Source: Roseofilum halophilum BLCC-M91 (GTDB taxonomy: Bacteria > Cyanobacteriota > Cyanobacteriia > Cyanobacteriales > Desertifilaceae). From it: DNA of 46,492 nucleotides. Positions 1-46,492 of the stretch are shown one piece after another; the stretch's first letter is position 1; each line of letters opens with the position of its first letter. A program made the translations under genes and the position numbers. Location of the stretch: the NCBI RefSeq assembly GCF_030068445.1, contig NZ_JAQPOK010000081.1:1-46492 (forward strand). The letters are read 5' to 3'. Under the pieces are notes generated by a model. The model had not been told where the DNA came from. It was given only the letters and a program-made list of their open reading frames with translations, and searched no databases.

Positions 1-736
1 CGGGGTCATACTCGTCCATTCCCCCTAAGCTAAAGATCCCCAATTCTCCTTTATATTTACCGCCATCAAAGAGATAGTCAATTTCTATCTCTCCGGTTTC
101 TCCCACCACGAAGTAACCGGAGTCAAATTTGGGTTGAGCCACTATGTCTTCGGGTATTGCCAATGCCGATAACTGAGCGGGTGCTTCTCCATCGACTTCT
201 GTCTCTGAGTCGGAACTTAAAGCACGAAGCTCTTCTGCTGTGCCTGATGCTACTGATTTTTGTGCGATCGCTCCATCGACTTGGCTATCTGAATCGGAAA
301 CTAAGGCCAGATCTTCAACTTCGTCTGTAATTTCTCCCTCTCCTTCTATCTCTGAATCAGAACTTATCGTAGGATACTCCTCTGTTCTGGTAGCTTCTAA
401 GGATTCTTGCCCACTTTCTCCGTCTGGATCTTCCTCTGATGCGTAAATAAAGGGTATTTCTTCTATGTCTTCATCCGGAATTTCTGGTAAAGGATCGCCG
501 TCATTAACTGTATTTTCCGAGGGATCTTCAATTGTATCATCGAGATCGTTGTCTAACTCTAGTTCCGTATGTTCTACGCTACTTTCTTGTCCATCACCAT
601 CAAAATCTATCCCATCATCCAGAGCATCAACGATACCGGAGGGGGTAAGGATGGGTTCTAATATGAAGGTTTTATGGGTTTCCGAGGCGGAATTACCTGA
701 AAACACGGGTTTAAAAAGAAAATGAAACCAAGTCAT
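1..736 (-). CDS. Acidic DUF4114-type protein, 3' end cut off by window edge
   Basis: An open minus-strand frame runs from an ATG at 736 to the window edge without a stop, giving 245 residues of an incomplete protein. It starts [10 protein letters not shown], continues through about 150 very acidic residues (many Asp, Glu and Ser, including a DFDGDG stretch that looks like a calcium-binding loop), and then enters a segment with [12 protein letters not shown] and [12 protein letters not shown]. From memory, that segment resembles the start of the DUF4114 domain found in large cyanobacterial surface or secreted proteins, often with calcium-binding repeats. No classical signal peptide is evident. 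It is divergent from the cyanophycinase gene. The acidic spacer and the domain resemblance suggest an extracellular or envelope protein, but function is unknown. Confidence 0.7.
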
Positions 737-1034
737 AACACACCTGGACGGGTAGCAAAAGGAATAAGTTTAAAGGTATCACTATTTTTTTTGAGTAATA
801 TAAAGATTCGGTAAAGTTGTCCGTGATTTTGATGAAGTTTTTGTAAAGTTATTATCCTAAAAATTCCGACCTAGATCTCGGAAAAATTGGGTCATTTTTA
901 TGCAAAACGGCGAAAATTGTCATAAATCTTAACTTTGGCCCGGAATCCCGCCCGGTCATTAACCCCTTTTCCGGTAAAATGGGGTCTCTATTCGTATTTT
1001 CGAGAAGATGACCGTTAGCTGACTGGGTAAACGA
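737..1034. other. Divergent intergenic region before the cyanophycinase gene
   Basis: This 298-bp AT-rich spacer must hold the promoters of both the DUF4114-type gene and the cyanophycinase gene. I looked for an NtcA box (GTA-N8-TAC), which would fit nitrogen control of the downstream genes, and did not find one. No small gene or RNA is apparent. Confidence 0.5.
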
Positions 1035-2213
1035 ATGTCTGAAGTCTCCAAACCGGCTGGATCGCTAGTGATTATTGGTGGTGCGCTCCGGTATAATAAT
1101 CATGAAGTCTGGAAGCGAATTGTGGAATTATCAGGAGGAGAAGGGGCTAAAATTGCTGTTTTTCCGACGGCGAGTCGGAATCCTCAAAAAACAAATTATA
1201 CGGTTGATGCGTTAAGGGGTCAGGGTGTGGAGGCGATCGCCATTCCGGTAGCGGTAAAAAATCGCGACATCGATTACCGAGAAGCGGTTTATGACCCCCA
1301 ACTTTTAGACCAAGTTCGAGGGTGTAACGGGGTTTTTTTCACGGGCGGAGATCAATCCTATATTACCCAAGCCTTGTATACAGAATCCGGGGAAAATACC
1401 CCCATGCTCGATGCCATTTGGGATATTTATCGTCGCGGGGGAGTCGTTGCCGGAACCAGTGCGGGTGCAGCCATTATGAGTACCACCATGTTTCGCAATC
1501 CTCCTGAGATTTTAGATGTGATGAAATTCGGGGTTCACTGGGGAAGAGAAATTAACCGGGGTTTAGGCTTTATTGGCCCGGATTTTTTTGTCGATCAACA
1601 TTTTCTAGTCCGGGGACGGTTGGGGCGATCGCTCGTAATCATGCAAGCGATTGGTTATAAACTGGGATTTGGCATTGATGAAAATACGGCTCTCGTGGTG
1701 CAAAACGATGAAGCCGAAGTCATTGGGCATCAAGGGGTATTAGTGATGGATTTATCCAATGCCCATCAAGACCTAAAAATCCCTGAATTTAATCTCGATG
1801 GGATTCGACTCAGTTATCTTGGTAAGGGCGATCGCTACCATTTGCACACCAAGGAAGTCAGTTTAAGCGAACTGAAATTAAACGGTGATAAAATTGACCC
1901 CAACGCTCCCGATTTTCATCCCTATATGAGCGGCGATCGCTTCTACCCCGATCTATTAGCCCATAGCGTCCTCGACGATCTCCTCGCTCATCTCATTGAT
2001 AGCAAACAACAGGAAGTTATCGCTCTAGCTTTTAACCCCTTATCCTCAGATCGCAAAGCCCGTCTCGGTTTTAAGTTTACATTTTGGAAAGGACAAGATA
2101 GCCTAGGATATTACACGGGAGCCTTGGGAGTAACGAGCTACACAGTTTTAAACATCTATGCTGCGGTAAAACCTATACAGATGAAACCCGTTTTATATGA
2201 CGAACTGAAGTAA
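1035..2213 (+). CDS. cphB: Cyanophycinase (peptidase S51) with long C-terminal extension
   Basis: Cyanophycinase cuts the storage polymer cyanophycin (multi-L-arginyl-poly-L-aspartate) into beta-Asp-Arg dipeptides in the cytoplasm. The 392-residue product shows the family's GGDQ segment, the nucleophile motif GTSAGA with Ser142, and the DQHFLVRGRLGR block that carries the conserved His. Typical cyanobacterial cyanophycinases are about 270-300 residues, so roughly the last 100 residues (from about 285) are an unexplained extension. Only 6 bp separate it from urtC, so the two are probably co-transcribed. This links mobilisation of an internal nitrogen store with uptake of urea. The ATG at 1035 gives the expected N-terminus. 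The catalytic class is well supported; the role of the extension is not known. Confidence 0.9.
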   Translation: MSEVSKPAGSLVIIGGALRYNNHEVWKRIVELSGGEGAKIAVFPTASRNPQKTNYTVDALRGQGVEAIAIPVAVKNRDIDYREAVYDPQLLDQVRGCNGVFFTGGDQSYITQALYTESGENTPMLDAIWDIYRRGGVVAGTSAGAAIMSTTMFRNPPEILDVMKFGVHWGREINRGLGFIGPDFFVDQHFLVRGRLGRSLVIMQAIGYKLGFGIDENTALVVQNDEAEVIGHQGVLVMDLSNAHQDLKIPEFNLDGIRLSYLGKGDRYHLHTKEVSLSELKLNGDKIDPNAPDFHPYMSGDRFYPDLLAHSVLDDLLAHLIDSKQQEVIALAFNPLSSDRKARLGFKFTFWKGQDSLGYYTGALGVTSYTVLNIYAAVKPIQMKPVLYDELK

Positions 2214-2219
2214 CCTTAG

Positions 2220-3401
2220 ATGTCAGAAACCCTTCTCGAAGTCGGTCGAATTGCTCAACAAAAAAAGCGTCGCCGAAATCTGTGGATTGAAATCGGATTA
2301 GTGATTGCTATTGCCCTAATCCTAATGATTCTCATGCCGTTTATCCTGTCTCCATTCCGGTTAAACCTGTTGGGGCGGTTTTTAGCCTTAGCCATTATAG
2401 CCCTCGGTATTGATGTCATTTGGGGCTTCACTGGACTCTTGAGTTTGGGTCATGGTGTATTTTTTGCCCTAGGGGGTTATGCGATCGCCATGCATATCAA
2501 ACTGCAAATTCCCCCCGAATCCAGTATTCAACTGCCCGAATTTATGACCCTCTATGGAGTCACCGAACTGCCCTGGTTTTGGCAACCCTTTGGCCCCTTT
2601 CCCATCGCTGTTTTAGCCGTTGTCCTAGTTCCGGCTTTATTAGGGGGATTTCTCGGTTATTTAGTCTTCCGAAATCGGATTCGCGGCGTTTACTTTTCCA
2701 TCCTCACCCAAGCCTCAACCATTGTGTTCTTCAACTTCTTCAATGGTCAACAAAAACTGATTAATGGAACCAATGGTCTGACTGACTTTAAAACTCTCCT
2801 GGGTTTTACCGTCAATGAACCGAGAACTCAAATCGGCTTTTATATCATTACTATTCTCTTTTTAGTCCTCACCTATGCCCTCTGTCGCTGGCTGACTAGC
2901 GGTCGTTTTGGCCGCCTCCTCATTGCCATTCGAGATGATGAAAGTCGCGTCCGTTTTTCTGGTTACAATCCCACCGGCTACAAAGTTCTCGTATTTGCTA
3001 TTTCTGCTGGATTAGCCGGATTAGCTGGGGCATTATTTACGCTGCAAACTGGGATTATTTCCCCAAAAGCCATGGATATTGCCTTCTCGATTGAAATGGT
3101 CATCTGGGTGGCTGTGGGAGGACGAGCAAGTTTAGTGGGTGCGATTTTAGGGGCGCTTTTAGTGAACTTTGCCCGCAGTGGATTAAGCGAACAATTTCCC
3201 GAAATTTGGTTGTTTTTCCAAGGTGCATTATTCTTAATTGTGGTGATGGTATTGCCCAATGGGGTCGTGGGATGGTTGAGAACTGATGGCTGGGATTGGA
3301 TACAGGCACGTTTGGGAAAGAAAACTATCGTTACTTATCCCAGTTTAGAAAAAGACCCGGAAGTGCAACAAGAGCGGGAAGAATTTGAAGAGAAATTATG
3401 A
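2220..3401 (+). CDS. urtC: Urea ABC transporter permease UrtC
   Basis: Inner-membrane permease of the branched-chain-amino-acid (LivM) type used by the urea transporter UrtABCDE. The 393-residue protein has a basic N-terminus (QQKKRRR), then many hydrophobic segments, and motifs typical of LivM/UrtC such as GLLSLGHGVFFALGGYA (about residues 72-88) and AGLAGLAGALF (about 261-271). Its 3' end overlaps urtD by the ATGA tetramer, which indicates translational coupling. UrtC normally pairs with UrtB and the binding protein UrtA; neither is present here, and the gene directly upstream is a cyanophycinase instead. The assignment to urea rather than another amide or amino acid rests on family resemblance plus the adjacent UrtD and UrtE. 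Confidence 0.9.
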   Translation: MSETLLEVGRIAQQKKRRRNLWIEIGLVIAIALILMILMPFILSPFRLNLLGRFLALAIIALGIDVIWGFTGLLSLGHGVFFALGGYAIAMHIKLQIPPESSIQLPEFMTLYGVTELPWFWQPFGPFPIAVLAVVLVPALLGGFLGYLVFRNRIRGVYFSILTQASTIVFFNFFNGQQKLINGTNGLTDFKTLLGFTVNEPRTQIGFYIITILFLVLTYALCRWLTSGRFGRLLIAIRDDESRVRFSGYNPTGYKVLVFAISAGLAGLAGALFTLQTGIISPKAMDIAFSIEMVIWVAVGGRASLVGAILGALLVNFARSGLSEQFPEIWLFFQGALFLIVVMVLPNGVVGWLRTDGWDWIQARLGKKTIVTYPSLEKDPEVQQEREEFEEKL

Positions 3402-4156
3402 GTGAAGCGATTTTAGAGATTGAGAATTTAACCGTTGATTTTGATGGCTTTAGGGCCCTCAATCAGCTTACTTTCAGTATGGAACCAGGGGAACTGCGAG
3501 TGATCATTGGCCCCAATGGAGCGGGAAAAACGACATTTTTGGATGTGATTACGGGTAAAACCCAACCGACAACCGGACAAGTGCATTTCAAAGGTCGTAA
3601 TACTCGTCGTTTGGCGGAACATCAAATCGCTCGTTTGGGCATTGGTCGCAAGTTTCAAACGCCACGGGTTTATCTGAATCTGACTCCTAGGGAAAACTTG
3701 GAACTGAGCTGTAATACCAATAAGAACGTGCTTTCGACGCTCTTCAGTCGTCCTCCAGGGAGCGATCGCCAGCGCCTCAATCACCTCTTGGAGATCACTG
3801 GACTTTTTCTCAAAGGCGATATTCAAGCTGCTCTCCTATCCCATGGGGAAAAACAACGGTTAGAAATTGGCATGTTAGTTGCCCAATCTCCCGATCTTTT
3901 ATTAGTCGATGAACCCGTTGCCGGATTAACTGATGAAGAAACGGAACAAACCGGAAATTTACTCCTCAGTTTAGCTGAAAGTCATTCGATTATTGTGATT
4001 GAGCATGATATGGAATTTGTGCGCCAAATTGCCCGTAAAGTCACCGTTTTACACCAAGGTTCCGTACTCTGTGAAGGTTCCATCGAAGCAGTGCAAAACG
4101 ATCCACGGGTGATTGAAGTTTACCTGGGAGAATCAGAAGCAGACGACCATGAGTAA
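3398..4156 (+). CDS. urtD: Urea ABC transporter ATPase UrtD
   Basis: One of the two ATPases that power urea import. The 252 residues contain Walker A GPNGAGKTT (about residues 38-46), a signature segment LSHGEKQRLEIG in place of the usual LSGGQ, Walker B LLLVDEP and a switch His in VIEHDMEF. The LSHGE variant is common in UrtD/LivG proteins. It overlaps urtC by 4 bp. After its stop the operon is interrupted by a DUF433/DUF5615 pair before urtE. Confidence 0.9.
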   Translation: MSEAILEIENLTVDFDGFRALNQLTFSMEPGELRVIIGPNGAGKTTFLDVITGKTQPTTGQVHFKGRNTRRLAEHQIARLGIGRKFQTPRVYLNLTPRENLELSCNTNKNVLSTLFSRPPGSDRQRLNHLLEITGLFLKGDIQAALLSHGEKQRLEIGMLVAQSPDLLLVDEPVAGLTDEETEQTGNLLLSLAESHSIIVIEHDMEFVRQIARKVTVLHQGSVLCEGSIEAVQNDPRVIEVYLGESEADDHE

Positions 4157-4199
4157 ATGAATTAGCTATACTGAGAGTAATCGAGAATGAGGAAAGATC

Positions 4200-4526
4200 A
4201 TGCAGTTAGAAGACTATTTTGATTTTTTATCCCCAGATGATATTCGGCTTAAAGGCACTAGAGTCGGGATTGAAACCATTTTGTATGAATACATTTATCA
4301 GCGCAAAACCGCCGAAGATATTCACAAACTTTACTCCCACTTACCCTTAGAAAACATTTATGCTACAATTCTGTACTTTTTGCATAATCCTGAAGATATA
4401 ACTCAATATATGAGCGATTGGTTGAATTATTGTCGAGAATCTGAACGGCAGCAACTTGAGAATCCCCCCGATCATGTGATTCGGCTGCTTGAGCTTAAGG
4501 AAAAGCAGGCACTTAGGAGATCATGA
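4200..4526 (+). CDS. DUF433 protein, probable antitoxin
   Basis: A 108-residue protein with the DUF433 pattern: FLSPDDIRLKGTRVGIETILYEYI followed by the helical block KTAEDIHKLYSHLPLENIYATILYFLHN. DUF433 domains carry a helix-turn-helix and are commonly the first gene of a toxin-antitoxin-like pair with a DUF5615 PIN-like partner, exactly as here. GAGGAAAG at 4190-4197 is a good ribosome binding site. The stop overlaps the next start (ATGA). The pair is in the same direction as the urea genes and lies between urtD and urtE, an unusual position. Function as an antitoxin is inferred from the family and the arrangement. Confidence 0.8.
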   Translation: MQLEDYFDFLSPDDIRLKGTRVGIETILYEYIYQRKTAEDIHKLYSHLPLENIYATILYFLHNPEDITQYMSDWLNYCRESERQQLENPPDHVIRLLELKEKQALRRS

Positions 4527-4885
4527 TTCAATATTTGATTGATGAAAACTTACCGAATCTTTATCAAGAACAGCTTAAACACTATTTACCAGAATTAAAA
4601 GCTTTAATGGTTGGAGATCCTAATGCTCCTGAGAAAGGAACCCTAGATCCTGAAATTCTACTCTGGTGTGAAGAGCATGATTTTATTTTAGTTACGAATA
4701 ATCGTCGCTCTATGCCTGTTCATTTGAGAGATCATCTTGAGAATAGTCATCAAATACCAGGAATATTTACCTTCCGTAAAAATTTTAGTATAGGCAAAGT
4801 GATTGAGGATTTAGTGTTGATTGCAGAAGCAGGAGATCCTGACGAATATAAAAATCGAATTACCCATATTCCATTATCAATCTAG
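4523..4885 (+). CDS. DUF5615 PIN-like protein, probable toxin
   Basis: A 120-residue protein starting MIQYLIDENLPNLY, the acidic N-terminal strand typical of the DUF5615 PIN-like nuclease fold, followed by PEILLWCEEHDFILVTNNRRSMP, where the Thr/Asn/Asp-type segment forms the second part of the presumed active site. It overlaps the DUF433 gene by 4 bp and ends 16 bp before the urtE start. The known partner arrangement suggests an RNase toxin held by the upstream antitoxin. Activity is not shown by sequence alone. Confidence 0.8.
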   Translation: MIQYLIDENLPNLYQEQLKHYLPELKALMVGDPNAPEKGTLDPEILLWCEEHDFILVTNNRRSMPVHLRDHLENSHQIPGIFTFRKNFSIGKVIEDLVLIAEAGDPDEYKNRITHIPLSI

Positions 4886-4901
4886 AAGGCACAAATTAAT
4901 C

Positions 4902-5624
4902 ATGAATCAAGAAGCATCTTCTCAACCCATTTTAAGGGTATCTGAATTAAATGTTTATTATGGAGAAAGTCATATTCTGCGGAATGTGGACTTGGGAGTA
5001 AGACCGGGACAAATGGTCTGTTTAATTGGCCGTAATGGGGTGGGGAAAACGACCCTGCTGAAAACGATTATGGGGGTGTTAAAACCACGAAGTGGTCATA
5101 TTGTTTTACAAGGGCAAAGTATTGTCGGTCTTCCTCCCGATCGCCGGGCTAAACTCGGTATTGGCTATGTGCCCCAAGGTCGGGAAATCATCCCCAGAGT
5201 CACCGTGAAAGAGAACCTGCTCCTGGGTTTGGAGTCTGGACGCGCAGGCAAAAATAAGGATATCCCCCCCTATATTTACGAGCTATTCCCCGTCCTGGAG
5301 AGCATGTTATGGCGCATGGGAGGGGACTTGAGTGGAGGACAACAACAGCAACTGGCGATCGCCCGCGCTCTCATGGGCCGTCCCCAACTCCTCGTTCTCG
5401 ATGAACCCACCGAAGGCATTCAACCCTCCATTATCCTGGAAATCGAAGCAGCCGTGCGTAAAATTATTGAAACGACTGGTATATCTGTACTCCTGGTTGA
5501 ACAGCATCTGCACTTTGTCCGTCAAGCCGACTGGTATTACGCCATGCAAAAAGGTGGCATCGTAGCCTCCGGGCCGACGGAAGAACTGAGTAAAGATGTG
5601 ATTCAGGAATTCTTAGCCGTCTAG
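4902..5624 (+). CDS. urtE: Urea ABC transporter ATPase UrtE
   Basis: Second ATPase of the urea importer. From the ATG at 4902 the protein is 240 residues, close to the usual UrtE length of about 230. An in-frame start further upstream would add 27 residues that overlap the toxin gene and look unlike the family, so I reject it. AGAAGG at 4884-4889 may be the ribosome binding site. Motifs are Walker A IGRNGVGKTT, the Q-loop region GYVPQGREI, signature LSGGQQQQLAIARAL, Walker B LLVLDEP and the switch His in VEQHLHF. LivF/UrtE proteins characteristically have YVPQGR. It ends the nitrogen block and is separated from urtD only by the toxin-antitoxin pair. Confidence 0.92.
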   Translation: MNQEASSQPILRVSELNVYYGESHILRNVDLGVRPGQMVCLIGRNGVGKTTLLKTIMGVLKPRSGHIVLQGQSIVGLPPDRRAKLGIGYVPQGREIIPRVTVKENLLLGLESGRAGKNKDIPPYIYELFPVLESMLWRMGGDLSGGQQQQLAIARALMGRPQLLVLDEPTEGIQPSIILEIEAAVRKIIETTGISVLLVEQHLHFVRQADWYYAMQKGGIVASGPTEELSKDVIQEFLAV

Positions 5625-5707
5625 AGAAACGACCACACCAAAATCGCCACCGTTACCGTAAAGGCAATATGATTAATCCAATCATCGGAAGTCCAGTTTT
5701 TAAACAT
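5621..5707 (-). CDS. Possible 28-residue single-span membrane protein
   Basis: A short minus-strand frame from ATG at 5707 encodes MFKNWTSDDWINHIAFTVTV followed by AILVWSFL. That is a polar amphipathic start and one hydrophobic span of about 16 residues. Its stop codon overlaps the urtE stop on the other strand. TATAAT on the minus strand lies about 40 bp upstream, inside an imperfect palindrome at 5741-5758. There is no clear Shine-Dalgarno sequence. Cyanobacteria have many real proteins of this size, but I do not recognise this one and it could be chance. Confidence 0.3.
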   Translation of the reverse strand: MFKNWTSDDWINHIAFTVTVAILVWSFL

Positions 5708-5845
5708 AATCGGTTTTGACTTACTTTCTATAGTGTACGGCGTTGATTATAACGCCCCGTGCTAAACTGGGGGAAGGCAAAAGGCAATAGACAATAGGCA
5801 ATAGGGAAAATCCGGTTTTTCCTTTTTTTTGAATCCCTTAATATT

Positions 5846-6325
5846 ATGGCCATTGAAATTGAACGCAAATTTCTAATCAACGGAGAAAGCTGGCGAGGTT
5901 TAGGGAAAGCAACCCACTACCGGCAAGGCTATATTCGCACTGAAAATCATGCTACTGTGCGCGTGCGAATTGCTGGCGATCGGGGCTACTTAACCCTGAA
6001 AACCTTAGCTCCTGGGTCTTCTGGCATTCGTCGCCGAGAATATGAATATCCCATCCCCCTAGAGGATGCCCAGGAAATGCTAGAGTATTTGTGCGATCGC
6101 CCCCAAATCGATAAAATTCGCCATACCCTAACCTGGGGCGGTATGGTTTGGGAAATCGATGAATTTGCTGGAGACAATCAAGGCTTAATCTTAGCAGAAG
6201 TAGAACTCACCGATGCCAATCAAGAAATCGAATTACCCGAATGGGTAGGTGAAGAAGTGTCCGAAGATTACCGTTATTTTAATTCTTATTTAGCCAACCA
6301 TCCCTATAGTCAATGGCAACATTGA
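5846..6325 (+). CDS. CYTH-domain protein (triphosphate-binding)
   Basis: The 159-residue protein is a complete single CYTH domain. It begins MAIEIERKFLI, which holds the signature ExExK. It then has the alternating charged strands expected of the triphosphate tunnel (YRQGYIRT, VRVRIAGDRGYLTLK, RRREYEYPIP, KIRHTL, WEIDEFAGDNQGLILAEVEL). CYTH enzymes hydrolyse inorganic triphosphate or other triphosphorylated compounds or act as class IV adenylate cyclases. Bacterial single-domain members of this length are most often tripolyphosphatases. Substrate cannot be read from the sequence. It stands alone, with a low-complexity AGGCAAT-type repeat upstream (about 5775-5805) and a palindromic dispersed repeat just downstream. 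Confidence 0.85.
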   Translation: MAIEIERKFLINGESWRGLGKATHYRQGYIRTENHATVRVRIAGDRGYLTLKTLAPGSSGIRRREYEYPIPLEDAQEMLEYLCDRPQIDKIRHTLTWGGMVWEIDEFAGDNQGLILAEVELTDANQEIELPEWVGEEVSEDYRYFNSYLANHPYSQWQH

Positions 6326-6336
6326 TAATAATATTT

Positions 6337-6428
6337 TGCCCTCTCCCTATATCCCTCTCCCGTGGGAGAGGGACTTTCTCCCCTTCTCCTGCGGGAGAAG
6401 GGGCTGGGGAATGAGGGGCAACTGTTGA
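6337..6428. repeat. Dispersed palindromic repeat, copy 1
   Basis: Two adjacent hairpins (a CCCTCTCCC/GGGAGAGGG palindrome and a CCCCTTCTCC/GGGAGAAGGGG palindrome) followed by GAGGGGCAACTGTTGA. The same arrangement recurs at 25477-25593. It lies 31 bp upstream of the next gene's ATG and could form a stable RNA structure in that gene's leader. Confidence 0.85.
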
Positions 6429-6459
6429 AACGCTATATTTTTACATCAACCCTAATTTT

Positions 6460-7578
6460 ATGTCGATTCAACTTCGGACTGAAATTCTCAAATCCTACGG
6501 AGCAACCCCTTCAGAAGTGGAAGAACTTCTGAGCTATAATCAAAATATTTTTGACCATAGTCAACTCAATAACGTTCTTACGTTTCCCTTAGAACCGGAA
6601 TCTCATATTCTCACTTGGGAAACTTATCTGAGTGAATCTGAAAAAAATGGCGTATTTCCTATCCTAAAAGATAAACTCATTCAGTGGCAATTCCCCATTC
6701 AATCTGGCATTAGCAAAATGGAGAATTATCGTGCTGCAACTCGCAAAGGAAAAGCAACGGCTGACATGCCAGAAGCGACTGGATTAGTTTTGCAGGAACC
6801 AGAGAACTTAAAATTACAACTTTATGAAAATTTAGCCGGAAAAATTCCCGTTTTAAGGGTTGGATGTCGCCTAGATTTTGTCTCAATTATCCAAGCCTTA
6901 ACCAAGCGCAATGAACCCCAACCCATTCCTGATTCCATGGGAGCAATCATGATTGCTGGATATAATAATTGGGATCGAATTCGTGCCTATCGTCAAGCCT
7001 GGGAAGCTGAACAAAATCAACCGGTTACAGAAATGCAATGGAAACTTGAGTTTAAACGTCTGACTCCTCAAAAACACCTGTATCAAGACCGGTTTATTGT
7101 CCTGAGTTCCGGGGGATATAGTGGGGTGAGTGGGGCAGACATGGGAATGACAGAAGCCGAATGGTTGCAGGTTTCACGTCAGATTCGGTTGGCTCATGAA
7201 TGCACCCATTATTTTACCCGCAGGTTGTTGGGAGCAATGCGAAATAATTTGATGGATGAACTGATGGCAGACTATCAAGGGATTGTTGCCGGAACGGGTG
7301 GCAAGTATCGCGCAGATTGGTTTTTACGATTCTTGGGATTAGAAAATTTTCCCGACTATAGAGTGGGGGGACGTTTGGAAAATTATCGCGGCAATCCTGC
7401 CCTTTCTGAGGGTGCGTTTAAGGTGTTGCAGTCTTTGGTGAAAGATGCGGCAGAAAATCTAGAACGGTTTCATCTCAATCATGTTGAAGCGTTATCAACT
7501 CCAGCCGGACAAGGGCGTTTATTGATTGCGTTGAGTGAATTAACGCTGGAAGAAATAGTCATATCAGTCAATTGGTAG
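6460..7578 (+). CDS. Unrecognised protein with HExxH zinc-protease-like motif
   Basis: A 372-residue protein I cannot assign to a named family. It contains HECTH at residues 246-250, matching the HExxH metal-binding motif of zincin metallopeptidases, and a following acidic helix (MDELMADYQG, Asp266/Glu267) placed as a third ligand could be. The preceding helix RLAHECTHYFTRRLL is of the right amphipathic kind. There is no signal peptide or membrane segment. It is convergent with the halogenase gene, their stops lying 18 bp apart, so it probably is not in the same transcript as the peptide-modifying operon. It could be a neighbour by chance or a helper protease. The gene is preceded by the hairpin repeat at 6337-6428. 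Confidence 0.75.
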   Translation: MSIQLRTEILKSYGATPSEVEELLSYNQNIFDHSQLNNVLTFPLEPESHILTWETYLSESEKNGVFPILKDKLIQWQFPIQSGISKMENYRAATRKGKATADMPEATGLVLQEPENLKLQLYENLAGKIPVLRVGCRLDFVSIIQALTKRNEPQPIPDSMGAIMIAGYNNWDRIRAYRQAWEAEQNQPVTEMQWKLEFKRLTPQKHLYQDRFIVLSSGGYSGVSGADMGMTEAEWLQVSRQIRLAHECTHYFTRRLLGAMRNNLMDELMADYQGIVAGTGGKYRADWFLRFLGLENFPDYRVGGRLENYRGNPALSEGAFKVLQSLVKDAAENLERFHLNHVEALSTPAGQGRLLIALSELTLEEIVISVNW

Positions 7579-7596
7579 TAAGAACCAACCTACGGG

Positions 7597-8901
7597 CTAA
7601 AAGTAGCCAATTCCATAACCCATTTCTGCAAAACCAGAAGTTGTAAACATGCTAAAGTTTATGTCTTGATCTTCACATTGCTGGGAAGCAGCGACGACAA
7701 ATTCTTGATGTTGGGTCAAGGGGTGGGGGAGGTTTTTACCGAGTTGACAAAACTGCTCAAATTCATCTAGGAGTTGGGCATTGTCAAATTTCTTTAGCTC
7801 TGTTTGGTAGTTGGATTGGGCAAATTTCCAAAATTCGCTCTCAAATCTCGATCCCATGGAATAGTGCCAACCGATAAATAGGGAGGTTCGCATGAGATGA
7901 TTGAAGAGAATTTGATTAAAGCGTTGTAAATTGTCTGGCTTAAGTTTGGGTTTCTGGTGCTTGAGAACTAACTGACGTAGAGGCCAAACGGATAGCGATC
8001 GCATAAAAATTAAGATCCAGACGATCGCTGTGGCTTCGAGAGGTTCTAAAAATGACGCAGTATTGCCAATGCGGAACACTGCACCATCAAAAAATGAACG
8101 ACAGGTAAAGTTGGGGAATTTGAGCTGGCGTTCTTTAGCAACGGACGTTACGCCTTCGCTCTCTAGAAAACGATCGAAGTCCTCTTTTATGTCCTCAATA
8201 GGGGTAATTAGATGGTTATAGATGTAACCGTAGGAGGTGCGGTGAGTGAGAGGAATCATGAAAATCCAACCATGGGGACGGGCGATCGCTCTGGTGGCTG
8301 AGTTGTATTCCAACTGATGACCATTGATTTGAAGGTCAACAATACCGCCAGGAATAGCTGGACATTGGCGCACAAGAGCCGCATTGGTGGGGATAATATT
8401 CACCTTGATATGCTCATCCCCTAGAGTTTTCGGGAGTCCTCGTGCATCAATAACGAAGTCTACGTCTAAGTGAGTGCGATCGCTCAACTCAATCTTAGCC
8501 ACCATCCCATCGCTCTCCAGGGCAATGACTTTCTTATGAATGGAGGTTGCCGACACATACTTCCCCAGCAACTTCACAATTTCCTCAGAAGAAAGGTGAT
8601 AAGCATACTCCTCTCGCAGGGGACAAAAGTGATGAAAAAACGTTTGATTTTGCCTCCCCCAATTCTCAAACTTAATGCCATACTTACGAGTCATAAAACA
8701 TTGCTCGACTAACTCTAAGTCGCTTAAACCCGTAACCTCTTGTAACCAGTCCCGAAAAATAGCAGTCGTTCCTTCCCCAACCCCAATAATAGGAATATTC
8801 GGATCGTAAATGTGGTATAAATCAAACGTCGGAAAATATTTACTCAAGTGTGCAGCCGCAACAAAACCCGCCGTTCCACCACCAATAACTGCAATTTTCA
8901 T
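7597..8901 (-). CDS. Flavin-dependent tryptophan halogenase (RiPP tailoring)
   Basis: Enzymes of this family use FADH2, oxygen and chloride or bromide to halogenate the indole of tryptophan. The 434-residue protein has the FAD-binding GGGTAG near residue 7, the VGEGT block (41-45), the catalytic-lysine region GIKFENW with Lys77, and FLEPLEAT with Glu289 at the place of the family's second catalytic residue. The diagnostic WxWxIP motif appears as WIFMIP (from Trp212), with Phe for the second Trp. Ala290 replaces the usual Ser after the Glu. It is about 100 residues shorter than free-tryptophan halogenases, which fits a peptide substrate. It is last of four minus-strand genes (46 bp after the previous stop) opposite a Trp-containing precursor peptide. 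Halogenation of the core's Trp residues is my inference. Confidence 0.85.
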   Translation of the reverse strand: MKIAVIGGGTAGFVAAAHLSKYFPTFDLYHIYDPNIPIIGVGEGTTAIFRDWLQEVTGLSDLELVEQCFMTRKYGIKFENWGRQNQTFFHHFCPLREEYAYHLSSEEIVKLLGKYVSATSIHKKVIALESDGMVAKIELSDRTHLDVDFVIDARGLPKTLGDEHIKVNIIPTNAALVRQCPAIPGGIVDLQINGHQLEYNSATRAIARPHGWIFMIPLTHRTSYGYIYNHLITPIEDIKEDFDRFLESEGVTSVAKERQLKFPNFTCRSFFDGAVFRIGNTASFLEPLEATAIVWILIFMRSLSVWPLRQLVLKHQKPKLKPDNLQRFNQILFNHLMRTSLFIGWHYSMGSRFESEFWKFAQSNYQTELKKFDNAQLLDEFEQFCQLGKNLPHPLTQHQEFVVAASQQCEDQDINFSMFTTSGFAEMGYGIGYF

Positions 8902-8947
8902 AGCTGTTTACTCTGGTTTTACTCTCAAGTTTCTTGTTTTAAACACG

Positions 8948-9580
8948 CTATCGTTGATAATCGTGAGTCACAGATAAACATTCCTGTAAATTCACAACAC
9001 CATGATACATTCCTCCGGGTGTAAAAACAATATCTCCAGGCTCTGCTATTCCCGCAAGGACGCGATCTTTATCTGGAAAAAACCACCAGTATTTTGAACC
9101 ATAAATGCTCACATTCCACGCATGACAATCTTCAACATCGATATGAGCTTCCGTCATTGAAGAAGGTGGGCCGAGAAAAATCCATCGATATTTGTAAGGT
9201 TGATATGAGGCTTGTGCAAAGAAAGGGGGGATAGAATAATCTTCCTCTAAAAACCGATTTTCTTCAATGGGAATATCCCGAAGATAACTGGTTTTTCCAT
9301 TGGCAAAAGACAATTGAGGGAAATTGGCTAAATATTTCTTATAGTTGGCTATGCCCAATTTCTCAGTAATGAAGTTCCGATCCCATTTTTCAAACGCCTT
9401 CCAACCCAACGGAAAGTTTTTGATCATCACCGGAATCTCTTTTTGTTCATAGTTTTCAATAAAGTTCTCTATTGAAATCGATTCAACAACTTGAACCGGC
9501 TCATAAAGCTTTTGGCGATTGTCTTGTTTGCTTTTAATCAGTTTTTTTAAAGCTGATACGCTATCTAAATTTGCTGACAT
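8948..9580 (-). CDS. JmjC/cupin_8-type Fe(II)/2-oxoglutarate oxygenase
   Basis: The 210-residue protein (ATG at 9580; a TTG six codons upstream is possible) has the cupin_8/JmjC pattern. VMIKNFPLGWKAF is typical of the N-terminal part. The metal-binding triad is His146 and Asp148 (in EAHIDVEDCHAW) and His193 (in GGMYHGVVN). GSKYWWFFP lies between them, where JmjC hydroxylases carry a similar strand. Such enzymes hydroxylate side chains of proteins and, in several natural-product pathways, of peptides. It sits between the peptide-arginase homologue and the halogenase in the minus-strand operon. A hydroxylation on the core peptide is the likely job, but the target residue is unknown. Confidence 0.85.
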   Translation of the reverse strand: MSANLDSVSALKKLIKSKQDNRQKLYEPVQVVESISIENFIENYEQKEIPVMIKNFPLGWKAFEKWDRNFITEKLGIANYKKYLANFPQLSFANGKTSYLRDIPIEENRFLEEDYSIPPFFAQASYQPYKYRWIFLGPPSSMTEAHIDVEDCHAWNVSIYGSKYWWFFPDKDRVLAGIAEPGDIVFTPGGMYHGVVNLQECLSVTHDYQR

Positions 9581-9629
9581 GGTTATATCAATAAACAATT
9601 AAGAAGAATTATTTAAACTTACATCACGA

Positions 9630-10586
9630 TTATACAGCGCCTAGCAATGGATTTAAACCTTGCTCTTGCAACACTTTATCAATACTCATAGGGTTAATCT
9701 CATAGACTTCAGTCAGTTTCTCCAGTAAGGTCTTTTCAATGAATTGACATTGATCGTCAGGAGTATACCCACTAATTCGCGATCGACAGATACAAATTAT
9801 CTGGATCTCAACTTTGTGGGATAGCAAAAAGTCAATTAACTGTTCAATCCGATGGATAATTGTGTCTTCTGAAACTTTCAGTTGTCGATCAAAAGACTCA
9901 TCGGTGAAGGGATAATCATGAAATTGAATATAATATCGATTCTCTTCCACTTTAATAGAAAAACGGCTGCCATAAAAAATTCTTAAGAAGTGATATCGAT
10001 CTTGGATTAAGGATTCATACTGTTCTTGGGTGATTTCTAGGATTCCTTGGCCTTCAAACACTTGCTCATTGCAAGAAAAGTAATCTAAATCAATATCTAA
10101 GACTACCTTTTGATCTTCTGGAAACTCATCTGCCACTGTCAAATGTTGAATTTTGGCCAGTTTACAAGATGGATCTCCTAAGAATTTGATAATATTTTTC
10201 AGTCCCGTTTCTTCAGGTTTCAAGGGTTTGGCGACTAAAATATCCTGTTCTTCATTGGGGAAGTATATTTTATAAGTCCGCTTCTTTGTCGATAATTTAG
10301 GCGAGGGATGCCTGAGCCAATATTCTTCTTTAAATACTCCCTGATAGAGCGCTGGCACAATAAAGTTGGCGATATTGAGCTGATTGTAAGTAAACTGATA
10401 AACCTCTGACAGATTATGGGTGTTCAGATTACTTAGGGACTCCCTAAAACTCGGATAATTAAAGTCTGAATGTTCGTCTACGTGAAACAGAATATTATCC
10501 GATTTTGGCATTAAGTTTTGATCGATCGCATAATGCCAGACAAAGAAGGCTTCGTTGTGTTCTTCAAAGGTGAAAACTGGAATCAT
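9630..10586 (-). CDS. UPF0489 peptide arginase homologue (Arg to Orn in RiPP)
   Basis: The 318-residue protein is a UPF0489 member. Peptide arginases such as OspR of the landornamide pathway belong to this family; they hydrolyse arginine side chains in precursor peptides to ornithine plus urea. The two manganese-binding motifs of the ureohydrolase fold are intact: HVDEHSD at 35-41 (DxHxD type: Asp37, His39, Asp41) and DIDLDYF at 164-170 (Asp164, Asp166, Asp168). The block ICICRSRISGYTP near the end is also characteristic. It lies 19 bp after a paralogue fused to an oxygenase. The precursor's 13-residue core holds four Arg, a fitting substrate. Which Arg are converted cannot be read. The protein could act on another peptide, but the context makes that unlikely. 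Confidence 0.87.
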   Translation of the reverse strand: MIPVFTFEEHNEAFFVWHYAIDQNLMPKSDNILFHVDEHSDFNYPSFRESLSNLNTHNLSEVYQFTYNQLNIANFIVPALYQGVFKEEYWLRHPSPKLSTKKRTYKIYFPNEEQDILVAKPLKPEETGLKNIIKFLGDPSCKLAKIQHLTVADEFPEDQKVVLDIDLDYFSCNEQVFEGQGILEITQEQYESLIQDRYHFLRIFYGSRFSIKVEENRYYIQFHDYPFTDESFDRQLKVSEDTIIHRIEQLIDFLLSHKVEIQIICICRSRISGYTPDDQCQFIEKTLLEKLTEVYEINPMSIDKVLQEQGLNPLLGAV

Positions 10587-10605
10587 TATTAATTTTAATT
10601 AACGC

Positions 10606-11961
10606 TTATTTATTGAGATTAGGCGGTGGAAATTGGTAAGCGACTGTAACCCGTAGTTTATTACATAAACGACTGGGAGCGCAACCCCGATGGGGGATAG
10701 TATTATCAAAAATAATCACTCGTCCTGGTTTGGGGAGACAACTATAGATCAGATCGGCCTGACTCAAATCACGATGGCTATAAAACTTGGTTTCTCCATC
10801 CCAATCTGCTCTCCACATGGGATTTACATAACAAACTGCTGTCTGTCCTGGATTCTCTAAATTTTCTGAATCTCGATGAATACTATCTCCTAGTCCAAAA
10901 ACATGGCCATTGACAATAACTCTGGGATCGTCTGGTTTATAGTCGAGTTGTTCGGTAACTAATTCTCTGAGTCGATCGATACTGTCTGGAAATTCTTCTG
11001 TAGCCCAAAAAGAAGTCAATAGGTCGTTGTCATCTCCGTAGTTTTTAAATTCCCAACGCAAGCCGGATTGATAGTAGTTATAGATTTCTGTTAACAAGGC
11101 GTGAGGAATTAAGTTATCATAGACTCTTATTCTGCCAGACTCTACCTTGATTTCTGTGAGAGAGACGGAAGAAGAGCCTGTGGAGGATTGAGCCTTAGAT
11201 TCCAAGAGCTGCATGGAACTGACTATTTTTTGCTTCTGGTTCTGGTAAGCTGTTCTCAACTGGGTGTTTTCCCAAATTTCATCTAACGAGAGCCGTTGCA
11301 GGGGATAAATTTTGCTCAGACTTTCTACGAGATTTTCTTCAATCCATGGCCATCGATCGTCTCCCCCAAAGCTACTGATTTGGGAGCGACGAATACAAAT
11401 CAGTTTGGGATCAATCTGATTATGAGTTAAGAAATCAACCAATTCATCTATTTTCTTTAGCTTGTCTTCTGGATTAGCACCATTTGGATGGGGACTGAAG
11501 TAATCTGAGACAATATCCAACACTACACCGGGTTGCTCTGTGAATGTATCTTTTGTGGTTAGAGTCTGAAATTCTTGAAGTTTATATTTCGGTTTGATCA
11601 GCCATTGCAAAAATGTCTGGGAATCTATTTCTTCCTTGTGGAAGGTTTTGTAGGTGAGGATTTCTCTATTTTGAGAGGTATAAGTACAAACCCACAGGGA
11701 TTGAGAGAGCATTTCTTCATGGGGATATAGCCAATAAACCTCCTTAAACAAGCCTCGATGGATCGTGGGCACAAGGAAATGAGCGATAGATATTTCATGG
11801 GAATGAATATCATACAATGCTGCTAAATTGGGGTGATTATTTATATACCGATTGATGTGAAGGAGAGTGTTGCCTTCTTCAGAGATAAATTGTTTATGTA
11901 TAGCATAGTTCCATAGGATACAAGATTCTTTGCGGTCTTCAAAGATAATTGTGGGAATCAT
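10606..11961 (-). CDS. Degenerate UPF0489 domain fused to Fe(II)/2OG oxygenase
   Basis: The 451-residue protein starts with a UPF0489 domain (1 to about 245) that aligns almost residue for residue with the intact arginase encoded next to it: HFLVPTIHRGLFKEVYWL, VVLDIVSDYFS, ICIRRSQISSF. The metal motif is lost: DEHSD (37-41) is NRYIN here, and DIDLD is DIVSD (Asp149, Val151, Asp153). A block of about 65 residues is also missing. After a Ser-rich linker (about 245-275) comes a prolyl-hydroxylase-like oxygenase domain with an intact Fe triad His362, Asp364 and His424 and a 2-oxoglutarate-binding Arg near 436 (LRVTVAYQF). The likely role is a hydroxylase steered to the precursor by a catalytically dead arginase domain. 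ATG at 11961 is preferred over GTG at 11964 because it matches the paralogue's MIP start. It heads the minus-strand operon. Confidence 0.85.
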   Translation of the reverse strand: MIPTIIFEDRKESCILWNYAIHKQFISEEGNTLLHINRYINNHPNLAALYDIHSHEISIAHFLVPTIHRGLFKEVYWLYPHEEMLSQSLWVCTYTSQNREILTYKTFHKEEIDSQTFLQWLIKPKYKLQEFQTLTTKDTFTEQPGVVLDIVSDYFSPHPNGANPEDKLKKIDELVDFLTHNQIDPKLICIRRSQISSFGGDDRWPWIEENLVESLSKIYPLQRLSLDEIWENTQLRTAYQNQKQKIVSSMQLLESKAQSSTGSSSVSLTEIKVESGRIRVYDNLIPHALLTEIYNYYQSGLRWEFKNYGDDNDLLTSFWATEEFPDSIDRLRELVTEQLDYKPDDPRVIVNGHVFGLGDSIHRDSENLENPGQTAVCYVNPMWRADWDGETKFYSHRDLSQADLIYSCLPKPGRVIIFDNTIPHRGCAPSRLCNKLRVTVAYQFPPPNLNK

Positions 11962-12229
11962 CACTTTAAAACTCTTTAGTTATTTTCGTGAAAGTCTTCT
12001 TTAAGGTATATTCTGTGCTGATTTGGTATTAAGTTTAAGAAAAAGTAAACGATAGTAAATACTCACCTAGAGTAACTGACACAAGCACCCTAATTCTACA
12101 AATATTAACATTTTCTTAAGAAACATAAATAAAATATTAAAAAAAATAAATACTCTTGTCAATTCATAAGGAATCTAGTTATGATTGCGAGCAAAACCAC
12201 AGCAATTTTATAAATGGAGGTTTTGTACA
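11962..12229. promoter_or_regulatory. Divergent promoter region of the RiPP cluster
   Basis: A 268-bp, strongly AT-rich spacer between the tailoring operon (minus) and the precursor gene (plus). It contains a perfect 12-bp palindrome TTTCTTAAGAAA at 12112-12123 that could be an operator, A-rich stretches around 12125-12150, and a good sigma70-type promoter for the precursor (listed separately). Any shared regulator is not encoded next to it. Confidence 0.6.
12156..12185 (+). promoter_or_regulatory. Candidate promoter of the precursor peptide gene
   Basis: TTGTCA at 12156-12161 and TATGAT at 12180-12185 are near-consensus -35 and -10 hexamers with 18-bp spacing. They lie about 45 bp upstream of the precursor ATG, leaving a short leader that carries GGAGG at 12216-12220, the strongest ribosome binding site in this part of the window. 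Confidence 0.55.
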
Positions 12230-12502
12230 ATGTCAATTGAGTCACTGTCTAAGAAGATCGCGGAATCATCCGAGTGGTCTAAGAAAATGGAAGGTTGTGA
12301 GACTAATGAACAAGTGGTTGTCACTATCCTTAAAGGATCGGTAGAATTAGGTGAAGGGGACTTAACTGTTAGCGAGCTGGTAACCTTCATTGATAGTTTG
12401 AGTTCCGCAGACGATCAAGAGCTGGATGATGCGGAATTAGAAGCAGCAGCCGGTGGTGGCTGGGCCCGTCGTGCTTGGAGATCTGTTTCTAGAGTTTGGT
12501 AG
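12230..12502 (+). CDS. RiPP precursor peptide, Nif11-like leader, Arg/Trp core
   Basis: A 90-residue peptide starting MSIESLSKKIAESSEWSKKM, fixed by GGAGG nine bases before the ATG. Residues 1-74 are a helical, acidic leader. LTVSELVTFIDSLSSADDQ and DDAELEAAAGGG recall the end of Nif11-type leaders, where a double-glycine site follows an acidic ELxxxAGG segment. The glycines are at 75-77. The C-terminal 13 residues, WARRAWRSVSRVW (78-90), form the presumed core with four Arg, three Trp, two Ser, two Val and two Ala, and no Cys, so a lanthionine product is excluded. Genes around it encode an Arg-modifying enzyme, a Trp halogenase, oxygenases and a C39 exporter that cuts after GG. Assignment as precursor is strong. 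Leader subclass and the exact cleavage position (after Gly76 or Gly77) are less sure. Confidence 0.88.
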   Translation: MSIESLSKKIAESSEWSKKMEGCETNEQVVVTILKGSVELGEGDLTVSELVTFIDSLSSADDQELDDAELEAAAGGGWARRAWRSVSRVW

Positions 12503-12604
12503 TTGTATGGCCCTCAGCTTCTCTCTCCCATGGTAGAGGGCAGCTAAGGATGTACTTTATCTATTCGAGAAGGGCTAGATCGCTGAATCAATTGTAAATC
12601 TAAT

Positions 12605-12644
12605 ACAAGGTTTGTATCTTAATACTTAAAGATATAAACCTTGT
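12605..12644 (+). terminator. Strong hairpin between precursor and exporter genes
   Basis: A 16-bp inverted repeat (12605-12620 and 12629-12644, one G-U pair) with an 8-nt loop, followed by TAATTTTA. It lies about 100 bp after the precursor stop and 120 bp before the exporter start. It could be a partial terminator or an mRNA-stabilising end that lets the precursor be made in excess over the export proteins. The T-run is weak, so full termination is not certain. Confidence 0.6.
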
Positions 12645-12764
12645 TAATTTTAGGTTTGACGGAGAAACAGGGACTCAATACAATACAGTCAATCAATTTC
12701 CTTAATATTCTCCCAAAAGCGAATTAGGGAAATTGAGAAAATGACTCATGGTTTTTAATTAACA

Positions 12765-15458
12765 ATGAATCAAAACTCAACTACTCAAACCCTGATTCGA
12801 GGCAATGAACCGCTTCTTTTAAATGACCCTAATAAGGTTTGGCGGATCGAGTCAGGTGCAATGGTAGTTTTTGCTGTCGGTGTGGTAGATGGCGTGGCAC
12901 AAGGAGCGCGTCGTTACCTGTTTAGCGTGACAGCTAATGAGGTTCTATGGGGTCTAGCGGATGTAGGTCAAGTGCCTTATCAATTGGTGGCGATCGCCAT
13001 TGAAGAAACCGCCCTAAGTTCATGGAGTCTGAAGGATTTTCTCCAGCAAGGACAAGGAAATGGCGATCGCGCCCCCTCTCTTCAAGGGCACTTAGAACAG
13101 TGGAGATCTCGCCTCAACTCCCCCTTCACAAACACCCACAGTGCCTTTACCCCACCCACTCTAGAAAAGCTCGAATCAACCGCCGCACTTGCGTCCTATC
13201 TCGACCAACTGCACCAAGATTTTCTCCATAGCTTAGACCAACTCGAACAGGAAGAACTAGCGGATAAGCTCACCCAATTTCAAGAGCGCCAACGCCTCAA
13301 TCAAAACACTCAACGCAGTAGTATCGGCGATCTCGTTTCCATCCTCAAACCCAAACAAGCCGAATTTCTGCAAGAAGGAACCCCTCTGTTGGTGGCTGCG
13401 GGGGCAGTGGGAAGAGCCATAGGACTGGAAATTCGCCCCCCGGCACACTCAGAAAATACGGAGCGGACAAAAAACCCCCTAGATGCCATCGCCCGCGCCT
13501 CCGGTATTCGCATTCGTCGCGTCTTATTGAGCGATCGCTGGTGGGAAAAAGACTGTGGCGCTATCCTCGCCTATACCCAAGAAAACCAACATCCCGTGGC
13601 ACTCCTCCCTGGAAAACGGGGGGGTTACGACCTCTTCGATCCCGTTGCCGAAACCCGCACTCCCATCACTCGCGCTCTTGCCTTCCAACTCGATCCCGTC
13701 GCCTACACCTTTTATCGACCGTTCCCCGATAAACATCTCAACTTCCTGGAACTGTTGAGATTTTCCCTACGCGGTTTAAGTCTAGATGTAATCACCATCG
13801 TGCTGATGGGCATTCTCGCCTCCTTAGTGGGAATGGTGGTTCCCCAAGCCACTGGTATCCTGATGGATCAAGCCATTCCCGATGCCAACCGCAGCCTAGT
13901 TTGGCAAATTGGACTTGCTCTCTTAGCGGCTAGTTTTGGTAAAGCCATTTTCGAGTTAGCCCAGGGGTTTGCCATTCTGCGAACCCAAGCCCTATTCAAC
14001 TTCGCCAACCAAGCGGCGCTCTGGGATCGGTTGCTGAAGCTGCGGATGTCTTTCTTTCGCCAGTATGCGACTGGGGACTTAATGGATCGAGCCACCGCCT
14101 TCGATCAGATGCGACAACTGCTGACGGCGAATGTGATGCGATCGCTCTTTACGGGCGTATTTTCCCTGCTGAATTTGGGCTTGATGCTGTTGTATAGCGT
14201 ACCCCTCACCCTAGCGGCTGCGGCGATCGCGATCGCCAACATTATCGTCACCCTCATCGTCAGCAACATCACCCGCAAAAAAATGCAACCTTTGCAACAA
14301 ATTCAAGGAGAAATCTTTGGATTAACCGTCCAACTCATTGGTGGTGTTTCCAAACTCAAAATTGCCGGAGCAGAAAAGCGGGGCTTTGCCTACTGGACAA
14401 AAAAATATAGAGAACAACTGATGTTAACCCTTAGTACCGAGGGCGTTGAAGATGCCATAAACCTCTTTAATACCCTCTTACCCACAGTTAGTTCAATTAT
14501 CATCTTTACCGTAGCCTTTCAACTAATTAACACCGCCCAAGCCCAAGGTCAACCTGGACTCTCAACCGGAAAATTTCTAGCCTTTAATGCCGCCTTTACC
14601 ATTTTGATTACCGGTCTCACAAGCCTCAGCGATACTCTGATTCAAGTTCTAGAAGTTTCCGTTCTCTGGGAACGAACCCAACCCATTTTACAAGCCATTC
14701 CAGAAGTCGATCTTTCCAAAGCAGATCCGGGAAAACTCAACGGCGATGTAAAACTCGACCGCGTCACCTTCCGTTACCGAGAAGATGGCCCTCTGATTCT
14801 CAACGAAGTCACCATCGAAGCCAAAGCCGGAGAATTTATTGCCCTGGTGGGGCCTTCCGGAAGTGGCAAATCTACCACGATTCGTTTACTTCTAGGATTT
14901 GAAACCCCAGAAGACGGAACCGTATATTATGACGGTCAAGATTTAAGCGGTTTAGACATTTCTGCTATTCGCCGACAATTGGGAGTCGTTTTGCAAGGAG
15001 GACGCATTAATACCGGTTCAATTTTCGAGAATATTTCTAGTGGTGCATTAGTCACCATGGATGAAGTTTGGGAAGCCGCACAAATGGCCGGATTTGCCGA
15101 AGATGTGGAAAAAATGCCCATGGGAATGCATACCGTAATTTCTGAGGGTGGCGGTAATCTTTCCGGAGGACAACGCCAACGATTACTGATTGCTCGTTCC
15201 CTAGTTTTAAATCCCAAAATTCTCATTTTTGATGAAGCTACCAGTGCCTTAGATAACCGCACCCAAGCCATTGTCAGTCAAAGTTTAGATAGTCTCGATG
15301 TCACTCGGATTGTGATTGCTCACCGTCTGAGTACCATTGTCAATGCCGATCGCATCTATGTGATTGAATCGGGTTTTGTGGTGCAACAAGGAACCTTTAA
15401 CGAACTCGCCGCACAACCCGGTTTGTTCGCGCAATTGATGGCTAGACAAATGGCATGA
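12765..15458 (+). CDS. NHLP-type bacteriocin export ABC permease/ATPase
   Basis: The 897-residue protein matches the NHLP bacteriocin export permease/ATPase class, which partners a separate C39-containing exporter. It has a long N-terminal cytoplasmic region (1 to about 320) including a segment WWEKDCGAILAY and FDPVAETRTPI. An ABC transmembrane domain follows (about 330-620), then an ATPase with Walker A GPSGSGKST (about 695-703), signature LSGGQRQR (about 797-804), Walker B ILIFDEATSALD and switch His in VIAHRLS. It lacks a complete C39 catalytic set, so cleavage must come from the exporter at 18440. It is the first of four plus-strand export genes behind the precursor. Confidence 0.88.
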   Translation: MNQNSTTQTLIRGNEPLLLNDPNKVWRIESGAMVVFAVGVVDGVAQGARRYLFSVTANEVLWGLADVGQVPYQLVAIAIEETALSSWSLKDFLQQGQGNGDRAPSLQGHLEQWRSRLNSPFTNTHSAFTPPTLEKLESTAALASYLDQLHQDFLHSLDQLEQEELADKLTQFQERQRLNQNTQRSSIGDLVSILKPKQAEFLQEGTPLLVAAGAVGRAIGLEIRPPAHSENTERTKNPLDAIARASGIRIRRVLLSDRWWEKDCGAILAYTQENQHPVALLPGKRGGYDLFDPVAETRTPITRALAFQLDPVAYTFYRPFPDKHLNFLELLRFSLRGLSLDVITIVLMGILASLVGMVVPQATGILMDQAIPDANRSLVWQIGLALLAASFGKAIFELAQGFAILRTQALFNFANQAALWDRLLKLRMSFFRQYATGDLMDRATAFDQMRQLLTANVMRSLFTGVFSLLNLGLMLLYSVPLTLAAAAIAIANIIVTLIVSNITRKKMQPLQQIQGEIFGLTVQLIGGVSKLKIAGAEKRGFAYWTKKYREQLMLTLSTEGVEDAINLFNTLLPTVSSIIIFTVAFQLINTAQAQGQPGLSTGKFLAFNAAFTILITGLTSLSDTLIQVLEVSVLWERTQPILQAIPEVDLSKADPGKLNGDVKLDRVTFRYREDGPLILNEVTIEAKAGEFIALVGPSGSGKSTTIRLLLGFETPEDGTVYYDGQDLSGLDISAIRRQLGVVLQGGRINTGSIFENISSGALVTMDEVWEAAQMAGFAEDVEKMPMGMHTVISEGGGNLSGGQRQRLLIARSLVLNPKILIFDEATSALDNRTQAIVSQSLDSLDVTRIVIAHRLSTIVNADRIYVIESGFVVQQGTFNELAAQPGLFAQLMARQMA

Positions 15459-15464
15459 TTTAGG

Positions 15465-15620
15465 AAGGCAAAAGTCAAAAGGCAAGAGGCAATAGCTTGG
15501 ATAGCTTAGGATCTAAGGCTTCAAGCTGTACCTCATAGAAGAGAAAATCGCTATAAATCCCTAACCCTCCCTCTTGCCTTTTCCCCCTTTTGCCTCTTGC
15601 CTTTTCCCCCCTTTTGCCTT
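15465..15620. repeat. Long inverted repeat of AGGCAAA/TTTGCCT type
   Basis: The left arm, 28 bp at 15465-15492, and the right arm, 31 bp at 15590-15620, are almost perfect inverted copies built from AAGGCAAAAG and GGCAAGAGG units. They enclose about 97 bp of unique sequence. The structure fills the gap between the first exporter gene and the cyclic-nucleotide-binding gene and ends seven bases before the latter's ATG. It probably folds in the mRNA and may reduce read-through or translation. Confidence 0.75.
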
Positions 15621-15626
15621 AAAACT

Positions 15627-16652
15627 ATGAAACAAACCATCGCCCAATTTCCTTATTTTGAAGTCCTCAAATCCCAGGATATTGATTGGATCGTGTCCCA
15701 ATCAGCCTCAGAGGACTGTCAACCCGGAACGGTTCTGATTCAACAAGGTTCTTCTGTTGAATCGATCTATTTGTCCTTATCTGGAACGTTAGCGGTTACC
15801 GTATCTGGAGAACAGCAAGCGGAACAAGAACTGAAACAACTCCATGAGGGAGAAATGATGGGAGAAATGTCTTTTTTAGACAATCATCCCCCTTCAGCAA
15901 CGATTAAAGTGGTTGAACCCTCGAAAGTGCTGTCGATTTCTAAACAAAAGTTAGCGCGAAAGTTGGACAGTGATGGAGATTTTGCGGCTCGATTTTATCA
16001 TTTGTTAGCTTTAAAGCTCTCCGGTCAGTTGCGGGGACTCTCCAATTTATTAACTCACACAGAAGCCACAGCCGCAAGTCAGCCTTTACGCAAAGTTTTG
16101 TTGGTGTTTTCGATTTTAACCGATCGCGACATTTCCTGGGCGATCGCCAATGGCACATCGCAAAAAGTCACCCCCGGAACGACTCTGATTGAACAGGGAA
16201 AGCCCGTACCTGCGGTGTATATTCTTCTCGAAGGCAACCTCGGTATCTATATTTCCTTATCCGATAATGGACGCAACCGCGAGAAACAAGTCGCCAATTC
16301 CTTTAAGGGGGAAATCCTAGGAGAGATGTCCTTTGTAGAAACGGGAATGGCTTCAGCAACGGTAAAAGCGGCGGAAAAATCTTGGGTACTGGCGATCGAT
16401 CAACCGAAACTAGCGGCTAAACTAGAACAGGATCGCGGGTTTGCAGCTCGGTTTTATCGGGCGATCGCCATTGTACTCTCGAATAGATGGCGCGATCGCC
16501 TCTTCCGTCGAGGGTTTGCTACCCTAGAGAGCGAGCAAACTGACCTCTTATCCGAAGATATTGAAGCTGAAGATGAACTCGATCTCGATGTCATTGACGG
16601 AACAGCGATCGCCGGAACCCGCTTTGATTGGATGATTCGGCAACTGCGTTAG
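15627..16652 (+). CDS. Tandem cyclic-nucleotide-binding-domain protein
   Basis: The 341-residue protein (ATG at 15627; an earlier TTG lies inside low-complexity repeat) has two copies of the CRP-type cyclic-nucleotide-binding fold. Copy 1 has GTVLIQQGSSVESIYLSLSG and GEMMGEMSFLDNHPPSATIKV (to about residue 145). Copy 2 has GTTLIEQGKPVPAVYILLEG and GEILGEMSFVETGMASATVKA. No DNA-binding domain follows, so it is not a transcription factor of CRP type. The usual phosphate-binding Arg of cAMP receptors is not seen where expected (it reads PPSAT and MASAT), so binding of a cyclic nucleotide is doubtful. I recall similar proteins within other cyanobacterial NHLP export loci, so a role in the export complex is plausible. 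Confidence 0.8.
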   Translation: MKQTIAQFPYFEVLKSQDIDWIVSQSASEDCQPGTVLIQQGSSVESIYLSLSGTLAVTVSGEQQAEQELKQLHEGEMMGEMSFLDNHPPSATIKVVEPSKVLSISKQKLARKLDSDGDFAARFYHLLALKLSGQLRGLSNLLTHTEATAASQPLRKVLLVFSILTDRDISWAIANGTSQKVTPGTTLIEQGKPVPAVYILLEGNLGIYISLSDNGRNREKQVANSFKGEILGEMSFVETGMASATVKAAEKSWVLAIDQPKLAAKLEQDRGFAARFYRAIAIVLSNRWRDRLFRRGFATLESEQTDLLSEDIEAEDELDLDVIDGTAIAGTRFDWMIRQLR

Positions 16653-16720
16653 GTAATCATAAATGATGGGTGCATCTATTATAAAAATTATTAATTGTTA
16701 ATTGTTAATTATGAATTGTT

Positions 16721-18343
16721 ATGCCTAGTCAAGAAAAAGATTCAAAATCGAGTATTTTTCGCCAAGAATCTTTAGATCAACTTTCCTCTCCAGAACGACT
16801 CGATCAGCTCATGCAAGTAGTGAGTCCCAAAGACTGGCTACCTTTAACAGTTTTGGGAAGTTTAGTCTTTATTGGGTTAGTTTGGAGTGTGTTCGGACGC
16901 ATCCCCATTACCGTTCAAGGTAAAGGAATTCTCATCGATCCTCGCCGCATTGTTGATTTCCAATCTCCCATTTCTGGACAACTTGAATCCTTGCATGTCG
17001 AACCAGGCGAATGTGTCGAGAAAAATACTCTTTTAGCCACCATTAACCCCTCAGAACTACGAAATAAACTGGCATTAGCACAAACGAAAAAAGCAGAATT
17101 AGAAGAGCAATATAACCAAACGGCTCTGATCCTCAATCAAAAAAATAGCCGAGAGCGAGAGGAGATCGCCGCTTCTAGAGCCAGTATTCAACAGCGCCTG
17201 AGCGATACCCAAGCCGTTACTCCCCTGCTCAAAGAGCGCGGTTTAGACTCCATTGCCCAGCAGCGAGAGAGCTTGCAGGAACAGTTAGCCAATACGCAAA
17301 ACCTCAGCCCCATCCTCAAAGATACAGTGTTAGAGGCGATCGAGGAACAACGTCAGAGCGTGCAACAGCGCCTCGATAATGCCAGAGAACTCGCTCCCGT
17401 TTTAGAAGACAGACTGCAAAAGCGTCAAGAATTAGTCATCGAAGGGGCGATCGAAGAAGATTCCGTATTAGACGCTAAACAAGCCTATATCGGAGCTTTA
17501 GAAAGTATTTCCGAACTCGAAGCCCAACTGAAAAATCTCGATGTTCAAGAAGCCGATGCTAGACGACAATCTGTAGATAATCTCAGTCAAGTGAGCAATC
17601 TACAAGCCCAAATCAAAGGACTAGAAGTTCAAGAAACGGAAGCAGAAAAGCGGTATCTAGATAATATCAATGAAGTGGGAAAACTTGCCACCGAACTGCA
17701 AGAATTAGAAACTAGAGAAAAGCGTTTAGAGCAAGAAAACCTTGAACAACTCAATACCAAACGCAATCAAATTCAGGAAGTAGCGCGGGAGATTATTCAA
17801 CTCGAACAACAGATTGCTGAAAAGAGTGAAATTCTCAGCCCTAACTCAGGTTGTATTCTAGAAACGACCGTGACAACTGGGCAAGTGGTATCAACAGGAA
17901 CTCGCTTGGGCGCAATGAATATGAGGGGAGCAGAGGGCAATATGATTGGCATTACTTACTTTGCGCTTAAAGATGGTAAAAAAATCAAACCCGGAATGCC
18001 GATTCAAATCACGCCAGATATTGTTAAACAACAGCGTTATGGTGGAATTGTCGGCACAATTACATCCGTTTCCGATTTTGCCGTCACCGAAGCGGGAGCA
18101 ACCACCATTGTGGGTAATTCAGATGTAGTTAAGGGATTAATGTCTAGTGGTGGCGTGATAGAAATCAGGGCAGAATTACAAGAAAATGAGGATAACTTTA
18201 GTGGCTATCAATGGTCTTCTTCCCAAGGGCCAAACCTGGACATTACTCCAGGAACGACGGCAACGGCTAGAGTGAGGGTAGAGGAGCGATCGCCGATTAC
18301 TTTCGTCTTACCCATTTTACGGGAATGGACAGGAGTGTATTAA
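16721..18343 (+). CDS. HlyD-type adaptor of the NHLP peptide export system
   Basis: A 540-residue membrane fusion protein that would bridge the inner-membrane exporter and the outer membrane. A short N-terminal cytoplasmic part is followed by one membrane segment (about 40-58, LPLTVLGSLVFIGLVWSVFG). A biotinyl-lipoyl-like half with SPISGQLESLHVEPGECV comes next. A long heptad-rich coiled coil (about 120-380) has repeated QQRLxxxxxLxPxL units. The second half-motif and a beta-barrel region with GMPIQITPDIV end the protein. It follows the tandem cyclic-nucleotide-binding gene and precedes the C39 exporter, a standard arrangement for type I-like peptide export. Confidence 0.87.
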   Translation: MPSQEKDSKSSIFRQESLDQLSSPERLDQLMQVVSPKDWLPLTVLGSLVFIGLVWSVFGRIPITVQGKGILIDPRRIVDFQSPISGQLESLHVEPGECVEKNTLLATINPSELRNKLALAQTKKAELEEQYNQTALILNQKNSREREEIAASRASIQQRLSDTQAVTPLLKERGLDSIAQQRESLQEQLANTQNLSPILKDTVLEAIEEQRQSVQQRLDNARELAPVLEDRLQKRQELVIEGAIEEDSVLDAKQAYIGALESISELEAQLKNLDVQEADARRQSVDNLSQVSNLQAQIKGLEVQETEAEKRYLDNINEVGKLATELQELETREKRLEQENLEQLNTKRNQIQEVAREIIQLEQQIAEKSEILSPNSGCILETTVTTGQVVSTGTRLGAMNMRGAEGNMIGITYFALKDGKKIKPGMPIQITPDIVKQQRYGGIVGTITSVSDFAVTEAGATTIVGNSDVVKGLMSSGGVIEIRAELQENEDNFSGYQWSSSQGPNLDITPGTTATARVRVEERSPITFVLPILREWTGVY

Positions 18344-18439
18344 ATGATCTCAAATCCGGAAAATCAGTTACACTATGTCATTAAATACCATGATTTCCAA
18401 TTTTTCCTAGTCAGTTTCTAAATATTCATATTACCGATT

Positions 18440-20647
18440 ATGACCCAAGCAACTCAGGAAAAAGAAAAGAAAGAGAAAACCTATAAGCGGGTGAAAACGC
18501 CGACCGTGCTGCAAATGGAAGGGGTTGAATGTGGAGCGGCTTCTTTAAGTATTATTTTAAGTTACTACGGCCGGATTGTTCCTTTACCCGAACTGCGAAT
18601 TACTTGTGGGGTTTCTCGTGATGGCAGTAATGCTGCGAATGTAGTTAAAGCAGCTAGAACCTATGGAATGCAAGCGAAGGGATTTAAGAAAGATCCCATG
18701 AAGCTTAAAGATGTGAAGCCTCCTTTCATTGTGTTTTGGAATTTTAATCACTTCCTGGTTGTTGAAGGATTTGTTAAAGATGAAGTGTATTTAAACGATC
18801 CCATGGATGGGCCAAGGAAAATCTCGTTTGAGGAATTCGATCGCGCCTATACGGGGATTGTCTTGATCATGGAACCGGGGCCGGACTTCAAAAAAGGGGG
18901 GCGAAAACCCAGCATGGTTGCTGCTTTATATAACCGCCTCAATGGTTCTTTGGGAGCGATTTTATACTGCATTTTAGCAGGTCTTCTGCTCGTGATTCCT
19001 GGGTTAGCCGTCGCCGTTTTTAGTCAAGTCTTTGTGGATAATATTCTGGTGGAAAACCGCATGGAATGGCTGCGGCCGCTGATTTTGGGGATGATTTTAA
19101 CGGCGATCGTCCAAGGAATGCTCTCCCTACTACAATTTCGGTATCTCAGACATTTGCAGATTAAGCTTTCGGTCACCATGTCCGGTAATTTCCTGTGGCA
19201 TGTTTTACGATTACCCCAGAGATTTTATGCACAAAGGTTTGCCGGTGAAATCGGCGATCGCGTCAACTTGAATACCAAAGTCGCCAATATTCTCTCTGGT
19301 GAGTTAGCGAAAACCGTCATTGATGCCATGGTTGTCGTCTTTTACGCGGTAGTTATGCTCGCCTATGACTGGGTACTCACCCTCATTGGCATCTTCTTTT
19401 CCGCCGTAAATGTCATAGTTTTGCAGTGGGTAGCACGGCGACGCAAAGATACCCACAGCCGCTTAACGCAAGATGAAGGTAAACTAGCCGGTGTCAGTAT
19501 TGCTGCCTTGCAAAGTATCGAAACCCTCAAATCTGCGGCCCTAGAATCCGACTTTTTTGCCCGTTGGAGTGGATATTACGCCAAAACCACCAATGCCCAA
19601 CAAACATTAGGCGTTCCCGATCAAATATTAGGAATTCTCCCTTCTCTTGTCACCTCTTTAACCACCTTATTTTTGCTGGTTGTCGGTGGCTTTCGAGTTA
19701 TGAGAGGCGAATTAAGTATCGGGATGTTAGTCGCATTTCAAAGCTTAATGACCAGCTTTCAACAACCCGTTAGCACCCTGGTTCAATTTGGTTCTACCCT
19801 GCAAGAATTAGAAGGCGATATTAACCGTTTAGATGATGTCCTCGATAACGAAGTCGATGCCCAAGTTGCCCAAGAGAACAAAAATCAGAAGGCTCTTCAA
19901 GTTTATGCCCATACTTCCTACAAACTACAAGGATATCTAGAACTGCAAAATTTAACCTTTGGCTATGCAAAAGTTAATCCCCCATTAGTCGAAGATTTGA
20001 GTTTAAAACTCCAACCCGGACAGCGCGTTGCCCTAGTCGGAGGCAGTGGTTCAGGAAAATCAACTGTTGCTAAATTAGTGGCTGGACTCTATGAACCTTG
20101 GTCAGGTGAAATTCTGTTAGACAGTATTCCCAGAGGCGATATTCCCAGAGAAGTATTAACCAATTCTCTATCCATGGTGGAACAAGATATTTTCTTATTT
20201 GGTGGTACAGTCCGAGATAATCTCACCCTTTGGGATAGTACCATTCCCAATTCCCAATTAATTCGAGCTTGTGAAGATGCCAAAATTTTGGATGCCGTTT
20301 TAGCCATTCCTGGAGGACTCGACGGGAGTTTATTGGAAGGCGCAGGAAATTTAAGTGGAGGCCAGCGCCAGCGTTTAGAAATTGCCCGTGCTTTAGTCAA
20401 CGATCCCTCCCTTTTAGTGATGGATGAAGCGACCAGTGCGTTAGATGCAGAAACGGAGAAAATTATCGACCAAAATTTGCGTCGCCGAGGTTGCACCTGT
20501 TTGATTGTAGCTCACCGCTTGAGTACGATTCGCGATTGTGATGAGATTATTGTTTTAGAACAAGGAAAAGTAGTACAACGTGGAACTCATGAGGAAATGA
20601 AACAGGATGAAGATAGTGTTTATGCTCGATTAATTCAATCGGAGTGA
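18440..20647 (+). CDS. C39-peptidase ABC exporter (leader removal and export)
   Basis: The 735-residue protein combines three parts. The N-terminal C39 cysteine peptidase domain (about 15-145) has catalytic Cys31 in QMEGVECGAAS and the His in FNHFLVVEGF, followed by LNDPMDGPR. The ABC transmembrane domain spans about 165-470. The ATPase has Walker A GGSGSGKST (about 533-541), signature LSGGQRQRLEIARAL (about 638) and Walker B LLVMDEATSALD. C39 exporters cut precursor leaders after a double glycine and export the core, which fits the glycine motif at residues 75-77 of the precursor at 12230. It ends the cluster. Confidence 0.92.
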   Translation: MTQATQEKEKKEKTYKRVKTPTVLQMEGVECGAASLSIILSYYGRIVPLPELRITCGVSRDGSNAANVVKAARTYGMQAKGFKKDPMKLKDVKPPFIVFWNFNHFLVVEGFVKDEVYLNDPMDGPRKISFEEFDRAYTGIVLIMEPGPDFKKGGRKPSMVAALYNRLNGSLGAILYCILAGLLLVIPGLAVAVFSQVFVDNILVENRMEWLRPLILGMILTAIVQGMLSLLQFRYLRHLQIKLSVTMSGNFLWHVLRLPQRFYAQRFAGEIGDRVNLNTKVANILSGELAKTVIDAMVVVFYAVVMLAYDWVLTLIGIFFSAVNVIVLQWVARRRKDTHSRLTQDEGKLAGVSIAALQSIETLKSAALESDFFARWSGYYAKTTNAQQTLGVPDQILGILPSLVTSLTTLFLLVVGGFRVMRGELSIGMLVAFQSLMTSFQQPVSTLVQFGSTLQELEGDINRLDDVLDNEVDAQVAQENKNQKALQVYAHTSYKLQGYLELQNLTFGYAKVNPPLVEDLSLKLQPGQRVALVGGSGSGKSTVAKLVAGLYEPWSGEILLDSIPRGDIPREVLTNSLSMVEQDIFLFGGTVRDNLTLWDSTIPNSQLIRACEDAKILDAVLAIPGGLDGSLLEGAGNLSGGQRQRLEIARALVNDPSLLVMDEATSALDAETEKIIDQNLRRRGCTCLIVAHRLSTIRDCDEIIVLEQGKVVQRGTHEEMKQDEDSVYARLIQSE

Positions 20648-20785
20648 GTTGAAAATATCGCGATCGTATTCTGTATGTGTACCAATCCAAAACCAGTAAA
20701 CAAGTATTTATCTTAGAGTATTTAAAATTGACAGCCATTTTACTGTAGTGCCGTGACACAGCTAAAATGAGGCTATAGATGTAGT

Positions 20786-20920
20786 GCGAGCATCTTGCTC
20801 GCTTCCTTTCTCTAGCGAGCAAGATGTTCGCATTCTTTTCTCTAGCGAGCAAGAGGCTCGCTTCCTTTCTCTAGCGAGCAAGATGCTCGCATTCCTTTCT
20901 CTAGCGAGCAAGAGGCTCGC
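20786..20920. repeat. Five tandem copies of a 17-bp palindrome
   Basis: Units at 20786, 20815, 20845, 20874 and 20904 each read GCGAGCAAGATGCTCGC or a close variant (the first is in opposite orientation) and are separated by a nearly constant 12-13 bp TTCCTTTCTCTA spacer, giving a period of 29-30 bp. The last unit ends seven bases before the methyltransferase ATG. Related palindromes occur at 46321-46443. Spacers are conserved, so this is not a CRISPR array. Confidence 0.9.
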
Positions 20921-20927
20921 ATTCCTA

Positions 20928-21719
20928 ATGTTAACCAGTCTGCAAAATCCTTGGGTGAAACACCTGCGAAAGTTGCATCAACCTAAAGGGCGCAAACAAG
21001 CCCAATTATGTTTATTAGAAGGAACCCATTTGGTGGAAGCTGCTTGTCAAGTGAATGCAGCTTTAGACAGTGCCGCGTATACCCCGGAATGGTTGGCGAA
21101 AAATCCCCGGTTAGGGGAGCAACTGCAAGGGTGCTGTCAACGGGTGGAGCAGGTGAGCGCGGAGGTTTTAAGGTCCATAGCTACTACGGTGAATCCTGAT
21201 GGCGTAATTGCTACCCTAAAACGGGACTCCCCCAAACCCCTCTCGCCACGACTCAACCGACTAGGGCTAATTCTAGAAACTCTGCAAGATCCGGGGAATT
21301 TGGGCACGATCGCTCGCACGGGTGCGGCGGTAGGATTAGAGGCGATCGCCCTCAGCCAAGATAGTGTTGATTTAGACCATCCCAAAGTCCTGCGGGCTTC
21401 TGCGGGCGCTTGGTTTCAGGTTCCGATGGCGATGCAACCGAGTTTACCGGAGTTTATCGCCCAATGCCGTCAAGAACAGATGCAGATTATTGCCACGACT
21501 GCGGACGCACCCCAAACCTACTGGGAAGTCAACTGGACACAACCGACTTGGGTGTTATTGGGCAATGAGGGGGCGGGGCTATCCTCAGAACTCTTGGAGT
21601 TAGCCGATCGCCAGGTGAGCATTCCCATCGCTAAGGGTGTAGAATCATTGAATGTGGCGATCGCTGCTGCCCTCATTGTTTACGAGAGCCAACGACAATG
21701 GACACACTCCCATCCCTGA
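20928..21719 (+). CDS. TrmH/SpoU-family RNA 2'-O-ribose methyltransferase
   Basis: The 263-residue protein is a SpoU methyltransferase with an N-terminal substrate-binding part (LLEGTHLVEAA) and the knotted catalytic domain. Motif 1 is LETLQDPGNLGTIARTGAAVG, motif 2 is WVLLGNEGAGLSSE, and motif 3 is IPIAKGVESLNVAIAAALIVYE. These transfer a methyl group from S-adenosylmethionine to ribose in rRNA or tRNA. The exact target is not readable. ATG at 20928 gives the standard start (MLTSLQNPWVK). The reading frame stays open upstream for 48 codons, but only because it runs through the palindromic repeats (SSEQ... units), so I do not include that part. Confidence 0.88.
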   Translation: MLTSLQNPWVKHLRKLHQPKGRKQAQLCLLEGTHLVEAACQVNAALDSAAYTPEWLAKNPRLGEQLQGCCQRVEQVSAEVLRSIATTVNPDGVIATLKRDSPKPLSPRLNRLGLILETLQDPGNLGTIARTGAAVGLEAIALSQDSVDLDHPKVLRASAGAWFQVPMAMQPSLPEFIAQCRQEQMQIIATTADAPQTYWEVNWTQPTWVLLGNEGAGLSSELLELADRQVSIPIAKGVESLNVAIAAALIVYESQRQWTHSHP

Positions 21720-21796
21720 TTTCCTTAAGATCCCATATTTTGATAAAGTCAAAAAGAAATACGACTCGCTAAGGCGCTCAGGGAGGCTCAGGTATT

Positions 21797-22699
21797 TTGG
21801 CAAAGCACTGGTGGGAAATTCAAATACTCTGCGATCCAGCCTTAGAAGACCTGATCTTCTGGCGTTTAGACCTATTTGGCTGTCAAGGAACCAGCAGCGA
21901 AGCTAAAGGGAACTCTCGGTTGGTGCAAGCTTACTTACCCCAAGAACAAGCCCAACTCCTAGATTTAGCGGCTTTATCCATCAGTTTTCGCCAAGATGCC
22001 ATTACCGTCTCCTTACCGGTTCCTGGAGTTCACTGGCATTTAATTGATGAAGAAGATTGGTCAGTAACCTGGAAAAAACATTGGCAACCCCAACCCATTG
22101 GCGATCGCTTCCTCATCTGTCCCGCTTGGTTATCCGCTCCTGAAGCCCCTGAACGCCATCTTTTACATCTCGATCCAGGGATCGCCTTTGGCACAGGAGA
22201 TCATGCCACAACCCAACTGTGCCTAGAGTCCCTAGAAATGCGCCTCAGCATCAACCCCCAAGAGAACCAAGAGATTGTATTAGCTGACATCGGCTGCGGT
22301 TCAGGGATCTTATCAATTGGCGCTCTTTTATTGGGCGCTCGTCAAGTTTACGCCGTCGATACCGATCCCCTCGCCGTTCGCGCCACGGTCTGTAATAGTA
22401 AACTCAACCATTTGGGAGGCGATCGCCTAATTACAGCCCAAGGAAGCATCAACGAACTGCTCGAAACCCTTCCCGGCCCTGTCGATGGTATCTTGTGCAA
22501 CATCCTCGCTGAAGTCGTGATTGACCTCATTCCCAAATTTGAAGCCATCTCTAAACCCAACACCTGGGCCGTAATCAGTGGCGTACTCTTAGATCAAGCC
22601 AAACCCGTGGCCGATACCTTAGAGCAACATGGCTGGACAGTTGCCACCCTGTGGCGACGGAAAGAATGGTGTTGTTTCAATATCCGTCGGGAAGAATAG
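21797..22699 (+). CDS. prmA: Ribosomal protein L11 methyltransferase
   Basis: A 300-residue S-adenosylmethionine-dependent methyltransferase that trimethylates ribosomal protein L11. It has [15 protein letters not shown] at the start. The diagnostic PrmA segment [15 protein letters not shown] lies near residue 124, motif [19 protein letters not shown] follows, and the catalytic-loop LCNILAEVV comes later. The start is a TTG at 21797: an in-frame stop lies at 21770 and no ATG or GTG intervenes, while the N-terminus matches the family. It is convergent with the 22930-23820 gene and separated from it by tandem repeats. Confidence 0.9.
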
Positions 22700-22701
22700 G
22701 G

Positions 22702-22920
22702 AATGGGTAATGGGTAATTGGTAATGGGTAATTGGTAATGGGGAATAGGGAATAGGCAAAAGGCAAAAGGCAAAAGGCAGGAAGTAATTTCTCCGCGTCC
22801 CCGCGTCCCCGCGTCCCCGCGTCCCCGCGTCTCCGCGTCCCCGCGTCCCCGCGTCCCCGCGTCCCCGCGTCCCCGCGTCCCCGCGTCTCCCCATCTCCCC
22901 ATCTCCCCATCTCCCCATCC
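22702..22920. repeat. Stacked short tandem repeats (heptamers, then octamers)
   Basis: Three kinds of short tandem repeats fill the gap between two convergent genes: heptamers of the GGGTAAT/TGGTAAT type (22703-22740), AAAAGGC heptamers (about 22755-22779), and twelve octamers CCGCGTCC (22793-22888) followed by four octamers CCCCATCT (22889-22920). The array ends ten bases before the stop of the next gene. Open frames on the minus strand through it only encode GDAGTRGR-type repeats and are not genes. Confidence 0.92.
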
Positions 22921-22929
22921 TTTAAAAAA

Positions 22930-23820
22930 TCAAATTTCCGCCACTGCCCGTTCAATCAAACGATGGGCTAGGGTCTGGATTCCCGTATGTTCATAATAAT
23001 TCGTACTCATGTCCAGGAATGCCCCTAGATAATCTAATTTATCATCGCTAAATTCCACAAAACTTTGCAGACTATTGGCCACATTCGTCGGCGTAATGCC
23101 GCGATCGCTGACAAAATCGCCCATCCAACCCGAAACCGAACTAAAAGATTCGCCAATAAAGCCTAACTTACTGCCCGGATCGTCCCCTGGAATCACCCCT
23201 TGCAACTGCTGAAATTCCTCATTTTCCTCTAAATCTCCCGCCGACAAATTCCCAATCCAATCCGAAACCACCCCTAGAAAATCTGGCCCCAAAGGAATTA
23301 ACCCATCAAAACAAACCAACGCCGCCATCCGCATTAACGACTCCCCACTATAATCGCCTAAAGCGCCGACAAAATCACCAATACTATCGCCAGGAATGCC
23401 ATTAATTGAGCAAAAGCCCACCAACTCTCCCACCACTTTCAAAGATAAATCAATACTTTGAGTCTTAGCTGGCTTAGGAGTCATCCGAGTCAACAAACCT
23501 CCAACCAAAGGAATTTTATCCCCAACCATATTCGCTAAGGTAGCAGCACCCAGGGCACGACCCGTTCCGCTAATGGTCTGATAAATCCAGAGGGCCCGTT
23601 GATAGCCTTCTCCATCGTCATTGAACAGTTCAATAGCACGATTACCAATCGCTTGAATCATCTCTTGATCTTCTTCGCCGGTAATCGTGCAGATGGTATT
23701 TTCAAACCCCACCAAGTTATCCCACTCTCCCGGAACCACAAAATCTAGGGCACGCAAAGCCTTAATCGTAATATTATCCGTGGGCAGTTCATCGACTAAT
23801 TCATAAATCGGTTTACTCAT
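22930..23820 (-). CDS. Conserved protein of unknown function, partner of vWA gene
   Basis: A 296-residue protein with no motif I recognise. It is acidic, rich in Gly and small hydrophobic residues (IPLVGGLLTRM, GDSIGDFVGALGDYSGESLMRMAAL, LGVVSDWIGNL), and predicted mostly helical, with several amphipathic segments but no convincing membrane span. It lies 52 bp downstream of a TerY-like vWA gene on the same strand, suggesting a shared transcript and perhaps a shared complex. Its 3' end abuts the octamer repeat array. Confidence 0.75.
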   Translation of the reverse strand: MSKPIYELVDELPTDNITIKALRALDFVVPGEWDNLVGFENTICTITGEEDQEMIQAIGNRAIELFNDDGEGYQRALWIYQTISGTGRALGAATLANMVGDKIPLVGGLLTRMTPKPAKTQSIDLSLKVVGELVGFCSINGIPGDSIGDFVGALGDYSGESLMRMAALVCFDGLIPLGPDFLGVVSDWIGNLSAGDLEENEEFQQLQGVIPGDDPGSKLGFIGESFSSVSGWMGDFVSDRGITPTNVANSLQSFVEFSDDKLDYLGAFLDMSTNYYEHTGIQTLAHRLIERAVAEI

Positions 23821-23872
23821 TTTTTTTCCTCAATTACTTCTGAAACTTAAAACAATTTACTCATTACTCCTG

Positions 23873-24547
23873 TCAAACCGTGCCCCAACCCGGAGGAGGG
23901 AGCGCCACTTGATCGTCGAGCTTAGAATGGGAAACCGCAGACATAGAAGCCGATAACCATAGGAACATTTCCACAAAATTAAGTCCTTTTAATTTTACCG
24001 GAGTCCGCACCACCATCTCGCTTAACTGGGCTAAATCAGCATTTTCCACACCCACGGCAAAAAACGCCACCTGTTTATTATTTTCCGCTTGTTGAATGCG
24101 TTGGGCTGCTTTTTGCACCACCTCTTCCGGTTCCCCTTGGGGCGCTCCATCGGTGATTAAGAATACCCAAGGGCGATAATAGGCAATCCCATTAGCGCGA
24201 TATTCCGCTTTTCGTGCTTCAATTAAATCTAAGCCCGTATTAATAGCACTGCCCATATACGTCATCCCTGATGCTCTAAGTTTCGGGGTTTCAAATTGAT
24301 CGGCGGTTACAAAGTCGAGTTCGACCTTAATTTCATTGTTAAAACTGACAATGGCCACTTCTACCCGACGAGCGGCTAAAGTATCTTTATTGAGATCGGT
24401 GCGAAAGGTTTCTAAGCCCTGGTGTAAAGCATCAAGAGCTTCTCCTTGCATGGAACCAGAGGTATCAAGCAAGAGGACACAGGGACAACGGGGTTCTGGG
24501 TTCTCCGCAAATTCAACGGCTTCATCAAGTCTTAAGGGTTCTGGCAT
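23873..24547 (-). CDS. TerY-like von Willebrand factor A domain protein
   Basis: The 224-residue protein is essentially one vWA domain. The metal-ion-dependent adhesion site is visible: DTSGSMQG (DxSxS) near residue 29, a conserved Thr in ASGMTYMGSAINTGL, and the Asp in LITDGAPQGEPEE. Single-domain vWA proteins of this type (TerY-like) act in cytoplasmic complexes, including tellurite or stress-response and kinase/phosphatase modules. None of those other genes is present here. It is upstream of, and likely co-transcribed with, the unknown 296-residue gene. Confidence 0.85.
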   Translation of the reverse strand: MPEPLRLDEAVEFAENPEPRCPCVLLLDTSGSMQGEALDALHQGLETFRTDLNKDTLAARRVEVAIVSFNNEIKVELDFVTADQFETPKLRASGMTYMGSAINTGLDLIEARKAEYRANGIAYYRPWVFLITDGAPQGEPEEVVQKAAQRIQQAENNKQVAFFAVGVENADLAQLSEMVVRTPVKLKGLNFVEMFLWLSASMSAVSHSKLDDQVALPPPGWGTV

Positions 24548-24630
24548 GGCGTTCGGCTAATCTCTACTCCGGTTCTATGCTACTCAAAAGTATATAGTGC
24601 AATGTGCGGGTAATGGGCCATCCGATTGCC

Positions 24631-24966
24631 TTAAATGGGCGCATACTCTGTATATTGCCGCATGTTAGGGTCTTGGAAGCCTAACACAATTTTGTCTTTG
24701 GCTACTCCTCGATTCACCAGTTCTTGAGCAATTCTCATTTCGGTCATGTTATGCTGCACCCAGATCTTGCCGTTGATAATATCGAGGTGCAAGACACAAC
24801 CATAGACGCGGCGATCGCCATCCCATCCAATATTGACCACTTGATAATGATCTTGTTGAGTATCAAAAACAGTGTAGCAATCAATCTCCCCGTTGGCGAT
24901 GGGAATGGCAGCATATTCGGTTAATATGGACTGAATGATCTGGCGATATTGTTCTAGGATATCCAT
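24631..24966 (-). CDS. xisI: XisI-family protein
   Basis: A 111-residue protein matching XisI: MDILEQYRQIIQSILTEYA, then DCYTVFDTQQDHYQVVNIGWDGDRRVYGCVLHLDI, KIWVQHNMTE and DKIVLGFQDPNMRQYTEYA. XisI was first described with XisH as a factor controlling excision of the fdxN element in Anabaena heterocysts, but such pairs are widespread and often multicopy in cyanobacteria without heterocysts. It overlaps the 3' end of xisH by 13 bp. No recombinase XisF or fdxN is in the window, so its role here is unknown. Confidence 0.9.
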   Translation of the reverse strand: MDILEQYRQIIQSILTEYAAIPIANGEIDCYTVFDTQQDHYQVVNIGWDGDRRVYGCVLHLDIINGKIWVQHNMTEMRIAQELVNRGVAKDKIVLGFQDPNMRQYTEYAPI

Positions 24967-25370
24967 CGTACAATCACCTCTTTTTCTGGATCGTAAATGA
25001 TTTGTTTAATTTGATATCGTTCTAGGGAAATTTGTGTGAATTCTCGCTGAAAAAATCCTTTATAGGTTCTGGTGGGTATGGCTAAATATAACCTTCTTGT
25101 CGGATCGTTAATTTCCAAGGCGAGCTGATAATTCAAAAACTGTCCTAATGCTGCATGGTAATCGGTTAGGGGGGAATCGCTCAAAAATGTCTTGATTTCA
25201 ACGGCTATTTTTTCTTCCCCTCGCTCTGCGGCTAATAATTGCTCTGCGCCTAAATCAAGTTCAAACTTTGTTCCAGCAACTTCGAGTCGCAAGGGATCAT
25301 CTGTAATGTTCCACTGCTCCTTTTCTAGGGCAATTCTAACCGCAGAATGATATTTATCTCTAGCTGCCAT
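24954..25370 (-). CDS. xisH: XisH-family protein (nuclease-like fold)
   Basis: A 138-residue XisH protein starting MAARDKYHSAVRIALEKEQW, followed by FELDLGAEQLLAAERGEEKIAVEIKTF. The acidic D...E-x-K arrangement (DLGAE ... AVEIKTF) is what a PD-(D/E)XK nuclease-like fold shows. FLNYQLALE and PTRTYKGFF complete the family pattern. It is co-directional with, and overlaps, xisI. The fixed overlapping pair and the many scattered copies in cyanobacteria make a toxin-antitoxin-like or mobile cassette role possible. Confidence 0.9.
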   Translation of the reverse strand: MAARDKYHSAVRIALEKEQWNITDDPLRLEVAGTKFELDLGAEQLLAAERGEEKIAVEIKTFLSDSPLTDYHAALGQFLNYQLALEINDPTRRLYLAIPTRTYKGFFQREFTQISLERYQIKQIIYDPEKEVIVRWIS

Positions 25371-25476
25371 CAGGTTTTTAGTTCTAGAAGGAACAATTTC
25401 TTGAGTAAGAATACTTTAGCTATCTTTATCTAAGAATTCATTATATATTACTTCTAATGGGTTGGTAAATTTGAAG

Positions 25477-25593
25477 TGCCCTCTCCCTAAATCCCTCTCC
25501 CACGGGAGAGGGACTTTCCCCCTTCTCCCTTCGACTTCGCTCAGGACAGCGCCTGCGGGAGAAGGGGGTAGGGGGATGAGGGGCAACTGTTGA
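25477..25593. repeat. Dispersed palindromic repeat, copy 2, with nested insertion
   Basis: Matches 6337-6428 over its whole length but carries an extra stretch of about 26 bp, containing TTCGACTTCGCTCAGGACA (25530-25548), inside the second hairpin. That insert belongs to a different short repeat family seen at 38572-38615 and 38913-38934. The element ends about 20 bp before the sugar kinase start and includes a TTG that opens its reading frame early. Confidence 0.88.
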
Positions 25594-25613
25594 TAACTCA
25601 AACTCAATTGAAA

Positions 25614-26891
25614 ATGCTGGATATGGGATTAGCGTTAGGAATGGATTTTGGCACATCGGGAGCTAGGGCGATAATGCTGGACATCGCTGACGCGATCGCC
25701 ATTAACCCAGATCGGGCGATCGTTGCACAAGCAACCTGCACTTATAATCGCCAGCATCCCCAAGTCTGGAAAACGAGCCTGTTTTCCCTATTGGAGCAAC
25801 TGCCGTTAGACTGTCGGCAACAGATTAAGCGAATTTTGATTAATGGCACGTCTGCAACGGTTTTGTTTTGCGATGAGCAGGGAGAGGCGATCGCCCCCCC
25901 ACTGATGTACAATGACGACCGGGGAAAAGCCATGATTCCCCAAATACAAGGGTTTGCCCCTGCGGATCATCTCGTTTTGAGCGCCACATCGAGCTTGGCA
26001 AAACTCCTTTGGGGACTCGAAAACCTATCCTTAGATGGCTCCATTTATTTTCTCCATCAAGCGGACTGGTTAGCCTCTTTACTCCACGGACAACTCGGAA
26101 TCAGTGATTATCACAATGCGCTCAAACTGGGCTATGATGTCCAGAATCTCTGCTATCCGGACTGGTTTCCCCAACTTCCCAATCACCTAACGTTACCGAA
26201 AGTTTATACACCCGGAGAGGCGATCGCCCCCATTCTCCCCCAAATTGCCCAACAATTTTCCCTCCCCCCCGATTGTCTCATTTGTGCCGGAACCACCGAC
26301 AGTATCGCCGCCTTTATCGCCAGTGGTGCATCCATTCCCGGCGATGGGGTGACCTCCCTCGGCTCCACCTTAGCGTTAAAATTGCTCAGTGAAACCCCCG
26401 TCAATAATAGCCAGTATGGGATTTATAGCCATCGATTCGGCGATCGCTGGTTAGTTGGGGGAGCCTCCAATACCGGGGGTGCAGTGCTGCGACATTTTTT
26501 CTCTGACGTAGAATTAGAGACCCTATCGAGTCAAATCAACCCCAACCCAGAAAGTCCCCTAGACTACTATCCCTTACTCAAAAAAGGCGATCGCTTCCCC
26601 ATCAACGACCCCAACCTCCTCCCCCGTCTCGATCCCCGTCCAGAAGATCCCATCCAATTTCTCCATGGACTCCTACAAGGAATTGCTCGTATTGAAGCTC
26701 TCGGATATCAGCGACTCTCCGAACTCGGAGCGACTCCCCTCCAACGCCTGTATACGGCAGGAGGAGGTGCAAAAAGTAATACTTGGTCGCAGATCCGGCA
26801 AACCTATTTATCCGTTCCCTTTCTCACTCCCATCAGTCCTTTAGCTGCCTATGGGAGCGCCCGTCTAGCCCTGAAGTTCATATCAGAATAA
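25614..26891 (+). CDS. FGGY-family carbohydrate kinase
   Basis: About 425 residues with the FGGY kinase layout. The phosphate-binding loop GMDFGTSGARA is at the start, the metal-binding Asp is in NDDRGK, and the second domain has CAGTTDSIAAFIASG, GVTSLGSTLALK and a late TAGGGAKSNTWSQI adenosine motif. The family phosphorylates pentuloses and similar sugars. Cyanobacterial and plant members of this kind are often called xylulose or D-ribulose kinases, but the substrate cannot be fixed here. Start choice is open: ATG at 25614 or 25623 both precede the phosphate loop, while a TTG at 25590 lies inside the upstream repeat. Confidence 0.82.
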   Translation: MLDMGLALGMDFGTSGARAIMLDIADAIAINPDRAIVAQATCTYNRQHPQVWKTSLFSLLEQLPLDCRQQIKRILINGTSATVLFCDEQGEAIAPPLMYNDDRGKAMIPQIQGFAPADHLVLSATSSLAKLLWGLENLSLDGSIYFLHQADWLASLLHGQLGISDYHNALKLGYDVQNLCYPDWFPQLPNHLTLPKVYTPGEAIAPILPQIAQQFSLPPDCLICAGTTDSIAAFIASGASIPGDGVTSLGSTLALKLLSETPVNNSQYGIYSHRFGDRWLVGGASNTGGAVLRHFFSDVELETLSSQINPNPESPLDYYPLLKKGDRFPINDPNLLPRLDPRPEDPIQFLHGLLQGIARIEALGYQRLSELGATPLQRLYTAGGGAKSNTWSQIRQTYLSVPFLTPISPLAAYGSARLALKFISE

Positions 26892-27119
26892 ATGCTGAAA
26901 AACTTAAATTGACGTATTAAAATAAACCGAACCATAAATATGACAAGTTTTTAAGCCAATTTGAGATGAGACAGAAGTTGATATAATGAGTAGATTATAA
27001 AAGGATAGCGGATAAGAGCCGGTTATCTATGGGGTTGACCAGATCTAAAAAACTCGCCCCTCAAATCAACTATCAACTATTAATTGTACATCGATTGACT
27101 TACGGTTTTGGTGTGAACT

Positions 27120-29585
27120 ATGAAAAAAAAAGAGAGAGGATCATCGGAAAAACCCGCTGAACTCTTGCCATCAAAAAACCATAACCGGGGTGCATCAAAT
27201 CAGCCATCAAGATCTTTTTGGTCTATTGTAATTATCGATCGAGATCCCGAAATTTACCACATTTTTACGACTCAGTTTCATGACTTTGTATTTGCAGGAA
27301 AACCCTTGCAGGTCGAATGGATAGATGAAGCAGAAGCCGCTCGAAATTACCTAGAAGCCCACTCAGAACTGAGTATTATATTTGTTAATCTAGATTTAGA
27401 AAAACCTAGGGGAGGTTTAGATCTGGTTCAGTTTATCAGGGAAGATCTCGAAAACCCATCTCATCGGATTATTGTATGCGCCCCAGAGCCAGATCAAGCC
27501 CTAGAATTCTCCATCTTGCTCAATTATGACATTAATGATTATCAGCAGAAAACCAACTTAAACCCACAAACCTTGGGTATGAGTTTAGTCAAAGCCTTAC
27601 GCTCCTATCAGGAAATTCAAACCTTAGAAGAAAACCGCAAGCAACTTACTGCCCTATCTACCCAACTCAAACACTTAAATCAAACCCTAGAAGCCCAGGT
27701 ACAATCGAGAACCCAAGAGTTAGAAACCAAAACCAAACAACTAGAGCAAGAAATTAGCGATCGCACCCTAGCCGAAACCGATAAGCGAGCATCCGAAGAT
27801 AAATTTTCCATCGTCTTCCAGTGTACCCCCCACCCAATCACCATTACCTCCATGAAAGATGGGCGACATCTAGAAGTCAATGATGCTTTCCTAAGAACCA
27901 CCGGATACACCAACGAGGAAGTGATTGGGCGCACCGCCGTCGAATTGCAATTATGGACAAAAATGGAACAGAGGGTCAACCTTTTTGAAACCCTCGTTAG
28001 TCAGGGCTTTATCCGCGATTATGAATTTGAATTTTGTACCAAATCTGGAGAGCGTCGGATTACCTTACTCTCCGCCGAGATTATCAAACTGAGGGGAGAA
28101 GATTGTTTACTCTCGGTTACCAATGATATTACCCAACGCAAACAAGCAGAAGAAGCCCTAGCCCAAGCTAAAGAAGCCGCAGAACATGCCAATAAAGCCA
28201 AAAGTGAATTTTTGGCCAACATGAGCCATGAGCTACGCACCCCCTTAAATGCGATCCTTGGCTTCACCCAAATCATGAGTCGAGATCCCTCGCTCAAACG
28301 GGAACACCAAGAAAATCTAGAGATTATTGGGCGATCGGGCGAACATCTTCTAGAGTTGATCAATGATATTTTGGAGATGTCCAAAATAGAAGCCGGTCGA
28401 GTTACCCTTAATCCCAGTAACTTCGATCTCTATCGCCTGCTGAAAAGTATTGAAGAAATGCTTCAGCTTAGAGCCACCTCCAGAGGATTGCACCTGCTCT
28501 GTGAATACGATCCCAATGTTCCCCAATTTATTAGCGGAGATGAAGGAAAACTGCGCCAAGTATTAATTAATTTACTTGGTAACGCCCTGAAATTTACTCA
28601 CGATGGGGGGGTGGCATTGCGAGTCAGTGCCAAATCAGAACCCAATAAGCTCAATCAGGTCATTGAGTTTCAGGTCGAGGATACCGGGCCGGGAATTTCT
28701 CCCGAAGAACTAGAGCATCTGTTTGAACCCTTTACCCAAACCGAAACCGGGCGCAAATCCCAACAAGGGACAGGATTAGGATTACCCATTAGTCGCCAGT
28801 TTGTGCAGTTAATGGGGGGAGATATAACCGTCACTTCCCAAGTCGATCGCGGATCGACCTTTACCTTTTCCATCGAGGCAAAACAAGTAGACCCCAGTGA
28901 AATTGAGTCCTCGGTTCCCACTCGCAAGATCAAAGGATTAGCCCCCGGACAAGAGCGCAAGCGGATTTTAGCCGTAGACGATCGCCAAGAAAGTCGGATG
29001 TTGCTGCTGCAACTGCTAGGTAATTTAGGCTTTGATGTTGAAGTCGCCTCCAATGGCCAAGAGGCGATCGCCATCTGGAAACGGTGGTATCCCCATTTGA
29101 TTGTCATGGATATGCAAATGCCCATCATGGACGGTTACGAAGCCACCCGGCAGATTAAAAGTAGCACCAAAGGTCGCAGCACCATCATTTTTGCCCTCAC
29201 TGCCAGTGCCTTTGAAGAAGAACGCAATTTAGTCCTCAGTGCTGGATGTGATGAATTTTTACGCAAACCCTTCCGAGAAAATGTCCTCTTAGAAAAAATT
29301 GCCCATCATCTAGGAATTGAGTATCTTTATCAAGAGAACGAGAGTTCATCCTCTCAAGCAGAGGAACTCCCAACCCGTCCTCTAGAAGACTATCTGGCAG
29401 AAATGACATCAGAGTGGATCGAGGAACTCTATCAAACAGCCATTAAAGGATTTGACGATGAAATGGTCTTGCTCATTGACGAAATTCCCGAATCCTTAAG
29501 TCCCCTTTCCCAGCAATTGTCAGAATGGGCCCATAATTTTCGCTTTGACTGTGTGGTGTCGTTAATTCAAAAGGTAAGACCATGA
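27120..29585 (+). CDS. Hybrid sensor histidine kinase/response regulator
   Basis: The 821-residue protein has, in order: a degenerate receiver-like domain (about 35-165, VIIDRDPEIYHIF ... IIFVNLDL), a coiled coil (about 170-220), a PAS domain (about 225-345, HPITITSMKDGRHLEVND), HisKA with phosphoacceptor His in MSHELRTPLNAI (about 368), and HATPase_c with N box LINLLGNALKF and GTGLGLPISRQ. A C-terminal receiver (about 620-740, AVDDRQES ... VMDMQMPIMDGYE ... RKPF) and a short helical tail (about 755-820) complete it. There is no membrane segment, so it senses something in the cytoplasm. Its stop overlaps the next gene by ATGA, so it probably passes phosphate to that regulator or its partners. 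The ligand is unknown. Confidence 0.9.
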   Translation: MKKKERGSSEKPAELLPSKNHNRGASNQPSRSFWSIVIIDRDPEIYHIFTTQFHDFVFAGKPLQVEWIDEAEAARNYLEAHSELSIIFVNLDLEKPRGGLDLVQFIREDLENPSHRIIVCAPEPDQALEFSILLNYDINDYQQKTNLNPQTLGMSLVKALRSYQEIQTLEENRKQLTALSTQLKHLNQTLEAQVQSRTQELETKTKQLEQEISDRTLAETDKRASEDKFSIVFQCTPHPITITSMKDGRHLEVNDAFLRTTGYTNEEVIGRTAVELQLWTKMEQRVNLFETLVSQGFIRDYEFEFCTKSGERRITLLSAEIIKLRGEDCLLSVTNDITQRKQAEEALAQAKEAAEHANKAKSEFLANMSHELRTPLNAILGFTQIMSRDPSLKREHQENLEIIGRSGEHLLELINDILEMSKIEAGRVTLNPSNFDLYRLLKSIEEMLQLRATSRGLHLLCEYDPNVPQFISGDEGKLRQVLINLLGNALKFTHDGGVALRVSAKSEPNKLNQVIEFQVEDTGPGISPEELEHLFEPFTQTETGRKSQQGTGLGLPISRQFVQLMGGDITVTSQVDRGSTFTFSIEAKQVDPSEIESSVPTRKIKGLAPGQERKRILAVDDRQESRMLLLQLLGNLGFDVEVASNGQEAIAIWKRWYPHLIVMDMQMPIMDGYEATRQIKSSTKGRSTIIFALTASAFEEERNLVLSAGCDEFLRKPFRENVLLEKIAHHLGIEYLYQENESSSSQAEELPTRPLEDYLAEMTSEWIEELYQTAIKGFDDEMVLLIDEIPESLSPLSQQLSEWAHNFRFDCVVSLIQKVRP

Positions 29586-30580
29586 CCACAGAATCGGAAC
29601 CCATGGGAGGCGATATCTTAATTGTGGACGATCTGCCCGATAACCTGCGTCTGCTTTCCCAAATGCTGACCCAGCAGGGGTATAAAGTGCGAAAAGCGAT
29701 CAACGGGGAAATGGCGATCGCCTCCTGCACCGCCCAGCTCCCGGATTTAATCCTCCTCGATATTAATATGCCCGGCATGAACGGCTATCAAGTCTGCGAT
29801 CGCCTCAAAGCTTCCCCCATGACCGCCGAAATTCCCATTATTTTCTTGAGTGCCCTAGACGAAGCCAACCATAAACTACAAGCCTTCAAATCTGGCGGAC
29901 TCGACTACATCACCAAACCCTTCCAAGTCGAAGAAGTCTTAGCCAGAGTAGAACATCAAATCACCCTCTGTTGCCAACAGAAAAAACTCAAGGAAGAACT
30001 GCAAAAACTCAAACAAGAGGTCAACCAACAGCAACAAACCCAACAAAACTTAGAACGGTTAGTCACCCTAGACGAACTTACCCAACTCAGTAACCGCCGC
30101 CATTTTAATGATTATCTCAAACAAGAATGGAAACGGTTATTTTCCCTCCCTTCCTATACCAGAGGATATTCCCAAGCCCTATCTTTGATTTTAGCTGATG
30201 TCGATTATTTCAAACTTTATAACGATACCTACGGCCACGTAAAGGGCGATCGATGTCTACAAAGAGTCGCTCAAACAATGAAACGAGTCGTTACCCACTC
30301 TGGCGCTTTAGTTGCCCGGTATGGGGGGGAAGAATTTGCCGTTATTTTGCCCAACGCATCCTCCGACTACGCCCTACAAGTAGCCGAATTAATTCGCGTG
30401 GAAGTCGAAGCCCTCAACATTCCCCATCGTCAATCCCAGGTGAGTTCCTATGTTACCGTTAGTTTAGGCGTAGCTTGTCGGTTTCCCAATTCAGATTTAT
30501 CCCCTGAAGACTTAATTGCCAGTGCCGATCGCTCCCTCTACCATGCCAAGCAACAAGGCAGAAATTCTGTCTATCGATAA
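29582..30580 (+). CDS. Response regulator with GGDEF diguanylate cyclase
   Basis: The 332-residue protein joins a receiver domain (ILIVDDLPDN, phospho-Asp in LLDINMP, Lys in ITKPFQ) to a GGDEF domain with the intact catalytic loop RYGGEEF (about residue 250) and metal-binding Asp in ILADVDYFK. It should synthesise cyclic di-GMP upon phosphorylation. The RxxD inhibitory site normally five residues upstream of GGEEF is absent (SGALVARYGGEEF), so product inhibition is not expected. It is translationally coupled to the upstream hybrid kinase. Its receiver is a close paralogue of the one in the next gene. Confidence 0.92.
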   Translation: MTTESEPMGGDILIVDDLPDNLRLLSQMLTQQGYKVRKAINGEMAIASCTAQLPDLILLDINMPGMNGYQVCDRLKASPMTAEIPIIFLSALDEANHKLQAFKSGGLDYITKPFQVEEVLARVEHQITLCCQQKKLKEELQKLKQEVNQQQQTQQNLERLVTLDELTQLSNRRHFNDYLKQEWKRLFSLPSYTRGYSQALSLILADVDYFKLYNDTYGHVKGDRCLQRVAQTMKRVVTHSGALVARYGGEEFAVILPNASSDYALQVAELIRVEVEALNIPHRQSQVSSYVTVSLGVACRFPNSDLSPEDLIASADRSLYHAKQQGRNSVYR

Positions 30581-30631
30581 ACAAATTAACGGTTAGTTAA
30601 TGTCAACTTTGCTTCTACACTATCGATTCCT

Positions 30632-31936
30632 ATGGTAAATAACAATACGGATTCAAAAAGCATTTTAATTGTCGATGATACCCCGGATAATATTCGCTTA
30701 CTCTCCATGATGTTAGCCGAACAAGGGTATAAAGTGCGTAAAGCGCTTAATGGAGAAATGGCCTTAAATTCTTGTCAGGCCGATCCTCCAGATTTAGTCA
30801 TTCTGGATATTAAAATGCCAGATTTAGATGGCTATACGGTTTGCGAACGCTTAAAGGTGAATCCAGAAACGGCTGAAATTCCAGTCGTGTTTATTAGTGC
30901 TTTAGATGATGTAATTGATAAAGTAAAAGCCTTTCAAGTTGGAGGCGTAGACTATATTAGTAAGCCGTTTCAGTGCGAGGAAGTATTAGCACGAGTGAGG
31001 AATCAATTAACGATTCGAGAATTAACCTTTAAATTAGAGCAAAAAGTAGACGCTCGAACGGCTGCTTTATTGGGGGCTTTTGAAAGTTTACAAAACACTC
31101 AAATTCAGTTAGTACAAAGTGAAAAAATGGCAACCTTGGGACAACTGGTTGCTGGGATTGCCCATGAGATTAATAATCCCTTGGGGTTTATTACCAATAA
31201 CCTCCAATTTGCCCAAGAAGGAGTGGAGGGTTTAATGGAGCATTTGCAGATCTATCAGCAGGAATATCCTCAACCCACAGAAGCAATTGTTGAACACTCA
31301 GAGACGATTGATTTAGAGTATTTGTTAGAAGATTTGCCGAATCTTCTCGATTCCATTAAAATTGGCAGCGATCGCATCCAAGAACTGAGTGTTTCTTTGC
31401 GTAAGTTTTCCCGTGGAAATAATGATAAACCGGTAGAATCTGATATCCATGATGGACTCGAAAGTACCCTATTAATCCTCAAACATCGCCTCAAAGGAAA
31501 TACCAATCGAGGCGCAATTGAAATCAAAAAAGAGTATCAAGAATTACCTAGTATCCTCTGTTATCCCGAACAGCTCAACCAAGTGTTTATGAATCTGTTA
31601 GCCAACAGTATTGATGCCTTAGATGAGCGATGTGAAAAGCAGGGGAAATCCTCAGAAGAAGCTTGTCAGATTACCATTGCAACCGAATTTATCAGCGATC
31701 GCTCCGAGATCCAAATTCGCATTACCGATAACGGGTTAGGAATACCCGAAGACATTCAAGATAAAATTTTTGAGTATCAATTCACCACCAAACCCGCAGG
31801 AAAAGGCACAGGCATAGGATTGGCGATCGTGCATCAAATCATCCAACGCCATGATGGCCTCCTCGAATGCCACTCCACTCCCCAACAAGGAACCACCTTT
31901 ATCATCAACCTACCGATTAAAAATCAGATTGACTAA
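30632..31936 (+). CDS. Receiver-fused histidine kinase
   Basis: The 434-residue protein has an N-terminal receiver (ILIVDDTPDN, phospho-Asp in ILDIKMP, Lys in ISKPFQ), a short coiled-coil linker (KLEQKVDARTAAL), HisKA with IAHEINNPLGFI, and HATPase_c with NQVFMNLLANSIDAL, DNGLGIPE and GKGTGIGLAIV. This receiver-then-kinase order is common in cyanobacterial phosphorelays. It follows the diguanylate cyclase by 51 bp. Receiver residues are largely shared with the preceding gene (GYKVRKALNGEMAL), and its kinase part resembles that of the big sensor at 34570, so these genes grew by duplication. Confidence 0.92.
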   Translation: MVNNNTDSKSILIVDDTPDNIRLLSMMLAEQGYKVRKALNGEMALNSCQADPPDLVILDIKMPDLDGYTVCERLKVNPETAEIPVVFISALDDVIDKVKAFQVGGVDYISKPFQCEEVLARVRNQLTIRELTFKLEQKVDARTAALLGAFESLQNTQIQLVQSEKMATLGQLVAGIAHEINNPLGFITNNLQFAQEGVEGLMEHLQIYQQEYPQPTEAIVEHSETIDLEYLLEDLPNLLDSIKIGSDRIQELSVSLRKFSRGNNDKPVESDIHDGLESTLLILKHRLKGNTNRGAIEIKKEYQELPSILCYPEQLNQVFMNLLANSIDALDERCEKQGKSSEEACQITIATEFISDRSEIQIRITDNGLGIPEDIQDKIFEYQFTTKPAGKGTGIGLAIVHQIIQRHDGLLECHSTPQQGTTFIINLPIKNQID

Positions 31937-32075
31937 GCCTAAACCACGAAGAATACCGCCCTGTTTCTGGCTTCCAGGTCAGAAAATCTTGAAACGTTGT
32001 TAATTGGGGACGTGCTTGTACCATAACCAGGTTCTGCTGTATTCGAGTCGCATACGTTCACTGGGCGAGTTTATA

Positions 32076-32408
32076 TCAATCACTGTAATATTGATATTGA
32101 AAATGGATACGAGGGTGCAAAAATTTCTGTACCGGTTCCCCTCCTTCAAGATGGGATTCAACAATCTCAGACACATTTTCCGGTTTGACCCGACAATACC
32201 AAGTCTCATCCGGTAAAACCCGTACAGTCGGCCCCAGATTACACTGACCTTGACAGCCTACCCCCTCAACTTTAACCGTTTCATTGGCATAGGCTTCAAA
32301 CGCAGCTAAAACCTCAGCCGATCCTTGCCGACAACAGGATTCATGTTGACACACCCAAACACAGCGATTATTCACCTCTTCTGGAGAATTTTCCGACCCA
32401 TTACCCAT
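32076..32408 (-). CDS. Thioredoxin-like (thin) 2Fe-2S ferredoxin
   Basis: The 110-residue protein has the four-cysteine pattern of thioredoxin-fold 2Fe-2S ferredoxins: Cys20 and Cys25 in VCQHESC and Cys52 and Cys56 in GCQGQCNLGP, with an extra Cys26 and Cys16. The family shuttles single electrons in the cytoplasm, and the partner is unknown. The ATG at 32408 lies inside a TAATGGG heptamer repeat, and an in-frame stop sits two codons upstream, so this start is fixed. The last 25 residues (FLHPRIHFQYQYYSD) look poorly conserved and may be a recent extension of the 3' end. Confidence 0.85.
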   Translation of the reverse strand: MGNGSENSPEEVNNRCVWVCQHESCCRQGSAEVLAAFEAYANETVKVEGVGCQGQCNLGPTVRVLPDETWYCRVKPENVSEIVESHLEGGEPVQKFLHPRIHFQYQYYSD

Positions 32409-32433
32409 TACCCATTACCCATTACCAACACTT

Positions 32434-32913
32434 TTAATGATGAATATCCAACGATAAAATATATTGACCTAAATGCAGACGCTCACACCATAACTCATAC
32501 TCAATTCTCAAGTGTTCCGGTTGCGAATACCCCGTTAAAATCAGGCTGCGGGTAAAATTCCGCAGGCGCATCTGTCCCACCTCATTAGCCGACTCTCCAG
32601 AAAGCCAATATCGAGATAATCCATACATCCCCTGCTCCCAGAAATGGCGATAACTCAATTTGCCATTCCCCTGCATCGTCATGACCACGCGATAAGGAGA
32701 AATCTCTAACCATAATAATCGCGGCGGGCCAGCTAAGGGAATGGTCGGATTAATTTCCGGGTTACGGTCGTAGAGTCCCGGTTCATTGAGTAGCAGGTGA
32801 AAGCGTTCTTGATCCTTACGGTATAACGTAGCGGCAGTTTCCACAAACGAATAAATGGGAAGATCCGTCGAGGAAAAAGACAGACTAACAGGTTTGCGGT
32901 GGTTTTTTAGCAT
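32434..32913 (-). CDS. Conserved hypothetical protein
   Basis: A 159-residue soluble protein starting MLKNHRKPVSLSFSSTDLPI. I do not recognise its family. It has alternating strands with many aromatic residues (RLLWLEISPYRVVMTMQGNGKL, YRHFWEQGMYGLSRYWLSG, LRIEYELWCERLHLGQYIL), consistent with a beta-barrel or lipocalin-like ligand-binding fold. It lies 25 bp upstream of the ferredoxin gene on the same strand, so the two are probably co-transcribed. A link to pigment or redox metabolism is only a guess from context. Confidence 0.7.
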   Translation of the reverse strand: MLKNHRKPVSLSFSSTDLPIYSFVETAATLYRKDQERFHLLLNEPGLYDRNPEINPTIPLAGPPRLLWLEISPYRVVMTMQGNGKLSYRHFWEQGMYGLSRYWLSGESANEVGQMRLRNFTRSLILTGYSQPEHLRIEYELWCERLHLGQYILSLDIHH

Positions 32914-33042
32914 AGGTATGAAGAGAGAACGACAATTGGCAGATTAAGACAAATTAAGAAGTGAACCCCTACCCGCCTGTAACACCATAGGGTATGATTG
33001 CGCTACAGAGTCTTAATTTTCACTTATTTTTAGTTTATCTCC

Positions 33043-34392
33043 ATGACCGCCCCGATCGTTAGTCTAAATTTAATTGGCCCTGATGAAGATTTGATCGTGC
33101 AACCCCCAACGACTGGGGTCGCATTACAAGGCAAAATTCAAGTGCCTGGAGATAAATCGATTTCCCATCGGGCCCTGATGTTAGGCAGTTTAGCCCAAGG
33201 AGAAACCGCGATCGCCGGATTACTCATTGGAGAAGACCCCCAAAGCACAGCCGCTTGTTTCCGAGCCATGGGGGTCAAGATTACCCCACTCAACTCAGAA
33301 CAGGTTCACGTCCACGGTTTAGGACTCGGATCGCTACAAGAACCCACAGATATTTTAGATTGTGGCAACTCTGGAACCACCATGCGCCTGATGTTGGGAA
33401 TTTTAGCATCCCATAAAGACCGCTTTTTTAGTGTAACCGGCGATCGGTCTTTGCGATCGCGGCCCATGTCCAGAGTCATCCAACCCCTACAACAAATGGG
33501 CGCTCAAATTTGGGGACGCAAAAACCATACCCTCGCCCCTTTAGCCATCCAAGGAACCCAACTTAAGCCCATTGACTACCATTCCCCCATTGCCTCAGCC
33601 CAAGTCAAATCCTGTATTCTCCTGGCCGGACTGATGGCCGAGGGAGAAACAACTGTGACAGAACCCGCCCTATCCAGAGACCACAGCGAACGCATGTTAG
33701 CGGCCTTTGGCGCAACCGTGAAACGAGACCCCCAAACCCATTCAGTCACCGTTGTAGGGCCAGCCCAATTATCGGGACAATCGATTATTGTTCCTGGAGA
33801 TATTAGTTCGGCTGCCTTTTGGTTAGTCGCCGGAGCTATTATTCCCGATAGCGACCTGATCGTTGAAAATGTCGGCATTAACCCCACCCGCACTGGTGTG
33901 TTAGAAGTATTAGAAAAAATGGGAGCGAATATCGAATTTCTCAATCAAAGAATCGTCACCGGCGAACCGGTGGCCGATTTACGGGTCAAATCCAGCCGTC
34001 TACACGGCTGCGAATTTGGCGGCGATGTGATTCCCCGCTTAATTGACGAAATTCCCATCCTAGCTGTCGCCGCCGCCTTTGCCGAAGGAAAAACCGTGAT
34101 TAAAGACGCGGCTGAACTGCGGGTTAAAGAAAGCGATCGCCTAGCCGTCATCGCCTCCGAACTCGGCCGCATGGGAGCCAACATCACCGAACACCCCGAC
34201 GGCCTAGAAATCATCGGCGGCACACCCCTCAAAGGAACCGAAGTAGACAGCTATACCGACCACCGGATCGCCATGAGTTTGGCGATCGCCGCCCTCAACG
34301 CCCAAGGACAAACCACCATCCACCGCGCCCAAGCCGCCGCCATCTCCTACCCCACCTTTACCCCCACCCTAGAAGAACTGCTCGGCCATTGA
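33043..34392 (+). CDS. aroA: 3-Phosphoshikimate 1-carboxyvinyltransferase (EPSP synthase)
   Basis: The sixth step of the shikimate pathway: joining shikimate 3-phosphate and phosphoenolpyruvate. The 449-residue protein has the two family signatures: [18 protein letters not shown] (about 107-124) and [19 protein letters not shown] (about 362-380). It also has the N-terminal [16 protein letters not shown] with the conserved Lys, and [13 protein letters not shown]. The GNSGTT form in place of GNAGTA suggests the class II type. Length is usual. It is preceded by a 129-bp gap from the divergent hypothetical gene and is probably transcribed alone. Confidence 0.95.
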
Positions 34393-34569
34393 GGGATGAG
34401 CAGAAGAGGAGGAGGTTGCCAACGACCAACTGTCCTAAGATAGAATGAAGCATAGGAAACCTAATTCATTGTTCCTATTAAACCCTTGGTTTAAAATCTA
34501 TCCCAGAGAGATCCCGAAAATCGGCCATTTCCAAGCCAGAGATTTTTCAGTTAAGCTCTGGGTAACCTG

Positions 34570-37500
34570 ATGTGTCCCTACTCGCGAATGGACAGTCCAA
34601 ATCCTACTCTAGAGTTATTGCAACTATTTGTTGAACAAACCCCCGCCTCTGTGGCCCTGTTCGACCGACAAATGCGTTATTTACTCACCAGCGATCGCTG
34701 GTTGAGTGACTATGGTCTGCGGAATACCCCCCTAAACAACCTCACCTTCTACGACACCTTTCCCCAGTGTCCAGAGCAATGGAAACCTATTCACCAAGAA
34801 TGTTTACTGGGAAACTATGAAGGGTGTGAAGAACATTATTTTTTCGGAGCAGATGGAAAACTCCAATGGGTGGAATGGGATATCCGCCCCTGGCGTACCC
34901 CTTCCGGAGAAATTAATGGTCTGATGATGTTCACCAAAAATATTACTAAACGTAAACGTGCAGAGGCGGCCTGGATGAAAATTGAGAATCGCTTTAACAA
35001 ACTTACAGCAAATGTACCCGGAATTATCTGTCAACTCCTCCTTAAACCCGAACACCCCATCCAATTCACTTACGTTAGCCTAGGCTGTACCAAAATCTGC
35101 GAACTCAATCCAGATGACCTCCAGCAACAGCCCCATCTATTTGAAGAATTAATTCATCCAGACGATCGCTTAGAATACAAAGCCTCAATCACCAGAGCCA
35201 TTCAAAACCGCTCCTCTTGGTTTTGGGAAGGGCGCATTATTACCCAATCCGGTGAAATTAAGTGGTTAGCTTGTTCCACCTCTCCTCCAGATGAACAACA
35301 CTCCATCGAACAGCAATTCTTAGACGATCTCCCCTATGACATTACCCCCAACGAATTAGTCCTAGATGGCCTCTTCATTGAAGTCACAGAACGCAAACAG
35401 GCAGAATTGAGTCTTCTGCAACAGGAAGCCCAATTAACCGCCCTGTTTCAGGCCATGACCGATCTGATCCTGGTTCTTGACCGAGAAGGACATATCCTAG
35501 AAGTTGCCCCAACCAACTCCAACCTTTTGGCTCAAGATCGGGTCGAACTCTACGGCATGAAGCTCAACGATCTCATGCCGGCTGAAAATTCTAACCTCCT
35601 ACTAGCGAACCTCCGTCGCTCCTTAGAAACTCAAAAAACCATTGATGTAGAATATTCGATTATCCTGGGTGACCAAACCTTTTGGTTAGCAGCTAAAGTT
35701 TCTCCCTTAGATATGAATACTGTGGTTTGGGTAGCCCGTGATATTACCCGTCGCAAAGAATCAGAAGGAAAATTAGAACAATATCGAGATAGCCTAGAAG
35801 AACGAGTCGAACAAAGAACATCTGAACTCGAAGCAGAAGTTAAAGAACGCCAACAAATGGAACAGGCCCTACGCCAGCATGTGCAAATGTTGGATTTAGC
35901 CAATGATTCCATTATGATTCTCAACTTAGATGGAACGATTAAATATTGGAATCATGGGGCCCATAAACTCTATGGTTGGACAAAACATCAAGCACTCAAT
36001 CAAAATATTCATACCCTCTTACAAACAGAATTTAGTACCCCTTTACCCACAATCCATCAAATTCTAGAAGAACATGGGTATTGGGAAGGAGAATTACAAC
36101 AAACTAAGCGAGATGGAACTCCAGTAACGGTCGCCAGTCGATGGACGCTTCAGCGAGATAAGCAGGGCAATTCAGTGGCTCTTTTAGAAATTAATAATGA
36201 TATTACTTATCGCTTTGAAACCGAGATGGCCTTGCGAAAAAGCGAAGAACTCTATCGCACTTTGGCCCAGAACTTTCCCGATGGTGCAGTCGTCTTGTTT
36301 GACCTCAATCTGCGGTTTACCCTCGCCGAAGGACGAGAGTTAGGGAAATTACGATTAGGGAAAGAAAAATTGGAAGGATCAACCCCAGCAGAAGTGTTTC
36401 CCTCATCGGTGAGTCAATTGATGGAATATCATTACCAAAATGCTTTGGCTGGACAAACAGAACAGTTTGAAGTGGCTTTGGGAGATCATTTTTATTTATT
36501 TCAGACCCTACCCGTCAGAAATGATGAAGGTCAAATTATGGCAGGTATGGCTTTAATGCAGAATATTACCCAGCGTAAGCGTTCTGAGGAAGCCATCCGT
36601 AAAAGTGAGACTCGCTATCGGGAAATGGCTCAACGGGAAGAGTTGATTAACCGTTTGGCTTCTCAAGTTCGCAATTCTTTGAATCTTAACCAGATTTTGG
36701 AAATTGCGGTGGTTGAAATTCAGAATTTGTTACAGGTGGATCAGTGTTGGTTTGGTTGGTATCAGTCCCAGGGAATAGAGGAACAGCAAACGCCTGAAGC
36801 TTCTCCCCATGGCTATTTAAATGTGGTGCAAGAGGCAAAAACAGAAACGTTACCATCGGTATTGGGCTGTTTTCCCGTAGAGGCCGACGATCCTCTGTTG
36901 AATAATTTACTCAATTTAGAAATGCTGCAAGTGGATGATGTGTTCAGTCATCAGGATCTGGGGATTCATCAGCTTTATGACAGTCGAGGCTATCGGGCGA
37001 TCCTGTTTTTACCGATTAAAACGGCTTATGGGGAGTTGGGTTGTGTCAGTTGTGCCCATTTTGATGGCCCTCGTCGCTGGACAGAAGATGAGGTGGAATT
37101 GTTACAAACGGTAACGGATCAGTTGGCGATCGCCATTAGCCAAGCCGAACTCTATCGTCAGGCCACCTTAGCAGCCGAACAAGCCGATCGCAAAGCCACA
37201 GAACTCGAAGAAACCCTCAGACAACTCCAGCGCACCCAATCCCAACTGATTCAAAGCGAAAAACTCTCTAGTCTCGGTCAAATGGTCGCCGGTGTAGCCC
37301 ATGAAATTAATAATCCGGTCAACTTTATTTATGGTAATTTAGTTCCCGCAAGAGATTATACGGCGGATATCCTCGGACTCTTACAACTGTATCAAGAAAC
37401 CTATACTGAGCCAGCAGAGCTGATTGAAGAAGAAATTGAAGCCATCGATCTAGAGTTTATAAGTGAAGATTTACCCCGCCTCCTAGATTCCATGCAAGTG

Positions 37501-38046
37501 GGAGCCGAGCGGATTCGGGAAATTGTCCTATCCCTGCGGAACTTCTCCCGTCTTGATGAAGCCGAGATGAAAAAGGTCAATCTCCATGAAGGTATTGATA
37601 GTACCTTAATGATTCTGCAAAATCGCTTAAAAGCGAAAGGCGATCGCCCAGGAGTAGAAGTGAGCAAAAACTATGGTCAATTACCCAAAATTAATTGCTA
37701 TCCCGGACAACTGAACCAAGTGTTCATGAACTTGCTCAGTAACGCCATTGATGCCTTAGAAGAACATAGCATCCCTGAGCCGAAAATTACAATTACCACC
37801 GAACTCATCGATAACAATCAAGCCATTATCAGCCTGGCCGATAATGGCCCAGGCATCCCCGAAAAAGTTCGCCAACGGCTGTTCGATCCCTTCTTTACCA
37901 CCAAACCTGTCGGCAAAGGAACCGGATTAGGACTGGCTATTAGTTATCAAATTATTGTGGAAAAACACCAAGGGCAACTCAGTTGTGTTTCCGAAGTCGG
38001 TCACGGGGCAACTTTTATGATTCAAATTCCAGTCGTTTCCTGTTAA
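34570..38046 (+). CDS. Large multi-PAS/GAF sensor histidine kinase
   Basis: The 1158-residue protein has no membrane segment and contains about five PAS domains in the first 680 residues (PASVALFDRQMRYLLTSDRW; ANVPGIICQLLL; MTDLILVLDREGHILEV; ANDSIMILNLDGTIKYWNHG; FPDGAVVLFDLNLRFT), several ending in the usual D-I-T-x-R-K connectors. A GAF domain follows (about 690-860, with LASQVRNSLNLNQILEIAV and FLPIKTAYGELGCVS), then a coiled coil, HisKA with VAHEINNPVNFIYGNL, and HATPase_c with NQVFMNLLSNAIDAL and GKGTGLGLAIS. An alternative start, MDSPNPTLEL, lies at 34588. No response regulator is adjacent. Signals are unknown. GAF and PAS may bind tetrapyrrole or small ligands, but the GAF shows no clear bilin Cys. 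Confidence 0.92.
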   Translation: MCPYSRMDSPNPTLELLQLFVEQTPASVALFDRQMRYLLTSDRWLSDYGLRNTPLNNLTFYDTFPQCPEQWKPIHQECLLGNYEGCEEHYFFGADGKLQWVEWDIRPWRTPSGEINGLMMFTKNITKRKRAEAAWMKIENRFNKLTANVPGIICQLLLKPEHPIQFTYVSLGCTKICELNPDDLQQQPHLFEELIHPDDRLEYKASITRAIQNRSSWFWEGRIITQSGEIKWLACSTSPPDEQHSIEQQFLDDLPYDITPNELVLDGLFIEVTERKQAELSLLQQEAQLTALFQAMTDLILVLDREGHILEVAPTNSNLLAQDRVELYGMKLNDLMPAENSNLLLANLRRSLETQKTIDVEYSIILGDQTFWLAAKVSPLDMNTVVWVARDITRRKESEGKLEQYRDSLEERVEQRTSELEAEVKERQQMEQALRQHVQMLDLANDSIMILNLDGTIKYWNHGAHKLYGWTKHQALNQNIHTLLQTEFSTPLPTIHQILEEHGYWEGELQQTKRDGTPVTVASRWTLQRDKQGNSVALLEINNDITYRFETEMALRKSEELYRTLAQNFPDGAVVLFDLNLRFTLAEGRELGKLRLGKEKLEGSTPAEVFPSSVSQLMEYHYQNALAGQTEQFEVALGDHFYLFQTLPVRNDEGQIMAGMALMQNITQRKRSEEAIRKSETRYREMAQREELINRLASQVRNSLNLNQILEIAVVEIQNLLQVDQCWFGWYQSQGIEEQQTPEASPHGYLNVVQEAKTETLPSVLGCFPVEADDPLLNNLLNLEMLQVDDVFSHQDLGIHQLYDSRGYRAILFLPIKTAYGELGCVSCAHFDGPRRWTEDEVELLQTVTDQLAIAISQAELYRQATLAAEQADRKATELEETLRQLQRTQSQLIQSEKLSSLGQMVAGVAHEINNPVNFIYGNLVPARDYTADILGLLQLYQETYTEPAELIEEEIEAIDLEFISEDLPRLLDSMQVGAERIREIVLSLRNFSRLDEAEMKKVNLHEGIDSTLMILQNRLKAKGDRPGVEVSKNYGQLPKINCYPGQLNQVFMNLLSNAIDALEEHSIPEPKITITTELIDNNQAIISLADNGPGIPEKVRQRLFDPFFTTKPVGKGTGLGLAISYQIIVEKHQGQLSCVSEVGHGATFMIQIPVVSC

Positions 38047-38203
38047 ATATAATAGTAAGGCGCGATCCTATTCTGCAACCTGATTACCAATTACCCTTCT
38101 GCCGCGCGTTTCATGTCTGCGAAGCAGAAAGCGCTGTAATTGCGATCGAATTTGTATCAGGAGACGCTACAGACCTATACCTCCATTCCCAGTGCATGGA
38201 ACT

Positions 38204-38890
38204 CTAAACCCAATCTTCATCTTCCAACGGGTTAGAGTCTGAACGCTCCCAGTCGGTTGTGTCTTGCTCTTGCTTAGGAGCGGGAGGTGGAGAAGGGGAT
38301 GGGGGTGAGCTTCCATAGGGAGGAATAATCACCCGATAGTCGGCATCATAAACCGTGTCCTTGGGTTTTTCTGTCGGGCGCTCTGGGGGGTTTGGACTAC
38401 TGCGATAAGTATTCTGGCTTTCTTGTTCCCCATGGCCCCAAGTTACAGGATTAGAGGGTTCTTCTTCCCATTCTTGAGGGGGTTTAGGTGGCTCTGCTTC
38501 CCAATCGTCTTCTGAATCAACTGATGAATCAACAGAGTCTTGTGATTTAGAAAAGATATTCTTACGTGGAGTTCGCTCACTTCGACTCGGCTCACTTCGA
38601 CTCCGCTCAGTGACCGGGTTCGAGGTGACGTTAGCCTTCCGGGTTGAGGGGGGTTCTAGCTCGTCTATATATTCTCTATACTCCCTGACTGAAGTCGAGC
38701 TTTGTAAAATGATGGTAATTAGGCGAGAGCTAATCAATCCCAGGGTGAAGGCAATAAAAAGCCAAATACCGAGGGGCAGAGAGGGCAATTGCCCGCCTAA
38801 GAACACCACGGACATTAACGGGGTCAAATTTTGCGCTACAACGAGAAGGCTAACCCCTAGAACTCCCAATAGCACAGTTTTTTGATTCAT
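38204..38890 (-). CDS. Membrane-anchored acidic, Pro-rich protein
   Basis: A 228-residue protein with two hydrophobic spans at the start (about 5-30 and 40-63; LapA/DUF1049-like layout) and a long disordered, acidic, Pro- and Ser-rich tail (WEAEPPKPPQEWEEEPSNPV, PPSPSPPPAPKQ, ending DEDWV). The middle segment TERSRSEPSRSERTPRK is encoded by tandem TTCGACTCNGCTCA repeats (38572-38615), so a short mobile repeat appears to have entered the gene and is tolerated there. It follows ubiX at 10 bp in the same direction. Function is unknown. Confidence 0.7.
   Translation of the reverse strand: MNQKTVLLGVLGVSLLVVAQNLTPLMSVVFLGGQLPSLPLGIWLFIAFTLGLISSRLITIILQSSTSVREYREYIDELEPPSTRKANVTSNPVTERSRSEPSRSERTPRKNIFSKSQDSVDSSVDSEDDWEAEPPKPPQEWEEEPSNPVTWGHGEQESQNTYRSSPNPPERPTEKPKDTVYDADYRVIIPPYGSSPPSPSPPPAPKQEQDTTDWERSDSNPLEDEDWV
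38572..38615. repeat. TTCGACTTCGCTCA-family repeat inside a coding region
   Basis: About three tandem imperfect units (TTCGCTCAC, TTCGACTCGGCTCAC, TTCGACTCCGCTCAG) followed by TGACCG, lying within the 38204-38890 gene in a reading frame that stays open. The same family is at 25530-25548 and, inverted, at 38913-38934. Confidence 0.8.
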
Positions 38891-38899
38891 TTGCCTATT

Positions 38900-39571
38900 C
38901 TAACCTTTACTTCGGTCACTGAGCGAAGTCGAAGTGCCCTGCCAACGGTTGAGAGGAACGCAATCAATGGCAAATTGATCTAAGGCCCTGGCAACGACAA
39001 AATCTACTAAGTCTTCAATGGTTTGAGGATGATGATACCAAGCGGGAATGGCGGGCACAATCCTCACACCGGCTTCCGCTAAGGTGGTTAAGTTCCGCAG
39101 GTGGATGACGCTTAAGGGGGTTTCTCTGGGGACGATGACCAGTTTACGCCCTTCTTTGAGCTGTACATCGGCGGCTCTCTCTAGTAGATCTGAACTTAAG
39201 CCTACGGCTAGTTTAGCAGCAGTGGACATACTACAGGGCATTACTAGCATACCTTGAGTTCGGAAGGAGCCACTGGCGATCGCCGCCCCCACATTTTGCC
39301 AAGCATGACAAGTTAACTCTCCCTTCTCGGTTTCTCCCGCTTGTTCTCGCCAAAATTGACTTTGTTTTTGGGGGTCTCCAGGCATGGTAATCTGTTGTTC
39401 CGCTTGCCACACTTGATAGGTTGCTTTAGAGGCGACTAACTCAATGGTGTAGTCTGCCGCTAAGAGGTACTTCAGTGCGCGAACGGCATAGATGAGGCCA
39501 GAGGCTCCAGAGACACCCAGGATTAAGGGAGTGGGATGGGGGAGTGGGGGAATGGGGGAATGGGGGGACAC
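38900..39571 (-). CDS. ubiX: UbiX-like flavin prenyltransferase
   Basis: UbiX makes the prenylated FMN cofactor used by UbiD decarboxylases. The core shows PLILGVSGASGLIYAVRAL (FMN phosphate site), the MLVMPCSMSTAAKLAVGLSSDLLERAADVQLKE segment, and KLVIVPRETPLSVIHLRNL, both diagnostic. The 223-residue length includes odd ends. The only start is a GTG at 39571 inside G-rich tandem repeats, so residues 1-15 (SPHSPIPPLPHPTP) are repeat-encoded. The last residues (GTSTSLSDRSKG) come from a TTCGACTTCGCTCA-type repeat. Repeats have therefore replaced both termini, while the enzyme core is intact. It follows the RNB gene by 90 bp on the same strand. Confidence 0.88.
   Translation of the reverse strand: MSPHSPIPPLPHPTPLILGVSGASGLIYAVRALKYLLAADYTIELVASKATYQVWQAEQQITMPGDPQKQSQFWREQAGETEKGELTCHAWQNVGAAIASGSFRTQGMLVMPCSMSTAAKLAVGLSSDLLERAADVQLKEGRKLVIVPRETPLSVIHLRNLTTLAEAGVRIVPAIPAWYHHPQTIEDLVDFVVARALDQFAIDCVPLNRWQGTSTSLSDRSKG
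38913..38934. repeat. TTCGACTTCGCTCA-family repeat at the ubiX 3' end
   Basis: The sequence CGGTCACTGAGCGAAGTCGA followed by AG is an inverted copy of the family at 25530 and 38572. It encodes the last residues of UbiX. Confidence 0.8.
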
Positions 39572-39634
39572 GGGGAAAGGGAGATGGGGAAATGGGGAGA
39601 TGGGGGGATGGGGAGATGGGGGGATGGGGAGGTT
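39535..39634. repeat. G-rich tandem repeat overlapping the ubiX start
   Basis: Imperfect tandem GGGGGAAT, GGGGAGAT and GGGGGGAT units cover about 100 bp between the RNB and ubiX genes and run into the first codons of ubiX. It is the complement of the CCCCATCT units seen at 22889-22920. Confidence 0.88.
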
Positions 39635-39661
39635 AAGACCCCATCACCCATTACCCATTTC

Positions 39662-41926
39662 TTAGCTATAGTAATCGTCGTCGTCTTCCTCTTCATCGTC
39701 GAAGGTATCGGGACTATAGCTGCCGCCGCTAATGGCTACTAAGTCAATTTGTTGACGATAGTAGTCTACACTTTTGACTTGGACTTCGACGCGATCGCCT
39801 AATCGATAGTGATTGCGATTTTTTCGTCCAATCAGCATCTGTTGACGGCCGCGATATTCATACCAGTCATCTTTGAGGGAGCTGACATGCACGAGTCCTT
39901 CAACTAAGACATCTTCGAGTTCGACAAAAAAGCCGTAGGATTGAACTCCGGTAATCACACCGTGGAAGATTTCCCCGGTGTGGGATTTCATAAACTCAGC
40001 TTTTTGCAAGCCATCGAGGTCGTCTATGGCTTCTTGGGCGATGCGCTCAGTTTCGCTCAAATGGGCGACAATATTGCTAAATTGCTCTTCTAGTTCCCCT
40101 TGGGTATCGGGGGGCAGCACATTCCAGTTAATTTTGCCATGACAGCTACTGCTAGTTAACTCTACTCCTTCTTTCGCACGAGCATTACGGCGATCGCGAC
40201 CTTGAGTCAATACCTCATGCAGAACTCGATGAATCAACAGGTCAGAATAGCGATGTAAGGGCGCTGTAAAGTGGGTATAGCCTTCATCAAGGGCCAAACC
40301 GAAGTGAGGTTTAGGCGTAATACTATAAAACGCTGGTTTGAGTACCCCCAAGAGCAAATAGGTCAGCACCTTTTGCGCAGAAGTGCCATCAAACTGCCCC
40401 GTAAAGTTCTGATAATCTCTGGGGGTAACATCTTCCTCTTCTTCGAGTTCTAAAGTAATCCCTAGATTGGCTGCTAGTTTAATCAGTTCATGGATTTCTT
40501 CCACATGGGGGGCTTGATGAACCCGGTATAGGGCTGGCACTTGTAGCTCTGTGAGATGTTTAGCCACCAGTTGATTGGCTAAGATCATCAGTTCCGTCAC
40601 CATTCCTCTGGCAGGTAAGGAGAAGGGAACCACCAAAGCGCCTAAAGAGCCTTCATCATCGTAGTAGTATTTCTGATCCGGTAAATTCAGCTCAAACGAT
40701 CCCCGCCCTAGACGATGCTGACGCAGGTTTTGGGTTACACTATAGAGATTTTTTATCGTTTCTCCCAAAACCTCCGGTAGGTCTTCTAGGGGTTCTTCTG
40801 CCACCAGCAAGGCTTGGGTTTGTTGGTAGTTGAGATGATGATCTACCGCGATTAACGTCGGTTCAATTGTATATTCCTGAACTTCTCCTTTATCATTCAG
40901 ACGGATCAAAACTGAGAAGCTACGCCGATCTTGCCCTTTAAGCAGGGCACAGTGTTGGGTTACTTCTGGGGGTAACATCGGTAGCACTTTTTGCCCCAAA
41001 TAAACGGATACTCCCCGTTTCGCTGCGGCTTTATCAATGGCAGAGTTGGGGGGGATCAGGTCGGCGACATCGGCAATATGAATGCCTAAGCGCCAGCCTT
41101 CTTCTAAGCGCTCCAGGCTGATGGCATCATCAAAGGTGTCCATGTGATGAGCATATTCCCCTGGTTTGATGGTGAAGGTTAGTAGAGAGCGGAGATCTCG
41201 GCGCTTCCCTTCCCCTATTCCTTTCGGTTGTAAGTGGGCCGCTTCTTCGAGAACCGCAGGGGAAAAGATTTTGGGGAGGTCATGTTTACAGCGAACTATT
41301 TCCGTATCTGCGGCTTCTTCCGCATTGAGTCCCAGAACTTGGGTAACTTCTCCAATGGGGGGATAGGGGCCGAGGGGATAGCGCTGAATGGAGACATGCA
41401 CCAGGTGATCGATCGCCGATCCTAAGGTCGCTTTTTCCGGTAAGCTTAATTCAAACAATAGTCGGTCATCTAGGGGAACCGCTTTGTATTCTCCCTCTTG
41501 TAATTTAATACGAGCGAGAACCGATGTTATGCTCCGGTCAACAATCAGGTAAACTTCCCCTTCGGGCGATCGTCGTCTGGAGCCTTCTTTGAGGACACGC
41601 ACTAAGACGCGATCGCCATTCCAAGCTGTTGATAGATTGCTTTCTCGGATATAAATATCCTCAGCTTCTTCATCATCTTGAATGGCGAAGCAAAATCCTT
41701 TGCTCGAACAGCGCAGTTTTCCTTCTACCAGTCCATTATCTGGGGCCCGGCGATACCGTCCTCGGTCTTTGATCAGTATCCCCATTTTCTCTAGAGCATC
41801 CAGAGCGATTTGCAGTTGACGTAAACTGCTCTCACCCTGTAGACCTAGTTTTTTTTCTAGGACTTTGGGCGCGATTAGTTTATCGTCAGTGAAATTGGAG
41901 AGCAAATTGGCGATCGTGAATTCCAT
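39662..41926 (-). CDS. RNB-family ribonuclease (RNase R/Zam-like)
   Basis: The 754-residue protein has an N-terminal winged-helix/cold-shock part (LRQLQIALDALEKMGILIKDRGRYRRAP), an RNB domain (about 265-590, with LGIHIADVADLIPPNSAIDKAAAKRGVSVYL and YTHFTAPLHRYSDLLIHRVLHEVL), an S1 domain (about 655-735, GEIFHGVITGVQSYGFFVELEDVLVEG) and an acidic tail ending DDDDYYS. RNB enzymes are 3'-5' exoribonucleases. The metal site normally written TIDxxxAKDxDDA reads TIKPGEYAHHMDTFDDAI (about 253-270), so the first Asp is Lys and spacing differs. Cyanobacterial Zam proteins are a possible match. Whether it degrades RNA is uncertain. A 543-bp spacer with hairpins lies upstream. Confidence 0.85.
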   Translation of the reverse strand: MEFTIANLLSNFTDDKLIAPKVLEKKLGLQGESSLRQLQIALDALEKMGILIKDRGRYRRAPDNGLVEGKLRCSSKGFCFAIQDDEEAEDIYIRESNLSTAWNGDRVLVRVLKEGSRRRSPEGEVYLIVDRSITSVLARIKLQEGEYKAVPLDDRLLFELSLPEKATLGSAIDHLVHVSIQRYPLGPYPPIGEVTQVLGLNAEEAADTEIVRCKHDLPKIFSPAVLEEAAHLQPKGIGEGKRRDLRSLLTFTIKPGEYAHHMDTFDDAISLERLEEGWRLGIHIADVADLIPPNSAIDKAAAKRGVSVYLGQKVLPMLPPEVTQHCALLKGQDRRSFSVLIRLNDKGEVQEYTIEPTLIAVDHHLNYQQTQALLVAEEPLEDLPEVLGETIKNLYSVTQNLRQHRLGRGSFELNLPDQKYYYDDEGSLGALVVPFSLPARGMVTELMILANQLVAKHLTELQVPALYRVHQAPHVEEIHELIKLAANLGITLELEEEEDVTPRDYQNFTGQFDGTSAQKVLTYLLLGVLKPAFYSITPKPHFGLALDEGYTHFTAPLHRYSDLLIHRVLHEVLTQGRDRRNARAKEGVELTSSSCHGKINWNVLPPDTQGELEEQFSNIVAHLSETERIAQEAIDDLDGLQKAEFMKSHTGEIFHGVITGVQSYGFFVELEDVLVEGLVHVSSLKDDWYEYRGRQQMLIGRKNRNHYRLGDRVEVQVKSVDYYRQQIDLVAISGGSYSPDTFDDEEEDDDDYYS

Positions 41927-42469
41927 GTAGCGATACGTCCTTGATTGTCTGTGTCTTTACAGCCAGTTGGCTATCTGGATAGGGCGAGGCGGTTCATGGA
42001 GGTTGAACCCGCCTAAATTAAATCTGGATTAGATCGGGTCAATAGTATGGGGATGATCTAAATCCAATTATTGCCTTTAGGGTGGGGCTGTTGCTTAACA
42101 AGAGTCTGAATGAGTACAGACCCTTACCCGTATTGAAACGCTTCAGCCTTAATCTAAGGGCGACCCAATCAGGAATCAGGTGGATATTTCTCTCTTCTTT
42201 GACTAGCCGCCGACCCAAACCCATGGAGATGATTCAGTTGCGGCCGCCAGTGGTCTCAGCGAAGACTCAGGAGGAGGAAATCATGGTCAAGCCTTTTTTG
42301 GGGATACCCTGATACTGGGGTCAACCGAGAAGAGTAGACCGTTGAATATCCCCTTACTTGCTACCACCTGCTAACGTTTGGTGAATTGCTGGTCAATATG
42401 ATCCGAGGATAAAATTGACTATTTTTAAGTTTATCATTAATTGGGATCAACTCGATCGCCGATCGCCCA
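41927..42469. other. 543-bp gene-free region with inverted repeats
   Basis: No convincing protein gene. It contains a hairpin AGGCGGTTCA/TGAACCCGCCT (41987-41996 and 42004-42014, one bulge), a second inverted repeat TGGATTAGATC/GATCTAAATCCA (42025-42035 and 42055-42066), and a strong AGGAGGAGG ribosome-binding-like site at 42269-42277 followed by an ATG at 42283 that opens only nine codons (MVKPFLGIP, stop). The minus-strand side is the leader region of the RNB gene. It could hold a structured RNA. I found no match to tmRNA, RNase P RNA or SRP RNA motifs by eye. Confidence 0.5.
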
Positions 42470-43186
42470 TTAATGGCGCTCACCGGTAACAATATAAGCC
42501 ACGCGCTGGCCAATATTGGTGGCGTGATCGGCCATGCGCTCTAAATGACGAATGACTAAAACCAGCAATAAAATGGGTTCGATTTCCCCTTGAATATTCC
42601 GTTGATTGGCTAATTTTTGGTACAGGTGTTCATAGTCTGCATCGACAACATCATCTTTGATTTTGATCTCTAATCCTCCTTGAGCATCCAGATTGGATAA
42701 GGCCACTAAGCTCATGGCTAACATCGATTGAGTGCGATCGTACATCAATTGCACTTCCCCAATCATAGGATGGGGAGGATAGGCAAAGAGTTTAATGGAA
42801 ATCTCTGCTAAGTCTTTGGCATAGTCCCCAATGCGCTCTAGATCTCTAACCAACTGCATCATTGAACTGAGCAACCTTAAATCTTGGGTGACTGGGGACT
42901 GAAGGGCGATGGTTGTCACACAGTCGAGTTCAATTTGGCGATAGAGTTGATCGATGCGCTTGTCTTGGGGTTTAATCTGATTGGCTGCTTCTAAATCTTT
43001 TTCAAATAGAGCTTGACGAGCGAGACAGCAAGAATTTTCCACTAAAGCGCCCATACGCAGAACATCCCGTTGCAAGCTCCGCAACTGACGTTGAAAATAG
43101 GTTCTCGTTATACTTGAGGTCGATGTTGGGATATCCACCCGTATCCTCTCCCAACTAAATGCTGATTGATTGCGCTTGAATTCCAT
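42470..43186 (-). CDS. phoU: Phosphate signalling protein PhoU
   Basis: PhoU links the Pst phosphate transporter to the sensor kinase and lowers uptake when phosphate is ample. The 238-residue protein is all helical with two repeats of the PhoU fold: RQLRSLQRDVLRMGALVENSCCLARQAL and LMYDRTQSMLAMSLVALSN. The acidic metal-binding motifs are DLERIGDYAKDLAE and RHLERMADHATNIGQRV, each E/DxxxD. A 20-residue N-terminal extension precedes the domain. No pst or sensor genes are in the window. It is divergent from psaM. Confidence 0.93.
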   Translation of the reverse strand: MEFKRNQSAFSWERIRVDIPTSTSSITRTYFQRQLRSLQRDVLRMGALVENSCCLARQALFEKDLEAANQIKPQDKRIDQLYRQIELDCVTTIALQSPVTQDLRLLSSMMQLVRDLERIGDYAKDLAEISIKLFAYPPHPMIGEVQLMYDRTQSMLAMSLVALSNLDAQGGLEIKIKDDVVDADYEHLYQKLANQRNIQGEIEPILLLVLVIRHLERMADHATNIGQRVAYIVTGERH

Positions 43187-43352
43187 CAGTATAGCGACTC
43201 GATCTGATAACGGCCGGATTTAATTGAAGCTTAACCCAATACCCCATCACTTGTTAGAGAAAATGTTACGGTATGTAACAAAACTATTCCCCTAGGGGGC
43301 AATTTAAGCAACAGTGTTGTACAAACCTAATTTTTCATAGGAGTGTTTGATT

Positions 43353-43448
43353 ATGGCTTTATCCGATACTCAAGTATTTGTGGCTCTAGTTCTGGCTTTA
43401 ATCCCAGGGATCTTGGCTTTCCGCCTATCGACCGAACTGTATAAGTAA
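43353..43448 (+). CDS. psaM: Photosystem I subunit XII
   Basis: A 31-residue single-span membrane protein, [20 protein letters not shown] followed by [11 protein letters not shown]. It matches PsaM, a small subunit at the trimer-forming side of cyanobacterial photosystem I. AGGAG at 43339-43343 lies nine bases before the ATG. The 166-bp region up to phoU carries its promoter and contains a CCCCTAGGGGG palindrome near 43291-43301. Confidence 0.95.
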
Positions 43449-43590
43449 GGTAGAACTGAGCTTCAATGGAGGGTCTTTGAGTATTGTGGGGGAATACTGA
43501 AAAAACTTTTGAGAATAGGCGGTTGGAGTTAGCTCTAAGGTGTATTATCAGGGCAGAAATTTCTTTGCACTGTAACCACCTAAAACGCCC

Positions 43591-43995
43591 ATGCTTGCTA
43601 GTGAGCCAACCCCCCAAAGACCCTCTCGCTCAGTGACTTCTCTCGATCGTCGTAGGATTCGTAACCAACGTCAGCGAATCCGCCGTCGCTCTTCTCCCTT
43701 GGCTGCGGCGATCGCCTGGGAAACGACGATCAAGTTAAGTGTTAATCTGGTTTTGGTGATGGTAGGCACGGGGGCTGTGATGCGCCTGATTCCCCATCAT
43801 CAGTCAGTAGAAGAAAAGTTAGAGATTGTTGAGATCCAGGTTGAGCAAACTCAAGATCGGGTCACTCAACTGCAACAAGATTTTGACCGCTCTTTCGATC
43901 CGCAGCAAGCGAAACGGGTGATGGCAGAACAAAGTCACCGGATCGATCCCCAAAGGCGCTCTGTGGTGTGGAAAAAGGAAACGGTAGATCGCTAA
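43591..43995 (+). CDS. Small membrane protein with coiled coil, unknown function
   Basis: A 134-residue protein with a very basic cytoplasmic start (DRRRIRNQRQRIRRRSSP), one membrane span (about 46-65, TTIKLSVNLVLVMVGTGAVM) and a coiled-coil segment (about 70-105, VEEKLEIVEIQVEQTQDRVT), then a basic tail. This layout resembles FtsB/FtsL-like or septum-linked small proteins, but no sequence signature supports that. It lies 142 bp after psaM on the same strand and convergent with the TPR gene. Confidence 0.72.
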   Translation: MLASEPTPQRPSRSVTSLDRRRIRNQRQRIRRRSSPLAAAIAWETTIKLSVNLVLVMVGTGAVMRLIPHHQSVEEKLEIVEIQVEQTQDRVTQLQQDFDRSFDPQQAKRVMAEQSHRIDPQRRSVVWKKETVDR

Positions 43996-44012
43996 GGGAT
44001 TTGAGAAAAGCT

Positions 44013-44696
44013 TTATCCTTCAAGGGGTTTGAGGAGTTGGTCTTGCCAATGGAGAACCCGTTGATGTTGGCGTTGTTCGGCTCCGGAGAGGTGGGGAGCA
44101 TTTTGGAAGTGGTCGATCGCTCTTTGGTAGTCGGCGATCGCCCAATTCCAATCTCCCATCAGATGGTAGGTGCGTCCCCGTTCGGCGTAAATATAGCCCT
44201 CTAAACGACCCATGCGCAGGGCAAAATCGAGGTTATCTAAAGCGAGTTCATAAATCTGAAGTTGGCGGAACGTGATGCCTCGGTTAATCCAGGCTTGGAT
44301 TTTGAGGGGATTTAAGTCTAAGGTTTGATCGTAATCGAGCAGAGCAGCGTAGAGATCCCCTAGACGGGCGTAGGCATTAGCACGATTATTGTAAGCTCGA
44401 TCGAGTTGGGGATTAAGTTGAATGGCTTGGTTATAGTCGGCGATCGCCCGTTCGACTTCTCCATCCTGAAAATAGGCATATCCGCGATTATTATAGTAAT
44501 GGGCAGAAATGGGATCAGCCTCAATCAGACGAGTGAGCAGATTGATGGCTCTTCTGTAGTCCCCTTGTTCTAAGCAAGCTTGAGCTTGGCGGCTTAATTG
44601 GCGATCGATGGGGATGATTTTCTCAATAGGTGTATGCTGTCCTGGGCATAAACCGATGCCAGAATCAAAACTAGAAGGTGAAAGATGGATAGCCAT
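44013..44696 (-). CDS. Tetratricopeptide-repeat protein
   Basis: The 227-residue protein has about five TPR units of 34 residues, for example SAHYYNNRGYAYFQDGEVER then AIADYNQAIQLNPQLDRAYN, then NRANAYARLGDLYAALLDYDQTLDLNP and AERGRTYHLMGDWNWAIADYQRAID. The first 40 residues are not repeat and contain no clear signal peptide. TPRs mediate protein-protein contact, and the partner is unknown. It is convergent with the small coiled-coil gene, ends 17 bp apart. Confidence 0.9.
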   Translation of the reverse strand: MAIHLSPSSFDSGIGLCPGQHTPIEKIIPIDRQLSRQAQACLEQGDYRRAINLLTRLIEADPISAHYYNNRGYAYFQDGEVERAIADYNQAIQLNPQLDRAYNNRANAYARLGDLYAALLDYDQTLDLNPLKIQAWINRGITFRQLQIYELALDNLDFALRMGRLEGYIYAERGRTYHLMGDWNWAIADYQRAIDHFQNAPHLSGAEQRQHQRVLHWQDQLLKPLEG

Positions 44697-44964
44697 GGAC
44701 TGTACCTCAATGACTGATTAGACTGATGTTTGATACCTTCACTGTAAGGGGAAAATTCTCAGGGAAAAAGTCGAAATGTACCAGTTACTCAGGTGGCTGA
44801 TGGTAAGATGCAACATATGGAAAAGCGCGGTGCGCTGATCGAGGTATCCCTTACGCTCGGTGGTTTGGGCGATCGCGGCAGCGATGGGTCCCATTATTGC
44901 CTAAACGCTCCCCATCTCTCAGTTCAGTTGATATCTGACCCATTTACTTATATCCCTCACCCTT

Positions 44965-45435
44965 ATGACTGTTGAACAAACCTATCCCAATGCCCCCGAT
45001 GTATCCCCAGAAGACTATTTAGTCGTTGGCTTGGCCAATTGCTTTATTAAGGAAGATGGAGAAGTCTATCCGGTAAAAGTGATAGAACCGATCCCTTCAG
45101 CCGCTCTAGAAGCTCTGCTCAAGGGAATTCCTACCTCCTATGAAATGGCCTTGGGAGCCACATTAGGGACGGTACTCATCCAGGAGACCACCCAAAAACC
45201 CAGCGAGTTCCCAGAGAATGCCCAGTTCTGTGACGAGTTTGCTGAACGGGCGATCGCCGCAGTACGAAGTTATAAGGTTCCCAGCCATGAACCGGCAAAA
45301 ACTGAAATTCCCATTGGCACTTGTCGTCAGGATTTCAACTTTTCCACGGAGCGCAAGCGAGTCCTGAATACGACCAATGTTGTCCGCACTGAAGACAACG
45401 TTAAGCAACACGAATATACCCATAAGGTGCTTTAA
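44965..45435 (+). CDS. Conserved hypothetical protein upstream of GST
   Basis: A 156-residue soluble protein starting MTVEQTYPNAPDVSPEDYLV that I do not assign to a family. It has VVGLANCFIKEDGEVYPVKVIEPIPSAALEALLKGIPTSYEMALGATLG and a polar C-terminal tail. It is followed after 4 bp by a glutathione S-transferase gene, so the two are almost certainly co-transcribed. Functional coupling is possible but unproven. Confidence 0.78.
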   Translation: MTVEQTYPNAPDVSPEDYLVVGLANCFIKEDGEVYPVKVIEPIPSAALEALLKGIPTSYEMALGATLGTVLIQETTQKPSEFPENAQFCDEFAERAIAAVRSYKVPSHEPAKTEIPIGTCRQDFNFSTERKRVLNTTNVVRTEDNVKQHEYTHKVL

Positions 45436-45439
45436 GGTA

Positions 45440-45994
45440 ATGATTAAACTCTATGGTGGCCCCCGCACTCGCGGCACTTTGGTTCAGTGGTATTTGGAGG
45501 AACTCGATGTTCCCTATGAATTGATTGCTGTGGACATCCAAGGACAAGCCCATAAGCAGCCGGAATATTTAGCGATTCATCCCATGGGCAAAGTTCCCGC
45601 CCTCGTCGATGGGGAGTTTACGATCTGGGAATCTGGCGCGATTTTGATGTATCTGGCGCTCCAGTATGGGGATGCCCAGCGATCGGTGCAAGATATGGCT
45701 CAGATGAATCAGTGGGTGATATTTGCTAATGCTAGTTTAGGCCCTGGGGTGTTTATTGAAGCGTCTCGCGATCGCGCCTTAGCAGATTTTATGCCTCCCC
45801 TGAATCAACGTTTAGAAGCTCAACCCTTCTTGCTTGGCGATCGATTTACCGTCGCTGATGTGGCTGTAGGCTCCTTGTTATTCTACATGCCGGTAATGCT
45901 CCAACTCGATTTAAGCGAGTATCCCGCCATTACCGAGTATATTCAGCGCTTATCAGAACGTCCCGCTTTCCAAAACACCCTCGGCAAACGCTAG
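45440..45994 (+). CDS. Glutathione S-transferase
   Basis: The 184-residue protein (ATG at 45440, MIKLYGG, matches the usual start; an in-frame start at 45377 would overlap the upstream gene) has the thioredoxin-fold GST N-domain. This includes YGGPRTRGTLVQWYLEELDVPYE, the cis-Pro motif MGKVPALVDG and the glutathione-binding WESGAILMYLA. A short helical C-domain follows with FLLGDRFTVADVAVGSLLFY. It should conjugate or reduce with glutathione, with substrate unknown. It is convergent with psbK. Confidence 0.9.
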   Translation: MIKLYGGPRTRGTLVQWYLEELDVPYELIAVDIQGQAHKQPEYLAIHPMGKVPALVDGEFTIWESGAILMYLALQYGDAQRSVQDMAQMNQWVIFANASLGPGVFIEASRDRALADFMPPLNQRLEAQPFLLGDRFTVADVAVGSLLFYMPVMLQLDLSEYPAITEYIQRLSERPAFQNTLGKR

Positions 45995-46006
45995 ATTCAT
46001 AAAAAT

Positions 46007-46029
46007 GAGACAGGTTTAAAGCCTGTCTC
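46007..46029 (-). terminator. Terminator of psbK
   Basis: An 8-bp stem GAGACAGG/CCTGTCTC with a 7-nt loop. On the minus strand it is followed by ATTTTTATG, a T-run, so it fits a rho-independent terminator 41 bp after the psbK stop. It may also help to end the plus-strand GST transcript. Confidence 0.75.
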
Positions 46030-46070
46030 TGGTCAAATAAATGTTTCTGATGTTACATCTATCTTAAGAT

Positions 46071-46208
46071 CTATTTAAACCCAACTGCTGCTTGCCAAAC
46101 AAAGGCCAGCAGTAGGAAAAAGATAGGAATTACAGGCAAAACATCGATTAGTGGGCCAAACGCTGAATAGGCTTCAGGTAATTTTGCCAACAGCAGTGCT
46201 GCTTCCAT
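46071..46208 (-). CDS. psbK: Photosystem II reaction centre protein K
   Basis: From the ATG at 46208 the product is 45 residues, the standard PsbK precursor length: [20 protein letters not shown] then [20 protein letters not shown] and AVGFK. The first residues are removed and the mature protein spans the thylakoid membrane once beside CP43. The tail [14 protein letters not shown] is highly conserved. The frame stays open for 30 codons upstream of this ATG, but GGAGAGG about ten bases before it supports this start. It ends in the terminator at 46007-46029. Confidence 0.95.
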
Positions 46209-46320
46209 AAGTGTGTTTTCCTCTCCAACAGTACGGGGCATGATTTTCAGAATTGAGAAAAATATTAACATATAGTGCCCCACCAGGGAATAGGGCACAA
46301 CCGAAATGCTGGCTTGATCT

Positions 46321-46443
46321 GGAGTGCGAGCGTCTCGCTCCCTGGATTTTTATATCAAGTCCGGATAAAGGGTGAAGAAGCGGGCAAGATGCCCGCACTC
46401 CTCTAATCCCTTGATATTACTGGAGTGGGAGCGTCTCGCTCCC
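46321..46443. repeat. Three palindromic repeats of the GCGAGC..GCTCGC family
   Basis: Units at 46321-46342 (GGAGTGCGAGCGTCTCGCTC then CC), 46380-46401 (inverted, GCGGGCAAGATGCCCGC plus ACTCC) and 46422-46443 (GGAGTGGGAGCGTCTCGCTC then CC). They share the design and flank sequence of the five-copy array at 20786-20920. They lie upstream of psbK. Confidence 0.85.
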
Positions 46444-46492
46444 TAAATTTTTAATCATGGTATTTCCGCTTCGCGGACATGAACAATCGGAC

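What the first reader, a model, noticed from the sequence alone, without database searches (positions are those of the whole stretch)
7597..20647. Complete, probably undescribed RiPP cluster: arginase, Trp halogenase and two oxygenases on an Arg/Trp-rich core
Seen: a 90-residue precursor with a GGG motif and core WARRAWRSVSRVW; four divergent tailoring genes (degenerate arginase fused to an oxygenase, intact UPF0489 arginase, JmjC-type oxygenase, flavin halogenase); and a four-gene NHLP export set with a C39 peptidase. Known: UPF0489 members such as OspR turn peptide Arg into ornithine, flavin halogenases act on Trp (some on peptides), and C39 exporters cut after GG. Inference: the product is an exported peptide with ornithine, halo-tryptophan and hydroxyl groups. 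I know of no described cluster with this exact combination, but I could not search for one.
Basis: partly seen in the sequence, partly recalled or inferred. Interest (0 to 1): 0.96.

Follow-up and report, generated by a model that had tools for sequence, protein, structure and literature searches.

The report
Cyanobacterial ornithine-and-halogen peptide gene cluster
A cyanobacterium carries a complete, self-contained set of genes that most likely makes and exports a short peptide in which arginines become ornithine and a tryptophan gains a halogen, closely related to a partly studied Moorena pathway but without its ring-forming enzyme and with an extra oxygenase.

Summary
In detail: precursor, four tailoring genes and four NHLP export genes are at the stated coordinates. 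The reading is partly right. The arginase keeps all six OspR metal ligands; the halogenase keeps the catalytic lysine and is 62% identical to what I take to be MppI, a demonstrated leader-dependent peptidyl-Trp brominase. But arginase plus halogenase on a Nif11-like precursor is published: the Moorena mpp cluster (PMC11791876). A Moorena genome held here has that core and the same pseudo-arginase/oxygenase fusion. The window cluster is a variant without lanthionine synthetase and with a JMJD6-like oxygenase. New here: arginase and halogenase co-occur in 5 of 388 genomes of the order; the fusion's arginase half has lost five of six ligands yet is under purifying selection; a congener lacking the halogenase also lacks the terminal Trp; another congener has an empty site, showing a 14.5 kb block that includes DUF7005, an HExxH protein. 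Best guess: an exported linear peptide with ornithine, bromo-Trp and perhaps hydroxy-ornithine. No chemistry was tested.

The parts
6343..20860 (.). Whole 14.5 kb block present in the window and, at the same site, in G005; absent, with a clean empty site, in congener G004
   Evidence: blastn of G004 C154 maps its single junction to window 6342 and 20861-20892; the CYTH and SpoU methylase matches lie 19 nt apart in G004
6460..7578 (+). DUF7005 protein (PF22541), 372 aa, HE[CS]TH plus downstream Glu; candidate metallopeptidase or HExxH oxygenase linked to NHLM export
   Evidence: Pfam E 9.6e-160; motif in 11 of 11 aligned; within 12 kb of an NHLM_ABC1 in 8 of 13 genomes that have it; inside the presence/absence block
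7597..8901 (-). Flavin-dependent tryptophan halogenase, 434 aa, Lys73, nearest to the Moorena MppI-type enzyme
   Evidence: Pfam E 1.1e-53; 62% to the Moorena homologue; Lys73 and PLEAT kept, grouped with the Moorena enzyme (support 95); PDB relatives are tryptophan halogenases
8948..9580 (-). JmjC/cupin-8 2OG-Fe(II) oxygenase, JMJD6-like, HxD...H intact
   Evidence: Pfam E 5.6e-11; profile to JMJD6 E 4.2e-25; conserved in the window, G005 and G003
9630..10586 (-). Peptide arginase (PF12640), 318 aa, six of six metal ligands
   Evidence: profile A2 (arginases and fusions) to 8brp (OspR) E 3.5e-76; ligand table
11257..11961 (-). Pseudo-arginase half of the fusion, one of six metal ligands left
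   Evidence: ligand table; Foldseek to OspR 8brp E 3.4e-15; dN/dS 0.18 against G005
10618..11136 (-). 2OG-Fe(II) oxygenase half of the fusion (FlmC-like), HRD...H and RxT intact
   Evidence: Pfam E 4e-07; NCBIfam FlmC 68.8 bits, cut-off 240; residues invariant in four fusions
12230..12502 (+). Precursor peptide, 90 aa, Nif11-like leader with L(x)4L (L65-L70)
12458..12499 (+). Predicted core GWARRAWRSVSRVW (14 residues if cut after GG; 13 after GGG)
   Evidence: GG at the same distance from the leader Leu in five aligned precursors; C39 exporter
12605..12644 (+). Terminator-like 16-pair hairpin between precursor and export genes
   Evidence: consensus scan only
12765..15458 (+). NHLM_ABC2 export permease/ATPase
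   Evidence: TIGR03797 982 bits, cut-off 709
15597..16652 (+). Cyclic-nucleotide-binding bacteriocin transport-associated protein
   Evidence: TIGR03896 298 bits, cut-off 161
16721..18343 (+). NHLM HlyD-type adaptor
   Evidence: TIGR03794 348 bits, cut-off 156
18440..20647 (+). NHLM_ABC1 exporter with C39 double-glycine peptidase
   Evidence: TIGR03796 1156 bits, cut-off 853; Peptidase_C39 E 1.2e-34

Best explanation
A complete RiPP cluster of the mpp type without a lanthionine synthetase. Leader-guided enzymes act on the 90-residue precursor: the intact arginase hydrolyses core arginines to ornithine; the halogenase adds a halogen (probably Br) to a core tryptophan, most likely a terminal one; the fused 2OG oxygenase, docked to the same substrate through its dead arginase half, probably hydroxylates an ornithine; the JmjC enzyme adds a second oxidation. 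The C39 domain of NHLM_ABC1 cuts after Gly-Gly and the NHLM system exports a linear peptide of about 14 residues. Shown here: genes, kept or lost catalytic residues, conservation, co-occurrence, boundaries. Inferred from characterised relatives: Arg to Orn, Trp halogenation, GG cleavage. Hypothesis only: the oxygenase targets and the role of the dead arginase half.
For: Intact arginase with 6/6 ligands and the three family motifs. Halogenase Lys73 aligns with the Moorena residue corresponding to MppI Lys73, whose alanine mutation abolished bromination. Arginase and halogenase found in 10 and 9 of 388 genomes, 5 shared, on one contig in all five (hypergeometric 4e-7, and 1.3e-4 leaving out the window's genus). 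Ten of 18 leader-type ORFs in nine halogenase loci end exactly in Trp and 16 of 18 have Trp in the core; 0 of 4 in six arginase-only loci end in Trp. G003, without the halogenase, has a core ending YFR. Trp-Arg is invariant in the five aligned precursors and its Arg is the only Arg of the Moorena core. In phaeornamide, PhaR and then the Fe(II)/alpha-ketoglutarate hydroxylase PhaI give 4-hydroxyornithine (PMC9505594, passages).
Against: No product, expression or enzyme assay. MppI brominates Trp80 of ACWRWSG, a Trp followed by Arg, so the inner Trp6 may be the site; but G003 keeps that Trp without a halogenase. Eight of 18 halogenase-linked ORFs do not end in Trp and two of them (in G489) have no core Trp; three of the four arginase-only precursors do contain a Trp. 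The second Trp of WxWxIP is Phe, as it is in the Moorena homologue. The precursor scores below the Nif11 cut-off. The oxygenase half modelled poorly. The FlmR paper's main text has no mention of an oxygenase, so FlmC's role rests on the NCBIfam name. The hypergeometric P values treat genomes as independent.
Confidence: 0.78

Rival explanations
1. The flavoprotein is not a halogenase but a peptidyl-tryptophan monooxygenase like QhpG, so the product carries hydroxy-Trp instead of halo-Trp.
For: It is short (434 aa), its best NCBIfam match is QhpG though weak (26.9 bits, cut-off 240), and WxWxIP reads WIFMIP.
Against: It is 62% identical to the Moorena enzyme in the locus with the published MppE core, which has the same WIF.IP; Lys73 is kept; the paper shows MppI brominating.
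Confidence: 0.07
2. The fused oxygenase and the JmjC enzyme act on residues other than ornithine, such as Trp, Val or Ser, or on arginine before or instead of ornithine formation.
For: No direct data on either target. JmjC has no match in the Moorena cluster, so it may act on something particular to the window lineage. JMJD5, a weaker PDB relative, is annotated as an arginyl hydroxylase.
Against: The fused oxygenase is physically joined to an arginase-derived domain and weakly resembles the FlmC family; hydroxyornithine made by arginase plus hydroxylase is precedented.
Confidence: 0.4
3. The dead arginase half of the fusion is a decaying relic with no role.
For: Five of six ligands are lost in the window, G005 and G003, and the domain is shorter than an arginase.
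Against: dN/dS 0.18 against G005 and a Foldseek match to OspR; the four fusions form one clade, so the fusion has persisted since before the split from Moorena (support 99).
Confidence: 0.12
4. The arginase and halogenase act on other substrates and the neighbouring precursor is exported unmodified.
For: Enzyme-substrate pairing is inferred only from neighbourhood.
Against: Recurring pairing with Arg/Trp precursors, conserved order in G005, and absence of the terminal Trp where the halogenase is absent.
Confidence: 0.03

Closest known systems
mpp cluster of Moorena producens (MppE, MppI, MppM; PMC11791876)
   Same: Nif11-like precursor, halogenase, arginases; in the Moorena MAG G049, which I take for the same pathway, the halogenase is 62% identical and the same intact arginase and pseudo-arginase/oxygenase fusion are present
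   Different: [quoted passage not shown] G049 has no JmjC match in the cluster and no DUF7005. The window has JmjC, DUF7005, a C39 exporter and a Cys-free Arg/Trp core
SrpI/SrpE peptidyl brominase (PMC10858898, passages)
   Same: Leader-dependent bromination of a C-terminal Trp after a GG leader with L(x)4L
   Different: SrpE is a proteusin (nitrile-hydratase-type leader); its sequence was not compared; no arginase appears in the passages read
OspR/landornamide and FlmR/OhkR peptide arginases (PMC12703449; PDB 8BRP)
   Same: Motifs, ligands and fold of the intact arginase
   Different: Other precursors; no halogenase found in G168, the genome with the OspR-like sequence; FlmR/OhkR NCBIfam cut-off not reached
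phaeornamide (PhaR plus PhaI; PMC9505594, passages)
   Same: Arginase followed by a 2OG hydroxylase giving 4-hydroxyornithine
   Different: Proteusin lanthipeptide with fatty acylation; PhaI sequence not compared

Membership tests
[quoted passage not shown]
   9630-10586: DEHSD, EEHNEAF, LDIDLDYFSC; 6/6
Pfam12640 peptide arginases | Same features in the N-terminal half of the fusion | tested here: not met
   RNYNVD, 1/6 ligands; a homologue, not a functional member
FlmR/OhkR subfamily (NF052474) | Score at least 350 bits | tested here: not met
   267.1 bits
Peptidyl flavin-dependent halogenases (MppI/SrpI) | Trp_halogenase domain with the catalytic Lys | tested here: met
   183 bits, cut-off 21; Lys73
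Peptidyl flavin-dependent halogenases (MppI/SrpI) | Halogenates a leader-bearing precursor | not testable with these tools
   needs co-expression
Nif11-type RiPP precursors (TIGR03798) | Score at least 32.3 bits | tested here: not met
   17.4 bits, E 0.004; called Nif11-like by resemblance only
NHLM/NHLP export system | ABC1 with C39, ABC2, HlyD above cut-offs | tested here: met
Class II lanthipeptides | LanM in the cluster and Cys in the core | tested here: not met
   no LANC_like or DUF4135 match among 20 proteins scanned by Pfam of 40 ORFs of 100 aa or more; the 20 not scanned are at most 449 aa; core has no Cys
JmjC 2OG oxygenases | HxD...H iron ligands | tested here: met
   H146, D148, H193 invariant in three sequences, aligned to JMJD6
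Selidamides | GNAT acyltransferase in the cluster | tested here: not met
   no GNAT domain among the ten proteins scanned; one acetyltransferase-model hit of the export-associated protein lies in its cyclic-nucleotide-binding part

The most novel reading that the evidence does not exclude
The catalytically dead arginase has been turned into a substrate-docking module that carries the fused 2OG oxygenase to the same leader or to the active arginase (as a heterodimer), so that Arg is converted to Orn and then to hydroxy-Orn in one complex: a retired maturase working as a recognition domain in place of an RRE. The Moorena copy with four of six ligands is an intermediate of that path.
Probability: 0.4. 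Interest if true: 0.75.

Novelty: new variant of a known kind. Interest (0 to 1): 0.56.

Why it matters
It gives a substrate with no Cys, hence no thioether ring, on which ornithine formation, Trp halogenation and oxidation can be studied together, with natural controls: a congener with the other enzymes but no halogenase and no terminal Trp, and a Moorena relative whose core has a single Arg. It points to a fused pseudo-arginase as a possible new way of recognising RiPP substrates. In the parts read of the mpp papers the arginases are named but not assayed, and the fusion is not mentioned.

Tried and rejected
Considered and dropped: lanthipeptide (no LanM, no Cys); proteusin (no nitrile hydratase leader match for the precursor at E up to 1); selidamide (no GNAT); a peptide arginase in G042 (its UPF0489 hit is a divergent UPF0489-TPR protein, so the overlap of 3 genomes in the phylum survey is really 2 with peptide arginases, and the P of 4e-6 printed is not used). 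G179's halogenase (29% identical) was left out of the precursor counts, and so was G093's UPF0489 hit. In one search two regex hits with core KTK in L068 were left out of the 18 as chance. No precursor was found in L069, L086 or L087, two of which are short contigs. The DUF7005 model is confident (pLDDT 90.9) but Foldseek gave no PDB match at E 0.001 or less. The fusion model has pLDDT under 50 from residue 245 on. The one genome-contig scan returned only Moorena. The NHLM_ABC1 of G003 lies on another contig.

Papers: PMC12703449 parts 1-3 of 5 plus passages; PMC11791876 parts 1-2 of 3; passages only of PMC7876137, PMC10858898, PMC12615548, PMC9505594, PMC12715784, PMC12455567, PMC12636437; PMC10028609 listing and start of abstract only. 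What QhpG does is from PMC7876137 passages and the abstract start.
Full report
The observation. The window is a whole 46,492-base contig of a 4.85 Mb assembly in 169 contigs; relatives named later are cyanobacteria. On the minus strand, 19-49 nt apart and so probably one operon, lie a tryptophan-halogenase-family flavoprotein, a JmjC oxygenase, an intact UPF0489 arginase and a fusion of a degenerate UPF0489 domain with a 2OG-Fe(II) oxygenase. Divergently lie the 90-residue precursor and four NHLM export genes, one with a C39 peptidase. A 16-pair terminator-like hairpin follows the precursor (consensus scan only).

Boundaries. In congener G004 the CYTH gene and the SpoU methylase gene that flank the block in the window are adjacent. 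BLASTN places the junction at window 6342 and 20861-20892. So about 14.5 kb, from DUF7005 to NHLM_ABC1, is one presence/absence unit. G005 has it at the same site. G003 has a related cluster on a different contig from its CYTH and SpoU genes, without the halogenase and with ABC1 on yet another contig. G001, G002 and G004 gave no match to the fusion. I cannot say whether gain or loss explains each case. I saw no direct repeat at the two ends in one repeat scan and did not search for an integrase.

Relatives. Of 59 genomes of the relatives set (own included), four have the fusion. G005 has the full set with two precursors, cores (G)WARRSWRRASRGTW and (G)WARRAWRGVSRVW. G003 has JmjC, arginase and fusion, core (A)HTIRRGARRGWRGTTRGARRYFR. 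Core, 77-residue leader and LanM/halogenase/arginase content match the published mpp cluster; that the two are the same pathway is my inference. The paper reports that MppI brominates Trp80, needs the leader and Lys73, and gives no chlorination; it calls mppA and mppB arginases and does not mention a fusion in the parts read.

Arginase and pseudo-arginase. All 11 intact arginases aligned keep six of six OspR ligands; the fusions keep one of six in the window, G005 and G003 and four of six in Moorena. The four fusions form one clade (support 99). With the OspR-type arginases (support 100) taken as the outside group, the fusions are sister to the window-type and Moorena arginases (support 84): a duplication older than the split of these lineages. 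Against G005, dN/dS is 0.18 for the dead half, 0.10 for the oxygenase half, 0.32 for the linker, 0.11 for the intact arginase, 0.10 for the halogenase and 0.16 for JmjC (one pair of genomes). The predicted fold of the fusion has three PDB matches at E 0.001 or less, all chains of OspR 8brp (best 3e-15); the oxygenase part is not modelled well.

Halogenase and tryptophan. Phylum sample: PF12640 in 5 of 386 genomes and the halogenase in 4 of 386. Order sample: halogenase in 9 of 388 and peptide arginase (fusion profile A1, E 1e-10 or less) in 10 of 388, both in 5, with the genes on one contig in all five. Outside the window's genus, 3 shared of 7 and 7 in 382 (P 1.3e-4). Nine halogenase loci held 18 leader-type ORFs by a regular expression: 10 end in Trp (window 1, G005 2, G042 4, G656 1, G489 2), and 16 have a core Trp. 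Those not ending in Trp are Moorena 1, G560 2, G556 3 and two in G489, which also lack Trp; G542 gave none. Six arginase-only loci gave four precursors, none ending in Trp, three with a Trp inside. The window was the starting point, so it and its close relative are not independent evidence. Trp-Arg is invariant in the five aligned precursors of the fusion-bearing loci; G003 keeps it without a halogenase, so I favour a terminal Trp as the halogen site and this Arg as the arginase/oxygenase site. Both are hypotheses, and MppI, which acts on the Trp of a Trp-Arg pair, argues the other way.

JmjC. The profile of three JmjC proteins finds JMJD6 first (E 4e-25) and JMJD5 weakly. Among 16 other genomes with and without these clusters, strong matches occur only in G003 and G005, plus one weak match on another contig of G049. 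Within that sample it is the lineage-specific addition.

DUF7005. Found in 13 of 59 relatives; in 8 of the 13 it lies within 12 kb of an NHLM_ABC1, often beside the cyclic-nucleotide-binding gene (by BLAST, by eye). Of the other five, G003 has it beside the rest of its exporter genes, G011 has both on different contigs, and G007, G008 and G009 gave no ABC1 at E 1e-150. HE[CS]TH and a downstream Glu are invariant in 11 of 11. HExxH proteins in RiPP clusters include alpha-ketoglutarate oxygenases as well as proteases (PMC12636437, passages), so its reaction is open. The confident model has no significant Foldseek match, and no held paper names it.

Conclusion. A real, complete and evidently maintained RiPP block, a variant of the mpp type without the ring-forming enzyme. 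Its main chemistry can be forecast with good confidence from characterised relatives; the pseudo-arginase/oxygenase fusion and the JmjC enzyme are the parts that could surprise.

Noticed in passing
window 6460-7578: DUF7005 (PF22541) is a conserved HExxH protein that tracks with NHLM exporters in many of these cyanobacteria; no held paper names it and its predicted fold has no significant PDB match.
   Followed up: partly
L035 13679-15299 and L067 7320-7595: A second type of halogenase cluster (G042, G656): five leader-type precursors, all five ending in Trp, near the halogenase; in L035 an FAD_binding_4 oxidase lies between; no peptide arginase.
   Followed up: partly
L070 42-6656 and L069 9254-13268: Halogenase next to a peptide arginase and one or two proteins that, by eye, share their C-terminal end with the gene before OspR in L037 (9157-10650); cores in L070 (G)WALADRRRWVAWG and WRGFSRRYWIGF.
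   Followed up: partly
L068 11211-12106: Two precursors ending IGW and IDW beside a halogenase and a 985-residue protein of LanM size, with no arginase match.
   Followed up: no
window 20786-20933: Tandem palindromic repeats (GCGAGCAAGATGCTCGC type) at the right edge of the 14.5 kb block.
   Followed up: no
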